From NCBI GenBank assembly GCA_030041415.1, contig JASHNX010000078.1, positions 1 through 51,336 on the forward strand: a stretch of DNA of 51,336 bases, given 5' to 3'. Within the stretch, counting starts at the first letter, position 1; every line of letters begins with the position of its first letter. The notes beneath the pieces are model-generated. The model was not told where the DNA came from and ran no database searches. It saw only the letters and a program-made list of their open reading frames with translations. Positions 1 through 51,336 of the stretch are shown here, piece by piece. A program made the translations under genes and the position numbers. Source of the DNA: Candidatus Sulfotelmatobacter sp. Its GTDB lineage: Bacteria; Acidobacteriota; Terriglobia; Terriglobales; Acidobacteriaceae.

Positions 1-829
1 TGGCAGCGAAGCCGGAGAAGAGGCTCAAGAAACCAGGTCGCGACCCGGGCGTTCCACTATCTGCATTTCCAGCCAGGTCGGTTGCGCCGTAGATTGCCAG
101 TTTTGCCTGACGGCGCTTCTCGGGGTGAAACGGAATCTGACGGCTGGGGAAATCGTCGGGCAAGTCTGTGCAGTGCTCAAAGACCAGCACGTCTCGCCAC
201 CCGAAGATCGCATCAATCTCGTGTTCATGGGCATGGGCGAACCATTCTTGAACTACGACAATTTCACGAAAGCAGCGCGCCTGCTTGTAGAAAACGTCGG
301 TATTGCAGAGCGCAGGATGACGGTATCGACTGCGGGCATCGTGCCGCGAATTCATGATTTCGGCGGGGAACCGATTCGCCCGAAACTCGCGATTTCATTA
401 AACGCATCGAACGATTCTTTGCGTACCCGCCTGATGCCCCTGAACAAGAAATGGAATCTGGAAATGTTAATCGCGGCAGCGAAAGCGTTTCCTTTGCGCA
501 CGCGCGAATATGTGACATTCGAATATGTGCTGCTGGGAGGCGTTAACGACGAAGCTTCGAACGCGAAGGAAGTTGCGGAGTTGCTTCGCGGAATGCGATG
601 CAAGGTAAATCTCATCGCGTTGAATCCTGGCCCGGGCATTGGGTTTGTGACCCCAATTCCTGAACGCGTGCTGGCTTTTCAGAACTCTCTGCGAATGTCC
701 GGGATACCTGCTTTTGTGCGGCGCCCCCGCGGCCGCGATATTTTTGCCGCGTGCGGTCAACTCAAGAGAACGGTTGAGTCTGCCATGCCGGCAGCGCTGC
801 TGCATTCGATTTCTCCTGCGATGTCGTAA
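1..829 (+). CDS. rlmN: Dual-specificity 23S rRNA/tRNA adenine C2 methyltransferase RlmN, 5' truncated
   Basis: Radical-SAM enzyme that methylates C2 of A2503 in 23S rRNA and of A37 in some tRNAs. The gene enters the window already open (reading frame from base 2) and ends with TAA at 827-829. The radical-SAM cluster motif CxxxCxxC is read near 87-110 (GCAVDCQFC), followed by the RlmN hallmarks MGMGEP, STAGIVPRI and SLNASND, and a C-terminal part ending in a conserved Cys stretch (DIFAACGQL). About 275 codons are present, so roughly the N-terminal quarter lies outside the window. It converges on the histidine kinase of the opposite strand, and the last 68 bases of the two genes overlap, leaving no room for a terminator between them. 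Confidence 0.96.
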   Translation, partial: GSEAGEEAQETRSRPGRSTICISSQVGCAVDCQFCLTALLGVKRNLTAGEIVGQVCAVLKDQHVSPPEDRINLVFMGMGEPFLNYDNFTKAARLLVENVGIAERRMTVSTAGIVPRIHDFGGEPIRPKLAISLNASNDSLRTRLMPLNKKWNLEMLIAAAKAFPLRTREYVTFEYVLLGGVNDEASNAKEVAELLRGMRCKVNLIALNPGPGIGFVTPIPERVLAFQNSLRMSGIPAFVRRPRGRDIFAACGQLKRTVESAMPAALLHSISPAMS

Positions 830-2510
830 TCAGCGGCAGTTCTACGCGGATCAGTACGCCGGGCTGTTCCTCTTCCGAACAAAGCAGCCGGCCCTGGTGT
901 TGCTTAAGAATCGTTTGGCAGGCATTCAGCCCGAGGTTGGAGAGAATCGCTCCAGCGGACTGGTCGTTCTGCTCAGGCCGGAGAGATTTGTCATCTGAAA
1001 TCTGAATCACGGCCGTGTTTTCCACCGACTCAGCGCAAACGATCAGCTTGCCGCTCTGGACTCGATCAACTGCGCTGAGTACATCGTTCATGATTTGCAC
1101 GAACACCTGAAGCAACTGGTTCGAATCTCCGCGTACGAGCAGAAGACCCTCGGGAAATTCCAGCTGCATTTCCGTTTGCCGGGTTTGCCACTGCGATTGC
1201 GAAAGCTTTACGGCGGTGCGTAGCAAAGTTTTGAGATCGACAGGAGCGAACGTAGCGGGCGCCGGCTTGGCAAAGCTCAGCAGGCTCGCCACCAGCGACT
1301 TGGTGCGGCGCGCATGTTGGCCGATTTTTGCCGCCAATTTGTTTTGTTCGGCATTGAGCGGCTTGCTTAAGACTAAGAGATCGGAATAACCCAGCATAGC
1401 CGTGATGGGATTGTTTAGCTCATGCGCCGCCCCGGTGACAAGCTGGCCGATGGAAGCCAGCTTTTCCGATTCTGTGATCTGCGCCTGCAGATGCTTGAGA
1501 TTCGAGAGTGATTGTTGCGAGTGCGTGAGCAGGCGAAGCAGTTCGCGGTCAAGCAGCCGCTGGCGAACGAAAACCATGACTCCAATCAGAATGGCCGCGC
1601 CTAGAGTCAGCTCCAGACGGAACGATTTTATTAGGCTTGGAACGGCCTCGATGAGCGCCCATATTCCGAACAGCGGGAGGCTGAAGGCGGCAATCATGCC
1701 AACACGCGCCAGCCAAACGCCGTTATGCCGATAAGCCGATCGACGTTCCGTTTGAGGATTATGCGACTGAGTCTGCAGGCCGATGATCGTAATCCAGGCC
1801 ATGGAAATCGCCAGCGGAATGTCATAGAGACTGCCCGTGTAGTACGTTCTGCGGCTGAGGGCCCAGTTGGCGACGTAAGAACTAACAGCGTAAGTCAAAC
1901 AGGCGCCGAACAGGCTGGCGTAGAATTTTCTCCACCCATTCCTGCTGCCCCGCCAGCAAAACAGGATCGTAGCGAGTAGCGCGACCTTCTCGATCAGATA
2001 CAACGAATTCAGGTTTCGCAGGTAAGGCGTTGCATCGGGGATGACGTACTGCCAGGGAATCACAGCGAGAACGTAGAGATACACCCACCAGACTGCGAGC
2101 AACGCGAAATCCAGGTTGCGCAGCCGCGCGGCGTATTCATCCTGGTGTACGTGGGGTCGCAGAGCCAAGGCTGCCATTAAAGGCACAATGTGCAGGAAAA
2201 GCACAACGTCTCCGGCGAAGAGATCCGGAACTTCAGCGCGCAGAAAAACTTCAAAATAAACCCAGAGAGCCTGATAGCAGAACCAAAGCCCGACCCCGGC
2301 TGTGATGAGAACCCAGAACAGGCGCAATCGCCCGTTTGTACGAACAATATGATGGATCAGGGAAAGTGTTCCGGACAGAAGCAAAAGAAACTGGATCAAG
2401 TCGCCAAGTGCCGTCAGAGCGAATGAATGCGGGAGCACAAGGGCAGCGACGATCAGGATGGCTAAACAGGCTGCGACGCTGGCCGTCCACACCTTATAAT
2501 ACCTTCGCAA
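762..2510 (-). CDS. Membrane sensor histidine kinase with degenerate ATP-binding motifs
   Basis: 582 residues. The first half has about eight to ten hydrophobic segments (roughly residues 10-320), followed by a short coiled-coil linker and a HisKA-type dimerisation domain. The H-box is AAHELNNP, with the phospho-acceptor His at residue 363. The catalytic domain is present but worn: the N-box reads QIMNDVLSA where NLLxNAxxA is usual, the G1 box reads SDDKSLR where DxGxG is expected, and the G2 box is SNLGLN instead of GTGLGL. It may therefore phosphorylate poorly or act as a phosphatase or scaffold; that is inference. The start is a TTG with GAGGA about 9 bases upstream, since no in-frame ATG fits. 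Its 3' end overlaps rlmN in tail-to-tail orientation. No cognate regulator is adjacent on the same strand. Confidence 0.88.
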   Translation of the reverse strand: MRRYYKVWTASVAACLAILIVAALVLPHSFALTALGDLIQFLLLLSGTLSLIHHIVRTNGRLRLFWVLITAGVGLWFCYQALWVYFEVFLRAEVPDLFAGDVVLFLHIVPLMAALALRPHVHQDEYAARLRNLDFALLAVWWVYLYVLAVIPWQYVIPDATPYLRNLNSLYLIEKVALLATILFCWRGSRNGWRKFYASLFGACLTYAVSSYVANWALSRRTYYTGSLYDIPLAISMAWITIIGLQTQSHNPQTERRSAYRHNGVWLARVGMIAAFSLPLFGIWALIEAVPSLIKSFRLELTLGAAILIGVMVFVRQRLLDRELLRLLTHSQQSLSNLKHLQAQITESEKLASIGQLVTGAAHELNNPITAMLGYSDLLVLSKPLNAEQNKLAAKIGQHARRTKSLVASLLSFAKPAPATFAPVDLKTLLRTAVKLSQSQWQTRQTEMQLEFPEGLLLVRGDSNQLLQVFVQIMNDVLSAVDRVQSGKLIVCAESVENTAVIQISDDKSLRPEQNDQSAGAILSNLGLNACQTILKQHQGRLLCSEEEQPGVLIRVELPLITTSQEKSNAAALPAWQTQPFS

Positions 2511-2530
2511 GACGATGATCCTCGCAGGCC

Positions 2531-2539
2531 ATTCTAGCC
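2531..2539 (-). promoter_or_regulatory. Possible -10 element (GGCTAGAAT) of the membrane histidine kinase gene
   Basis: On the minus strand the sequence reads GGCTAGAAT, ending about 20 bases before the TTG start of the histidine kinase. TAGAAT matches the sigma-70 -10 consensus at five of six positions. A similar TGCTAGAAT or TGCTAGACT lies before three other minus-strand genes in this window. No convincing -35 is visible. Confidence 0.3.
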
Positions 2540-2647
2540 CCCTTTAGAGCACGATCTGGGTTACGGAAGTAATCCAGGGGGCGCTGACATTTGGTCGTTG
2601 ACGACAGGCTGAAGGCTCCTCCGAAGCGAGGGCCTATAAACTTACAC

Positions 2648-2676
2648 TTGCTAACGGGTTTTTCTTTTCAATAATA
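2648..2676 (+). promoter_or_regulatory. Possible sigma-70 promoter of the two-component operon
   Basis: TTGCTA (2648-2653), a 17-base spacer and an AT-rich ATAATA/TAATAT block (2671-2677) precede the sensor kinase at 2726. The match is moderate and this is the best candidate in the intergenic stretch 2511-2725. Confidence 0.3.
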
Positions 2677-2725
2677 TGCCTGTCGTTAGCATGCCTGCCG
2701 CCCTTCATCATCGAAATCGAGATAT

Positions 2726-4573
2726 TTGGCATCCGCGGAAAGCGACGACTTGCGCGTGAATTCAAACAAGGGTTTTCTCGGCGGACGCGGGGCTGCGGCC
2801 GATCCCGGCGAGGTTCGTCGCACCGAGCGCTGGCTGGCGACGGCGCGCGTATTCCTGGCGGTCTCCGCCCTCGTGGCAATCCGCATGGATCCGACAGAGC
2901 TGGGGAATTCCCCGGCCGCATATGGACTGCTGGGTTTCTACATGGGCAACAGCATTCTGGTGCTGATGCTCCTGCGGCGGCGGAAGGCGTCAACGGCTTC
3001 GTTTCGGATTATGGTGCACGCGGCCGACATTGTGTGGCCAGCGTTCATTTCGGTATTTGGAGATGGTCCGAGAAGCCCCTTCATCCTGTTCTTTGTTTTT
3101 GTCCTGACAGCTGCGGCTTACCGATGGGGTCTGTGGGAGACTCTGGCAACCGCAGCGGCGGAAGTTGCCCTGCTGTGGGCGGAGAGCTTCCTGGTGTTCC
3201 GAGTGTGGCTGGCGCGCGGCGGAAGCTTACCGTGGCATATTTTTTCCGGCCTGCGAATGAATACGACCGAGTTCGAGCCGCAGCGCCTGTTCATGCTCTC
3301 GGTTTACCTGCTGGTGATGGGCTTGCTTCTGGGTTATCTTTCGCAACAACAAAAGCGATTGCGCGCCGAGAAGGCGGTAATCACAAGCATGCTGGCAAAA
3401 GTGCGCGTGGAAGCCGGACTCACCGGAACCATGCAGCAGATGTTTCAAGAGATTCTGGAAATCTACCGGGCTCGTCAGCTGCTTCTCGTTTCGCAAGAGA
3501 TTCACAGCCACCGCAGTTTTCTTGGCGAATTGCAGAGTGACCGCGACAATGGATTGCCTTCGGATTTCCTATGGCTGGATTCCGGAATCAAGCAGGCCAA
3601 GGATTACCTTGAGGATATCCCGGGCGAGGTTTGCTACGCTGCCAGCCAGGGATCTCGGTGGTCGATCGTGGCGCTCGACGACGATGGCGCCCCAGTGCCT
3701 TCCCCATCGATGGCGCCGATCCTCCGCTTGAACGAGCGGCAACCTTTTCAATCGGCGATCGCAATCTCCTTTACCTTTGGAACAGAATGGCGAGGCCGGA
3801 TTTGGGTGTTCGATCCGGTACTCGAAGGAGATATTCAGGAGCAGCTGCGTTTCCTGCTCGACCTCCGCCGCCAAGTCGGACCGGCAATCTATAACGTTTA
3901 CCTGTTGCACCGTTTGCGCCGTCGCGCCGGAGCGGCCGAGCGGGCGAGGTTTGCCAGGGAATTGCACGATGGGGCTGTACAATCGCTGATTGCCGTGGAA
4001 ATGCAAGTGGATGTTCTGCGCCGGCAGGCAGAGAATTCGCCATTCATAGTCGATGGCGAACTCAAACGAATCCAGGGTTTATTGCGCGAAGAGGTGCTGA
4101 AGCTGCGCGAACTGATGCAACAAATGAAGTCCATAGATGTGGATTCCCGCAAGTTTCTGCATGTGGTCGGCGATACCGTGGAACGGTTTCAGCGCGAGAC
4201 CGGGATTTCGGCTCGTTTTGTAACGGACATCGAAAAGCCCGAGATGCCGGAAAAAGTTTGCCGCGAACTGGTGCGAATTGTGCAAGAAGGTCTGGTGAAT
4301 GTTCGCAAGCATAGCCAAGCCCGGCATGCACTGGTTCGCTTGAGCGAAAGTCCCAGTCAGTGGAGCTTGACCATGGAAGACGATGGCAAAGGATTCTCCT
4401 TTGCCGGTCGGCTGACCCAGGAAGAGCTCGATAGATTGGGAAAGGGACCAATGATCATTAAGGAACGCGTAGGTTTAATTGCCGGCGCGCTCACGGTAGA
4501 ATCGAATCCCGGCGTGGGGGCCCGCCTGGAAATCAAGGTACCAAGAGGTGGAGAGGTCTCCCATGAACTTTAA
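2726..4573 (+). CDS. NarL-family sensor histidine kinase (HisKA_3 type)
   Basis: 615 residues. The N-terminal part (about 35-220) holds five to six hydrophobic segments. A charged coiled segment and a GAF-like middle region (about 230-390) follow, then a HisKA_3 dimerisation domain with ARELHDGAVQ (phospho-acceptor His414). The HATPase_c domain has N-box VQEGLVNVRKHS and G1 box DDGKGF. The G2 region GPMIIKERV is a variant of GLGLxxMRERV. The start is a TTG with a weak upstream ribosome site; an in-frame GTG at 2756 is an alternative. The last 11 bases overlap the response regulator start, so the pair is very likely co-transcribed and translationally coupled. The signal sensed cannot be read from the sequence. 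Confidence 0.9.
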   Translation: MASAESDDLRVNSNKGFLGGRGAAADPGEVRRTERWLATARVFLAVSALVAIRMDPTELGNSPAAYGLLGFYMGNSILVLMLLRRRKASTASFRIMVHAADIVWPAFISVFGDGPRSPFILFFVFVLTAAAYRWGLWETLATAAAEVALLWAESFLVFRVWLARGGSLPWHIFSGLRMNTTEFEPQRLFMLSVYLLVMGLLLGYLSQQQKRLRAEKAVITSMLAKVRVEAGLTGTMQQMFQEILEIYRARQLLLVSQEIHSHRSFLGELQSDRDNGLPSDFLWLDSGIKQAKDYLEDIPGEVCYAASQGSRWSIVALDDDGAPVPSPSMAPILRLNERQPFQSAIAISFTFGTEWRGRIWVFDPVLEGDIQEQLRFLLDLRRQVGPAIYNVYLLHRLRRRAGAAERARFARELHDGAVQSLIAVEMQVDVLRRQAENSPFIVDGELKRIQGLLREEVLKLRELMQQMKSIDVDSRKFLHVVGDTVERFQRETGISARFVTDIEKPEMPEKVCRELVRIVQEGLVNVRKHSQARHALVRLSESPSQWSLTMEDDGKGFSFAGRLTQEELDRLGKGPMIIKERVGLIAGALTVESNPGVGARLEIKVPRGGEVSHEL

Positions 4574-5252
4574 GAAGTCTCAACCCGTGCGGATTGTGAT
4601 TGCGGACGACCATCCGATTTTTCGAGATGGCTTGCGCCGTCTTCTGGAAACCGAATCTGACTTTAAGGTAATCGGCGAAGCCTCCGATGGAGCCGAAGCC
4701 GTAAAACTTGCCCGGCAACTCAAGCCCGATATTCTACTGCTCGATCTTGCCATGCCCAAGCACCCGGGGTTGGAAGCTCTCCGTGACTTGAGCGCGGGGA
4801 ATAGTTCGAGCCCGGTGCGAGTCATTTTGCTGACCGCGGCCGCGGAGAAAAGCCAGATCGTGGAAGCCCTGCAACTCGGCGCTCGCGGCGTGGTTCTCAA
4901 GGATTCCGCAACCCAGCTTCTGCTGAAGGCCATCCACACCGTAATGTCTGGGGAATACTGGGTGGGGCGGGAGAGCGTATCGAACCTGGTGCAATATCTG
5001 CGAACTCTGGTGCAGTCTTCGAGCGATGAAGCGCGGCAAAAGAAGTTTGGCTTGACGCCGCGCGAATTGGAAATCGTGGCTGCGGTGGTCGCGGGATATT
5101 CCAATAAAGAAATCGCAGAATACTTCAAAATCAGCGAAGACACGGTCAAGCACCATCTGAGCAATATCTTCGATAAGCTGGGCGTGTCGACCCGGCTGGA
5201 GCTGGCGCTATTTGCCGTGAATCAATCGCTGCCGCTTAAAAGTATTGCTTGA
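4563..5252 (+). CDS. NarL/FixJ-family response regulator
   Basis: 229 residues. The receiver domain (1-125) has the acidic pair ADDH near residue 14, phospho-acceptor Asp61 in LLLDLAMP, Thr in LLTAA and Lys in VLKDSA. The C-terminal LuxR-type HTH (about 160-225) includes LTPRELEIV and NKEIAEYFKISEDTVKHHL. It is the transcription factor partner of the preceding kinase. I chose the ATG at 4563 because GGAG lies 9 bases upstream and the receiver fold begins directly after it; an in-frame GTG at 4548 would add five residues. The next gene downstream is a small pilin, which it might control, but no operator is recognisable. Confidence 0.93.
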   Translation: MNFKKSQPVRIVIADDHPIFRDGLRRLLETESDFKVIGEASDGAEAVKLARQLKPDILLLDLAMPKHPGLEALRDLSAGNSSSPVRVILLTAAAEKSQIVEALQLGARGVVLKDSATQLLLKAIHTVMSGEYWVGRESVSNLVQYLRTLVQSSSDEARQKKFGLTPRELEIVAAVVAGYSNKEIAEYFKISEDTVKHHLSNIFDKLGVSTRLELALFAVNQSLPLKSIA

Positions 5253-5385
5253 AGTTACCATCGCTATCCGAAGTAATATGCGTGGCACTTACGGGCCATT
5301 GGCGGGCCCGATAAGCGGAATTACGATATTTGCACGACTGGTTTCGGCTTGGGGTTGAACCGCCGACAGCGGGAAGGCCGATTTC

Positions 5386-5414
5386 CTCGCCACAAAGGGT
5401 AAGGTGGAGTCGAG
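5386..5414 (+). promoter_or_regulatory. Hairpin in the leader of the Flp pilin gene
   Basis: CTCGCCAC (5386-5393) can pair with GTGG (5404-5407) plus CGAG (5411-5414), giving an eight-pair stem with a three-base bulge and a ten-base purine-rich loop. A second short stem, GCGGGAA with TTTCCTCGC, overlaps just upstream. The hairpin covers the purine-rich site that would serve a TTG start at 5421, leaving the GTG at 5442 free. No known riboswitch class was recognised; the c-di-GMP-I core GGGACGCAAAGCC is absent. Confidence 0.35.
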
Positions 5415-5441
5415 GCAGTCTTGTCAAGAAACGGAGCCTCC

Positions 5442-5606
5442 GTGCCTAAGATACTACAAAGACTTTGGAAGGATGAGAGCGGTCAGGACATCGCCGAGTA
5501 CGCGGTGATGCTGGCGGTCATCCTGATAATCGTGGTGGGCACGATTCGTCTCATCGGCTCGAACGCCAACAACGTATTCTCAAACGTTGGCAGTTCCATC
5601 CAATAG
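5442..5606 (+). CDS. Flp/Fap-type IVb pilin subunit
   Basis: 54 residues from GTG 5442, or 61 from TTG 5421. A short positively charged leader ending in LWKDESGQD is followed by one long hydrophobic segment (AEYAVMLAVILIIVVGTI). This is the standard Flp pilin plan, in which a prepilin peptidase cuts after a Gly and the hydrophobic segment packs in the fibre core. The E of the IAEY motif matches the conserved +5 Glu. GGAG lies 6-7 bases before the GTG. The gene follows a NarL-type response regulator after 189 bases. No Tad/Cpa assembly gene (ATPase, secretin, peptidase) is in the window, so it is an orphan pilin or is assembled by a machine encoded elsewhere. Confidence 0.85.
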   Translation: MPKILQRLWKDESGQDIAEYAVMLAVILIIVVGTIRLIGSNANNVFSNVGSSIQ

Positions 5607-5715
5607 CGGACGATAAAAATCGCGCAAGCCTATCTCGAAGGATGCGAAACTCTGCCTTGCGCTCTTGATTCTCAAGCAGGAACACCGGTTGAAGCATCTT
5701 TCTGACTGGAGTTAC

Positions 5716-7077
5716 TTAACACCGCACAATCCTGGGATCTTCAATCCCCTTGGTTGCATTGCGCGTATCAACCACTAGCTGCGCTTCACTGACGATCTTT
5801 CGGTAATCGTAATCGGAATGATCGGTGACAATTACGATACAGTCGTATCTACCTAGCTCTTTCAACTCCGCACACTTCATCTGCAGATCGTACTTTCGCC
5901 CCTTACCGATGAAAGGGAAGTAAGGGTCGTGATAGCTGACTTGGGCGCCTTCTTTCTGCAAGAGTTCGATGATGGTCAGCGAAGGAGATTCGCGCAAATC
6001 GTCGATATCTTTTTTGTAGGCCACGCCGAGAATCAGAATGCGCGCGCCATTTATCGATTTTTTCTGCCGGTTCAGCGCGGCGCCTACCGATGCCAGCACA
6101 TGGTAGGGCATGTTGATGTTGATCTCTCCCGCCAGTTCAATGAAGCGTGTGCGGAAATCCCACTCCTTGGCTTTCCACGATAGGTAAAAGGGATCTACCG
6201 GAATGCAATGTCCACCAAGCCCCGGACCGGGATAAAACGGGTGGAAGCCAAAAGGTTTAGTGGATGCGGCCTCGATTACTTCCCAAATGTCGATTCCCAT
6301 GCGCAGGCAAAGCAGTTTCAGCTCGTTGACTAGCGCGATGTTGACGCAGCGGTAGATGTTTTCGAGCAGCTTGGTCATCTCGGCCGTTGCCGGTGAAGAG
6401 ACCGGAACAGTTTTTCGGAAGATAGCGCCGTAAAGTGCTCCGGCCAGTTCCGAAGCCAGCACATTTACTCCACCAACAACCTTAGGAATGTCATGGCGGG
6501 CTACAGCAGTGTTTCCGGGATCTTCGCGTTCGGGCGAGAATGCAACAAAGAATTCATTTTGTGCGCTGGAGGATCCACGAGCCACCTTCAGATTGCTTTT
6601 ATTTTCTTTCTCGAGGATCGGCACGAGCACTTCTTCCGTAGTTCCTGGGTACGTCGTGCTTTCGAGCACGATCAATTGTCCCGGCTGCAGATGCGGAGCG
6701 ATTGCGTGCGCAGTATCGGTAATGAAACTTAGATCCGGTTCGTGATACTGATTTAGAGGGGTTGGCACGCATATGATCACAGCATCCATGCCAACCAGTC
6801 GCGAGTAATCGGACGTGGCCGAAAATCCCTGCGCCCGGGCGCGCTCAATCTCCTCTGCCCCGATGCGATAAATGTATGATCCGCCACCATTCAGCGTTTC
6901 GACCTTGTGCTGATCAATGTCGAAGCCGGTAACGGAGAATTTCTGCTCGCTGAACAATAAAGCTAGGGGAAGGCCCACATACCCCAACCCGATTATGCCG
7001 ACCTGCGCCTTTCGATCTCGAATTTTTATCCGAAGTTGATCGGCCGAATGATTTGCCGAAGAATGATCTGTCATCAT
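5716..7077 (-). CDS. wbpA: UDP-N-acetylglucosamine 6-dehydrogenase-like nucleotide-sugar dehydrogenase
   Basis: 453 residues. NAD-dependent four-electron oxidation of a UDP-HexNAc (or UDP-hexose) C6 to the uronate, giving a charged precursor for the polymer. The NAD fold has GLGYVGLPLA near residue 30. Other family marks are ESTTYPGTT, FSPEREDPGN, the central helix with NIALVNELK, and the catalytic-Cys loop GPGLGGHCIPVDPFYLSWKA. This form of the Cys loop is typical of the WbpA/TviB branch rather than of plain UDP-glucose dehydrogenase, so the symbol is by similarity. The first of two consecutive ATGs was used; no good Shine-Dalgarno is seen. It is transcribed alone on the minus strand, away from the main operon, with a TGCTAGAAT element 46 bases upstream. 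Confidence 0.92.
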   Translation of the reverse strand: MMTDHSSANHSADQLRIKIRDRKAQVGIIGLGYVGLPLALLFSEQKFSVTGFDIDQHKVETLNGGGSYIYRIGAEEIERARAQGFSATSDYSRLVGMDAVIICVPTPLNQYHEPDLSFITDTAHAIAPHLQPGQLIVLESTTYPGTTEEVLVPILEKENKSNLKVARGSSSAQNEFFVAFSPEREDPGNTAVARHDIPKVVGGVNVLASELAGALYGAIFRKTVPVSSPATAEMTKLLENIYRCVNIALVNELKLLCLRMGIDIWEVIEAASTKPFGFHPFYPGPGLGGHCIPVDPFYLSWKAKEWDFRTRFIELAGEININMPYHVLASVGAALNRQKKSINGARILILGVAYKKDIDDLRESPSLTIIELLQKEGAQVSYHDPYFPFIGKGRKYDLQMKCAELKELGRYDCIVIVTDHSDYDYRKIVSEAQLVVDTRNATKGIEDPRIVRC

Positions 7078-7122
7078 TTGGGGAGTATTACCAATAATTC
7101 TTCGCGAAGTTTTTTCGCTTCG

Positions 7123-7131
7123 ATTCTAGCA
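7123..7131 (-). promoter_or_regulatory. Extended -10 element TGCTAGAAT before the nucleotide-sugar dehydrogenase
   Basis: On the minus strand TGC-TAGAAT is an extended -10 (TGn plus TAnAAT), 46 bases upstream of the ATG at 7077. The same nine bases occur before the Wzc-like gene, and a one-base variant before the Wza-like gene. Extended -10 promoters do not need a good -35, and none is seen. Confidence 0.45.
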
Positions 7132-7155
7132 TGTGGTTTCGTGCGCGCATGCCGC

Positions 7156-7184
7156 TTGCGAGTAGGATTGATGGCTAATACGAT
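7156..7184 (+). promoter_or_regulatory. Possible sigma-70 promoter of the YdcF-like gene
   Basis: TTGCGA (7156-7161), exactly 17 bases, then TACGAT (7179-7184): four of six matches in each hexamer. It lies 34 bases before the ATG at 7218, back to back with the minus-strand element at 7123-7131. Confidence 0.35.
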
Positions 7185-7217
7185 CATCGCGATCCCAAAT
7201 CTTTTCGAAGGAGTTCG

Positions 7218-7790
7218 ATGAAGAGGCTTCTCGCCTTGGCCTTGCTGATCGTTCTCGTTTTGGTCCTTGGTGCCAAAGCGGGCCGCTTTCTGATCATCGA
7301 TCAGCCCCAGCCTTCGGACGTAATTCTGGTACTGGCGGGCGAGACAAACCAGCGGCCGCAGCGCGCACTGCAACTTTTTTCGCAGGGGTACGGGCGACAT
7401 ATCGTTCTCGATGTCCCCGTCAATGCGACAATTTATGAATTCACTGAGATCCAACTAGCCCAGCGATACATTCGCGATCTGCCTCAGAGCGCCTCGATCA
7501 GCGTCTGCCCCATTCAGGGATTGTCAACGACGGCGGAGTCCAAAGATGCCGCGAGTTGTCTGGCGAGTGAAGGTGCAAAAAGCGTGTTAATCGTCACCGC
7601 CGACTTTCACACTCGTCGGGCATTGAGCATCTTCCGGCGCGAGCTTCCTCAATATACGTACTCGAGTGCCGCGGCCCGCGATGATCAACAATTCGGGGTT
7701 CGCTGGTGGCAACGTCGGCAGTGGGCGAAAACATTTGTGGATGAATGGTTGCGCCTCTTCTGGTGGGAATGTGTTGATCGGTGGCGGTGA
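7218..7790 (+). CDS. YdcF-like (DUF218) membrane-anchored protein
   Basis: 190 residues. An N-terminal hydrophobic anchor (about 4-21) is followed by a DUF218/YdcF-like Rossmann-type domain: DVILVLAG, repeated Arg around residues 45-60 (NQRPQRALQLFSQG), STTAESKDA, and the strand-turn VLIVTADFHTRRALSIFRR. YdcF-type proteins are common in envelope and exopolysaccharide loci, but their reaction is unsettled. An AGGAG sits 4-5 bases before the ATG. It is the only plus-strand gene between two minus-strand polysaccharide genes and ends 21 bases from the stop of the convergent polymerase-like gene. The molecular function is not assigned. Confidence 0.85.
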   Translation: MKRLLALALLIVLVLVLGAKAGRFLIIDQPQPSDVILVLAGETNQRPQRALQLFSQGYGRHIVLDVPVNATIYEFTEIQLAQRYIRDLPQSASISVCPIQGLSTTAESKDAASCLASEGAKSVLIVTADFHTRRALSIFRRELPQYTYSSAAARDDQQFGVRWWQRRQWAKTFVDEWLRLFWWECVDRWR

Positions 7791-7811
7791 AGCCGGCGGC
7801 GCCGAAACAAG

Positions 7812-9176
7812 TCAGAAATTAGTAGCCGCCTCTTGCATGGTCTCCTGCAGAATCGCGGTCTCATCCGCGGGCTCATGGGGCATGTGGCATTTGCGCACCG
7901 GTTTCACGAAGCTTGGCGAAGCCGCAACTGTACAAAAGACATAGAACAGAGCGGCGTTCGCGGGAATCTGCAAGTTGAAATCGACCGCGCTGTGCACCAG
8001 GATTCCTGTCAATCCCAGCAGGCAGGCAAGCGCCACAGCGCCATTGGCATCCGAAGTCCACGTCCTCGCTTTCGCGATCGCCCGTTTGTAGACACTGACG
8101 ACAAACCAAACCATCGTTGCGAAGCCCAATAGCCCCGTCTCTGTCAGAAGCTGCAGGTAGTCGTTGTGTGCTTCATTGATGAAAAGGTTCGTATAGAAGG
8201 TGCGGAATTGCGGGTAGACAGTGGGGAATGTTCCTAGTCCCCATCCGAGCACGGGTCGTTCCAGGAACATATGGAGTGTGTCACGATCGATGTGTGCACG
8301 TGTGCCGCTGGCGATTTCGCTATTCGCCGGGCCTAGAGTGCCTATGCGCTGGCTCAGGTTGTTCCCGCCGATCCAGATCAGTAATCCGCCGACGATTGAG
8401 GCAAAGACAGCCAAGCCAGTCGCGGTTCGCCATCCGCGGCGGTGCTGCGCGAGGACAACTGCCAGAATCAGAAGTTCGATAACCACGGCGAACATGCCGC
8501 CGCGCGAGCCGGAGAGGAATACCGTGCCCACCATAATCGCGGCCGCAGTTGCCGCCAGGTTGCGCGATCTTGCAGAAGCCAGGTGCGTCAACGAGAGCAC
8601 CAGTGGAATCGGAATCAGCATCTCCATCAGGCCGGCGTAGTGGTTGTGATTTACGTACGGACCGTAGATCCACCCTCCCATACGCGGCTGCCGAAGCCAG
8701 TACAATTTGCCATTCGAAGAAATGCCCTGAACCAACGCGAAGCTTGCCAGCGCGGCGCCATAAACTGAAAAAATCATCGCCAGGCGCCGGGCCTGCGAAC
8801 CGCGAGTCAACGTTTGCGAAGCCAGAAAACACAGAGTGCCGTAGGAAACATATAGCAAAGCTGAAGAAACGGTGGCATGTGTATAAGCCGTAGTGTGAAA
8901 GACGAGTTGAGAGGCAATCACAAGAGCGAAGATTCCAATCGGAAGGAACAACGGGTTTCGCCTGATCCTGATCCTGCCTTCGATCGCCTGTTTCCCGATC
9001 CAGAGAGCAAATAATGCAACGGAGATGGTCTCCATCAGAAAGATCGACCACGGTTCAACCGCCCCGAATGCCAGCGGACTTGCCATCAGCAAGCCAAACG
9101 TACCCCAGAAAAGCACTTTGCCAGCAGCTGCGGACTGACTGTGTACGTTTGTGCGTAGATCCATTGTGTTCGTCAT
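7812..9176 (-). CDS. O-antigen ligase/polymerase-family membrane protein (Wzy_C)
   Basis: 454 residues with about ten to twelve hydrophobic segments. The Wzy_C/O-antigen ligase marks are present: NHNHYAGLMEMLIP near 180, SGSRGG near 235, and the large periplasmic loop with GWGLGTFPTVYPQFR and NEAHNDYLQLLTETG near 320-355. Family members either polymerise undecaprenyl-linked repeat units (Wzy) or join glycan to lipid or protein acceptors. Its place beside the TPR and Wzc-type genes favours polymerase for the exported polymer, but sequence alone does not decide. It lies 14 bases downstream of the TPR gene on the same strand, so they probably share a transcript. A hydrophilic tail of about 25 residues follows the last helix. 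Confidence 0.9.
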   Translation of the reverse strand: MTNTMDLRTNVHSQSAAAGKVLFWGTFGLLMASPLAFGAVEPWSIFLMETISVALFALWIGKQAIEGRIRIRRNPLFLPIGIFALVIASQLVFHTTAYTHATVSSALLYVSYGTLCFLASQTLTRGSQARRLAMIFSVYGAALASFALVQGISSNGKLYWLRQPRMGGWIYGPYVNHNHYAGLMEMLIPIPLVLSLTHLASARSRNLAATAAAIMVGTVFLSGSRGGMFAVVIELLILAVVLAQHRRGWRTATGLAVFASIVGGLLIWIGGNNLSQRIGTLGPANSEIASGTRAHIDRDTLHMFLERPVLGWGLGTFPTVYPQFRTFYTNLFINEAHNDYLQLLTETGLLGFATMVWFVVSVYKRAIAKARTWTSDANGAVALACLLGLTGILVHSAVDFNLQIPANAALFYVFCTVAASPSFVKPVRKCHMPHEPADETAILQETMQEAATNF

Positions 9177-9190
9177 GCAGCTATTGAGCT

Positions 9191-10459
9191 TTAGTCTTTG
9201 GCTCCGTGATCCTTGGCTACCAGGCGAAAATCATCAACCCAGAGCTTGCCGCGAATCGGGCTGCTTTCCGGAATGCGCCGGACATGCAACAGCAGCAGCC
9301 GGCAATTGTTTCCCGTGGTGAATTCACCGGTGGCCGATTTCCAGAACCCCGTTTCTCTCAACTCATCGCTGTCATACAACACGCTTTGAGTGTAAAAATC
9401 CTGAATAGTGAAATGCGGACCGCCCGCGCCCTCGATCGTTCCATTCTTGTAGTAAGCCGAAAAGTCGTAGGTAGTTCCGGGCTGAACGGGAATGTAATGG
9501 CGAATACCTGCATCCGTTACACCGGGGCCATCGAAAGCGATCAACAGGGAACGATGTCCTCCATGAAAATCGCTGGGATCGAGGGTAAGAGTAACGCTCT
9601 GCAGTTTTTGATATTGCCAGTCGAAGCCGCCATTGAGAACGTCGAGACGGAAGTCGCCATTGACGATCAGATTGTTCGTGCCGGGCAAGTAAGACGACAA
9701 TCCGAATCGCGCCGCCGTCTGCCGCCACACCAACTGTGCTTCATCGACTTCCTTGTGATCGATCAGAAAATTGAAGTAGTTATAGACCCGGCTTAGCGGG
9801 AAGGCTTCCCGGCTCGAAACCAGAGCCGCCCAGACTTTCTCGGTGGCTGCGACTTGCTCCTTTTCCATTAGAAAATCCAGAAAAGCAAGAAGGGCTGCGG
9901 GTTTTGAGGGAACTACGCTTTGCAAGAGCTCATCGGCATCGGGCTTGATGCGCCAGCAGTACCGAATGGCAAAGTCGGCAAGCGAAGGATCATTTTCCAG
10001 AACCACGCGAAACTCGCGCAGAGCTTTTTCGTCCGCACCTTGCACGAGATAAAAATTGGCCGCTTCCCAGGCGACATCCGGCGTGGTCGGATCGGCTTCA
10101 ACCGCATGCCGCAGCGCCCAACTCTGATTCGGAACATCTCCAAGCACCTGGTATGCCGAGGCTAGATCGAACCAGTATCGCGCGGAATGCGGATTCATCC
10201 GTACGGCCGCCCGAAAAGGCTCGACGGAGCGATCGGGCTCTCGCGCAACGATTGCTAAATAGCGTCCCAAACGATCGCGGTACTCGGCGCTACCTGGATC
10301 GAAACGAGCGGCTCTCTGCAGGCTTGCGAGATCGGCCCGGTCGGCGAAGATCGACGCCACGAAAAGCTTGGCCGCAAAACCTGCGTACAGGAAGGTCAGC
10401 AAAGCGCCGGACGCGAAGACAAGCGCTTTCCGGGTAGCGGAATTAAGTACAATCTCCAT
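9191..10459 (-). CDS. TPR-repeat protein with C-terminal jelly-roll-like domain
   Basis: 422 residues. One N-terminal membrane anchor (about 12-32) is followed by degenerate TPR repeats (about 40-245), with A-x-x-x-D/P helices such as AARFDPGSAEYRDRLGRYL and VRMNPHSARYWFDLASAYQ. From NNLIVNGDF (about residue 265) to the end there is a beta-rich region resembling carbohydrate-binding-like jelly rolls (GGHRSLLIAF, YDFSAYYKNG, KLWVDDFRL). Such proteins recur beside Wzy/Wzc genes and are thought to scaffold polymer assembly at the outer face of the inner membrane. Its neighbours are a Wzc-type kinase 43 bases upstream and a polymerase-like protein downstream, all on one strand. The putative Shine-Dalgarno (AAGGA) abuts the ATG. 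Confidence 0.82.
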   Translation of the reverse strand: MEIVLNSATRKALVFASGALLTFLYAGFAAKLFVASIFADRADLASLQRAARFDPGSAEYRDRLGRYLAIVAREPDRSVEPFRAAVRMNPHSARYWFDLASAYQVLGDVPNQSWALRHAVEADPTTPDVAWEAANFYLVQGADEKALREFRVVLENDPSLADFAIRYCWRIKPDADELLQSVVPSKPAALLAFLDFLMEKEQVAATEKVWAALVSSREAFPLSRVYNYFNFLIDHKEVDEAQLVWRQTAARFGLSSYLPGTNNLIVNGDFRLDVLNGGFDWQYQKLQSVTLTLDPSDFHGGHRSLLIAFDGPGVTDAGIRHYIPVQPGTTYDFSAYYKNGTIEGAGGPHFTIQDFYTQSVLYDSDELRETGFWKSATGEFTTGNNCRLLLLHVRRIPESSPIRGKLWVDDFRLVAKDHGAKD

Positions 10460-10502
10460 TCCTTAACAAGATCACGATTTCGCGCTTCGAGCGGTGGTTT
10501 CT

Positions 10503-12866
10503 CTAGGCGCTGCTCTGATTTGCCTCAACAGTCCCTGCGCCGTCATCGCTGCCGCCTTCGTGAGTCTCATCATTGCGATAGTAGCCGGCGTATTTGCCCT
10601 GATACTCGTAGTAGTAGTGATAATCGGGTGAGGTCAGATCGACCGCATTGAGCAGCACTCCTGAAAGCTTCGCGTTCACTTGCATCAGAATGTCGCGAGA
10701 GCGTCGCAATGCCTGTTTCGTGGTATGGCCGGAGCGAATGACCAGAACGATGGCATCCGCACGAGGTGACAACACAACTGCGTCCGTGACCGACAAAGCC
10801 GGCGGAGTGTCGATCACGATATGGTCGTACTCTCCGCGCAATTTCTCCAACATGTCCCGCATATTCGTGGAAGCCAGCAACTCAGCCGGATTGGGCGGCG
10901 GCGTTCCCGCCGACAAGATGGACAGGTTCGGCAGAACAGAAGAACTCGTCACCACTTCTTCCAGCGTTGAGCTTCCGGTGAGAACGTTACTCAGTCCGCT
11001 GCGCGGACCCATCCCGAGAATCTTGTGAATGCTGGGACGACGCAAGTCGGCATCGACGAGCAAAACACGAACACCTTTTTGCGCTAAAACCACTGCACAG
11101 TTGATGCTGGTTGTGGTCTTGCCTTCCTGCGGCAGAGCGCTGGTAATCATGATCATCTTCGGGGGCGCGCCCAGATTGGAAAGCAACAGTGAAGTGCGCA
11201 GGGCGCGATACGATTCTGCCATCTGAGACTGCGGCCTCACCTGCGTGATCAGCTCGACCACCTCCTTGGAACTCGCGATGACGAGGCGCTTCGAGTTCGC
11301 ACCCTCGCGCGCACTTCTCGATCCCAGCGGAATCATTCCCAGCGGCGCGAGCCCGGAAATCATTTGTGCCTGCTCGGTGGTTCGCACCGTGTTATCCAAT
11401 CCTTCCATCAGGAAGGCAAGGCCCACGCCCGAGGTCAAGCCCAGCATCAGCCCGAACGCCAGATTGCGCGGAACATTCGGTTCCACCGGCGTGGTCGGCA
11501 CGCGGGCGACATCAACGATACGAAAGTTGTTCGACTTAAGACCGGCAGAAACTCCTGCCTCCTTCATTTTTTCCATCAAGCCTTCGTAGAGTTGCCGGTT
11601 GCTGTCGAGGTCCCGTTTCAACAGGCTATATTGGATCGAGCTCTCATTAAGGTTATTGGCTTCCTGCTTTTGCTTCTCGAGAGCGTCATGCAGCATCTTT
11701 TCGCGCTGCAATGCCGCCATGTATTGTCCGCGAATTTTCGCCGCGACTTTGCGGGCCTCATTCAGAATCTGTACGTCAACTTCCTTCAACTGACTATTTA
11801 GCTGCGCCACTTTCGGATAAGCTGGCCCAAACTGAGTGCTCAGTTGCGCCGCCTGAATCTTTAAATCTGCTTCCTTCGCCCGGAGATTTTCCAGAAGCGA
11901 ACCCGATTGCCCTCCAGCTTCGGCAGCATCGATTGCACCGGCGGCAGACGCAATGGCATCGGGATTTCCCGCCTCGACTAACCGGTAGACAGATTCTTTT
12001 TCGATGCGCTCCGATTCCGCAGTCGTCAGTTCCTTGTTGAGTTCATCCAGTTTCTCCGTCGTGATGTTCTGCTTTTCATCGATGCCGAGAATTTCATGTT
12101 CTTTCTGATAGCGCACCAATTTTTCCTGCGAGGTCTCCACCTTCATCTGCAGGTCTATCAGTTGTTTTGAAAGCCAGTCCGAGGCCTGCATGGTCGAATC
12201 GAAGCGCGATTTAAAGTTGTTCTCCGTGTAGGTGTTCATCAAGGTGTTAACCACGGTGGCGGTTAGTTCCTTGTTCGGGCTGCGGAAGCTCACCTTGATG
12301 ATGTGCGTATTCGGAGAAAGCGTGACTTTCAGATTGCCGCGAAAAGCGGCCAGCAGAGCCGAGGTTCGGACAGAATCCTGCTGCAAAGGATCGGGCGCAA
12401 GGTCGAGCGAAGATGAGGCCCCGGGTGCCTGGGCTTTTCCGCCAAACTCGGGGCGGCGATCGAGAGCCAGTTCTTTCACCACCTGCAAAGCCAAGAGATC
12501 GCTCTGCAGAATCATCACTTCCGTATCGAGTTCGGTTGGGTCGTAGTAATCGACATTGAAGGTCGGAGAGTTGTTGAAGTTTACGAGTCCGGAGTCCGGC
12601 TTGTTGATTTCGATGCTGCCGCTTGCCTCATACACCGGCGTCATTTTCAGGCTGGCGAGAGCGACAATCGAGAAGATGGCGACCAGGCAGGCCAGAATCG
12701 TCCACTTGCGTTTAATCAAAACTCGGACATACTCGCCCAAAGCGGATTCGTGGTAGAGAAGTTCAGGATAGGCTTGCGCATCCGCCGGCCGCGCGCCATA
12801 AGCGTTCACAGGCTGCAGTTCGCGAACGTTAGAATTACTTACTTGCACGAGCGGTGCAGAATCCAT
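10503..12866 (-). CDS. Wzc-type polysaccharide co-polymerase / bacterial tyrosine autokinase
   Basis: 787 residues. It controls polymerisation and export of the glycan through cycles of tyrosine phosphorylation. Order: cytoplasmic N-terminus, TM1 (about 54-72), Wzz-type periplasmic domain with long coiled coils (about 80-460, ending in the proline-rich VPTTPVEPNVPRN), TM2 (about 470-490), then the BY-kinase. The kinase has Walker A LPQEGKTTT (Lys583), Walker A' LLVDADLRRP and Walker B VIDTPP (Asp686). The C-terminal tyrosine cluster has eight Tyr between residues 749 and 763. A single chain with both parts is the Gram-negative (Wzc) layout. GGAGAG lies 6 bases before the ATG. A matching TGCTAGAAT promoter element is 135 bases upstream. 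The partner export protein is at 47.4-48.5 kb. Confidence 0.95.
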   Translation of the reverse strand: MDSAPLVQVSNSNVRELQPVNAYGARPADAQAYPELLYHESALGEYVRVLIKRKWTILACLVAIFSIVALASLKMTPVYEASGSIEINKPDSGLVNFNNSPTFNVDYYDPTELDTEVMILQSDLLALQVVKELALDRRPEFGGKAQAPGASSSLDLAPDPLQQDSVRTSALLAAFRGNLKVTLSPNTHIIKVSFRSPNKELTATVVNTLMNTYTENNFKSRFDSTMQASDWLSKQLIDLQMKVETSQEKLVRYQKEHEILGIDEKQNITTEKLDELNKELTTAESERIEKESVYRLVEAGNPDAIASAAGAIDAAEAGGQSGSLLENLRAKEADLKIQAAQLSTQFGPAYPKVAQLNSQLKEVDVQILNEARKVAAKIRGQYMAALQREKMLHDALEKQKQEANNLNESSIQYSLLKRDLDSNRQLYEGLMEKMKEAGVSAGLKSNNFRIVDVARVPTTPVEPNVPRNLAFGLMLGLTSGVGLAFLMEGLDNTVRTTEQAQMISGLAPLGMIPLGSRSAREGANSKRLVIASSKEVVELITQVRPQSQMAESYRALRTSLLLSNLGAPPKMIMITSALPQEGKTTTSINCAVVLAQKGVRVLLVDADLRRPSIHKILGMGPRSGLSNVLTGSSTLEEVVTSSSVLPNLSILSAGTPPPNPAELLASTNMRDMLEKLRGEYDHIVIDTPPALSVTDAVVLSPRADAIVLVIRSGHTTKQALRRSRDILMQVNAKLSGVLLNAVDLTSPDYHYYYEYQGKYAGYYRNDETHEGGSDDGAGTVEANQSSA

Positions 12867-13000
12867 ACGGCTCTCCCGAAGCGGTCAAGGGACTGCGGTC
12901 TCGCGTCTTGCCTGAAAAACCACGCACAACAACACTCCGGCGAATCGATTGCCGGCTCGTTGCCCCCAACTTTTCGCGCTTTTGAGGCAGTTTCGCGAAA

Positions 13001-13009
13001 ATTCTAGCA
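13001..13009 (-). promoter_or_regulatory. Extended -10 element TGCTAGAAT before the Wzc-type kinase
   Basis: The minus strand reads TGCTAGAAT, identical to the element before the dehydrogenase at 7077. It would start transcription about 130 bases before the ATG at 12866. No -35 of quality is visible at the right distance. Confidence 0.45.
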
Positions 13010-13096
13010 TCGCGTTTAGAGGAGGCTTTGAGAAATCGGAGGGGGTGGTTCTCTTTCTGTCACTAGCCTTGTCTCACTGCTTAATAAGAATTCCGC

Positions 13097-13102
13097 TATA
13101 CT
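13097..13102 (+). promoter_or_regulatory. Candidate -10 box (TATACT) of the nonulosonate operon
   Basis: TATACT followed by GCG. The same TATACTGCG string occurs at 27441 before the aldolase gene. The hexamer 17 bases upstream (TCACTG) is a poor -35. The leader to pseB would be about 180 bases. Confidence 0.4.
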
Positions 13103-13289
13103 GCGAAAAAATTTGTCCAGCCCGAAAGCGAGTTGATTTGTCGCATCTTGGTTGTTTCGCCGAAATGGATGGCAGTGTGCGCCCGTCTGCCAAGCGGCCG
13201 ATTTTTTCGCGTCCGCTTGGCTTTTGCGAGCTCTGCAGATAGCGCGAATCAAATGAAACACGCATGAACAGGAGCGCAGAGGGTACTCG

Positions 13290-14291
13290 ATGAATTGGTC
13301 GGAGCAGGTGGTACTGGTAACCGGCGGCACGGGTTCTTTTGGAAGAAAATTCGTCGAAATCATGCTGCGGGAACACCACCCGAAGAAGCTGATTATTTTT
13401 AGCCGTGACGAACTCAAGCAGCATGACATGCGCGCCTCCGGATTCGACGATTCCTCGCTTCGTTACTTCATCGGCGATGTCCGCGATCCGGTACGGCTCC
13501 AGCGTGCTCTGGCCGGCGTCACAGTCGTGGTCCATGCAGCAGCGCTGAAGCAGGTGCCTGCCTGCGAATACAACCCTTTCGAGGCGATCCAGACCAACAT
13601 CATGGGAGGCCGCAACGTCATCGATGCCGCCATCGACCAGAAGGTGCAACGCATTCTCGCGCTGAGCACTGATAAGGCGGTGAATCCGATTAACCTTTAC
13701 GGCGCGACCAAGCTCTGCGCCGAGAAAATGTTCGTCCAGGCAAACGCTTATGCGGGCGCGCAGGAAACGTGCTTCAGTTGCGCGCGCTACGGGAACGTCG
13801 TGGGCAGCCGCGGAAGCGTCATTCCCGTGTTTCTTGAGCAGCGAAAACGCGGCCGCATTACCATCACCGATCCGCGCATGACCCGCTTCTGGCTGACTCT
13901 TGAGCATGGGGTGCGTTTTGTGATTCGCGCGCTCGAGTGCATGCACGGGGGTGAAATCTTCGTGCCAAAAATTCCCAGCATGCGCCTGATCGACCTTGCC
14001 GAAGCCGTCGCTCCCGGCTGCATCATTGACTACATCGGAATTCGCCCCGGCGAAAAACTGCACGAAGTTCTTCTTTCCGAAGACGAAGCCCGCAATGCAG
14101 TTGAGGTGGATGAAATGTTCATCATCAAGCCCGTCCACCCCTGGTGGGAAAAAGGGAATTGGGTTCATGCACGCGCGCTGCCGGCAGACTTCCGCTATTC
14201 GAGTGACAGCAACGCGCATTGGTTGAGGCAGGAAGAACTTCAGGAATTGATTGAGCCGGGATGTCCGGTGCAGGATCGCGTGCCGGCCTAA
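13290..14291 (+). CDS. pseB: UDP-N-acetylglucosamine 4,6-dehydratase (inverting), PseB
   Basis: 333 residues. First step of pseudaminic acid synthesis: UDP-GlcNAc is dehydrated and epimerised at C5 to the 4-keto-L-arabino-hexulose. It is an extended SDR with nucleotide motif TGGTGSFG (residues 11-18), HAAALKQVPACEYNP, the STDKAVNPINLYGATK active site (Asp128, Lys129, Tyr137, Lys141), GNVVGSRGSVIP, and FVPKIPSMRL. Length and motifs match PseB closely. The ATG at 13290 follows GAGGG. It opens the 34-kb plus-strand run, with pseC starting 28 bases downstream. Confidence 0.96.
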   Translation: MNWSEQVVLVTGGTGSFGRKFVEIMLREHHPKKLIIFSRDELKQHDMRASGFDDSSLRYFIGDVRDPVRLQRALAGVTVVVHAAALKQVPACEYNPFEAIQTNIMGGRNVIDAAIDQKVQRILALSTDKAVNPINLYGATKLCAEKMFVQANAYAGAQETCFSCARYGNVVGSRGSVIPVFLEQRKRGRITITDPRMTRFWLTLEHGVRFVIRALECMHGGEIFVPKIPSMRLIDLAEAVAPGCIIDYIGIRPGEKLHEVLLSEDEARNAVEVDEMFIIKPVHPWWEKGNWVHARALPADFRYSSDSNAHWLRQEELQELIEPGCPVQDRVPA

Positions 14292-14319
14292 GTGACAAGA
14301 AGTTGTTCCTAAATCGAAA

Positions 14320-15552
14320 ATGCATCAGGCAACCCTCACCGACGAAGCGCTCGCGATCGATGGAGGCGAGCCCGTCCGCGACACGCTGCTCCCTTACGGT
14401 CGCCAGTCAATCGACGAAGACGATATCCAGTCCGTTGTTAATGTGCTGCGCTCCGATTGGCTGACCACGGGACCGAAAGTCGGCGAGTTCGAAGAAGCGT
14501 TCGCCGCATACGTCGGCGCGAAGTACGCGATCAGCTTCACGTCAGGAACGGCAGCCTTGCATGGCGCAGCTTTCGCCGCCGGTCTCGGTCCTGGCGATGA
14601 AGCGCTTACGTCCCCGATGACGTTTGCCGCTACCGCGAACTGCGTGCTCTATCAAGGCGCGACTCCGGTTTTTGCCGACATCAGTGCGGATACTCTCAAT
14701 CTCGATCCGCAAAAAGCAACAGCTCTGATTACGCAGCGCACGCGAGCAATCCTACCCGTGGACTACGCCGGACATCCGGCGCAGATTGACGCATTTCTTG
14801 AAATCGCCGATCGGCATGAATTGATCGTTATCGAAGATGCCTGCCACGCGCTCGGCGCACAGTATCGGCAACGCCGCACCGGCAGTTTCGCGCACATGAC
14901 GGTGTTCAGTTTTCATCCGGTGAAGCACCTCACGACGGGAGAGGGTGGCATGGTCACCACCAATCGCCCCGATCTTGCCGAGACACTTCGCCGCTTTCGC
15001 AATCACGGGATTTCCAGCGACGCTCGGCAGCGCCAGTCGCAAGGCCAGTGGCATTACGAGATGGTGCTACTCGGCTTCAATTACCGCCTCACTGACCTCG
15101 CATGCGCTCTCGGACTCTCTCAGTTGAAGAAATTGGAAGCCAATCTGTCGCGCCGGCATGAGATCGCCGCCCGTTATGCATCTGAATTTCGAGACCTCTC
15201 CCCTATTACTCTTCCCGTGACGCGAGAAGATGTGACGCACGCCTGGCATCTCTATCCGATTCAGCTGAACCTCGAAAAACTCTCCGCGACGCGCGCCGAG
15301 GTCTTTCGCGCCCTGCGAGCGGAGAATATCGGCGTCAACGTTCATTACATTCCGGTGCATTTGCACCCTTACTATCGTGATCGCTTTGGACACCGCGCCG
15401 GCGAGTTTCCCATGGCAGAAAATGCCTATGACCGCCTTATCAGTCTTCCCATGTTTCACGGCATGAGTGATCGGGACGTGGAAGATGTTGTCAAAGCGGT
15501 ACGCAAGGTGCTCGCTCACTTTTCTAATGAACTGCCTTGTCCTATTCGCTGA
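14320..15552 (+). CDS. pseC: UDP-4-amino-4,6-dideoxy-N-acetyl-L-altrosamine transaminase, PseC
   Basis: 410 residues. PLP-dependent aminotransferase of the DegT/DnrJ/EryC1 family that puts an amino group on C4 of the PseB product, with glutamate as usual donor. Visible features are DWLTTGPKVGEFE, FTSGTAALH, PMTFAATANC, the VIEDACHALGA aspartate loop and the PLP lysine Lys202 in FHPVKHLTTGEGG. The substrate loop GFNYRLTDLACALGLSQL and NVHYIPVHLHPYY are also typical. No clear Shine-Dalgarno precedes the ATG at 14320, and the first 15-20 residues are less conserved, but no better start is seen. It overlaps the next gene by 16 bases. Confidence 0.95.
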   Translation: MHQATLTDEALAIDGGEPVRDTLLPYGRQSIDEDDIQSVVNVLRSDWLTTGPKVGEFEEAFAAYVGAKYAISFTSGTAALHGAAFAAGLGPGDEALTSPMTFAATANCVLYQGATPVFADISADTLNLDPQKATALITQRTRAILPVDYAGHPAQIDAFLEIADRHELIVIEDACHALGAQYRQRRTGSFAHMTVFSFHPVKHLTTGEGGMVTTNRPDLAETLRRFRNHGISSDARQRQSQGQWHYEMVLLGFNYRLTDLACALGLSQLKKLEANLSRRHEIAARYASEFRDLSPITLPVTREDVTHAWHLYPIQLNLEKLSATRAEVFRALRAENIGVNVHYIPVHLHPYYRDRFGHRAGEFPMAENAYDRLISLPMFHGMSDRDVEDVVKAVRKVLAHFSNELPCPIR

Positions 15553-16544
15553 CACAATCTGTCCTGGTGGTCGGAGCCGGGTCGATCGGCAGGCGGCACC
15601 TGGGAAATCTGCGCAAGCTGGGATTCTCGCGGCTGGCGGCTTGCGACCCCGATCATGCCAGACTGGAATACGTCTCCTCGGAGTTTCGAGCTGAATGCTT
15701 CGGCGCGCTCGAGCAAGGCCTGGAAACTTTCCGGCCGGAGATCGTTTTCGTGTGCACTCCACCTGTGCTGCATGTCTCCCAGGCGCTGCTGGCATTGAGG
15801 TCAGGAGCGCACGTGTTTATCGAAAAGCCGGTTTCCGACAGACTCGACGGGGTGGCGGAACTCGAGTCGGAAGCGGCCCGGCGCGGAGCGAACGTGCAAG
15901 TCGGATACAATCTGCGATTCAACCCAGGAATACAAACGCTCAAACGCATGGTGGAAGAGGGCGTTCCCGGCCGGATTCTATGGGCTCGGGCAGAGGTAGG
16001 GCAATATCTTCCGGATTGGCGTCCGTGGCAAGACTATCGCCAAAGCTACACAGCCCGGCGCGAACTGGGCGGAGGCATTATTCTCGATGCTTCCCATGAA
16101 ATCGACTACATGTTATGGCTGCTTGGGGCTCCGCGTGAGCTTGTGTGCATGGCCGGCAAAGTCGACGCACTCGATGTAAACGTGGAGGATTGCGCCACAA
16201 TTTTGATGCGTTTTGCTTCCAGCGCCCAAGCCGATATCCACATGGATTTCGTTCAACGCAATGCATCGCGTTCCTGCGTGCTTGCGGGCGAGTGTGCAAC
16301 GCTCGAATGGTATTATGCACGCAATGAGGTGAGCATCATCCGGCCCGGGTGCGAGACTGAAGTCGTCAAATACGATTTCGAAGCCAATCAGATGTATGTT
16401 GCCGAGCTGCAAGACTTCTTTTCGTGCATACATGAGCAAAGAAACTCCGGCCGAAGTCTTGCTGATTCCAAGTTAGCCTTGCAGGTAGCGTTGGCTGCGC
16501 TGGATTCATCAGCGCAGCGAAGATGGGTGACGCTTGAACAGTAA
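15537..16544 (+). CDS. Gfo/Idh/MocA-family oxidoreductase
   Basis: 335 residues. NAD(P)-dependent sugar oxidoreductase. The Rossmann motif VVGAGSIGRRHLGNLRKLG (from about residue 11), FVCTPPVLH, the conserved FIEKPVSD (EKP) and GGGIILDASHEIDYM of the substrate domain are all present. The family acts on many sugars, so substrate and direction are unknown. Oxidoreductases of this kind occur beside nonulosonate genes in several bacteria, often with a cytidylyltransferase and an SDR, exactly as here. The TTG start lies inside the end of pseC, and its own stop overlaps the next gene by 11 bases, so the group is translationally coupled. Confidence 0.9.
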   Translation: MSYSLTQSVLVVGAGSIGRRHLGNLRKLGFSRLAACDPDHARLEYVSSEFRAECFGALEQGLETFRPEIVFVCTPPVLHVSQALLALRSGAHVFIEKPVSDRLDGVAELESEAARRGANVQVGYNLRFNPGIQTLKRMVEEGVPGRILWARAEVGQYLPDWRPWQDYRQSYTARRELGGGIILDASHEIDYMLWLLGAPRELVCMAGKVDALDVNVEDCATILMRFASSAQADIHMDFVQRNASRSCVLAGECATLEWYYARNEVSIIRPGCETEVVKYDFEANQMYVAELQDFFSCIHEQRNSGRSLADSKLALQVALAALDSSAQRRWVTLEQ

Positions 16545-17295
16545 TCTGATTGCCATTATTCCGGCTCGTAGCGGCTCGAAACGTATTCCCGGGAAGAATA
16601 CACGATTATTTTTCGGCCACCCCATGCTGACCTATGCCGTTTCGGCGGCATTGAATTGTGGGCTGTTCCGCGAAGTGCTTGTTTCTTCTGACGATCCCGC
16701 TGTCGCGCATGCCGTTGAGCCCTGCGGCGCGACTTTTGTGTTGCGGCCCCGCGAACTCGCCACTGACTCCGCTTCTCTGGTCGACGTAGCGCGGCACGTT
16801 CTGGATGTCTTGCGCGGACGCGGCATCAACCCGGACGCTATCTGCCAATGCATGCCGAATTGTCCGCTGGTGCGTAGCGAAGACATTCGCGACCACTGGC
16901 ATCAGTTCCAGCGTGGGCGCTACAGTTTTCAGATTTCCGTTGTCCCTTATCGCGGAGTCTATCCGCATTGGGCTGTTACTTACGACTCTCAGGGTTACGG
17001 AAAATGGCTCTTCGGAGATAACAATTTTGTTCGCAGCCAGGAGTTGACCAAGGCATTTTGTCCGACAGGCGCGATCTGGTGGGCTCGCACGAAGGATTTT
17101 CTTGAGCAAAATGCTTTCTACGGCACTCCGTTCGCGCTCGCTGAGATGGACGCCAATCGCGGCCTCGATATTGATGACGAAGAAGATCTCAAGCTCGCTG
17201 AACTGTTAGTTCATGGATTGACTGCGCGCGACAAGGTATCGCCTTTGGAGCCGGTACACTATCCTGCGCTTGCCCAGGAGCGCGTCGGTGCCTGA
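16534..17295 (+). CDS. pseF: Cytidylyltransferase, probable CMP-pseudaminate synthase (PseF-like)
   Basis: 253 residues. Activates a nonulosonic acid as the CMP-sugar. The N-terminal nucleotide loop is IIPARSGSKRIPGKN (Lys16), followed by LVSSDDPAVA and CQCMPNCPLVRSEDI. The C-terminal half has NFVRSQELTKAF, PTGAIWWA and DIDDEEDLKLAE. The RSQ-L and G-x-x-WW/Y-A pattern is closer to PseF than to NeuA; this assignment rests on pattern memory, not alignment. It starts with TTG inside the previous gene. A second, NeuA-type cytidylyltransferase follows immediately. Confidence 0.8.
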   Translation: MNSNLIAIIPARSGSKRIPGKNTRLFFGHPMLTYAVSAALNCGLFREVLVSSDDPAVAHAVEPCGATFVLRPRELATDSASLVDVARHVLDVLRGRGINPDAICQCMPNCPLVRSEDIRDHWHQFQRGRYSFQISVVPYRGVYPHWAVTYDSQGYGKWLFGDNNFVRSQELTKAFCPTGAIWWARTKDFLEQNAFYGTPFALAEMDANRGLDIDDEEDLKLAELLVHGLTARDKVSPLEPVHYPALAQERVGA

Positions 17296-17986
17296 GCGCA
17301 TGCTGTGCGCTATTCCGGCGCGTGGAGGCAGCAAGCGGCTGCCGAGAAAAAATGTGCGCAACCTGGGTGGAAAGCCCATGATTGCTCACAGCATCGAAGT
17401 CGCACGCAGGAGCGGTCTCTTCGATGCAGTGTACGTTTGCACCGAGGATCAGGAAATCGCCGAGGTGGCCCGGTCGTTTGGCGCAGAGGTTCCATTCTTA
17501 ATGCCGGCGGACTTATGTGGCGACCTCGTCGCTTCTCACGTCCCCTGCCAACGCATGGCCGCCCATCTCGCCGAGCAAGGGACTCGTATCGACACGCTGG
17601 TTTGCCTCCAACCGACTTCGCCGCTTCGGTCGGTCGAGGATTTACATTCGGCGGTCCGGGAATTTCAAACTGGCCGCTTCGATTTTGTTGTGAGCGTCAC
17701 TCCGGTCGATCCGCATTACTTTCATTGGGTCGTCGCGCCGGGCGATGACGAGTTCTGGCGGATGTACTTTGGCTCGCAGTTTCTTAAAGAGCGTCCTTTG
17801 TTGCCTCCGGTCTTTCGTCCCAATGGATCGATCAAAATCGCGCGCCTGCCGGTGCTGGCGCAGGTCGGCCACTTTTTCGGAGAACATCTGGGAGTTGCGA
17901 AGACCCCAGAAGACCGTTCCGTTCATGTCGCGGAAGAATTCGATCTTAAGCTGTGCGAAATGATCCTGGCGGGGCGAGCCGCATGA
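17288..17986 (+). CDS. NeuA-type acylneuraminate/legionaminate cytidylyltransferase
   Basis: 232 residues. The CTP loop IPARGGSKRLPRKN begins at residue 9, followed by VYVCTEDQEIA, VCLQPTSPLRSVEDL (the QPTSPLR motif of NeuA/LegF-type enzymes), VSVTPVDPHYFHW and FRPNGSIKI. It is expected to form a CMP-activated nine-carbon acid, or another CMP/nucleotidyl sugar. I chose the GTG at 17288 because a perfect AGGAG lies 7 bases upstream; a TTG at 17270 would add six residues without a ribosome site. It overlaps the preceding cytidylyltransferase by 8 bases and shares ATGA with the next gene. Two unlike cytidylyltransferases in tandem suggest two activated acids or divided labour. Confidence 0.87.
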   Translation: MPERMLCAIPARGGSKRLPRKNVRNLGGKPMIAHSIEVARRSGLFDAVYVCTEDQEIAEVARSFGAEVPFLMPADLCGDLVASHVPCQRMAAHLAEQGTRIDTLVCLQPTSPLRSVEDLHSAVREFQTGRFDFVVSVTPVDPHYFHWVVAPGDDEFWRMYFGSQFLKERPLLPPVFRPNGSIKIARLPVLAQVGHFFGEHLGVAKTPEDRSVHVAEEFDLKLCEMILAGRAA

Positions 17987-18753
17987 ACGGACTAAAGGAC
18001 CGCATCGCTCTGATCACGGGAGCGACCGGATTGTTGGGAAGCGCAATTGCGCGCCGCCTTGGCTCCGAAGGGGCCACGGTCGCGATTGCTTCGCGAAGCC
18101 TTTCCAAGGCGGAGCGCTGGGTAGACGACAACAAAGAAAGTGGAAAATACATCCCGGTTCAGCTTGATCTGTCGAACGAGCAGAGCATCGCCGATTGTCT
18201 GAAATGCGTCCTGGATCGAGCTGGAGTTCCCACATTGTTGGTGGCGAACGCGTCTCTACGTGAGGGCGTAAGCCTGCCTTTCGAAAAGTTAATTCACAGC
18301 TCTTTCACAAACCTTTTTGCCGTCGATATTGCAGGGCATATTCTGCTCGCGCGGAAGATCGTTGACGCTCTGGATGGGCGGCCGGCAAGCATTGTATTTC
18401 TTTCTTCGATCTATGCTCAGGTGGGGCCGGATCGCAGAATCTATCCTCAAGGCATGTCACCGGCGCCTGTGCAGTATTCCGCTGTCAAGGCCGCAGCGGA
18501 GAGTGCGACCCGCTGGCTGGCGGCGCAGTGGGGTAGCCGTGGAGTGCGCGTGAACGCTCTTGTTCCCGGTGGGGTAGCCGCGCCTGCGCGACAGCCGGAA
18601 GAGTTCCTTGCCAGATACTCGCAAAAAACCATGCTCGGCCGAATGGCGAGGGCCGACGAAGTGGCCAGCGCAGCGGCATTTCTCGCCTCGGACGAAGCCT
18701 CTTACGTTACCGGCCACTGCCTTGTAGTGGACGGCGGCCTCACTGCCTGGTGA
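17983..18753 (+). CDS. Short-chain dehydrogenase/reductase
   Basis: 256 residues, classical SDR. Cofactor motif TGATGLLG near residue 11, Asp-Leu strand LDLS, NAS in place of the usual NNAG, FLSSIYAQVG with the catalytic Ser, and YSAVK (Tyr165, Lys169). The C-terminal ALVPGGV and YVTGHCLVVDGG are typical. The start is ATG 17983, sharing ATGA with the preceding stop. It resembles SDRs found beside NeuA-type cytidylyltransferases in nonulosonate loci (for example PtmA), where they are thought to modify the sugar or a precursor; that role is inference. Confidence 0.88.
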   Translation: MNGLKDRIALITGATGLLGSAIARRLGSEGATVAIASRSLSKAERWVDDNKESGKYIPVQLDLSNEQSIADCLKCVLDRAGVPTLLVANASLREGVSLPFEKLIHSSFTNLFAVDIAGHILLARKIVDALDGRPASIVFLSSIYAQVGPDRRIYPQGMSPAPVQYSAVKAAAESATRWLAAQWGSRGVRVNALVPGGVAAPARQPEEFLARYSQKTMLGRMARADEVASAAAFLASDEASYVTGHCLVVDGGLTAW

Positions 18754-18757
18754 GCCC

Positions 18758-20500
18758 ATGAGCGTACTTCTAGTCGATCCACTCGATGCTCCCGATTCCA
18801 GGCCTGATGAATCTTCCTGGAACCGAATCGTAGATTTGGGGCTTGCCGGAGTCGGCACATACCGGCGCTGGGCCGATCAGTTTCGTTGTCCGGTCAGCAC
18901 CCTGAACTCCCTACGAAAAGGCTTCGATGACGTGTGGCGCATACGGAATCTGTTCGCCGCAGGCCGCGGCCGCTTGCTTGACAGCCGGGGTCTCGACTGG
19001 TGGGAGATTCTGTCGATCCGGCTGACCGAGCAGCTGGAGACTGTGATCTTGCTGCAGCGCTTGGTTGAGACGGTTTCAGGCGATGAAATTTACGTCTCGC
19101 GCCCGGGTTTTCACGCGGCCGTCATGCAAAACCTGCTGCACAAACGACTGCATGTCTTTCCTTCGCGCCGCAGTCATCGCAGGTCGGGCCTTATCCACTA
19201 CATCCGCGCAGCCCGCAAACTTTCTGTTTCACAGATCGTGGACGTTCTCTGCGACAAATATGATCCGGGATACCGACTCCGTGCCCACATTCCCCACAGT
19301 CGCCGAGCGTCAGAAGCTCCCGTTGTTCTGCTCCCGACGGCGTACGTGAACGTATCGCGTACTGGAGTTGCCTATGCCGGTACGCTGCCGCAGCAAAATT
19401 TTCTGCTGGTCGCAACCCGAAGAAGCGGTTGGTTGAAAACCCTGCCGTCAAACGTTGCTGCCGCATGGCTTTCTTCCTACGCTGTTGCGCGGGATCGCAG
19501 CGCCGAAGCTGCTGAGATCGCACTCCGCTGGCGCGCGCTGTCGAGAGATCTTATTGAGTTTAAGGAATTCAAAATTCTGAACGACCTCGGATGCTTCGCA
19601 CAATTCCCTCGAGAATTGCGTCACGGGCTCGAAGTTCGCGATGCCTGGGGGAATGTCTTTGATCGCGAACCGGTGCAAGCAGTTCTCTGTGCGGATGACT
19701 CCAATCCGTATACCGGTATTCCGCTGCTCCTGGCCCGAGAACGTGGGTTGCCCAGCGTAGCTTGCCATCATGGCGCGCTTGACGGTTACTATGCGTTCAA
19801 AAGCGGATGGGCCGACGTGATTCTGGCGAAAGGCAAGATGGAGCAAGATTATCTGGTGCAGAGTTGCCGCGTCGCCGGCGAGACTGTTGAAATTGGCGCT
19901 CCCGCTACACTGATGCCGAGCCAACGAAGCCAATGGAGCCACGATTTGTCACGCTCCCAAATCCTTTTCATTTCGGAAGGCTATGAAGTGGGCGACGCGC
20001 GAGCGGAAGAATTCTATCGCGACGTTTTGCCTCCGCTGGCGGACCTGGCGCTATCGACTGGCCGGGGGCTGATCGTGAAATTGCATCCTACAGAAAGCAG
20101 AGGCGAGCGGATGAAGATGGTGGCGCGAATCCTTTCTTCGCGACAGATGAAGGTCACGCAGGTTATCGCCGGTCCGCTCACCGGGGCTTTGCTGGATGCG
20201 ACCTGGTTTGCAGTCACCGTGCTTTCGACGGTCGCCACGGAATGCGCGATGCGCGGCATTCCATGCTTTCTGTGCAAGTGGCTTGAGTATTGGTCTTATG
20301 GATACATCGATCAATTCGTTCGCTTCGGTGTGGGAATCAGCCTGAGCGACCCAAGCGAGATTAAGAAAATTCCGCAACGCCTGGAGGAATATGAAGCCGA
20401 CCCCGGTGTCTCCGCGAATCTCTGGCAGCCGGTCGAAGCGGAACGGCTGAACGAACTGTTGAATTGTTCACCTAAGGTCTTCAGCAAAGTACCGGCATGA
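18758..20500 (+). CDS. Large GT-B-like transferase, possible CMP-nonulosonate glycosyltransferase
   Basis: 580 residues with no signal peptide or obvious membrane segment. The second half looks like a GT-B domain: HHGALDGYYAFKSGWAD, LAKGKMEQDYL, EIGAP, LFISEGYEVGDARAEEFY, then IVKLHPTESRGERM (His443) and VTVLSTVATECAMRGIPCFL. HP and S-x-x-x-E elements of this type bind the nucleotide sugar in polysialyl-, Kdo- and capsule-type transferases. The N-terminal half (1-300) is not recognised. It starts four bases after the SDR, between the CMP-sugar synthases and pseG, so transfer of the CMP-activated acid onto the glycan is the natural guess. It could also be a nucleotide-sugar epimerase-like protein. 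Confidence 0.65.
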   Translation: MSVLLVDPLDAPDSRPDESSWNRIVDLGLAGVGTYRRWADQFRCPVSTLNSLRKGFDDVWRIRNLFAAGRGRLLDSRGLDWWEILSIRLTEQLETVILLQRLVETVSGDEIYVSRPGFHAAVMQNLLHKRLHVFPSRRSHRRSGLIHYIRAARKLSVSQIVDVLCDKYDPGYRLRAHIPHSRRASEAPVVLLPTAYVNVSRTGVAYAGTLPQQNFLLVATRRSGWLKTLPSNVAAAWLSSYAVARDRSAEAAEIALRWRALSRDLIEFKEFKILNDLGCFAQFPRELRHGLEVRDAWGNVFDREPVQAVLCADDSNPYTGIPLLLARERGLPSVACHHGALDGYYAFKSGWADVILAKGKMEQDYLVQSCRVAGETVEIGAPATLMPSQRSQWSHDLSRSQILFISEGYEVGDARAEEFYRDVLPPLADLALSTGRGLIVKLHPTESRGERMKMVARILSSRQMKVTQVIAGPLTGALLDATWFAVTVLSTVATECAMRGIPCFLCKWLEYWSYGYIDQFVRFGVGISLSDPSEIKKIPQRLEEYEADPGVSANLWQPVEAERLNELLNCSPKVFSKVPA

Positions 20501-20507
20501 GATCAGC

Positions 20508-21572
20508 ATGACGCGAAGCCGTTGCGCGACCCCATCACTCATGGCGAAGCAATCTAAAATGTTGATTCGAGCCGATGCCAGCGTCGCCATCGGAACGGGC
20601 CACGTGATGCGGTGTCTTGCACTGGCACAGGCTTGGCAGGATGCCGGCAGAGAAGCCACGGTCGTTGCCGCTGAAATGCCTGACTCACTCCTTATTCGGT
20701 TAGGCGAGAACAAAATTCCGGTGCTGCGCATCGGGTCTGCTTCGGGGAGTCCGGAAGACGCGGGCAGTTTTCTGGGTCACGCTTCTCAGCTCGAACCGGC
20801 CTGGATCGTGATCGACGGCGATCGCTTTGGCTCCGACTACCTGCAATCGATTCATGCTTCAGGCTCGCGTGTGCTGCTGGTCGATGATTATGCCGATCGG
20901 CCCGCTTTTTCTGCTGACGTTATCGTAAATCCGAATTTTGGTGCAGATCCTGAAAGATATCGCAACCGCGGGTATCGAGCCCCGGTGCTTACAGGGCCAC
21001 GCTACGCGTTACTACGGCGAGAGTTTCGACGTCCATTGCAACGGCAGGTGCGGGAGCGCGGCAACAGAATTCTGGTTACTCTGGGCGGAAGCGACCCTGA
21101 AGATCTGACCTCGCAAATCGCCGGAGCTCTCGCTTCGTGCTCTGACCTGAATGTCACCATCGTTGCCGGCAGCGCCTACGCGAACAAATCTCAGTTGATC
21201 GCTCAGACGGGTTCGCGAACTAAACTCCTCTTCGACTCGAACAACATGCGCGAGCTCATGATGGACGCCGACATTGCCATCACAATAGCAGGCGGAACTC
21301 TTTGGGAACTGCTCAGCCTGGGCTGCGCAGCCTTGAGTTACGCGCGCACGACCGGGGGCGCCTATCTTGTCACCTGTTTGGCACAGCGAGGCATGATAGT
21401 CGATATGGGTGAGATCTCCCGCTTCGATGCTGGAGTGATTGCTCCTGCGGTGCGGGAGATCGCAGGTTCAATCTCCGCGCGGCAACGCATGGCTTCGCAA
21501 GGCCAGGCTCTGGTGGATGGCTTGGGGGCAAGTCGCATCGTGGAGATGATTCACCAATTGAGCCGGCGCTAA
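20508..21572 (+). CDS. pseG: UDP-2,4-diacetamido-2,4,6-trideoxy-L-altropyranose hydrolase, PseG
   Basis: 354 residues. Removes UDP from the diacetamido-altrose precursor before condensation by PseI. It has a GT-B/MurG-like fold: LIRADASVAIGTGHVMRCLALAQ near the N-terminus carries the catalytic-His GxGHxMRC motif, with VLLVDDYADRPAF, RILVTLGGSDPEDLT, MDADIAITIAGGTLWELLSLG and C-terminal IVEMIHQL. Most PseG proteins begin about where the ATG at 20559 or 20541 would place the start. The upstream ATG 20508 is kept here because the other two lack ribosome sites. It follows the large transferase by 7 bases. Confidence 0.93.
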   Translation: MTRSRCATPSLMAKQSKMLIRADASVAIGTGHVMRCLALAQAWQDAGREATVVAAEMPDSLLIRLGENKIPVLRIGSASGSPEDAGSFLGHASQLEPAWIVIDGDRFGSDYLQSIHASGSRVLLVDDYADRPAFSADVIVNPNFGADPERYRNRGYRAPVLTGPRYALLRREFRRPLQRQVRERGNRILVTLGGSDPEDLTSQIAGALASCSDLNVTIVAGSAYANKSQLIAQTGSRTKLLFDSNNMRELMMDADIAITIAGGTLWELLSLGCAALSYARTTGGAYLVTCLAQRGMIVDMGEISRFDAGVIAPAVREIAGSISARQRMASQGQALVDGLGASRIVEMIHQLSRR

Positions 21573-21653
21573 ATCAGCGTTCTGATTGCCGATGCATTCG
21601 CCTCTTTGCGGATTGGCAATGTGCGAAGGTGTTGGTCGCGAACGGAGCACGCT

Positions 21654-22403
21654 TTGAGAATTGCGATTGCGCAGCCAACCTATTTGCCCTGGCTTGGATA
21701 TTTTGACCTGCTCGATCAGGTCGATCACTTTGTGCTGCTGGATAGCGTTCAATTCGAGCGGCAATCGTGGCAGCAGCGCAACCGGATCAAAACCCCACAA
21801 GGTCTCGCCTGGCTCACGGTGCCGGTCGTATTTCGCGGAAGGCTGAGCCAGACCATCGCCGAGGTGAATATTCGCGTGCCTGACTTCTGGCACGATCACC
21901 TGCGTGCCATCGAACTAAACTATCGCCGCGCTCCGTTCTTCAACCGATACTTCCATGAGCTGAGCAATAGGATTGAGTTGTTGGCGTCAAGCCTTAGCCT
22001 GCCGTGTGTCACTGTTTCTCTGCTGCGCTGGTTTGCGGAGGTCATGGGAATCACAACGCCCATGGTCCGTGCGTCGGAATTAGGCGTGCGTGGCAAGCGC
22101 ACTGAACTTCTTGCGGAGATATGCGTTTCGCTGGGGGCGTCGGCCTATCTTTCACCCTTCGGCGCATCCGAATATCTTCTAGATGAGTTGCAAATCCTTA
22201 CCGGCCGCGGGATCGAGGTGAGCTTTCACAATTATGTGCATCCCATTTACCGGCAAATGTTTCCTCCGTTCCAGCCGTATGCGTGCATTCTCGATCTGCT
22301 TTTCAATGAAGGAGAAAACGCACTGGAAATCATTCGCTCCGGGCGCCGGCAGCCGTTGCTGACGGAGGAAGTTGCTTCGCAGGTTTACCAGAAAGTGGTT
22401 TGA
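21654..22403 (+). CDS. WbqC-family protein
   Basis: 249 residues. The WbqC family (Pfam WbqC) is marked by IAIAQPTYLPWLGYFDL, DSVQFERQSWQQRNRIKT, WLTVPVVFRG, and the C-terminal LSPFGASEYL. Its members sit in O-antigen and nonulosonate loci, and their reaction is not firmly known; formyl or acyl modification has been suggested. The start is TTG 21654 because GGAG ends 6 bases before it and conservation begins exactly there; an in-frame upstream ATG at 21606 has no ribosome site. It is flanked by pseG and pseI, and its TGA overlaps the region of the pseI start. Confidence 0.86.
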   Translation: MRIAIAQPTYLPWLGYFDLLDQVDHFVLLDSVQFERQSWQQRNRIKTPQGLAWLTVPVVFRGRLSQTIAEVNIRVPDFWHDHLRAIELNYRRAPFFNRYFHELSNRIELLASSLSLPCVTVSLLRWFAEVMGITTPMVRASELGVRGKRTELLAEICVSLGASAYLSPFGASEYLLDELQILTGRGIEVSFHNYVHPIYRQMFPPFQPYACILDLLFNEGENALEIIRSGRRQPLLTEEVASQVYQKVV

Positions 22404-22405
22404 CG

Positions 22406-23485
22406 ATGACCGCACGCTTTCAAATCGGTACGCGAGACATTGGACCGGGCGCGCCCGTTTATGTGATTGCCGAACTTTCCGCTAACCATAATCAGGATTT
22501 CGAAACGGCGGTCCAAACCATTCGGGGGGCAAAGGAAGCCGGCGCGGACGCCGTGAAGCTGCAGACCTACACTCCCGACACGATCACTCTCGCGAGTGAT
22601 CGCGCGGAATTCCATATCAATGCCGGTACGCTGTGGGATGGCCGGACCCTCCACGATCTTTATCGCGAAGCATTTATGCCCTGGGAATGGCAGCCGAGGT
22701 TGAAGAACCTGGCAGAGGATCTCGGCCTCGATCTTTTTTCCAGTGCCTTCGATTCGACTGCAGTCGACTTCCTCGAACGAATGAACGTCCCGGCGCATAA
22801 ATTGGCATCGTTTGAGTTGGTCGATATCCCACTAATCCAGAAAATGGCGCGCACCGGCAAGCCTCTGATCCTTTCGACCGGCATGGCTACGCTCGGAGAG
22901 ATTGAGGAGGCCGTGAACGCTGCCCGTCAGGCAGGCACGGATCAGATCGCATTGCTGAAATGCACCAGCGCGTATCCGGCGCCACCGGAAGACATGAACC
23001 TGCGCACGATTCCGGAGATGATGCTGCATTTCGGCTTGCCTGTCGGATTATCGGATCACACCATGGGAATTGCCGCGCCCGTTGCCGCGGTGGCTCTTGG
23101 AGCATGCATCATCGAAAAGCACCTGACGCTGTCTCGCTCGCTCCCAGGTCCTGATAGTGCGTTTTCGCTGGAACCGCATGAGTTCAAGGCCATAGTCGAA
23201 GCCGTTCGCTCAGCGGAGAAGGCTCTGGGCAAGGTCGATTTCGGCGCCCACGGGAAACAGGAGTCCAGCAAGTCGTTTCGCCGCTCCCTGTTTGTAGTTG
23301 AGGATATTCAGCAAGGCGACGAATTCTGCGCAGACAACGTTCGCTCGATTCGACCGGGCTACGGCCTGCACCCGCGTTATTTACCGGAAGTGTTGGGTAA
23401 GCGTGCTGCCAAAGATATAAAGAAAGGCACGCCTTTAGACTGGAGTCTTGTCGCCAGTTACGCGCCCGACGCAATAGCGGGTTAG
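22406..23485 (+). CDS. pseI: Pseudaminic acid synthase, PseI
   Basis: 359 residues. Condenses the diacetamido-trideoxy-altrose with phosphoenolpyruvate to give pseudaminic acid. The NeuB TIM-barrel has YVIAELSANHNQDFETA, ADAVKLQTYTPDTIT, FSSAFDSTAVDFLE, ILSTGMATL, LLKCTSAYPAPPEDMNL, GLSDHTMG and IEKHLTLSR. A C-terminal SAF (antifreeze-like) domain follows, with FRRSLFVVEDIQQGD and VRSIRPGYGL. The ATG at 22406 was chosen over the overlapping TTG at 22400. The wording TYTPDTIT and DTLRD-like loops fit PseI better than sialic acid synthase, in keeping with pseB, pseC and pseG upstream. Confidence 0.94.
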   Translation: MTARFQIGTRDIGPGAPVYVIAELSANHNQDFETAVQTIRGAKEAGADAVKLQTYTPDTITLASDRAEFHINAGTLWDGRTLHDLYREAFMPWEWQPRLKNLAEDLGLDLFSSAFDSTAVDFLERMNVPAHKLASFELVDIPLIQKMARTGKPLILSTGMATLGEIEEAVNAARQAGTDQIALLKCTSAYPAPPEDMNLRTIPEMMLHFGLPVGLSDHTMGIAAPVAAVALGACIIEKHLTLSRSLPGPDSAFSLEPHEFKAIVEAVRSAEKALGKVDFGAHGKQESSKSFRRSLFVVEDIQQGDEFCADNVRSIRPGYGLHPRYLPEVLGKRAAKDIKKGTPLDWSLVASYAPDAIAG

Positions 23486-23564
23486 CGCGCCATCTCAAGA
23501 CTGGGGAACCCTGTTCGACACGCCTTCGATCCGCGAGAAGCGTTTAGACTAACTTCCAATCGCA

Positions 23565-24665
23565 ATGACCAGTTTCGAGCAGCGTCCCATCAAGGTCTTC
23601 ACGCCCTCGTATGCGGATGACACGAATACCAATGCGCAGAATCTGACCGTGAAAGAAATCGTCGCGCGCCTGCCCGAAGATTTTCATGTGACCATGTTGT
23701 GTGAGAGCGATCCCGACCCGCGCCTTAAATTGCGGCGCCACACGCGGTTTTTCAGATGGTGGGCTCACGGCAACACGCTTCGTTTGCTTCCGCACTGTCT
23801 TCTTCGTCCGCCGGACATCTATTTCTTCCCGCGCATCGGTCCGCTGGACCGGATGTTCTTCAATCTAAGAAACCGCTTTAGGCTCAAAAGCACATTGATC
23901 AGTTACGTCGTGACCGATGTGAACATAGCGAGAGCCACAGAAATGATCGCGCGTTCAGTCCAGGAAGGCGACATCGTCTTTGGAAACTCGAAGCATGTAT
24001 CGGACTCGATTTGGCATTCATTCGGAGTCCGCGCCAGCACGATCTACGACGGCGTCGATTGCCGTTATTTTTTCCCTCCTGAGACGCGAGCCGGACGGAA
24101 AATTTCAACCGTTCTGTACGCAGGCGCATTCCAGCCTGACAAGCGCGTAGACTTCGTCATTCGCGAAGCTGCGCGATTACCCCACGTTAATTTTCGTCTG
24201 GCAGGAAAGGGTGTGACGGAAAAAAGTTGCCACGCTCTCGCGCTGCAATTGGGATGCCTGAACATTAAATTTCTCGGCCATTTATCTTCCCGGCGTTTGG
24301 GAGAAGAGATGAGGGAGGCCGATGTCTTTCTCTTTCCCAGCATCGTAGAGGGAAATCCCCAGGTTCTGCTGCAGGCAAGCGCGTGCGGATTGCCCTGCGT
24401 CGCCATGGATTGCTACCACAGCGAGTATGTGCTCGATGGAAGGACCGGTTTCCAGGCGCGATCGGACGAAGAACTCTCTGCGCGTTTAGATTGCCTGCTC
24501 GCGGATGCTGGTCTGCGACATGCGTTTGGCGCGGCCGCAGCGGCTCACGCAACGCGCTTCGATTGGGATGACATTGCCAGGCAATGGGCGGAGGTGTTTC
24601 GGGATGCAATCGAAGAACGCTTTGCGCGCGTGCGAAGCGGGCAACTTAGGCACGAGGCGATGTGA
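23565..24665 (+). CDS. Glycosyltransferase family 4 protein
   Basis: 366 residues, GT-B fold. The N-terminal domain has IKVFTPSYADDTNTNAQN. The donor domain has VLYAGAFQPDKRVDFVI, FRLAGKG, and FPSIVEGNPQVLLQASACGLP. The EX7E motif has Glu262 but Gln270 in place of the second Glu, an unusual change at a donor-binding residue. It lies 79 bases after pseI and is the first plain sugar transferase after the nonulosonate block. Donor and acceptor are unknown. Confidence 0.88.
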   Translation: MTSFEQRPIKVFTPSYADDTNTNAQNLTVKEIVARLPEDFHVTMLCESDPDPRLKLRRHTRFFRWWAHGNTLRLLPHCLLRPPDIYFFPRIGPLDRMFFNLRNRFRLKSTLISYVVTDVNIARATEMIARSVQEGDIVFGNSKHVSDSIWHSFGVRASTIYDGVDCRYFFPPETRAGRKISTVLYAGAFQPDKRVDFVIREAARLPHVNFRLAGKGVTEKSCHALALQLGCLNIKFLGHLSSRRLGEEMREADVFLFPSIVEGNPQVLLQASACGLPCVAMDCYHSEYVLDGRTGFQARSDEELSARLDCLLADAGLRHAFGAAAAAHATRFDWDDIARQWAEVFRDAIEERFARVRSGQLRHEAM

Positions 24666-24785
24666 CCGGGTAAACGGGAAGAATTTCTATTCCTGCCGGA
24701 GGGATCAGATCGAGTTCGCCCCCGTCCCGTCGGCCTGCGAGTGACTCGTTCGCAACTGTACGGCGCAACTGAATTGAGTGGCAAA

Positions 24786-25988
24786 ATGTCATTGGCTTCC
24801 ACTCCAAGTTATGCAGCGGTCGAGGCCGAAGTCAGCCTTTCTGTCCCAAAGCTGGCAATCATCACCGAGATCATAGCCCCTTACCGCATCCCTGTTTTCA
24901 ATGCTCTCGCGAAGCGAAAGGAATTAGACCTGCATGTAATCTTTCTTGCCGAAAACGATCCTACCTCGCGCCAGTGGCACGTGTACAAGGAGGAGATCGA
25001 GTTTCGCTATGATGTGCTTCCTTCGTGGAGGCGGCGATTAGGGAAATACCACGTCTTACTGAATCGCGGCGTAGTGAAGACTCTGGATCGGATTAATCCC
25101 GATCTGCTTATGTGTGGGGGGTACAACTACGTTGCTTCCTGGCAGGGTGTTCTTTGGGCAAGGTTGCACAGCGTTCCGGCGCTGCTCTGGTCTGAGAGCA
25201 CAGCACACGACCACCGCTGCCGGCGTCCGCTCATCGAATTCCTCAAGGGGCGGTTCTTGCGTCTCTGTGATTATTTTGTGGCTGCCGGAACGGCATCGGC
25301 CGACTACCTGAGAGATCTTGGGATTACGCGTGATTGTATCTTCCACGCGCCCAACGCGGTCGATATCGATCTGTTTTCGACATTAGCTCAAGACTCGCAT
25401 CGGCAGCGTCAATTGCGTTCCACGCTGGATCTGCCTTCAAGATTTTTCTTATTCGCGGGACGCCTCGTGAAAGAGAAGGGACTCTTCGATTTGCTTCGAG
25501 CCTATGCGCAACTCGATGCTCAAACGCGTAGCCAAGTCGGCTTGGTACTTGCGGGTAGCGGGGCCGATCAGGGCGAATTAATGGAAGAGGCGTCAAGCAT
25601 CAAGCCCGGCACCATTCGGTTCGTCGGGTTCGTCCATCGAGACGACTTGACGAGCTTGTATGCGCTCGCCGACGCGGTTATCTTGCCAACTCACAGCGAC
25701 ACCTGGGGCCTCGTCGTAAACGAAGCGATGTCATGCGGGCGGCCAGTGATTGTTTCCAGCGTAGCAGGATGCGCTTCAGATCTGGTGAGAGACGGATGGA
25801 ACGGATACATCGTTCCCCCAAGAGATGTCTCGCAACTATCGGGAGAAATGGCTCGGCTGGCAGCCGACTCAGAGCTCCGAAGACAACTGGGGATCAGGAG
25901 CCGGCAAATCATTCAGGCATTTTCCCCAAACTCTTGGGCTGATGGGGTCGCAAATGCCGTGAGCGCTGTGCGCCGGAGGGTTGCGTGA
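24786..25988 (+). CDS. Glycosyltransferase family 4 protein
   Basis: 400 residues, GT-B fold. The acceptor domain starts LAIITEIIAPYRIPVFNAL, with CGGYNYVASW. The donor domain has FLFAGRLVKEKGLFDLL, LVLAGSGADQGEL, IRFVGFVHRDDL, and PTHSDTWGLVVNEAMSCGRP, where the first acidic residue of EX7E is Asp. The ATG at 24786 is preferred; a GTG at 24741 would add 15 residues that look non-conserved. The stop overlaps the next start (GTGA), which ties it to the downstream O-antigen ligase-family gene. Confidence 0.88.
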   Translation: MSLASTPSYAAVEAEVSLSVPKLAIITEIIAPYRIPVFNALAKRKELDLHVIFLAENDPTSRQWHVYKEEIEFRYDVLPSWRRRLGKYHVLLNRGVVKTLDRINPDLLMCGGYNYVASWQGVLWARLHSVPALLWSESTAHDHRCRRPLIEFLKGRFLRLCDYFVAAGTASADYLRDLGITRDCIFHAPNAVDIDLFSTLAQDSHRQRQLRSTLDLPSRFFLFAGRLVKEKGLFDLLRAYAQLDAQTRSQVGLVLAGSGADQGELMEEASSIKPGTIRFVGFVHRDDLTSLYALADAVILPTHSDTWGLVVNEAMSCGRPVIVSSVAGCASDLVRDGWNGYIVPPRDVSQLSGEMARLAADSELRRQLGIRSRQIIQAFSPNSWADGVANAVSAVRRRVA

Positions 25989-27412
25989 CCCGGCGACTTC
26001 AAGTGATTCTTCTGCTCACGGGACTGCTTGCATTCGGTTTACTGCTAGCCTTTGCGCAACGCGCGCCCGGCTTATTTGCCAACACGACCATTCTTGGCGG
26101 AATTCTGGCGCTGGAAATCGCCCTCGTCGGCCTAGCTCACTTCGACACCCTATTTTTTCCGCTTTTGATAGGGAGCTTTCTTTGGGCTGGAACGTTTCTT
26201 CCGTTCTACACTGCAGCTAACTTGCTTCGCTGGTTGTTTCTCGGAGTAGGCGCATTAGGAGGATTTGCTGTCTGGACGAAGAATCCCCGTTCGCCGCGCT
26301 TCTCGTCTTTCCATCTGGTAGCCCTGTTTTGCGTGGCCTCGGCGCTGGTATCCGCTGCCGTATCAGATATTCCTAGAACCGCTCTGCTTAAAGCGGCCAG
26401 TCTATTTCTTCTATTTCTTTATGCATCGGCCGGCGCTCGTTTAGCGGTTGCCGGAAGAGAAAAACAGTTTATCGCCGGTCTTGTGCTGGCCTGCGAATGG
26501 GGTGTCTATTTTGCGGCAGGGTGTTACCTCCTGCTGGATTTTGAAGTCTTCGGCAATCCTAACGCGCTTGGAGCGGCAATCGGAATTGTGGCAGTTCCGG
26601 TCTTGATCTGGGCCGCATCAACGGCTGAGACGCCTGCCTTGCGCCGGCGGCAGTTGTTTGCATTGGGTCTCTGCGCATGCCTGTTGTACCTGTCGAACTC
26701 GCGGGCATCCATTCTGGGTGCGGCTGTCGCCATTCTTCTGTTTACGATTGTCGCCCGTTACCAGCGGCTATTGTTCCAGTGGGTTTTTCTTGGTCTGTTC
26801 TTTCTCACAATCATGGCGGTAGTGAGTCCGTCTCACGTGGATGATGTGGTTTCCCTCACTGGCAGGATGCTTTATAAGGACCCGACCGCTGCCCACGAGA
26901 TTCTTGAATCGCGCCTTTCCCCCTGGGAAAAAACTCTCTCGGTCATTCAACAGCACCCCTGGTTTGGCAGCGGCTTCGGCACCAGCGAACTGGGCGCCAA
27001 TCGGCCCAACTCAACGCCTTCTTCCGTATATACAAATCCCGAATGGAATCGAGAGCATGGAAGCAGCTACCTGGCCCTCGCGGAATACCTGGGATTGCTC
27101 GGCATTCTGCCTTTCCTGGTTCTGCTGCTGATGCTGCTTCACCGGTTGATTCGAGGTTTTCGGCATGCAAAGGCAGATGCCAGTCCCGCTCATCTATGGA
27201 TTCCTCTTGCGCTGGTGGTCGTCGCCGGCTTGGTGCATGCTGGTTTTGAGGACTGGCTGTTCGCCGTAGGTTCATATCTCTGCGTGTTCTTCTGGGTTTG
27301 CGCCTTTTTGTTAATCGATTTGGTTCCGGCCGCGGAACCGGCGAAATCCGCTTTTCTGCCACGATCAGCCGCAATCCCACTCGCTGCACAGGTATCTCAT
27401 TCGCTACGTTGA
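25985..27412 (+). CDS. Second O-antigen ligase/polymerase-family membrane protein (Wzy_C)
   Basis: 475 residues with about ten to twelve membrane segments. The core shows GNPNALGAAIGI, LYLSNSRASILG (the S-R of the family) and a periplasmic loop with WEKTLSVIQQHPWFGSGFGTSELG, followed by GSSYLALAEYLGLLGILPF. It is distant from the polymerase-like protein at 7.8-9.2 kb. One of the two is likely the Wzy polymerase and the other a ligase or a second polymerase; the order cannot be settled from sequence. It starts with GTG inside the previous stop. A 106-base gap follows with a TATACT box, so transcription may restart there. Confidence 0.87.
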   Translation: MTRRLQVILLLTGLLAFGLLLAFAQRAPGLFANTTILGGILALEIALVGLAHFDTLFFPLLIGSFLWAGTFLPFYTAANLLRWLFLGVGALGGFAVWTKNPRSPRFSSFHLVALFCVASALVSAAVSDIPRTALLKAASLFLLFLYASAGARLAVAGREKQFIAGLVLACEWGVYFAAGCYLLLDFEVFGNPNALGAAIGIVAVPVLIWAASTAETPALRRRQLFALGLCACLLYLSNSRASILGAAVAILLFTIVARYQRLLFQWVFLGLFFLTIMAVVSPSHVDDVVSLTGRMLYKDPTAAHEILESRLSPWEKTLSVIQQHPWFGSGFGTSELGANRPNSTPSSVYTNPEWNREHGSSYLALAEYLGLLGILPFLVLLLMLLHRLIRGFRHAKADASPAHLWIPLALVVVAGLVHAGFEDWLFAVGSYLCVFFWVCAFLLIDLVPAAEPAKSAFLPRSAAIPLAAQVSHSLR

Positions 27413-27440
27413 CCCGAGATTTCAACTGTCTCGCCGGTAG

Positions 27441-27446
27441 TATACT
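27441..27446 (+). promoter_or_regulatory. Candidate internal -10 box (TATACT) before the aldolase cassette
   Basis: TATACT followed by GCG, as at 13097. It lies in one of the few gaps over 100 bases inside the plus-strand run, 73 bases before the aldolase ATG. No clear -35 at 16-18 bases. If active, it would give the aldolase-ligase-cyclase-carrier cassette its own promoter. Confidence 0.35.
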
Positions 27447-27518
27447 GCGCGCAGAAATCGACCAAAAATCAGCGCAGTTCACCATCGCGGTTGCGCGTGT
27501 CTGTGCCGAGAGGTTTCG

Positions 27519-29405
27519 ATGACCGATCAACTGGCGCTTCAGCTTTCAAAACGCGAGCGCATCGACATTCTGGAGTGCACGCTGCGCGATGGAAGCTACG
27601 CTGTTGATTTCAAGTTCACGGAAAACGACACCGCCGTCTTGGCCGGAGTGCTTGCCAAGCTCAGTTTCCGGTGGATCGAGGTCGGTCACGGCGTCGGCTT
27701 GGGCGCGGCAAGAGCCGGCAAGGGCGCAACCCTTTCCAGCGATGAGCGCTACATTGAGGTCGCAAAACGAGCTGCACCCGATGCGCAAATCGGATGTTTC
27801 TTTATTCCTGGGGTTGGAACTGCCGATCAGCTCAAGTCAGCGCGGGATGCCGGTCTCGATTTTGTCCGCATAGGCTGTAACGCCACTGAAATTGAAGCCG
27901 CCCATCCTTACCTCGCACAAGCAAAGAAATTGGGCCTGAAGCCATTTCTTAACTTCATGAAGACCTATGCGATCTCTGCCGAAGAGTTCGCCCGAAAAGC
28001 GGGAGACGGCGCGGCGGCGGGCGCCGATGCGATTTACTGCGTAGACTCTGCGGGGTGCATGTTTCCCGAAGACGTGCGCAGGTATTTCAGCACTGCCCGA
28101 GATCAATGCGATTGTGCTCTTGGTTTTCACGGACACAGCAATCTGCAGTTTGCGGTTGCGAACAGTGTGGAAGCCATTCGTTGCGGCGCAACTTTTATCG
28201 ATACAACCCTTTATGGTTTGGGACGAAGCGCTGGCAATGTTCCCACCGAAGTCGCGGTAGCCGTCTTCGAGCATCTCGGAATTGACACTGGCGTCGATCT
28301 TTTCGAGGTGATGGACGCCGCCGAGGAATTTATTGGCCCGCTCGTGTCGCAAATGCAACTCTACGACATGATGTCGGTGGCTATGGGTTGCAGTCAGTTT
28401 CACTCCGCTTTTCTGCCGAGAGTTGCCGCTGCTGCCCGAAAGCGCGGAGTCGAACTGCGCAGGTTGGTAGTTGCAATGGGCAAGCTTGATCCGGTCGATC
28501 TCGACGAAAACACTCTGAACCGGGTAGCTCGCAGCATGCCCAAGGCAAGCAGCAGAAAATCACGGGAAACACTCACGTCGTTTTCCGTTCCTGGAATCTC
28601 CTCGTACAGCATCAGCAGTTCGCTTTCATCCGTCCAGTCGTTAGTCGATGGGATGATCGCCACCTGCGCCAAACGCCGCGCCCGGCCAGTGCTGGAACTG
28701 GTCGCGGCGGAATCGCATTCCCCTGACCTCGTACTGGCCGACCTCATTCTCGCGGATGGACCGGTCGTCCTTGGGCGAGTCGTGTATGGCTCTTTCGAGA
28801 TGCTCGAGCAGGTGTTGTCGATGACTGCGAACCACGTGTCTCTCTTTCTTAATGACAAGGACGGAGGTCCGTGGGCAGCTCAATGGCCTGAAACTGTCGA
28901 AAATATTGTCGGCTCCGAGAGGATTCTTCCAGTGCGGTCGAAACGATTGTTTGCGTGCTATTTAGAGGAAGTTCTAACGACTGCAGCCGAGCGTTACGGC
29001 AATTTCTGCTTGTTGGTTTACGGTACGCCGCCCACTGCACTCCTGCGGCATTGCTGCGAGATTTTTGACAACGTTGCCGTGTACGGAGATCTCCCAGGGG
29101 AAGTGCCTGGGAATTGCTGGCAAATCCGGGATTTTTCCGATCGCATGCACTTCGATCTGCGAAGCGGCATTGCCTTGCTTCTGTGTCCTCCTGACAGCGC
29201 CGATGCAGGCTCAGTCGATCAACTGTTGTCGGCGAATGGCGTCGTCATTACCAGCGGACATTTCCCGCGCGTCGAGGCCGAGCTTTCTGGACGACCGGTT
29301 TTGCGGCTCGATCCGAACCATGCCTACCGCGGGCAGATGGATCGCTGGGCAGCAATTTCGAATTTGATGAAGACCGCGGAACGAAGTTCTGTGGTGGCTC
29401 AATGA
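27519..29405 (+). CDS. DRE-TIM metallolyase (4-hydroxy-2-oxovalerate aldolase-like) fused to an unassigned C-terminal domain
   Basis: 628 residues. Residues about 14-325 form an HMGL-like/DRE-TIM barrel close to 4-hydroxy-2-oxovalerate aldolases: LECTLRDGSYAVDF, IEVGHGVGLG, FIPGVGTADQL, CVDSAGCMFPEDV, GFHGHSNLQFAVANS (metal-ligand His204 and His206) and GRSAGNVPTEV. Family enzymes cleave or form C-C bonds next to a 2-keto acid, using a divalent metal. Residues about 340-628 alternate strands and helices (VLELVAAESHSPDLVLADLI, LLVYGTPPTALLRHCC, VVITSGHFPRVEAEL, VLRLDPNH) and look Rossmann-like but match nothing I know. GAGAGG is 5 bases before the ATG. The stop overlaps the acyl ligase start by 4 bases. 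A role in making a hydroxy-keto or related acid for the polymer is inference. Confidence 0.82.
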   Translation: MTDQLALQLSKRERIDILECTLRDGSYAVDFKFTENDTAVLAGVLAKLSFRWIEVGHGVGLGAARAGKGATLSSDERYIEVAKRAAPDAQIGCFFIPGVGTADQLKSARDAGLDFVRIGCNATEIEAAHPYLAQAKKLGLKPFLNFMKTYAISAEEFARKAGDGAAAGADAIYCVDSAGCMFPEDVRRYFSTARDQCDCALGFHGHSNLQFAVANSVEAIRCGATFIDTTLYGLGRSAGNVPTEVAVAVFEHLGIDTGVDLFEVMDAAEEFIGPLVSQMQLYDMMSVAMGCSQFHSAFLPRVAAAARKRGVELRRLVVAMGKLDPVDLDENTLNRVARSMPKASSRKSRETLTSFSVPGISSYSISSSLSSVQSLVDGMIATCAKRRARPVLELVAAESHSPDLVLADLILADGPVVLGRVVYGSFEMLEQVLSMTANHVSLFLNDKDGGPWAAQWPETVENIVGSERILPVRSKRLFACYLEEVLTTAAERYGNFCLLVYGTPPTALLRHCCEIFDNVAVYGDLPGEVPGNCWQIRDFSDRMHFDLRSGIALLLCPPDSADAGSVDQLLSANGVVITSGHFPRVEAELSGRPVLRLDPNHAYRGQMDRWAAISNLMKTAERSSVVAQ

Positions 29406-31051
29406 CGATTCGCGAAACCATCATCGACCCCATTCAGCAGCGCAGCGGCAAGATATTTCTTGTGGATGCCGCCACTGGCGCTTCGATGACCTATGGGGAA
29501 TTCCACCACGCGGCATGCGCTCTGGGTGCCGAACTCTCGCGCCGAGGACTAAGCAAAGGCGATCGAGTAGGCGTGATGATTCCCAATTGCTGCGAACTAG
29601 CTATTCTCTATTTCGCATGCATTTATCTCGGGGCGGTGATTGTTCCTGTCAATCCTTCGCTTAGCGAGACCGATGTCCGGTTCATCCTGGCGAACTGCAA
29701 GCCGAAACTGCTGGTGGTGAGCCAATCGAGTGCTATTTTCGCTCGCGGCTTGCACGCGAAAGTGATCCTGTTGGCGACCTCACAAGAGGAGGGCAGAATC
29801 GAACACGCGACCGGCTGCGACCTCATTCGAATCGACGGTCTCGAACCGCGCTCGCAATTTGTGCCCCTTGAAACGGCAACCTCGAATGACTTCGTCGCGA
29901 TCATGTACACGTCGGGCACTTCGGCAAAACCCAAAGGCCTAGCACACAAACTGGGAAGCCTGCTGCGCAACGCCCGAGCTTTCGGCGATTCTCGTGGCGT
30001 CGATGAAGGTTCGCGTTTTTATCTGACGCTTTCCATGACGTACATGGGAGGCTTCTACAACTTGCTCATTCTGCCTTTTCTGTGCGGAGCGAGCGTGGTG
30101 GTTGACCACGTTTTCGATGCCCGGTCCAGCTTGAATTTCTGGGAAAAAGCAAAAAAACATAGCGTCAACATGCTCTGGATGGCTCCCACGGTTTTGTCGA
30201 TTCTTCTGCGCATGGATCGCGGGCACACGGGTGAGGAGTTCTGCCGTCGCTCCGTGCGCCACACTTTCGTAGGATTTGCTCCTCTACCTGCAAAAGTGAA
30301 ATCGGAATTTGAGGCTCGCTATGGAGTTCGGCTGATCGAAAATTACGGTCTGTCAGAAACCCTGTTTGTCACGGCCCGCTCGCGAAATTTAGTCGGCGGC
30401 CAAGGCTACGTGGGCGAAGCTTTACCAGGCGTGAGGCTTCGCATAGCGGCATCCGATCCGCGAAACGGCAACCAGCGATTGAGCCGCAATGAGCTGCACG
30501 CCGGAACCGAAGGCGAGATCGAGGTTCTGACTCCAGATCTGATGGCGGCCTATCTCGACGCCGATGGTCAGCTGTTGCCGGTCGATGCCTCGAAGTGGTT
30601 CCCAACTGGCGATGTCGGCCGCATCGAAAACGATGGCAGCCTGTTCGTTACTGGCAGGAAGAAAGACCTCATCATTCGCGGCGGCGTCAACATCAGCCCC
30701 GCCGCGATCGAAGAATCGCTGATGCAGGTCGAGGGTGTGGCGGAAGTGGCGGTGGTCAGCATTCCCCATGAGCTTTATGGCGAAGACATCGTTGCCGTGC
30801 TGAAGTTGAATTCAGGATTCGAACTCGAATCGATGCTCGATTTGCTGGTCGCCCGCAGCAAACGCACTCTCGCACAACACCAGCAACCGGCTCGCTACAT
30901 TGCGATCGATGAATTTCCCAGAACTGCGAACGGAAAAATCCAGAAATCGCGCATTCGAGAATTGCTGTTGGAGAAACTGCAGCTAGGCACAATCTCAGCC
31001 GCTCACAAGACGCCGACAGAGATCGCAGAACCTGCAGGTGCATCCGGCTAA
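29402..31051 (+). CDS. AMP-dependent acyl ligase (ANL superfamily)
   Basis: 549 residues. Activates a carboxylic acid as the acyl-adenylate and passes it to CoA or to a carrier-protein thiol. The P-loop YTSGTSAKPKG is at residues 169-179, with ENYGLSETLF, TGDVGRIENDGSLFVTGRKKDLIIRGG (A7-A8) and the C-terminal catalytic Lys512 in RTANGKIQK. Because a carrier protein lies two genes downstream in the same coupled group, loading of that carrier is more likely than plain acyl-CoA synthesis; this is inference. It shares ATGA with the aldolase stop and TAATG with the next gene. Substrate unknown, presumably the aldolase product or a relative. Confidence 0.93.
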   Translation: MTIRETIIDPIQQRSGKIFLVDAATGASMTYGEFHHAACALGAELSRRGLSKGDRVGVMIPNCCELAILYFACIYLGAVIVPVNPSLSETDVRFILANCKPKLLVVSQSSAIFARGLHAKVILLATSQEEGRIEHATGCDLIRIDGLEPRSQFVPLETATSNDFVAIMYTSGTSAKPKGLAHKLGSLLRNARAFGDSRGVDEGSRFYLTLSMTYMGGFYNLLILPFLCGASVVVDHVFDARSSLNFWEKAKKHSVNMLWMAPTVLSILLRMDRGHTGEEFCRRSVRHTFVGFAPLPAKVKSEFEARYGVRLIENYGLSETLFVTARSRNLVGGQGYVGEALPGVRLRIAASDPRNGNQRLSRNELHAGTEGEIEVLTPDLMAAYLDADGQLLPVDASKWFPTGDVGRIENDGSLFVTGRKKDLIIRGGVNISPAAIEESLMQVEGVAEVAVVSIPHELYGEDIVAVLKLNSGFELESMLDLLVARSKRTLAQHQQPARYIAIDEFPRTANGKIQKSRIRELLLEKLQLGTISAAHKTPTEIAEPAGASG

Positions 31052-31752
31052 TGCGCGAAACGGCGAAACAATCTGGTTCCGAAAAGACCCGCATGAGAAT
31101 CATCGACCTGTCGCTGCCCATCGAAGAGGGCATGATGACCTTCCCCACACATTGGCATCCGGTGGTTGAGGTCACAATTCTAGGGCGGCACGGAATCGAG
31201 GGCCGGGAAACGCGCAAGGTTGTCTTTGGAACGCACGCCGGCACGCACGCAGATGCGGCGCGACATTTCGTTCCGAATGGTGGAACCATCGACGAAATTC
31301 CTCTGGATGTGCTGATCGGTCCGGCCACCATTGCTGATTTCACTGGCTGCCACGCTCTTCAGGAGATCGATGTTGCCGATCTCAAGCAAAAATTGAAGGG
31401 GAAAGTCCCCGCCCGAATGATTCTGCGCACCGGCTGGTCCGAGCATTTTGGCGAGATGAAGTTCTACAACGAATATCCGTTCCTCTCTGAGAAGGCGGCA
31501 CAATGGCTGGTCGATCAGGGCGTGCGGCTCATTGCTATGGATACGCCTTCACCCGACAATCCAGCCCACTCGCGCGGCACCACAAAAGATTCGCCCAATC
31601 ACAAAGTGCTTCTCGGAGCTGGGGTGGTGCTGGTCGAATACGTCGCGAATCTGAAAGCGATTTCCTCATTGCAGGTGGAATTGATTGTCTTGCCCTTAAA
31701 ACTAAAAGGAGCCGATGGTTCTCCGGTCCGGTGCGTGGCAATCGAAAAATGA
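31051..31752 (+). CDS. Cyclase-family metal hydrolase (kynurenine formamidase-like)
   Basis: 233 residues, Pfam Cyclase fold. The metal-binding motif HxGTHxDxxxH is intact: His62, His66, Asp68, His72 in GTHAGTHADAARHF. Also present are RMILRTGW, LIAMDTPSPDNP and VLVEYVANL. Family members hydrolyse arylformamides or act in polyketide-like ring formation and lactone chemistry. In this cassette a hydrolase, dehydratase or lactonase acting on the aldolase or ligase product is plausible but unproven. It starts at the TAATG junction with the ligase; an internal ATG at 31093 begins nearer the conserved region. The stop overlaps the carrier protein start (ATGA). Confidence 0.88.
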   Translation: MRETAKQSGSEKTRMRIIDLSLPIEEGMMTFPTHWHPVVEVTILGRHGIEGRETRKVVFGTHAGTHADAARHFVPNGGTIDEIPLDVLIGPATIADFTGCHALQEIDVADLKQKLKGKVPARMILRTGWSEHFGEMKFYNEYPFLSEKAAQWLVDQGVRLIAMDTPSPDNPAHSRGTTKDSPNHKVLLGAGVVLVEYVANLKAISSLQVELIVLPLKLKGADGSPVRCVAIEK

Positions 31753-32081
31753 AAAACGGAACCGGTCAAGAAACTAAACAGGTGAACACCGTGGATGAAT
31801 CCAGATCGCGCGCAGAAGAATGGCTCACCTTGTGGTTTATCGAGCGCGCGAAAATCGATCGGGAAGCGGAGGCGAGAGCGGTGAGCGCGATTCGCGGCAC
31901 CGATTACTTTGACGCCGGGTGGCTGACTTCGATGGAGGTGGTGGAATTCGTTACCGAGATCGAACAAAGGTTCGCCATGCAGTTCACTGACCGCGATCTG
32001 CAGGATTCTCGCTTCGTCACCATAAGCGGCCTCGCCGAGCTGATTTGCGCGCGCTCGGCTCAGATGAACGAGGTTTGTTGA
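31749..32081 (+). CDS. Acyl carrier protein-like protein
   Basis: 110 residues, acidic, helical. The phosphopantetheine site is in DYFDAGWLTSMEVVEFVTEI, with Ser61 as the attachment residue; the usual Asp of the DSL motif is Thr60. The F-D-x-G-W-L lead-in resembles carrier proteins of small acyl-modification clusters rather than the fatty-acid ACP. An N-terminal tail of about 20 residues is non-conserved. The ATG at 31749 shares ATGA with the cyclase-family stop; this short gene is otherwise hidden in a longer open frame starting at 31503. It is the fourth gene of a continuous coupled group and probably carries the acid activated by the ligase. Confidence 0.85.
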   Translation: MKNGTGQETKQVNTVDESRSRAEEWLTLWFIERAKIDREAEARAVSAIRGTDYFDAGWLTSMEVVEFVTEIEQRFAMQFTDRDLQDSRFVTISGLAELICARSAQMNEVC

Positions 32082-33298
32082 CTGTGCCGACGGCGGAAGC
32101 GATACATCCCGGTTCGGTGTTTGCTGAGCCGTCAAAACTTTCCACCCTGCACCTCCTGACGCTCACTCCCTTTTATCCTTCGGAAACTTCCGAAGTGAAC
32201 GGGTGCTTCGTAGCCGAAAGCCTGGCAGAGTTAAGCTCCCGTGGAGTTCTTTCATCGGTGATCGGGGTCGATAGCATTTATCACTCTCGCCGAACCTCCA
32301 GCACTCTTTATCCCGCCGAGTGGGTTCGCTGCCCGCAGCTTCCCGGCAATTTCGGCCTCGCCGGTGCGGGAAGATTTCTGGCCGCAACTCTTCTCCCAAG
32401 AATCAGCCGGCTTCATCGGCATTCGCCGATTCACTTGATTCATGCCCATTCCGCACTGCCATGCGGACACGCCGCGGCAATCATTTCGCAGCGCCTGAAT
32501 GTTCCCTTCGTGGTTACCATTCACGGTCTCGATGTCTTCAACAGTTGTTTCGAGAACGGTCTGGCAGCCAAATGGCGCAGGAAAGCTTCGATCCGCGTTT
32601 ATCGGGAGGCGCGCAAGTTGATCTGCATCAGCCGGAAGGTGAAAGACCTGGTGGCAGAAACTTTGGGACCAACCGTTGATGCAGAACTTCTCTACAATGG
32701 CACCGACACTTCGTTGTTCGTACCACTGAACCAAGACGAAGAGAAACGCGCAGCGAATCCGACGATCCTGGTCGTGGGAAACCTATTAGCCGGTAAGGGA
32801 CAGGAGTTGGTCATACGCGCCGCCGCTCAATTGCAAAATTCGTATCCACATCTGCGATGCGACTTCATCGGGGAAGGAGCGGATCGGAATCGCTTCGCAT
32901 CTCTGGCCCTCACTCTTGGCATCGGCGATCGAATTCGCTTTTTGGGGCGCGAAAGCCGCTCCGAAGTCGCAGAAGCGATGCGGCAATGCACAGTGTTTGC
33001 TCTGCCCAGCCGCTACGAAGGCTTGGGATGCGTCTACCTCGAAGCCATGGCATGCGGAAGACCAGTCGTGGCATGTGAGGGGCAGGGAATCGGCGAAATT
33101 ATTCGTCATGGCGTCAACGGATGGTTGATTCCCGTCGACGGCCTGAATGACCTGACGCAGGGTCTGCAAGTTTTGCTCGGAGATGCCGAACTTCGCGCCC
33201 GAATCGGGCAAACTGCCCGCGAAACCATCGTCAGCAAGTTCAGCATGTCTCACCACGCCGAAAGTCTGCTGAAGATCTATCGGGACGCCGCGCAATGA
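32078..33298 (+). CDS. Glycosyltransferase family 4 protein
   Basis: 406 residues, GT-B fold. LLTLTPFYPSETSEVNGCFVAE at the N-terminus, VVTIHGLDVF, and KLICISRKVKDLV. The donor domain has ILVVGNLLAGKGQELVI, FIGEGADRNRF, and PSRYEGLGCVYLEAMACGRP with a complete EX7E. The start is uncertain: TTG 32078 gives a TTGA overlap with the carrier protein and has GAGG 4 bases upstream; GTG 32084 is an alternative. It links the carrier-protein cassette to the glycan genes on one transcript. The ATGA at its end overlaps the GNAT start. Confidence 0.88.
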   Translation: MTVPTAEAIHPGSVFAEPSKLSTLHLLTLTPFYPSETSEVNGCFVAESLAELSSRGVLSSVIGVDSIYHSRRTSSTLYPAEWVRCPQLPGNFGLAGAGRFLAATLLPRISRLHRHSPIHLIHAHSALPCGHAAAIISQRLNVPFVVTIHGLDVFNSCFENGLAAKWRRKASIRVYREARKLICISRKVKDLVAETLGPTVDAELLYNGTDTSLFVPLNQDEEKRAANPTILVVGNLLAGKGQELVIRAAAQLQNSYPHLRCDFIGEGADRNRFASLALTLGIGDRIRFLGRESRSEVAEAMRQCTVFALPSRYEGLGCVYLEAMACGRPVVACEGQGIGEIIRHGVNGWLIPVDGLNDLTQGLQVLLGDAELRARIGQTARETIVSKFSMSHHAESLLKIYRDAAQ

Positions 33299-34386
33299 CT
33301 TCTCCTCAATTGATCCCTCAGAAGTGCGTCCCAGCCGCCGAACTCGTTCCGATCGCAGGAGCTGAGATTACGGATGTTGCCCGCTTTATCGCAGCCCAGT
33401 CCGGTCGCAGCAAAACCGAAGTGGAAGCTCGTCTGGCCTGGTTTCTGCTCGAAAATCCGGCGCGAACACCAGAGCAGCCGATTGGCTTCGGTTTGCGCGC
33501 GTCCGGCGAGCTGGTCGGCTGCATCCTCTGCAGTCCACAAGCCTTTCACCATCGGAACCAGAAGATCATTTTCATGGGATCCAGTTCCTTTTATGTCGGT
33601 GAGTGTTATCGCGGACAGGGCGGCCGCATTTTTCTACAATATTCTCGCCTCGCAAATCGCTGGCCTTTATTCGGAACCTCTGCGAACCCGGAAGCCGCAG
33701 CGTTGTGGAAGGCAGCCGGAGCTCAACCGATTCCTTTCGCTGATGGAGAGCTGTTTGGTACCCTCAACTGGCCGCCGGTAGCCGAGGAATTCGCGCATCG
33801 TCAAACATCCAATCGCTTCATTTCCCGTCTGGCGAAAAGCTCAGGCTCGAAATTTGCTGCCCTCATGAATCCGCTAAAAATCGACTGCCACAGCCTGGCA
33901 ACGCTTCAACCGCTCAAATCTGCCGAGGAGGCGAGCGACCTGATTTCTGGAACTCCGGCGGAAGAACTGACGGCCTTGCGCGATCGGGCCTACATTCACT
34001 GGCGGTATTTCTCAGGAGCGGACTCGAGCGTTGAAGTATTCGTGCTTCATAGCGAACATTCCAGGCAAAGCGTTTTCCTGACTGTCAACAAGCGCACGCG
34101 CGGCTATCGCAGCCAAATCAGGACACTCAACGTGCTCGACGTCTACCCGGAGATTTCTGCCGAAGAATGGCTGAAGGTTCTCGGAGCGTTAATCGCCCGC
34201 TATTCGGCCTCGGTCGATGCAATTGTGCTGCGGAATCAGAATTTCGAGAAGCGAAAAATATTCTGCGAGCGAGGTTTTCATTGGCGTGCCTTCGATGCCG
34301 CAACTGGCTGGCTTCTCGACCGAACAACACAATTGCCAGGGCCTGAAAGCTATTTCGTACCGGCCGACGGCGATGGCCTCATCTAG
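33295..34386 (+). CDS. Two-part GNAT-family acyltransferase
   Basis: 363 residues, about twice a single GNAT domain. The first half (about 20-150) has GELVGCILCSPQ, FMGSSSFYVGECYRGQGGRIFL (acyl-CoA/pantetheine loop R-G-Q-G-G) and FGTSANPEAAALWKAAGA. The second half (about 200-345) has a further GNAT-like segment, including SVDAIVLRNQNFEKRKIFCERGF. It is expected to N-acylate an amino sugar, using acyl-CoA or, in this context, an acyl carrier protein. No canonical PseH is in the window, so this is the best candidate for acylating the 4-amino group made by PseC, or for adding the special acyl group of the upstream cassette. It overlaps the previous stop (ATGA). Confidence 0.78.
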   Translation: MTSPQLIPQKCVPAAELVPIAGAEITDVARFIAAQSGRSKTEVEARLAWFLLENPARTPEQPIGFGLRASGELVGCILCSPQAFHHRNQKIIFMGSSSFYVGECYRGQGGRIFLQYSRLANRWPLFGTSANPEAAALWKAAGAQPIPFADGELFGTLNWPPVAEEFAHRQTSNRFISRLAKSSGSKFAALMNPLKIDCHSLATLQPLKSAEEASDLISGTPAEELTALRDRAYIHWRYFSGADSSVEVFVLHSEHSRQSVFLTVNKRTRGYRSQIRTLNVLDVYPEISAEEWLKVLGALIARYSASVDAIVLRNQNFEKRKIFCERGFHWRAFDAATGWLLDRTTQLPGPESYFVPADGDGLI

Positions 34387-34441
34387 ACTCTCAGATCAGG
34401 GAAGTCACCTTTGTCGCTGTGCAAACGTCGGAGCTGGTGCA

Positions 34442-35329
34442 ATGAATCTCCGAAGCCAACTTCGAGCGCTCCTCATTCGCGCGGCCGTTCTAGTTCGAGC
34501 CGATGAGGCGGCCCTGCGCATTCAGTGCCGCCGCGCTCGGGGAGTTGTCGTGGCGATTCACGAAACCCCAGCGGTGTTCGAGGGTCAATTCCGCGCCCAA
34601 CTTGAATGGGCATCGCGGCATTTCGCGATTTCCAGCTTGAACACCTTCATTCAGCGGTTGCGAGCCCCAGGAGGGGATCCTGAATCGAAGCCTCCAGTTC
34701 TCTTTACTTTTGATGACGGCAGAGAGAGCAACTGTCGAGTCGCGGCACCCCTGCTCGAATCTTTTGGAGGACGGGGCGTGTTTTTCATTGTGCCGGCTTT
34801 CGCCGAGTGCTCTCCCTCGAAGGCTTTTGATTTTTATCGTATGAGGATCGATCCCCATGCCGCGCCGAGCGACGAGAATGGCAAAGACTGGAAGCCGATG
34901 ACTTCCGCGCAAATCGCAGAACTGGCGGCTCGAGGACACGCAATCGGCAACCACACGCTAACCCACTCACGTTTGGCAGGACTTCCGCCTGAAGAGTTGG
35001 AACACGAGATCGCCGATAGCGCCCGCAAGCTGGAGTCGTGGACGAACCAACCCGTCGAATCCTTCGCCTGGACGTTCGGATGGGATTCAGTCGATGCGAG
35101 CGCCCTCCGAGTCATTCAGCGGCATCATAAATTTTGTTTTGCCCCCTGCGCGGGAACGATCGATTTCGATCGCGGATTGCCGACTATATTTTGGCGGCGG
35201 GAGATCGAAGTGAATTACCCGCCGGCAGAATATAGGTTTCTCTATTCGGGTCTTGCCGATCCCTGGTGGAGCACGCGTCGCTGGCATCTTCGTAAAATGC
35301 TGCAACTGTCCAATGCAAATCAAACGTAG
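34442..35329 (+). CDS. Polysaccharide deacetylase (NodB-type, CE4)
   Basis: 295 residues. NodB homology domain with the first acidic motif FTFDDGRESN (Asp91, Asp92) and the metal-ligand motif GNHTLTHSRL (His171, His175), followed by EIADSARKLESW and SFAWTFGWD. CE4 enzymes remove N- or O-acetyl groups from sugars with a divalent metal. There is no clear signal peptide; the first 15 residues are only mildly hydrophobic, so it may work on lipid-linked precursors at the inner membrane. GGAG lies 8 bases before the ATG at 34442; longer upstream frames lack support. Confidence 0.9.
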   Translation: MNLRSQLRALLIRAAVLVRADEAALRIQCRRARGVVVAIHETPAVFEGQFRAQLEWASRHFAISSLNTFIQRLRAPGGDPESKPPVLFTFDDGRESNCRVAAPLLESFGGRGVFFIVPAFAECSPSKAFDFYRMRIDPHAAPSDENGKDWKPMTSAQIAELAARGHAIGNHTLTHSRLAGLPPEELEHEIADSARKLESWTNQPVESFAWTFGWDSVDASALRVIQRHHKFCFAPCAGTIDFDRGLPTIFWRREIEVNYPPAEYRFLYSGLADPWWSTRRWHLRKMLQLSNANQT

Positions 35330-35344
35330 AACCAAAGCCGCAGA

Positions 35345-36529
35345 ATGATTCGGATTTTCATCAACGGTCTCGCCGCCACCGCCGGAGGAGGCCTCACCTA
35401 CCTTCGCAATGTTCTTCCCCGGATGGCCAATCGGCATGACCTCTGCGCAACGGTGCTCCTGAGCGATGTGTTGGCTGATGAGTTTTATGATTCGCCCGGC
35501 ATCACGATTTTGCGGTCGGATCGCACCGCAGGGACGGCCGCAAGATTCTTTTACGAGCAATATGAAGTTCCCCGCATGATTCGGCGTGCCGGTGCCGATG
35601 TTCTGCTTTCACCGGGAAACTTCGCGATTTTTTGCTCGCCGGTTCCGCAAATCCTGCTCAGCGGCAACGCGCTCTACATTTCTGGCGATTTTACGCGCGA
35701 TTTGCGCGAGCGTGGCGACTATGGCTTGTGGCTGGATAATGCGGTGAAGGCGAAACTCGCGGCGTGGTCAGTAATGCAGGCCGACTGCACCGTCGCTCCC
35801 ACCGTGGCTTTCGCTGGGCAACTGCGTGAATGGACCGGGAAGGATGTTCTAGCCATTCATCACGGATTCGATCGCGAATCGTTTTTTCGTGACCAGGCGC
35901 GCTTGCCGGCGCCGATGGAGCAAAAGCTTGCCGCCACAGATGGCGCTCTTCGGCTTCTGCTGGTCAGCCACTACAACTACTATCGTAACTTCGAGACGCT
36001 AATTCGCGCTATAGCAGTTTTGAAGAACAGACTGCGTCCCCGGCGAGTTCGTCTGATTCTCACGTGTACTCTCAACTCCAGCGATAATCCGGGAAGCTAC
36101 AGGGCCGAGTCGGCTGCGGCGTTGATCCGAAACCTCGGCGTCTCGAGCGAAGTGGTTGAATTGGGCGCCATTCCCTACCACTCCGTTCACCACATTTATC
36201 GGGCGTGCGACATGTACGTCACGGCTGCCTATGCCGAAACGTTCGCCCATCCTTTAGTCGAAGCGATGGCCAGCGGGGTTCCGGTGATCGCTTCCGACTT
36301 GGCCGTACATCGCGAAATCTGCGGAGATGCCGCTGCTTACTTTCCGCGCTTTTCAGCCGAGGCTCTGGCCGAAAGTGTCATGCGGATTAGTCAGTCGGAG
36401 GAACGGTCCTCAGCCATGCGTGCAGCAGGACTATTGCGCTCGCGCGACTTCAGCTGGGACAAGCATGTCGAGGAATTGTTGCTCATCGCCCACCGTCTGG
36501 CCAACACGCGTCAGCCGCGCGCAAGGTAA
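35345..36529 (+). CDS. Glycosyltransferase family 4 protein
   Basis: 394 residues, GT-B fold. IRIFINGLAATAGGGLTYLRNVLP at the N-terminus is the glycine-rich acceptor-domain start common in GT4 mannosyl- and rhamnosyltransferases. The donor domain has LLLVSHYNYYRNFETLI, VVELGAIPYHSVHHIYRACD, and AETFAHPLVEAMASGVP with the two Glu of EX7E. It begins 15 bases after the deacetylase and is followed by a 163-base gap. Donor and linkage unknown. Confidence 0.9.
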   Translation: MIRIFINGLAATAGGGLTYLRNVLPRMANRHDLCATVLLSDVLADEFYDSPGITILRSDRTAGTAARFFYEQYEVPRMIRRAGADVLLSPGNFAIFCSPVPQILLSGNALYISGDFTRDLRERGDYGLWLDNAVKAKLAAWSVMQADCTVAPTVAFAGQLREWTGKDVLAIHHGFDRESFFRDQARLPAPMEQKLAATDGALRLLLVSHYNYYRNFETLIRAIAVLKNRLRPRRVRLILTCTLNSSDNPGSYRAESAAALIRNLGVSSEVVELGAIPYHSVHHIYRACDMYVTAAYAETFAHPLVEAMASGVPVIASDLAVHREICGDAAAYFPRFSAEALAESVMRISQSEERSSAMRAAGLLRSRDFSWDKHVEELLLIAHRLANTRQPRAR

Positions 36530-36692
36530 GGGTCATATCGAATCGCCCAGCGAGGCTGCGTCCAGAAACGCCATTTCTCGGTTTTTCAAAATCAGAAAAT
36601 CGGTTGGCGTGGAATCTTTCTGGATACTAGCTGTCTGCTGAACTGCTGCGGTTATCCACCAGGACTCACGTTAATATTTCTGCAATTGATCC

Positions 36693-37595
36693 ATGGCAGC
36701 ATTGGATGAATTCGTCGCATCGCCAGTCGTTCGCGCCGCGGGGGTGATTCCAGTCAGCGTGATTATTGCGGTGCGCAACGAAGCTCACAACCTGCCTCGC
36801 TGCCTTGAGTCGTTGCACGATTTCGGCGAAGTCCACGTGGTCGATTCCCAGAGCACCGACGATACGGTTGAAATTGCGCGCTCCTGGGGCGCCAACGTTG
36901 CTCAGTTTTATTATCGTGGCGGATGGCCCAAAAAACGCCAGTGGGCTATCGATACGCTGCCCCTTGCCTACAACTGGATCCTTCTGCTCGATGCCGACGA
37001 ATGTCTCACTCCCGAACTGGCATCCGAAATCCAGACCGCGATTCAGGACCCGCGCTTCGACGGCTACCACGTTGCCCTATGCATTTATTTTCTTGGACGC
37101 CAACTCCGTCACAGTGGCGCCACTTTTCGAAAGTTGTCATTATTCCGCCGCGGCAAAGGACGTTTCGAATGCCGGCTGAAAGAACAGGATGCTTCCATGG
37201 CCGACATGGAAGTTCACGAGCATGTGGTCGTGGAGGGTCGCAGCGCACACCTGAAATGTCCGCTGCTGCATCACAACGTGAACTCGCTCTCTCAGTACAT
37301 CCGCAAACACGACGTTTATTCCAACTGGGAAGCGAAGGTATGGCTCAATGGCAATACCGATGAGTTGCGACCCTCGCTCACTGGAACGCAGGCGCAGCGC
37401 CGGCGCTGGCTTCGCCGGAGATTCTTTACCTGGCCCGGTTCGTCGCTGGCATTATTCCTTTACAAGTACGTATTCCGCCTGGGATTTCTCGATGGTGTTC
37501 CCGGCTTGATTTACTGCTGCTTTCAGGGCATCCAATTTTTTCACATCAAAGCCAAAATCTACGAACTAGAGCATGCATCGGAGGCAGGGCGCTGA
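36693..37595 (+). CDS. Glycosyltransferase family 2 protein (WaaE/KdtX-like)
   Basis: 300 residues, GT-A fold. VSVIIAVRNEAHNLPRCLESL, VHVVDSQSTDDTVEIA, WILLLDADECLTPEL with the DxD-type motif, then RKLSLFRRGKGRFE and EHVVVEGRSAHLKCPLLHHN. The C-terminal region has a hydrophobic stretch (SLALFLYKYVFRLGFLDGVPGLIYC) that may sit in the membrane interface. The layout resembles WaaE/KdtX-type beta-glucosyltransferases. The AsnB-like gene starts directly after its stop. Confidence 0.9.
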   Translation: MAALDEFVASPVVRAAGVIPVSVIIAVRNEAHNLPRCLESLHDFGEVHVVDSQSTDDTVEIARSWGANVAQFYYRGGWPKKRQWAIDTLPLAYNWILLLDADECLTPELASEIQTAIQDPRFDGYHVALCIYFLGRQLRHSGATFRKLSLFRRGKGRFECRLKEQDASMADMEVHEHVVVEGRSAHLKCPLLHHNVNSLSQYIRKHDVYSNWEAKVWLNGNTDELRPSLTGTQAQRRRWLRRRFFTWPGSSLALFLYKYVFRLGFLDGVPGLIYCCFQGIQFFHIKAKIYELEHASEAGR

Positions 37596-39602
37596 ATGTG
37601 CGGCATCGCCGGACTTGCGAACTGGGGTAGCAGGGAAGTGCTGGCGCGCATGACGCAGGTCCAGGCACACCGCGGACCTGACGATTCCGGCCTATGGGAA
37701 CGCAGATTCCCCGATGACTCTTACATTGGCCTTGCCAGCCGCCGCCTCGCCATTCTCGATCTTTCGGCTGATGGCCACATGCCGATGCGCAACGAAGACG
37801 GCACGCTGTGGATTACCTACAACGGCGAAATCTACAACTTTGCCGAGCTCCGGCGCGAACTCGAAAACTCGGGGCACCACTTTCGCTCGCAAACTGATAC
37901 TGAAGTCATCCTTCACCTTTACGAACGGGAAGGCGCAGAGTGCGTTCGTCGGCTTAACGGCATGTTCGCGTTTTGCATCTGCGATCTGCGCTCCGGATGT
38001 CCACAGTTGTTCCTGGCTCGGGATCATTTCGGCGTCAAGCCGCTCTACTACATTCAGCGCGGAAACAAGCTGGCATTCGCTTCCGAAGCAAAGGCTCTGC
38101 TGCAGTTGCCGGAGGTCGACGCCGAAATCGATCTCGCAGCACTGCATCAATACTTGACGTTTCTCTGGGTTCCCGAACCCAAAACGATGTTCCAGGAGAT
38201 ACACAAGCTTCCCGCCGGGTATTGCGCTACATTCCGCGATGGAGAATTGAAGCTGCATCAATATTGGGATCTCACATTTCCGGACGCGGATTCGAACTTT
38301 GCAGAGCCGGAATCCGATCCGGGCAATCGTCGAAAGATCGAAGAACTTCGCGAGCGTTTTCGCCTTTCCGTGCAGCAACAAATGGTGAGCGACGTTCCCG
38401 TCGGCGCGTTTCTTAGCGCCGGACTCGATTCGTCGAGCATCGTCGCCATGATGTGCCGTGCGACAAATCAAACCGTTCGCACCTACACCATTACTTTTCC
38501 CCGCAAGTATCGAGTCGGCGAAAACACTCTCGATAATCCCGACGTGCCCGCCCGCTTGGCGCGGCATCTCGGCTGCGAAAATCAGCAGATTGTGGTCGAG
38601 CCCGACGTAGCCGATCTGTTGCCGCGTCTTATCTGGCACATGGATGAGCCCGTCGCCGATCCCGCCCTCATCACGGCGTTTCTCGTTTGCCGTGAAGCGC
38701 GTAAGCAATCGACTGTTCTGCTTTCTGGCGTCGGCGGAGACGAACTCTTTGCTGGCTATCGCAAGCACATCGCGCATCACTGGTCACAGGCCTACAGGCG
38801 ACTGCCGGCTACCTTGCGGAGCGTGATCACTTCGGGCATTGACGCGTTGCCGGGCTTTCGAGGAACTGGACTGAAAGGGAGCGCGCGATTGGCCAAGAAA
38901 ATGGCTCGCAGCGCATCACTTGAACCGCGGGAAAGCTTCATCCGCAACTGCACGTATCTCGATGAAGAACAAAAGCAGAACCTGTACACCGACTGGCTGA
39001 GGGACGAGCTTGGCGACTCGGACCCCGCCGCAAGTCATCACGCCGCCTTCGAAGCAGTGAATCATGCGGATTTTTTGAACCAGATGCTTTATCTCGATAC
39101 CAAGATTTTTATGGCGGGCCTGAATCTGAACTACAACGACAAGATGAGCATGGCTTCGTCCGTCGAAGTGCGCGTGCCATTTCTCGACCGCGGACTCGCC
39201 GAGTTTGCGGCGTGGAATATTCCGCCCACTCTGAAACTCAAAGGTTTTCTCTGGCCCACGACCAAGCATATTTTTCGAGAAGCCATGCGTGACGTGCTTC
39301 CCGCCGAAGTTCTGCGTCAACCGAAAGCGGGATTCGCCGCTCCCGTCGATTACTGGCTCGCCCACGACTTGCGCGAACTGGTCGATGATCTTCTTTCCGA
39401 GACAAGCATCGCGAAGCGAAATCTATTTCGCCCGCAGCAGGTTCGCCGTTTTATTGAAGAGCATCGTCGCGGAGTTGAAGATTGGTCGATGCAGATCTGG
39501 CAGTTTCTCACGCTGGAGTACTGGATGCGAACGTTCATTGATAGCTCTGCGCACAGGACTGCGGAAACATCCGGCAATTTTGTCGAGGCAGCTACGGCAT
39601 GA
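37596..39602 (+). CDS. asnB: Asparagine synthase-like glutamine amidotransferase
   Basis: 668 residues. N-terminal class II glutaminase domain with nucleophile Cys2 (MCGIAGLANWG), AHRGPDDSG, YNGEIYNFAELR and DTEVILHLYE. The C-terminal ATP-pyrophosphatase domain has FLSAGLDSSSIV (SGGLDSS variant) and LLSGVGGDELFAGYRKH. In glycan loci such enzymes (for example WbpS) amidate uronic acids rather than aspartate. The presence of a UDP-HexNAc 6-dehydrogenase, a formyltransferase and a heparinase-family protein in the window supports an acidic-sugar amide here, as inference. The start abuts the GT2 stop; ATGA overlap with the next gene. The symbol reflects the family only. Confidence 0.9.
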   Translation: MCGIAGLANWGSREVLARMTQVQAHRGPDDSGLWERRFPDDSYIGLASRRLAILDLSADGHMPMRNEDGTLWITYNGEIYNFAELRRELENSGHHFRSQTDTEVILHLYEREGAECVRRLNGMFAFCICDLRSGCPQLFLARDHFGVKPLYYIQRGNKLAFASEAKALLQLPEVDAEIDLAALHQYLTFLWVPEPKTMFQEIHKLPAGYCATFRDGELKLHQYWDLTFPDADSNFAEPESDPGNRRKIEELRERFRLSVQQQMVSDVPVGAFLSAGLDSSSIVAMMCRATNQTVRTYTITFPRKYRVGENTLDNPDVPARLARHLGCENQQIVVEPDVADLLPRLIWHMDEPVADPALITAFLVCREARKQSTVLLSGVGGDELFAGYRKHIAHHWSQAYRRLPATLRSVITSGIDALPGFRGTGLKGSARLAKKMARSASLEPRESFIRNCTYLDEEQKQNLYTDWLRDELGDSDPAASHHAAFEAVNHADFLNQMLYLDTKIFMAGLNLNYNDKMSMASSVEVRVPFLDRGLAEFAAWNIPPTLKLKGFLWPTTKHIFREAMRDVLPAEVLRQPKAGFAAPVDYWLAHDLRELVDDLLSETSIAKRNLFRPQQVRRFIEEHRRGVEDWSMQIWQFLTLEYWMRTFIDSSAHRTAETSGNFVEAATA

Positions 39603-40858
39603 TGATGCAGGGCAGCAAAGCCTGGCCGGCTGTGAAGGATGCTGCCGGCTTGTTGCGCGCTCCGCAACGTACGCTTCCCTTGATTCGCGCGCTCGTCTCC
39701 GATGCAGCCGGTATTTGCTTCGCGCAGCCTCATCTTTACTCGTACTCAAAAACCAGGCGCAGTACGGAAGCTACGCTGGAAGCCCTCCTGCGCTGGATTT
39801 TTGATGCTCAGCGTTCCGATGGCGGCATCGCCGCTTATTACAGCCTGCTCTCTGGATATTCTTCATCCTATCCCGAAGTCACTGGCTATCTCATCCCGAC
39901 CTTATACGATTTTGCTCGCGAATTTCCCGATCGTGCTGTCGCAAGCGAAGCAGCCTCTGCCGCCGCGCGTGCGACGGATTGGCTTCTTGAACTGCAAATG
40001 CCGGGCGGGGCATTTCCCGGTGGCGTGCGAGCTGTTCCGTCTCAGCCCTCGATCTTCAACAGCGGCCAGATTCTGCACGGGCTGATTCGCGCTCATTCTG
40101 AAACTGACGATTCGGAGATCTACCGCGCTGCCGTGCGCGCCGGCGACTGGTTAGTTGAAATGCAGCAACCGGATGGATCCTGGTCGGGACCCGGCGCCTA
40201 TCAATCTGCAGCCCACGTCTACTACAGCATGGTCGCCTGGCCGCTGGCTTTGCTTTCGCAAGAAACTGGAGACTCCCGCTACCGCGATTCCGCCGAGAAA
40301 AATCTTGACTGGGTGCTTTCACGCTTTCGGCCCAATGGATGGATCTCCGGCATCAATCTTCAAGGACATCCCGATTATCTGCATTTCATCGCTTACGCTC
40401 TGCAGGGAGCGCTGGAATGCGCAGCGCTCTTACAAAGAAATGACGCAGTTGAGGTAGTTGCGAACCCAGCCTGGATTCTTCTCCGACAGTTCGAGACGAA
40501 CAAATTTCTCTCTGGCGCCTATGACGGCAGTTTCACCAATGGTCATCGTTTCGTCTGCCTCACCGGCAATGCGCAGGTGTCTTACGTTTGGCTGCGGTTG
40601 TTTGAAATTACCGGCGACCTCCGCTATCTCAACGCCGCGCTGAAGATGAACGAGATGGTGAAAGATAGGATTCCAGTGCAAGGCAAGCCGGGAATTGTTG
40701 GCGGACTGGCCGGTTCTTATCCCATCTGGGGCTGTTACCAGCCCTTACGCTACATCAGTTGGGGATGCAAGTTCTTCGCCGACGCCCTTCTGCTTGAGCA
40801 GGGCGTTAAGCGCTCTTTCGATTCGTCCTTAGTCGGGGCCCTCGCATGCGCATCGTGA
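39599..40858 (+). CDS. Alpha/alpha-toroid protein of unknown function
   Basis: 419 residues, no signal peptide. Repeated helical hairpins with conserved aromatic and glycine turns: WIFDAQRSDGGIAAYYS, WLLELQMPGGAFPGG, WLVEMQQPDGSWSGPG, WVLSRFRPNGWISG. The Q-x-P-D/G-G-S-W pattern is shared with squalene/terpenoid cyclases and with six-hairpin polysaccharide lyases and epimerases. The DxDD motif of cyclases is absent, so a sugar-directed lyase, epimerase or binding role is more likely than terpene chemistry. It is coupled to the AsnB-like gene by an ATGA overlap and to the formyltransferase downstream by a 13-base overlap. No function is claimed. Confidence 0.72.
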   Translation: MMMQGSKAWPAVKDAAGLLRAPQRTLPLIRALVSDAAGICFAQPHLYSYSKTRRSTEATLEALLRWIFDAQRSDGGIAAYYSLLSGYSSSYPEVTGYLIPTLYDFAREFPDRAVASEAASAAARATDWLLELQMPGGAFPGGVRAVPSQPSIFNSGQILHGLIRAHSETDDSEIYRAAVRAGDWLVEMQQPDGSWSGPGAYQSAAHVYYSMVAWPLALLSQETGDSRYRDSAEKNLDWVLSRFRPNGWISGINLQGHPDYLHFIAYALQGALECAALLQRNDAVEVVANPAWILLRQFETNKFLSGAYDGSFTNGHRFVCLTGNAQVSYVWLRLFEITGDLRYLNAALKMNEMVKDRIPVQGKPGIVGGLAGSYPIWGCYQPLRYISWGCKFFADALLLEQGVKRSFDSSLVGALACAS

Positions 40859-41685
40859 TGCTGTGCTCCAGCGTGTACAGCGAAACCGCTTGTGCTGTGG
40901 CGGTGCGTCTCGCCGACATGGGATGCACTCCCGCCGGTGCTCTTTCAGTCTCTACCTTCAATCGCGGCACTCTGCTGCGCAAGCTCGGCCAATGGGGCGT
41001 AAAGCGCGTCGCGAATTATGCCCGCACAAAACTGTCTTCGAGAAACACCTCTAAGCCGGGTCGCATACAGAACGAACATCTGGAACCCTGGCTCACGCGC
41101 CGCCACGCCGTTTTCCAGAATCTGAACCAGGTCGCCAATGTTTACAGGTTTCCAGTAGCAATCACGCAAGATCAAAATTCTCCGCGTGCCATCGCAGCTC
41201 TCAAAGCGTGGTCTCCTGATCTGATCGTTTTTACCGGAGGCAACATTTTGCGAAGGGAAATTCTAGGCGTGCCGAGCCTCGGGGTGCTGAACGTTCATCT
41301 CGGTATGCTGCCGGAAATCCGCGGCATGAGCAGCCCGGAGTGGTCTCTGTTAAACGGCGTGCCCGTTGGGATCACCCTTCATTTCATGGACTCCGGGATC
41401 GACACGGGCCCAATTTTGCGGAAATACGAATTTCCCGATCTTGCGCACTGCGACTCGCTTGCCGACCTGCGCCATCGCCTGATCGCCTTCGGTGTCGAAA
41501 AGCTCGGCGATGTTGTGGCTGCGCTCGACCGGGGAACCATAATGAGCACTCCGCAATGCGATCGGAACAGCGCGAGCCGCGGCGATAATCAATATTTCGT
41601 GATGCACGATTGGTTGCAGGAGCGCGCAGCGACGCTACTGGCACAGCCTCTCCGGCAGCCAGTCTCGGAGACAGTTCATGGGTAA
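40846..41685 (+). CDS. Sugar N-formyltransferase-like protein
   Basis: 279 residues. Formyl_trans_N fold with the catalytic triad Asn133 (GGNIL), His151 (NVHLGMLPEIRG) and Asp186 (DSGIDTGPIL). The length and the absence of an OB-type C-terminal domain separate it from Met-tRNA formyltransferase. It also lacks the short GART layout of PurN. It is expected to use N10-formyl-tetrahydrofolate to N-formylate an amino sugar, a known modification in O-antigens. It overlaps the toroid gene upstream and the heparinase-family gene downstream (8 bases), so it acts in the same pathway. Confidence 0.85.
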   Translation: MRIVMLCSSVYSETACAVAVRLADMGCTPAGALSVSTFNRGTLLRKLGQWGVKRVANYARTKLSSRNTSKPGRIQNEHLEPWLTRRHAVFQNLNQVANVYRFPVAITQDQNSPRAIAALKAWSPDLIVFTGGNILRREILGVPSLGVLNVHLGMLPEIRGMSSPEWSLLNGVPVGITLHFMDSGIDTGPILRKYEFPDLAHCDSLADLRHRLIAFGVEKLGDVVAALDRGTIMSTPQCDRNSASRGDNQYFVMHDWLQERAATLLAQPLRQPVSETVHG

Positions 41686-43849
41686 ACTCGGAGCTGCATT
41701 GCAAGTGAGCCGCACCTTCGGTGTGCGCCACGGCATGCTGCGTCTTGAGTACGAGTTCGAGCGCGGCAGCGGCTTGATGGCCCGGCGCATGCGCTCGGTC
41801 GAGGGGTGGCAAGCATGGGAACTGAAGCGCGTTGCTCCCGGCATCTCGTCGGAAGTATTGCTCCAAGAGCGCCGCGATGGAACCCGCAAGTTTTTCTTTC
41901 GGGATGGCCGATCAGTGGGGTCGGAGATCAAGCAGATCCTGAGTCCTGAGGAAGTGAGCTCGATTCTTGTTGAAGCGGAGAGCATCGTCGCCGGCAAGTT
42001 GCCATTTTTTGGCAATCTTTCTTATGACTGCGGAGTTCCTCCGCGCTGGTTCGAGAACCCGGCAACCGGACAAGCGGTTTCGCCGCGCCAGCCGTGGACG
42101 CGAATGCGTTTCGCTTCGCCCGCGTACGGCGATCTGAAATTTATTCTCGAACCTTCGAGATTTCTCTTTGCCTACGCGCTTGTTCGCGCTTATGCCCTCA
42201 CTTCCGACGAACGCTTTCCTGAGACCTTCTGGCGCTTTCTTGAGGATTGGGCCGCGCATAGCCCGCCAATGACCGGTCCGCTGTGGATCTGCGGCCAGGA
42301 GTGTTCTCTGCGCATTCTTGCGTGGTCGTTCGCTCTGCATGGATTTATTCATTCGCCCGCCACCACGCCCCAGCGCGTCGCATTGCTTTTCTCCATGATT
42401 GCCTCGCATGCCTGGCGCACGGCACAGACCATTCCTTATGCGCGGTCGCAGCGCAGCAATCACTTGGTTAGCGAAGCCGTCGGCTTGTGGACTGCGGGCA
42501 CCTTCTATCCCGAGCTCAGTGCAGCATCGCGATGGCAACGTCTTGGCGCACGGCTTCTACGCGAAGCTGTGGTTGATCAGATCGCGCCTGAGGGAGCTTC
42601 CCATCAGCATTCGTTCAATTACCAGCGCATGATTTTGCATCTGCTGCTCTGGACGTTGCGTCTCGCCGAAATTAATAATGCCGACCTGCATGAGGATATT
42701 CACTTGCGTGCGGAAGCCGCATTCGACTTTCTCCGCACCTGGGTCGATCCTGCCAGCGGCTCGGTTCCGAATTATGGATCGAACGATGGCAGTCATATCC
42801 TTCCACTCGCCACTGACGATTACCGCGATTACCGTCCCTTGTTGCAGCTAGGTGCTTCGGTTCTCAATCGCCCCGCTCTGCCGCCTGGAAGTCGCGATGA
42901 GGCCGCGCTCTGGTTCGGCTTGAAACCAATTGCGTCAGCCTCTATGCCGGCTCTGAATCCTGTTCCCGAAGCCGGCTATTTCCGGCTCGGCGACGAAGAT
43001 TCATGGGCCTTCATTCGGGCTGGCGCTTACCAGCGCCGCCCCTTTCAATGCGATCAACTGCACGTCGATCTGTGGTGGCGGGGACTGAATCTCGCTCGCG
43101 ATGCGGGAACGCATCTCTACAACGGTCCCGCGCCGTGGGACAACGCGTTTACCAGCACCGCCGTTCACAATACGGTGAGTGTTGATGGCGGCGACCAGAT
43201 GACCCGCGCCGGCCGTTTTCTCTGGCTCGATTGGGCGCAAGCCTCCGGCCGCATATTGGATTCAAGTTCTATCCACCGTGGCATTTTCGAAGGCGAGCAC
43301 AACGGCTACAGAAATCTTGGCATAACGCATCGCCGCCGGGTTCAGCGACTCGGCCGTATCGGCTGGCTGATCCTCGACGAACTGAGCGGGACCGGTGAGC
43401 ATGAATTGCGCTTGCACTGGCTTACGCCTGATTTGCCTTACCGGTTCCAGGAATCGCCGTTCGAGGTTGTGTTCACCCGCGGCGAATCACAGATCTGCTG
43501 GAACTTCTTCGCCAGCGTTCCATCTCAAGCCGCCATGGTTCGCGCGGGCACGCTCATTGAGCGAAGTTCGAACTTTGAGATCAGCGATTGCGATAGAAGG
43601 CTGCTCGGATACGAGGCGCCAACCTATGGCGATCTGCGCACGGCGGTTTCTCTTCTTTGCCAGACTCGGTCGCGGCTGCCGGTTCGATTCGTAACGCTGG
43701 TTCGCATGGGCAGTAGGCACGACGCTGAACCGATCAATTTTGAAGCAATCTCCCCTGCTAAGCTCGCACGGACAAGTCTCCACAATACAGACCTCGACGA
43801 AACAAATTTCGAAATCAAGCTTCAGTTGAAGGGGTTCGAACCGGCATGA
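41678..43849 (+). CDS. Heparinase II/III family protein
   Basis: 723 residues. An N-terminal alpha/alpha toroid (about 100-420) is followed by a beta-sandwich heparinase II/III-like domain (about 440-720). The candidate catalytic centre is EGASHQHSFNYQRM (His309, His311, Tyr315), together with PNYGSNDGSH and HNTVSVDGGDQM of the C-terminal domain. Family members cleave uronic acid-containing polysaccharides by beta-elimination. No signal peptide is seen, so it may act inside the cell, or it may have become a modifying enzyme of the biosynthetic route. It is placed between the formyltransferase and the bi-domain oxidoreductase with ATGA overlap. Confidence 0.88.
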   Translation: MGKLGAALQVSRTFGVRHGMLRLEYEFERGSGLMARRMRSVEGWQAWELKRVAPGISSEVLLQERRDGTRKFFFRDGRSVGSEIKQILSPEEVSSILVEAESIVAGKLPFFGNLSYDCGVPPRWFENPATGQAVSPRQPWTRMRFASPAYGDLKFILEPSRFLFAYALVRAYALTSDERFPETFWRFLEDWAAHSPPMTGPLWICGQECSLRILAWSFALHGFIHSPATTPQRVALLFSMIASHAWRTAQTIPYARSQRSNHLVSEAVGLWTAGTFYPELSAASRWQRLGARLLREAVVDQIAPEGASHQHSFNYQRMILHLLLWTLRLAEINNADLHEDIHLRAEAAFDFLRTWVDPASGSVPNYGSNDGSHILPLATDDYRDYRPLLQLGASVLNRPALPPGSRDEAALWFGLKPIASASMPALNPVPEAGYFRLGDEDSWAFIRAGAYQRRPFQCDQLHVDLWWRGLNLARDAGTHLYNGPAPWDNAFTSTAVHNTVSVDGGDQMTRAGRFLWLDWAQASGRILDSSSIHRGIFEGEHNGYRNLGITHRRRVQRLGRIGWLILDELSGTGEHELRLHWLTPDLPYRFQESPFEVVFTRGESQICWNFFASVPSQAAMVRAGTLIERSSNFEISDCDRRLLGYEAPTYGDLRTAVSLLCQTRSRLPVRFVTLVRMGSRHDAEPINFEAISPAKLARTSLHNTDLDETNFEIKLQLKGFEPA

Positions 43850-46074
43850 AGCAAGTCTTTCAGGACGCTCGAACAGCTGCTGTCGCGGTCGAAGAGGTTC
43901 CCGTCCCTAAATTATTGGCGGGATGCATTCTGGTTCGTACGGCTGCATCGCTGGTTTCTTCCGGTACTGAACGCGCCGCCTCGGAATTCGCAGCCAAGAG
44001 TATTTTTCAGAAAGCACGGTCACGTCCCGACCTGGTCCGCGAAGTTCTCGGCAAAATCAATCGCGACGGAATTACAGCAGCATTTTCAGCGGTGCGTACT
44101 CGTCTCGATCACCCGAGCGCGCTCGGCTACAGCAGTGCCGGAACCGTCGTCGCGGTTGGCGAAAGCGTCACCGGTTTCGGTGTTGGTGATCGTGTTGCTT
44201 GCGCCGGAGCAGGTCATGCCGTCCATGCAGAGTTTGCCTGCGTGCCCCGCTTGCTTGTCGCCCGCATCCCATCCGAATCCGTCCGCTTCGACGAGGCTGC
44301 CTTCACCACGCTGGGGGCCGTCGCATTGCACGGAGTGCGCAATGCCGACGCGAAGCTTGGCGACGTTGTCGCCGTCATTGGGCTCGGCCTCTTGGGCCAG
44401 TTGACTGTCCAGATTCTGAAAGCTGCCGGCTGTACGGTTCTCGGGATGGACATCTCTCTCGATCGCACAGAGCTCGCGTCTCGCTCCGGCGCCGACGGAG
44501 TCAGCACGTCCGCTTCGGCTTTTCGCGACATGTGCATGCAGGTTTCGTCAGGGCATGGGGTAGACGCGGCCCTCATCACCGCACAGACTTTGAGCAACGA
44601 TCCGGTAAATCTTGCCGCCGCCATCGCCCGAAATCGCGCACGCGTCGTTGCCGTGGGAGCGGTCGGCACGGACATTCCGCGCCGCGAGTTTTACGAGAAG
44701 GAACTCGACTTCCGCGTTTCGCGTTCGTACGGGCCCGGTCGATATGATTCCGCTTATGAGCAAAAGGGAATCGACTATCCCATTGGCTATGTTCGCTGGA
44801 GCGAGAACCGCAACATGGAAGCTTTTCTCAAGCTCCTTGCCGATCGCAAACTCGATCTGCAACCGCTGATCACGCATCGTTTTCCCATCGCGCAGGCTCG
44901 TTCTGGTTATGAGCTGATTACGGGGGCAAGCCGCGAGCCTTCATTGGCAGTGATGATTGAATACTCCGAAGGCGCAGGTAACGAAGATAGATGCATCGAT
45001 CTTCCCCGCGTAAAACACTCTACTGCGGGTAACAGTTCTGTTCGTATCGGATTGGTCGGCGCAGGCAGCTTTGCTCTCGGCGCGCTTCTGCCAGCGATCA
45101 GGCATGCTGCGGGCTCCGAATTGATCATCGCGGTTGCCGCCAATGGTTCCCGTGCCCGCTATGCTGCGCAGAAATTTGGTTTCCATTCATGCACCACGGA
45201 CGAACAGGAAGCGATCCAGCATCCGGACGTCAACACGATCGTTATCGCGACTCGTCATCATTTGCACGCACCACAGGTCACCGCCGCGCTCAGCGCCGGT
45301 AAACATGTTTTCTGCGAGAAACCTCTTTGCCTCAACCAATCAGAGCTGATCGAAATTGCGGACGCATATAGCCGCCGGGATCGGCTGCTCATGGTGGGTT
45401 TCAATCGCCGCTTCGCTCCGCTGGCAATGCGCATGAAAGCGTTTCTGCGCGATGTGCGCGAGCCGCTCGTGCTTCATTATCGGGTCAATGCTGGGTTTCT
45501 GCCCGCGGATCACTGGCTCAACGATCCTCAACAGGGTGGAGGACGCATTGTCGGTGAGGTCTGCCACTTCGTCGATCTTCTCTCGTTTCTAGCAGGTAGT
45601 GCGCTTGTCGAAGTTGAGGCACGCGCGCTCGCGAATTCGCGCCAATATAGTAACGACAACCTCGTGTGCTCTCTGCGTTTTCTGAACGGTTCTCTAGGCA
45701 CGATCACGTATGTCGCGAATGGCGACAAATCGTTTTCGAAGGAGCGAATTGAAGTGTTCGGTGGCGGCGCGGTCGCGGTGCTGGAGGATTTCCGCCGCCT
45801 TGAACTGGTTCGCGGTGGAAAGAAACATGTCTTTCGCTCGCTTTGGCGACAGGACAAAGGTCATCGGGGCGAATGGAACGCGTTTCTTGCCGCGATAACA
45901 AACGGCAGCGAATCGCCGATTCCGTTTAGTGAAATCGTTGCCACAATGCAAGGCACGTTCGCACTCGAGCAATCGCGTTGTCTGGGGCGGCCAGTGGCCG
46001 TTGACCCGCTTCTCGTCGACAGAATCGGCAGCCGCGATCCAGTGACTACTGATGGTTTCGATCAGGCTTCCTAA
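43846..46074 (+). CDS. Bi-domain oxidoreductase (zinc-type alcohol dehydrogenase plus Gfo/Idh/MocA)
   Basis: 742 residues. N-terminal medium-chain dehydrogenase-like domain (1-365): SLVSSGTERAASEF, ALGYSSAGTVVAVG, and the NAD loop VIGLGLLGQ (Gly179-Gly184). C-terminal Gfo/Idh/MocA domain (about 398-742): IGLVGAGSFALGALLP (Gly405, Gly407), FCEKPLCLNQSEL, LMVGFNRRFAPLA, GGGRIVGEVCHFVDL. This fusion recurs in polysaccharide loci beside heparinase-family proteins, exactly as here. Its substrate is unknown; a redox change of a sugar intermediate passing between the two sites is plausible. It overlaps the heparinase-family stop (ATGA). Confidence 0.9.
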   Translation: MKQVFQDARTAAVAVEEVPVPKLLAGCILVRTAASLVSSGTERAASEFAAKSIFQKARSRPDLVREVLGKINRDGITAAFSAVRTRLDHPSALGYSSAGTVVAVGESVTGFGVGDRVACAGAGHAVHAEFACVPRLLVARIPSESVRFDEAAFTTLGAVALHGVRNADAKLGDVVAVIGLGLLGQLTVQILKAAGCTVLGMDISLDRTELASRSGADGVSTSASAFRDMCMQVSSGHGVDAALITAQTLSNDPVNLAAAIARNRARVVAVGAVGTDIPRREFYEKELDFRVSRSYGPGRYDSAYEQKGIDYPIGYVRWSENRNMEAFLKLLADRKLDLQPLITHRFPIAQARSGYELITGASREPSLAVMIEYSEGAGNEDRCIDLPRVKHSTAGNSSVRIGLVGAGSFALGALLPAIRHAAGSELIIAVAANGSRARYAAQKFGFHSCTTDEQEAIQHPDVNTIVIATRHHLHAPQVTAALSAGKHVFCEKPLCLNQSELIEIADAYSRRDRLLMVGFNRRFAPLAMRMKAFLRDVREPLVLHYRVNAGFLPADHWLNDPQQGGGRIVGEVCHFVDLLSFLAGSALVEVEARALANSRQYSNDNLVCSLRFLNGSLGTITYVANGDKSFSKERIEVFGGGAVAVLEDFRRLELVRGGKKHVFRSLWRQDKGHRGEWNAFLAAITNGSESPIPFSEIVATMQGTFALEQSRCLGRPVAVDPLLVDRIGSRDPVTTDGFDQAS

Positions 46075-46114
46075 GTCAATACCGTTCAGCGCCGATCTTG
46101 AATGCTTGCGATCG

Positions 46115-47383
46115 ATGAAAATTTTATACATATCGCAATACTTTCCGCCTGAAATGGGAGCGCCTGCGGCGCGCGCCTCGGAACTGTCGCAGCATTGGGC
46201 AAATTCCGGTCACGACGTTACAGTGCTGACTGGCTTTCCTAATCACCCTACCGGCATCGTGCCGGCGGAATACCGCAAGAGCTTCCGGCGCATGGTCGCT
46301 CGCGAGCGCGTTGGGGCCGTGAATGTGGTTCGCACGTGGCTCCTGCCGTTTCCCAATCGCCACGCGCTCGAACGCATCTTAAACTACACTTCGTTCGCGA
46401 TCTCAGCCTCGCTCACGGGTCTTGCGATTCCGTCCCCAGATGTTGTCATCGCCACATCTCCGCAACTGCTCGTCGGACTTTCGGGATGGTGGCTCGCGCA
46501 GTGGAACCGCGTCCCGTTTGTATTTGAGGTGAGAGATCTCTGGCCAGAATCCCTCGCTGCAGTAGGCGTGGGGCAGACGAACTCGCTCCTCTATCGCACA
46601 CTTGCGCGGACAGCCGGCTTCTTGTACAGCCGCGCCGACCGTATCGTCGTCGTCGCCCCCGCCTTCGAAGAACATCTTGATAAACACTGGGGCGTGCCCA
46701 GAGAAAAAATCTCGGTGATCGAGAACGGGGTTGAAACGGAACTATTTATTCCGGGCAAAGAAACGAATCTGCGAAATGAACTGCACCTAGAGAATAAGTT
46801 TGTGGTCTCATATATCGGCACGATGGGCTTCGCGCACGGATTGGAAACAATCATCGACGCTGCCTCGATTCTGCAATCGGCTGATCCCCAGATTGTTTTT
46901 CTGTTCATTGGGGAAGGCGCTGAAAAAGCACAGTTGCTCGCTCGGGCGCGCGAACGCCGCCTAACTAATCTGCAATTTCTCGATCAGCAGCCTCGAGAAA
47001 AAATCCCCGCCTATATCCGTGCGTCTGACGCGTGTCTGGTTCCTCTCAAGAAAACGGAATTGTTCAAAACCGTGATTCCTTCCAAGATGCTGGAATTCAT
47101 GTCGTGCGCGTGCCCGGTGATCCTGGGAGTTGAGGGCCAGGCCCGCGCCATTCTTGAGGAAGCTCGTGCCGGAATTTCAATTGAGCCTGAAAATGCAAAC
47201 GCACTGGCGAACGCAATCCGCTTTGTTGCGGCCAATCCTGAAGCCGCCAAAAAAATGGGTGAGAACGGCAGGGAATACGTAATTCGCAGATTTTCCCGCG
47301 ATCAGACCGCACAGAGATACATCCGGGTACTGGAAGATCTGCTTGCGATACCGGAGACTCGGCGCGCGCAGGTTGCTGCCTGA
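46115..47383 (+). CDS. Glycosyltransferase family 4 protein, WbuB-like
   Basis: 422 residues, GT-B fold. KILYISQYFPPEMGAPAARASELSQ at the start is characteristic of WbuB/WcaI-type transferases, with VLTGFPNHPTG, FVFEVRDLWPESLAAVG, and RIVVVAPAFEEHL. The donor domain has VVSYIGTMGFAHGLETII, FIGEGAEKAQLL, and LKKTELFKTVIPSKMLEFMSCACPVI. WbuB-type enzymes often add an aminosugar (for example L-FucNAc). The ATG at 46115 was taken because the fold begins there; the open frame extends upstream into the previous gene. It is the last gene of the plus-strand run. Confidence 0.9.
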   Translation: MKILYISQYFPPEMGAPAARASELSQHWANSGHDVTVLTGFPNHPTGIVPAEYRKSFRRMVARERVGAVNVVRTWLLPFPNRHALERILNYTSFAISASLTGLAIPSPDVVIATSPQLLVGLSGWWLAQWNRVPFVFEVRDLWPESLAAVGVGQTNSLLYRTLARTAGFLYSRADRIVVVAPAFEEHLDKHWGVPREKISVIENGVETELFIPGKETNLRNELHLENKFVVSYIGTMGFAHGLETIIDAASILQSADPQIVFLFIGEGAEKAQLLARARERRLTNLQFLDQQPREKIPAYIRASDACLVPLKKTELFKTVIPSKMLEFMSCACPVILGVEGQARAILEEARAGISIEPENANALANAIRFVAANPEAAKKMGENGREYVIRRFSRDQTAQRYIRVLEDLLAIPETRRAQVAA

Positions 47384-47413
47384 AAACGGGCAAAAGAATT
47401 TAGCAAACGCCTC

Positions 47414-48481
47414 TTACGGATGGGCGGCAATAATCGCAATCCCCGTTGTGGCGGTAACCACCGCTTGCAAACCTTGACTCGCGGCAACGCGCGCCCCGCT
47501 CAACGGAACGAAAAGAATGTCATCGGCCTGCAGCGTGATGTCCGGTGCTTTCGCCTCGAGCATCTTCTTCAGCGGAACTTTGGTTTCCATCATGCCCGCT
47601 GGTCCCTTGCGAATAATTCGCGCGGCCCCCATTTTTGCTGTGTGATTCGTGCCGCCGGCCAGCGCAATGGCCTGCAGCACCGTGAGGCTTCCGTTATCGA
47701 TCAAAAGACCTGTCGGGTGCCCCACATCTCCCACGACATAAACGATCGGCGCCCGCGGCACCGTAATTGTGTCACCAGGAAAAACGTTGACGTTATCTTT
47801 CAAATTGTCAGCCAAATTTCTTGGCAGGTCCAACGTTACCGTCGCCCCTTGTCCGTGATCTCGTATGATGCTGATCTTTCGTCCCGCTGCTGCCGTAAAG
47901 CCACCCGCGGCTGAAATGAAGTCATACAGCCTGCGATCCCCTAGTGCCGGATAAATTCCTGGTTTTACGATCTCGCCGAGAATCGTCACGCCCTGTGAAC
48001 TCGATTCGTCAACAATAATGGTCACATGGGCGTTGTGCACGAAGCCGCCGTCCTCCAACCGCTTCCCGATTAGCGCCTGCGCCTGATCGACTGTCAGGTC
48101 TCCAACGTGCACATAATCGATCAAGGGGAGATAGACTTCTCCCGAACTGCCTACTCTTGCCTTGGTCGACATGTCTGGCACGTTGTAAACGCTCAGTTCA
48201 ATCAAATCTCCCGGAGCAAGTTTGACCGGCGAGGCATCCACTTCCGATGGAGGCAAATTGCCAAAGTCTTTTTTCCCTGTGATTGCACCGCCATTATTCC
48301 CCGCCGATTCTGGAACCGCGACATCGGATAGGGGTTGCGCCGCGGGAAGTCCTCCTACAGAATCCGCTGGCGATTGAGTTGCGTTCTGCGCCGCAAGTTC
48401 AACTTGCGCGCCGCAAGTCAGCGCGAGAAAAACTGCCAACAGACTGCCGCAGCGGACAAAACGGAATCTGCGAAGCTGCAT
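47414..48481 (-). CDS. Wza-like outer-membrane polysaccharide export protein
   Basis: 355 residues. N-terminal signal peptide (LRRFRFVRCGSLLAVFLALTCGAQ, with a Cys that could be lipidated although the lipobox is imperfect). Then the Poly_export domain (KLAPGDLIELSVYNVPDM, GEVYLPLIDYVHVGDLT) and two to three SLBB domains (VTILGEIVKPGIY, IVYVVGDVGHPTG) follow. It forms the outer-membrane channel that works with the Wzc-type kinase at 10.5-12.9 kb. I chose ATG 48481 because AGAGG lies 6 bases upstream and the signal peptide starts there. A longer frame to 48538 would run through the promoter-like TGCTAGACT. It converges with the WbuB-like gene, 30 bases between stops, and no terminator hairpin is evident there. 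Confidence 0.92.
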   Translation of the reverse strand: MQLRRFRFVRCGSLLAVFLALTCGAQVELAAQNATQSPADSVGGLPAAQPLSDVAVPESAGNNGGAITGKKDFGNLPPSEVDASPVKLAPGDLIELSVYNVPDMSTKARVGSSGEVYLPLIDYVHVGDLTVDQAQALIGKRLEDGGFVHNAHVTIIVDESSSQGVTILGEIVKPGIYPALGDRRLYDFISAAGGFTAAAGRKISIIRDHGQGATVTLDLPRNLADNLKDNVNVFPGDTITVPRAPIVYVVGDVGHPTGLLIDNGSLTVLQAIALAGGTNHTAKMGAARIIRKGPAGMMETKVPLKKMLEAKAPDITLQADDILFVPLSGARVAASQGLQAVVTATTGIAIIAAHP

Positions 48482-48513
48482 CAAGAGCCTCTGATCGTGC
48501 TTAGGATGGCTGA

Positions 48514-48522
48514 AGTCTAGCA
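48514..48522 (-). promoter_or_regulatory. Extended -10 element TGCTAGACT before the Wza-like gene
   Basis: The minus strand reads TGCTAGACT, one base from the TGCTAGAAT seen before the dehydrogenase and the Wzc-like gene. It would start transcription about 25 bases before the ATG at 48481, which supports that start over the longer reading frame. Confidence 0.4.
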
Positions 48523-48646
48523 TGCAAACCGGGATCATTTACCGGCCACCCGCAGAGAGGAATCCAGGAACGCACTCCCGGTTGACGCGTGGCTGCGGCA
48601 ATATCTAGCTAGCTGTTGAAGTGCGGTTTGACCACAAGGGGGCTGG

Positions 48647-50215
48647 TTGACGGTAGCGTTTTTCGGGATTTTCTTTCTCTCGCTGCTGTTGGCATTTGTA
48701 TTTACCCGCTGCGTGCGGGATTTCGCTTCCCGCAACGGTTGGGTGGCGACTCCTTCACAAGAGCGTCATCTGCATTCCACCGCCTTGCCGCGGCTGGGCG
48801 GCGTGGCTATTTTCATTTCGTTTTCTCTGAGCCTGCTGGTCGCGGCTACAATCGCCTCACTCATTCCCACGCTGCACTCCGCGCTCTCGCTGAAAACGCT
48901 GTTCACGATTCTTGCGCCGGCAACCCTGGTTTTCCTGCTGGGGATTTATGACGATCTTTATGGCGCCGGGCCATACTTAAAATTCGCGGTTCAAAGCGTC
49001 GCCGCTACGGTTCTGTATGCTGGCGGCCTGCGCATTCTCAACATCCCTGTTCTCTTTGGCAATCATCAGCTTCCCGTCTTTATCGCCTTGCCGCTCACGA
49101 TTCTGTGGGTGCTGGCCATTACGAACGCCTTCAATCTCATAGACGGACTCGATGGTTTGGCCGCGGGATCCGCCTTGTTCTCGACGTTCGTCGCTTTTGT
49201 CGTCGCGCTTCTGAACGGACAATCCCTGATCACCGTGATGACGATCGCTCTCGCGGGGGCAATTCTGGGATTTCTCCGCTACAACTTCAATCCGGCGACA
49301 ATCTTCCTCGGCGATTCGGGCAGTCTCTTTATCGGCTTCCTGCTAAGCGCCCTTGCTCTTGCCGGCGCACAAAAAGCTCCTACCATCGTAGCGGTCGCGA
49401 TCCCAGTGGTTTCTTTCGGGTTGCCGATCTTGGAGACAGCACTCTCCATTCTGCGCCGGCTCATCAGCGGACGCCCGGTTTTTACCGCCGACCGCGAACA
49501 TATTCATCACAAGTTGCTGCAGCACGGCCTTACGCACAGGCAAGTCGTCATCGTGCTTTACGGCGTCTCTGCTGTTTTTGCGCTGCTCAGCCTGTTCCTT
49601 CTTTGGCCCGGTGGGAGTTCACTGGGATTGGTTCTCGCCGTTCTCGGCGTCGGCATCTGGATCGGCGTTCAACACCTCGGCTATCTCGAACTGGGCGAAC
49701 TCGGCCGGGTCGCTCAGCGAACGCTTGAGCAACGGCAGATCGTCATCAACAATCTCGCCATCCGCCGCGCGACGGAAGAGTTGAAGGTGACGCGCGACTA
49801 CGATCAGATCCGGCGCGTGATCGAAGCCGCTTTCAACTCCAATGACTTCGACGCATTCGATATTCGCATCGATCTTTTTCCCGGAGAGTTCAATCCTGCA
49901 AGCGAAATGGATGCGGTCGGACGCCGCCGAGAAATGTCTCTTCACTGGAGCAAAAAAGCTGGGTCCCAATCGATCGACAGCATGGCCGCGTGGACGCTAT
50001 CGCTGGACTTGGTGAGCTCGTCCAACCGCCGGCGCGGGGTTCTCGCCGTTCACCGACTCTACTCGCATCGTGATTTGCAGTTGGATATCAATCTGCTAAC
50101 GACGGCGTTCCCTAGAGCCCTCGCCGACGCTCTGGACCGCGCTTTGCAGCACGCGGTTCAGATCATTCCTCTTCCCGCCGAGGAACCTGCATTTATTCCC
50201 GCTCAGGCCGGCTAA
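48647..50215 (+). CDS. WecA/TagO-type undecaprenyl-phosphate sugar-1-phosphate transferase with C-terminal extension
   Basis: 522 residues. It starts glycan assembly by moving a HexNAc-1-phosphate from UDP-sugar to undecaprenyl phosphate in the inner membrane. About eleven membrane segments lie in residues 1-360. Family motifs are YDDLYG (Asp102, Asp103), NLIDGLDG (Asp166, Asp169), FLGDSGSLF (Asp223) and the cytoplasmic REHIHHKLL (His285-His288). Typical WecA/TagO proteins are about 350 residues. The extra 160 residues at the C-terminus (RATEELKVTRDYDQIRR onwards) are soluble, contain no motif I know, and suggest a regulatory or docking domain. The start is TTG with AAGGGGG 5 bases upstream. 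Confidence 0.92.
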   Translation: MTVAFFGIFFLSLLLAFVFTRCVRDFASRNGWVATPSQERHLHSTALPRLGGVAIFISFSLSLLVAATIASLIPTLHSALSLKTLFTILAPATLVFLLGIYDDLYGAGPYLKFAVQSVAATVLYAGGLRILNIPVLFGNHQLPVFIALPLTILWVLAITNAFNLIDGLDGLAAGSALFSTFVAFVVALLNGQSLITVMTIALAGAILGFLRYNFNPATIFLGDSGSLFIGFLLSALALAGAQKAPTIVAVAIPVVSFGLPILETALSILRRLISGRPVFTADREHIHHKLLQHGLTHRQVVIVLYGVSAVFALLSLFLLWPGGSSLGLVLAVLGVGIWIGVQHLGYLELGELGRVAQRTLEQRQIVINNLAIRRATEELKVTRDYDQIRRVIEAAFNSNDFDAFDIRIDLFPGEFNPASEMDAVGRRREMSLHWSKKAGSQSIDSMAAWTLSLDLVSSSNRRRGVLAVHRLYSHRDLQLDINLLTTAFPRALADALDRALQHAVQIIPLPAEEPAFIPAQAG

Positions 50216-50386
50216 TAAAACCGCTCCTGACATCCCTAAAGCTTGAGCTATGGCAGGCCCTTTCTTTTCTAATGCTGCTGTTGGATCGTAGGATTGGAGT
50301 GGTAAGAAGAGTACACCGGATCACGGGTTCAGCGGATAGTGCGTTCTCTCTTGCGACGCATCAGCATCCGGTCCCGCGCCTAGGTG

Positions 50387-50392
50387 TAGAAT
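50387..50392 (+). promoter_or_regulatory. Possible -10 box (TAGAAT) for the CNB/oxidoreductase gene
   Basis: TAGAAT within the 285-base gap 50216-50500, 109 bases before the ATG at 50501. No good -35 is found at the usual distance. The rest of this gap shows no convincing gene or terminator. Confidence 0.25.
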
Positions 50393-50500
50393 AGTACCCA
50401 CTTAAGGGGAGATGGTTGCGAATCCTTCTCGGACTTTCTCCGTTTATCGTCTTCCACCGGTTCGAAAGTCCTGCAAATTCGTAGCTTTTCAGGTGACATC

Positions 50501-51336
50501 ATGTCTTCTCCTGTGACGCTTCATCCGCCCGAGTCTGCGCGGGTTTCTTCGTTCAAGTTCCCGAGCGTGGATCAGGTAGAGGCATTTCCTCTTCTTACTG
50601 CTGCGCAAATCGCACGGTTTCGCGAGGTGGGCCACGTACGCAAAGTCGAACTTGACGAAATTCTGTTCGAGCCTGGCCTGACTAACCTTCCTTTCTGGGT
50701 GTTGCTTTCGGGAAGCCTGGACATTGTGCAGCCCGACGGAACCGGCGGCGAGCGTGCCATCGTGACGTTTCATGCGGGAGCATTTACCGGCGAGATGACA
50801 ACGGTTTCCAATCGCGCTGCGATGGCTCGCGGACGGGTTTCGGAAGCCGGAGAGTTCATCGAACTCAACCGTCAGCAACTGCACGACTTGGTGACACGGG
50901 ATGCCGAGCTCAACGAAATCCTGATGCGGGCTTTCATCCTGAGGCGCATGCTGCTGCTTTCGATCGGCTACGGAAATGTCATTCTGATGGGCTCGCGACA
51001 TTCTCCGGAGACACTGCACTTGCGCGAATTTCTCGTCCGCAACGCCCATCCGCACACCTATATCGATCTCGACGTGGACAAGAGTGCGCAGGCAATGCTT
51101 GATCGCTTTTCGGTGAAAGTGGAAGAGATTCCGGTAGTGATCTGCAACGGCAAGACCGTGCTGCGAAATCCCACGACCCACGAACTGGCGCGCTGCCTGG
51201 GTTTCAATTCCTCACTCGAACCAACCGAGGTCCTCGATGTCGTGATCGTGGGCGCAGGGCCCGCCGGTTTGGCCGCCGCAGTTTACGCGGCTTCGGAAGG
51301 GCTTGATGTGCTGATGATTGAAACCAAGGCACCGGG
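50501..51336 (+). CDS. Cyclic nucleotide-binding domain / thioredoxin reductase-like fusion, 3' truncated
   Basis: 278 codons are present and the frame is open to the window edge. Residues about 25-150 form a cyclic nucleotide-binding-like domain (LDEILFEPGLTNLPFWVLLSGSLDIVQ, FHAGAFTGEM). Residues about 160-235 look glutaredoxin-like (ILMGSRHSPETLHLREFLVRN, EEIPVVICNGKTVLRNPTTHELARCLG) with Ser in place of the redox Cys pair. From residue 245 an FAD fold starts (VVIVGAGPAGLAAAVYAASEGL, then LMIET), as in thioredoxin reductases. AGGTGA lies 5 bases before the ATG. Such fusions link a ligand-sensing domain to a flavin disulfide reductase. It appears unrelated to the polysaccharide locus. Confidence 0.85.
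   Translation, partial: MSSPVTLHPPESARVSSFKFPSVDQVEAFPLLTAAQIARFREVGHVRKVELDEILFEPGLTNLPFWVLLSGSLDIVQPDGTGGERAIVTFHAGAFTGEMTTVSNRAAMARGRVSEAGEFIELNRQQLHDLVTRDAELNEILMRAFILRRMLLLSIGYGNVILMGSRHSPETLHLREFLVRNAHPHTYIDLDVDKSAQAMLDRFSVKVEEIPVVICNGKTVLRNPTTHELARCLGFNSSLEPTEVLDVVIVGAGPAGLAAAVYAASEGLDVLMIETKAP

Follow-up and report, generated by a model that had tools for sequence, protein, structure and literature searches.

Four genes, in the order ALD, LIG, CYC and ACP, occupy positions 27519–32081 on the plus strand of a 51,336-nucleotide stretch of DNA (the window) from Candidatus Sulfotelmatobacter (Acidobacteriota). The original prediction had named an aldolase-like protein, an acyl ligase, a cyclase-family hydrolase and a carrier, with start/stop overlaps at every junction and glycan genes on the same strand at either side. 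The domain matches (table 1) bear out all four assignments, the three junctions overlap by 4 (ALD/LIG), 1 (LIG/CYC) and 4 bases (CYC/ACP), and Pfam and NCBIfam scans of both flanks agree with the glycan setting.

Table 1. Position and sequence basis of the cassette genes and of selected neighbours in the window.
Feature	Position	Strand	Length	Basis or remark
Pseudaminic-acid (Pse) gene block: PseB 13290, PseC 14320, PseF-like 16534 and 17270, PseG 20508, WbqC 21606, PseI 22400	13290..23485	+		NCBIfam PseB, PseC, PseG, PseI above cut-offs
Wzy/O-antigen-ligase-like membrane protein	25985..27412	+		PF04932
ALD, DRE-TIM (HMGL-like) aldolase-like protein	27519..29405	+	628 aa	PF00682
LIG, AMP-forming acyl ligase, ANL superfamily	29402..31051	+	549 aa	PF00501, PF13193
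CYC, cyclase-family metal hydrolase (kynurenine-formamidase/isatin-hydrolase family)	31051..31752	+	233 aa	PF04199
ACP, discrete phosphopantetheine carrier	31749..32081	+		PF00550 above cut-off
GT4 glycosyltransferase directly 3' of ACP	32078..33298	+		PF00534; start uncertain, ORF opens 32045
GNAT-like protein, candidate acyltransferase	33295..34386	+		Sub-threshold GNAT matches; motif RGxGG by eye
Polysaccharide deacetylase	34217..35329	+		PF01522; syntenic with GNAT-like gene

On its 5' side ALD does not overlap the upstream gene, from which a gap of about 107 bases separates it; a promoter consensus search of 27200–32300, this gap included, gave no match. The ACP frame ends at the stop at 32081, and its likely start is the ATG overlapping the CYC stop. 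The ATGA at the ALD stop recurs in 9/9 loci compared and lies in the LIG ORF frame in eight of them (the exception, judged by ORF coordinates, is L021). The CYC/ACP overlap is not present in every one of the nine.

What surrounds the cassette? Upstream on the same strand are genes for NeuB, two GT4 glycosyltransferases and the Wzy/O-antigen-ligase-like protein; downstream follow GT4, the GNAT-like protein, the polysaccharide deacetylase, GT4, GT2 and AsnB. Those cassette loci of relatives that were read are surrounded by glycan genes too. These neighbours bear on the possibility that the product of the cassette is a free specialised metabolite and that the polysaccharide locus merely hosts the four genes. 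An aldolase, a ligase, a hydrolase and a carrier would also fit a small natural-product pathway, and the weak matches of ACP include AmcB from cispentacin biosynthesis. However, the scans of the window neighbours return glycan families and not a natural-product cluster, and a GT4 stands upstream in 9/9 contiguous cassette loci, with the downstream GT4 called in seven (L020 ends before it, and in L021 it was missed by the ORF picking used). We consider a free metabolite unlikely.

The GNAT-like protein may be an acyltransferase, a weak assignment: a GNAT match at E 0.5 or better was obtained for 3/8 members (best E 0.013), the window member falls below the GNAT cut-off (12.7 versus 20.7 bits), and a PDB search with its profile returned no GNAT chain. 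In 8/8 genomes that have both genes on one contig, its start lies some 2.2 kb downstream of that of CYC. That it is dedicated to the cassette is an idea weakened by two of the 45 genomes of the genus, G003 and G035 (the latter with a more distant homologue), which carry it without the cassette.

Conservation and distribution of the cassette

Of the 45 genus genomes, 11 carry orthologues of both ALD and CYC, and none has one without the other. The full cassette is present in order on a single contig in nine of these, and contig ends cut the other two. Measured against L018, the closest relative carrying the complete cassette, dN/dS is 0.11 for ALD, 0.18 for LIG, 0.06 for CYC and 0.24 for ACP; the cassette is clearly under purifying selection. 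Because the ATGA recurs in 9/9 loci, dN/dS is low and ALD and CYC co-occur without orphans, we conclude that the four-gene arrangement is more than chance.

The genes upstream of the cassette vary between strains, and the cassette and the genes downstream of it stay. In L022, L024 and L026 the upstream sequence fetched, roughly 10 kb, showed no Pse block. In the window, where both PseF-like genes lie below the NCBIfam cut-off, the block is possibly the amino-sugar acceptor pathway of this strain. Might ALD itself build part of a sugar by condensing a sugar aldehyde with pyruvate, as happens for ulosonic acids, with LIG and ACP acting elsewhere? The locus does hold nonulosonate genes, and related class II aldolases use pyruvate, according to an excerpt of PMC3962088. 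But the locus already has a NeuB/PseI-type synthase for a bond of this sort, ALD is kept where NeuB was not seen in the fetched flank (the same three relatives), and ALD and CYC are always together. A sugar-building role is thus distinctly unlikely.

How widely is the cassette distributed? In the phylum and class samples, where scoring was limited to the top few candidates of each genome, ALD at 1e-60 was found in 1/396 genomes (phylum sample), the window's own; its C-terminal part in 2/299, the window's own and G011; the GNAT-like protein in 1/297, again the window's own; and CYC at 1e-30 in 8/396, its own genome at 2e-142 and, no better than 4e-35, seven others. A scan of genome contigs returned nine loci, all of the same group; since its query was one ALD sequence, with patterns for close relatives, any absence beyond the genus is shown for the phylum and class samples only. 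Within these bounds, cassette-type ALD was seen in this genus alone (11/45 genomes; 1/396 in the phylum sample).

Viral contigs searched with ALD held no relative. Among 72,556 plasmid records 276 matched ALD, none over more than 80% of the query; in the 25 listed of these 276 the coverage was 52–56%, which corresponds to the barrel part. CYC matched 73 plasmid records, every one at less than 60% identity, the cassette DNA matched three, in short pieces inside the ligase, and ACP matched none.

The aldolase, its pocket and its partners

The barrel of ALD spans about residues 12–340. The domain scan gives HMGL-like (PF00682, E 2.8e-30), and the best PDB matches are 4-hydroxy-2-oxovalerate aldolases (E 5e-53). 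The AF2 model matches 4lrs with a VIA Z of 32, our structure models being of low confidence (mean pLDDT 60 and 53). ALD exceeds the cut-off of the broader subfamily NCBIfam NF006049 (294.4 versus 229 bits), and falls below those of the 4-hydroxy-2-oxovalerate aldolase equivalog TIGR03217 (266.1 versus 286 bits) and of the C-terminal communication domain PF07836 (19.2 versus 27 bits).

Which parts of the active site are kept? Arg23, Asp24, His204 and His206 are invariant and the LRDG motif is present; we take their counterparts to be Arg17, Asp18, His200 and His202 of DmpG, the metal and pyruvate residues. On the aldehyde side, His20, Leu87, Leu89 and Tyr290 of BphI are replaced by Tyr27, Phe94, Ile96 and His295, invariant in all 13 aligned sequences (the window, eight cassette relatives and four of the 37% identical group described below). 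Leu87, Leu89 and Tyr290 influence aldehyde specificity and stereochemistry in BphI, as stated in the accessible part of PMC3962088. By this alignment ALD retains the pyruvate/metal side of the 4-hydroxy-2-oxoacid aldolases, and its aldehyde-side residues have been replaced, with a reciprocal His/Tyr swap. ALD resembles DmpG and BphI, both 4-hydroxy-2-oxovalerate aldolases, in barrel fold, LRDG motif and metal ligands, but differs in the aldehyde-side residues, the swapped His/Tyr, about 270 extra C-terminal residues and its partner: no acylating aldehyde dehydrogenase was found among the neighbouring genes scanned. The swap and the additional domain could mean another reaction; we know of no enzyme activity for this type of ALD.

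Could ALD instead run a Claisen-type condensation (compare the isopropylmalate synthases) between a 2-oxo acid and an acyl group bound to a carrier or to CoA, ACP being loaded before the C–C step? The superfamily is the same, and homocitrate and isopropylmalate synthases are among the weaker matches of ALD. Its best matches are, however, by far aldolases (E 1e-87 versus 1e-22), and the aldolase domain PF07836 is weakly present, below its cut-off. We rate this the least probable of the readings weighed here.

The C-terminal ~270 residues gave no Pfam match and no PDB sequence match, and Foldseek with their poor AF2 model returned nothing at 0.001 or better. With VIA the model yields matches tied at Z of about 9 to shikimate dehydrogenases, methyltransferases and medium-chain reductases, covering residues 117–243 of the model. 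Because these are tied among several families, we limit the claim to a low-confidence one, that the second half may be Rossmann-like. A dehydrogenase role is one possibility that we considered for it.

Four further genomes of the genus have a sister ALD, 37% identical. It adjoins a DegT aminotransferase in 4/4, and an ATP-grasp ligase then follows in all three whose contig is long enough. ALD is therefore paired with two acid-activating chemistries in sugar-gene settings.

LIG shows both of its domains above cut-off (PF00501, E 1.1e-62, 212.5 bits; PF13193, E 2.1e-12, 48.2 bits), a P-loop-like TSGTSAKPKG and a C-terminal PRTANGKIQK. Its nearest PDB relatives, FadD13 and malonyl-CoA synthetase, are acyl-CoA synthetases. 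Its one tie to ACP, which it would load in our reading, is gene linkage.

CYC matches PF04199 (E 1.2e-31, 110.2 versus a cut-off of 23.1 bits), its profile matches kynurenine formamidases (E 4e-21), and the metal motif HxGTHxD is present in 9/9 aligned sequences. Family and motif liken it to the kynurenine formamidases and isatin hydrolases, but it lies below the cut-off of the arylformamidase equivalog TIGR03035 (102.3 versus 223.05 bits) and its genomic context is not tryptophan breakdown.

ACP matches PF00550 (E 6e-6, 26.8 versus 20.8 bits) and has the attachment motif DYF-x-AGWLTSMEVVEF, with Ser61 invariant in 9/9 aligned sequences. The best PDB profile match is DltC, and ACP falls below the NCBIfam cut-offs of PRK07081, AmcB and DltC (equivalog NF003464, 20.3 versus 68 bits). 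The same genome holds a second stand-alone ACP-like ORF (91 aa, contig C273). Given this ORF and the match to DltC, ACP is probably not the fatty-acid ACP. The cassette resembles the DltA/DltC system of D-alanyl activation in its stand-alone carrier, whose best PDB match is DltC; it differs in that ACP misses the DltC cut-off and LIG resembles acyl-CoA ligases. Neither DltB nor DltD was among the neighbouring genes scanned.

Are the four genes simply unrelated, LIG being an ordinary acyl-CoA ligase, ACP serving fatty-acid or polyketide synthesis, and ALD and CYC being catabolic? The solved relatives of LIG would agree with this, as would the families nearest to ALD, which are catabolic aldolases. 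The 11/11 co-occurrence and conserved order, the other ACP-like ORF elsewhere in the genome and the fact that the scanned neighbours include no acylating aldehyde dehydrogenase speak against it, and we hold it to be very unlikely.

A possible route and its precedents

What might the four genes do together? We observe a gene unit, its conservation, intact motifs, a changed aldolase pocket and a glycan context; from these we infer the reactions, product, carrier loading and acceptor sugar that follow. With a probability of about 0.6, the four genes are one lineage-specific, carrier-based unit that provides a cell-surface polysaccharide with a small acyl group in activated form. ALD would couple an aldehyde other than acetaldehyde with pyruvate or a closely similar 2-oxo acid, giving a 4-hydroxy-2-oxo acid, which its C-terminal domain would perhaps alter further. 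Such acids tend to form a gamma-lactone; CYC would open a cyclic or amide form, such as this lactone, to the free acid. LIG would then adenylate the acid and pass it to the phosphopantetheine arm of ACP, and an acyltransferase, possibly the GNAT-like protein, would transfer the acyl group to a repeat-unit sugar, at an amino or a hydroxyl group. The acid made by ALD could also be used elsewhere than in the polysaccharide. We offer only tentatively the fuller proposal of a new glycan-decoration route, in which a dedicated ALD of a new subfamily, marked by the swapped His/Tyr pair and a new fused C-terminal domain, makes a hydroxy-oxo acid out of pyruvate and one specific aldehyde, CYC readies it and a private LIG/ACP pair delivers it to a sugar; with the ATP-grasp ligase of the sister strains, ALD would then be a general acyl supplier for amino sugars.

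If the acyl-supply reading is true, it adds a biosynthetic route by which bacterial polysaccharides receive acyl groups other than acetyl, and the altered ALD pocket is that of a new C–C bond-forming enzyme to characterise. The cassette is a short, testable four-gene set, and the genus offers a natural comparison since 11 of its 45 genomes have ALD and CYC and the other 34 lack the cassette. To our knowledge the surface glycans of soil Acidobacteriota have been little studied. Literature searches combining the genus name with exopolysaccharide found nothing; those combining 4-hydroxy-2-oxovalerate aldolase with O-antigen, HMGL-like with capsule, or the cassette gene set returned records whose available portions apparently do not describe the cassette.

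How does the cassette compare with known carrier-based acylation of glycans? The tetronate module of V. cholerae O1 (VC0248–VC0252) provides tetronate, a small hydroxy acid that is attached, as an acyl substituent, to perosamine amino groups of a surface polymer. We take this module to include an AMP ligase and a carrier, and its remaining genes to be an iron alcohol dehydrogenase, a LuxE-like and an acetyltransferase-like gene, with no aldolase and no PF04199 hydrolase. The cassette likewise has an acyl ligase and a carrier within a surface-glycan locus; compared by description, it is set apart by its aldolase and PF04199 hydrolase. An excerpt of PMC3441752 describes a tetronate gene group and how wbeL mutation affects the O antigen. 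The Aeromonas group II flagellar glycosylation islands carry Pse genes, an acyl carrier protein, an AMP-dependent synthetase and glycosyltransferases, and differ, again by description, in additionally carrying a 3-oxoacyl-ACP reductase, luxC and luxE (PMC7874193, in part). The word 'aldolase' is absent from the text of that paper, and the part of it at hand names no cyclase-family gene.

With these precedents (PMC3441752 and PMC7874193, each in part), the statement in the original prediction that none of the four is a standard polysaccharide gene proves too strong. Its notion of a dedicated glycan acyl-decoration cassette is supported in part, by the glycan context and by conserved co-occurrence in relatives (11/11 genomes with either ALD or CYC), the absence of which it had said would count against it. 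Acyl modules built around a carrier have been described in glycan loci before; what is new within the data searched is the front end of aldolase and cyclase.

Predicted enzymes of the cassette

The four cassette genes encode ALD, a DRE-TIM aldolase-like protein with a C-terminal extension; LIG, an AMP-forming acyl ligase; CYC, a cyclase-family hydrolase; and ACP, a discrete phosphopantetheine carrier. They lie on contig C171 of a 4.8 Mb assembly of 350 contigs. A gap of about 107 bases precedes ALD, successive genes overlap by 4, 1 and 4 bases (ALD/LIG, LIG/CYC and CYC/ACP), and a GT4 glycosyltransferase gene starts at approximately the ACP stop.

Table. Coordinates, strand and Pfam assignments of the cassette genes.
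Gene	Position	Strand	Pfam
ALD	27519-29405	+	PF00682; PF07836 sub-threshold
LIG	29402-31051	+	PF00501 + PF13193
CYC	31051-31752	+	PF04199
ACP	31749-32081	+	PF00550, above cut-off

What might these enzymes do? The functions are predicted from family and fold. Among NCBIfam models, ALD scores above the cut-off of the aldolase subfamily NF006049 (294 bits against 229) but below that of the equivalog TIGR03217 (266 against 286). CYC falls short of the arylformamidase equivalog, and the ACP matches (PRK07081, AmcB, DltC and one more) are every one below cut-off. The closest solved structures are 4-hydroxy-2-oxovalerate aldolases for ALD, FadD13 and malonyl-CoA synthetase for LIG, kynurenine formamidases for CYC, and the D-alanyl carrier protein for ACP.

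The aldolase pocket and its sister proteins

The barrel of the ALD model, which is modest overall (mean pLDDT 60), superposes on 4lrs with a Z of 32.4 and an rmsd of 3.4 over 279 residues. By alignment, Arg17, Asp18, His200 and His202 of DmpG (1nvm) correspond to ALD Arg23, Asp24, His204 and His206, and DmpG His21, Leu88, Leu90 and Tyr291 to Tyr27, Phe94, Ile96 and His295. All eight ALD positions are invariant in 13 aligned sequences, namely that of the window, eight cassette relatives and four members of a group at 37% identity; ALD of G028 (cut by a contig end) and of G036 (interrupted) were excluded. We took the BphI numbering to be that of DmpG minus one, which gives His20, Leu87, Leu89 and Tyr290. 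The histidine at the BphI His20 position is a catalytic acid/base. In alignment the putative aldolase 3dxi likewise carries Tyr there, so this substitution by itself does not set the ALD group apart. In BphI, changes at Leu87 and Leu89 shift the aldehyde preference and changes at Tyr290 relax the C4 configuration (PMC3962088). Our reading of the aligned residues is that ALD would retain the donor side of the pocket and have its acceptor side rebuilt.

One possible product of ALD is a C4 acid. Its reduction, we speculate, would yield 2,4-dihydroxybutyrate, the ‘tetronate’ of V. cholerae. Tetronate genes are known in V. cholerae O1 (PMC3441752), and in Aeromonas an ACP and an AMP-dependent synthetase occur together with pse genes (PMC7874193); the general idea is therefore already known. 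What is new, among the material searched, is that ALD, with this pocket and C-terminal domain, and a hydrolase of the cyclase family form one unit with ligase and carrier.

If the cassette represents one setting for this aldolase, where else does it occur? The ALD of the 37% group, about 713 aa long, adjoins a DegT aminotransferase gene in all four genomes that hold it (G011, G016, G018 and G021), in which searches found neither a cassette-type ALD nor CYC. An ATP-grasp ligase follows in the three loci of sufficient length (L027 of G016, L028 of G011 and L029 of G018), the contig of L030, from G021, ending too soon. A Gfo/Idh gene lies 5' of the aminotransferase in L027, L029 and L030, not in L028, and in L029 a hexapeptide transferase gene lies 5' of that. 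These four loci possibly represent a second acyl-to-amino-sugar system. One aldolase type thus stands beside two different acid-activating enzymes, both in sugar-gene settings; this pairing is the best comparative argument for an acid that ALD would make and that would be attached to sugars.

For the C-terminal 270 residues of ALD, Pfam gave nothing up to E 1 and the PDB sequences nothing up to E 10. The model suggests, at low confidence, that the second half of this part is Rossmann-like; in the 713-aa sister proteins the related region has a stretch that resembles, by eye, a dinucleotide-binding turn.

Distribution across the genus

How widely is the cassette shared? A contig scan gave nine loci with ALD at 72-84% identity, from MAGs of Candidatus Sulfotelmatobacter or Acidobacteriaceae. 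Searches of 45 genus genomes covered ALD and CYC, LIG and ACP being read at the loci only. With an E threshold of 1e-60, ALD was found in 15 genomes, in 11 at 69-100% identity and in four at 36-37%. For CYC the threshold was 1e-100, and the genomes that have it are those 11 (G000, G008, G014, G023, G024, G026, G028, G030, G036, G453 and G454), with weak paralogues (4e-24 and 7e-21) in two more. The order ALD-LIG-CYC-ACP is kept on a single contig in nine of the 11; in G008 and G028 contig ends fall within the cassette. The ALD stop has ATGA in all nine contiguous loci, and the LIG frame holds that ATGA in eight. Against L018, substitution counts give dN/dS of 0.11 for ALD, 0.18 for LIG, 0.06 for CYC and 0.24 for ACP; for LIG this is the sole comparison. 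Against the other loci, synonymous sites are close to saturation.

Two of the nine contiguous cassettes have an apparent gene interruption, in LIG of G454 (L025 8892-10516) and in ALD of G036 (L024 ~10001-11865). These represent either assembly errors or decay.

Glycan surroundings and other carriers

On the same strand 5' of the cassette lie genes for PseB, PseC, two PseF-like proteins, PseG, WbqC, PseI, two GT4 enzymes and a Wzy/O-antigen-ligase-like protein. PseB, PseC, PseG and PseI pass curated cut-offs; both PseF-like genes are below theirs. This pseudaminic-acid pathway in an acidobacterial MAG occupies 13290-23485, the PseF-like genes in tandem, and the scan of the genes there recognised no PseH. 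A 580-aa gene within the block (18758-20500) has no Pfam match at 0.001, its sole weak one being DUF6716 at 0.097, and no NCBIfam match at 1e-20.

Must the acyl acceptor be pseudaminic acid? No NeuB was found in the roughly 10 kb taken upstream of the cassette in L022, L024 and L026, so, provided that those genomes have no NeuB elsewhere, the acceptor can be something other than pseudaminic acid. All three flanks hold flippase-like genes; L026 also has a sulfotransferase, a methyltransferase and a sulfatase-like gene, and L024 a FemAB/GNAT-like gene.

Downstream follow, in order, GT4, a GNAT-like gene (at 33295), polysaccharide deacetylase, GT4, GT2, AsnB, a toroid-fold protein, a formyltransferase, a heparinase II/III-like protein, an ADH-Gfo/Idh fusion and GT4; beyond this run lie a minus-strand Wza gene and a PF00953 gene. 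The consecutive genes from AsnB to the fusion, a 742-aa zinc alcohol dehydrogenase-Gfo/Idh/MocA oxidoreductase, span 37596-46074.

The GNAT-like gene, a candidate acyltransferase placed among GNATs by a sub-threshold match, occurs in 11 of the 45 genomes: nine of the 11 with the cassette, together with G003 and G035 (E 9e-101). It was not found in G024 or G454, where the contigs stop shortly past the cassette. Its start lies about 2.2 kb from that of CYC in all eight genomes with both on one contig. G003, which lacks the cassette, retains the GNAT-deacetylase-GT4 run beside a shortened AsnB, and the G035 genome has neither an ALD nor a CYC orthologue. The gene is thus linked to the cassette without being exclusive to it. 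The reduced G003 locus (L045 13289-19528) also has a shortened glycosyltransferase and is without the upstream sugar genes; in G035 (L046 8344-11622) the pair of GNAT-like and polysaccharide deacetylase genes adjoins an Acyl_transf_3 protein.

The window's genome contains eight PF00550 matches: ACP, four on C147, of which one falls in an ORF of 117 aa, and one each on C246, C2 and C273. The C273 match, in a 91-aa ORF, may be the general ACP of the genome. The four PP-binding domains on C147 fall within about 11 kb (3348-14049), probably a PKS/NRPS cluster.
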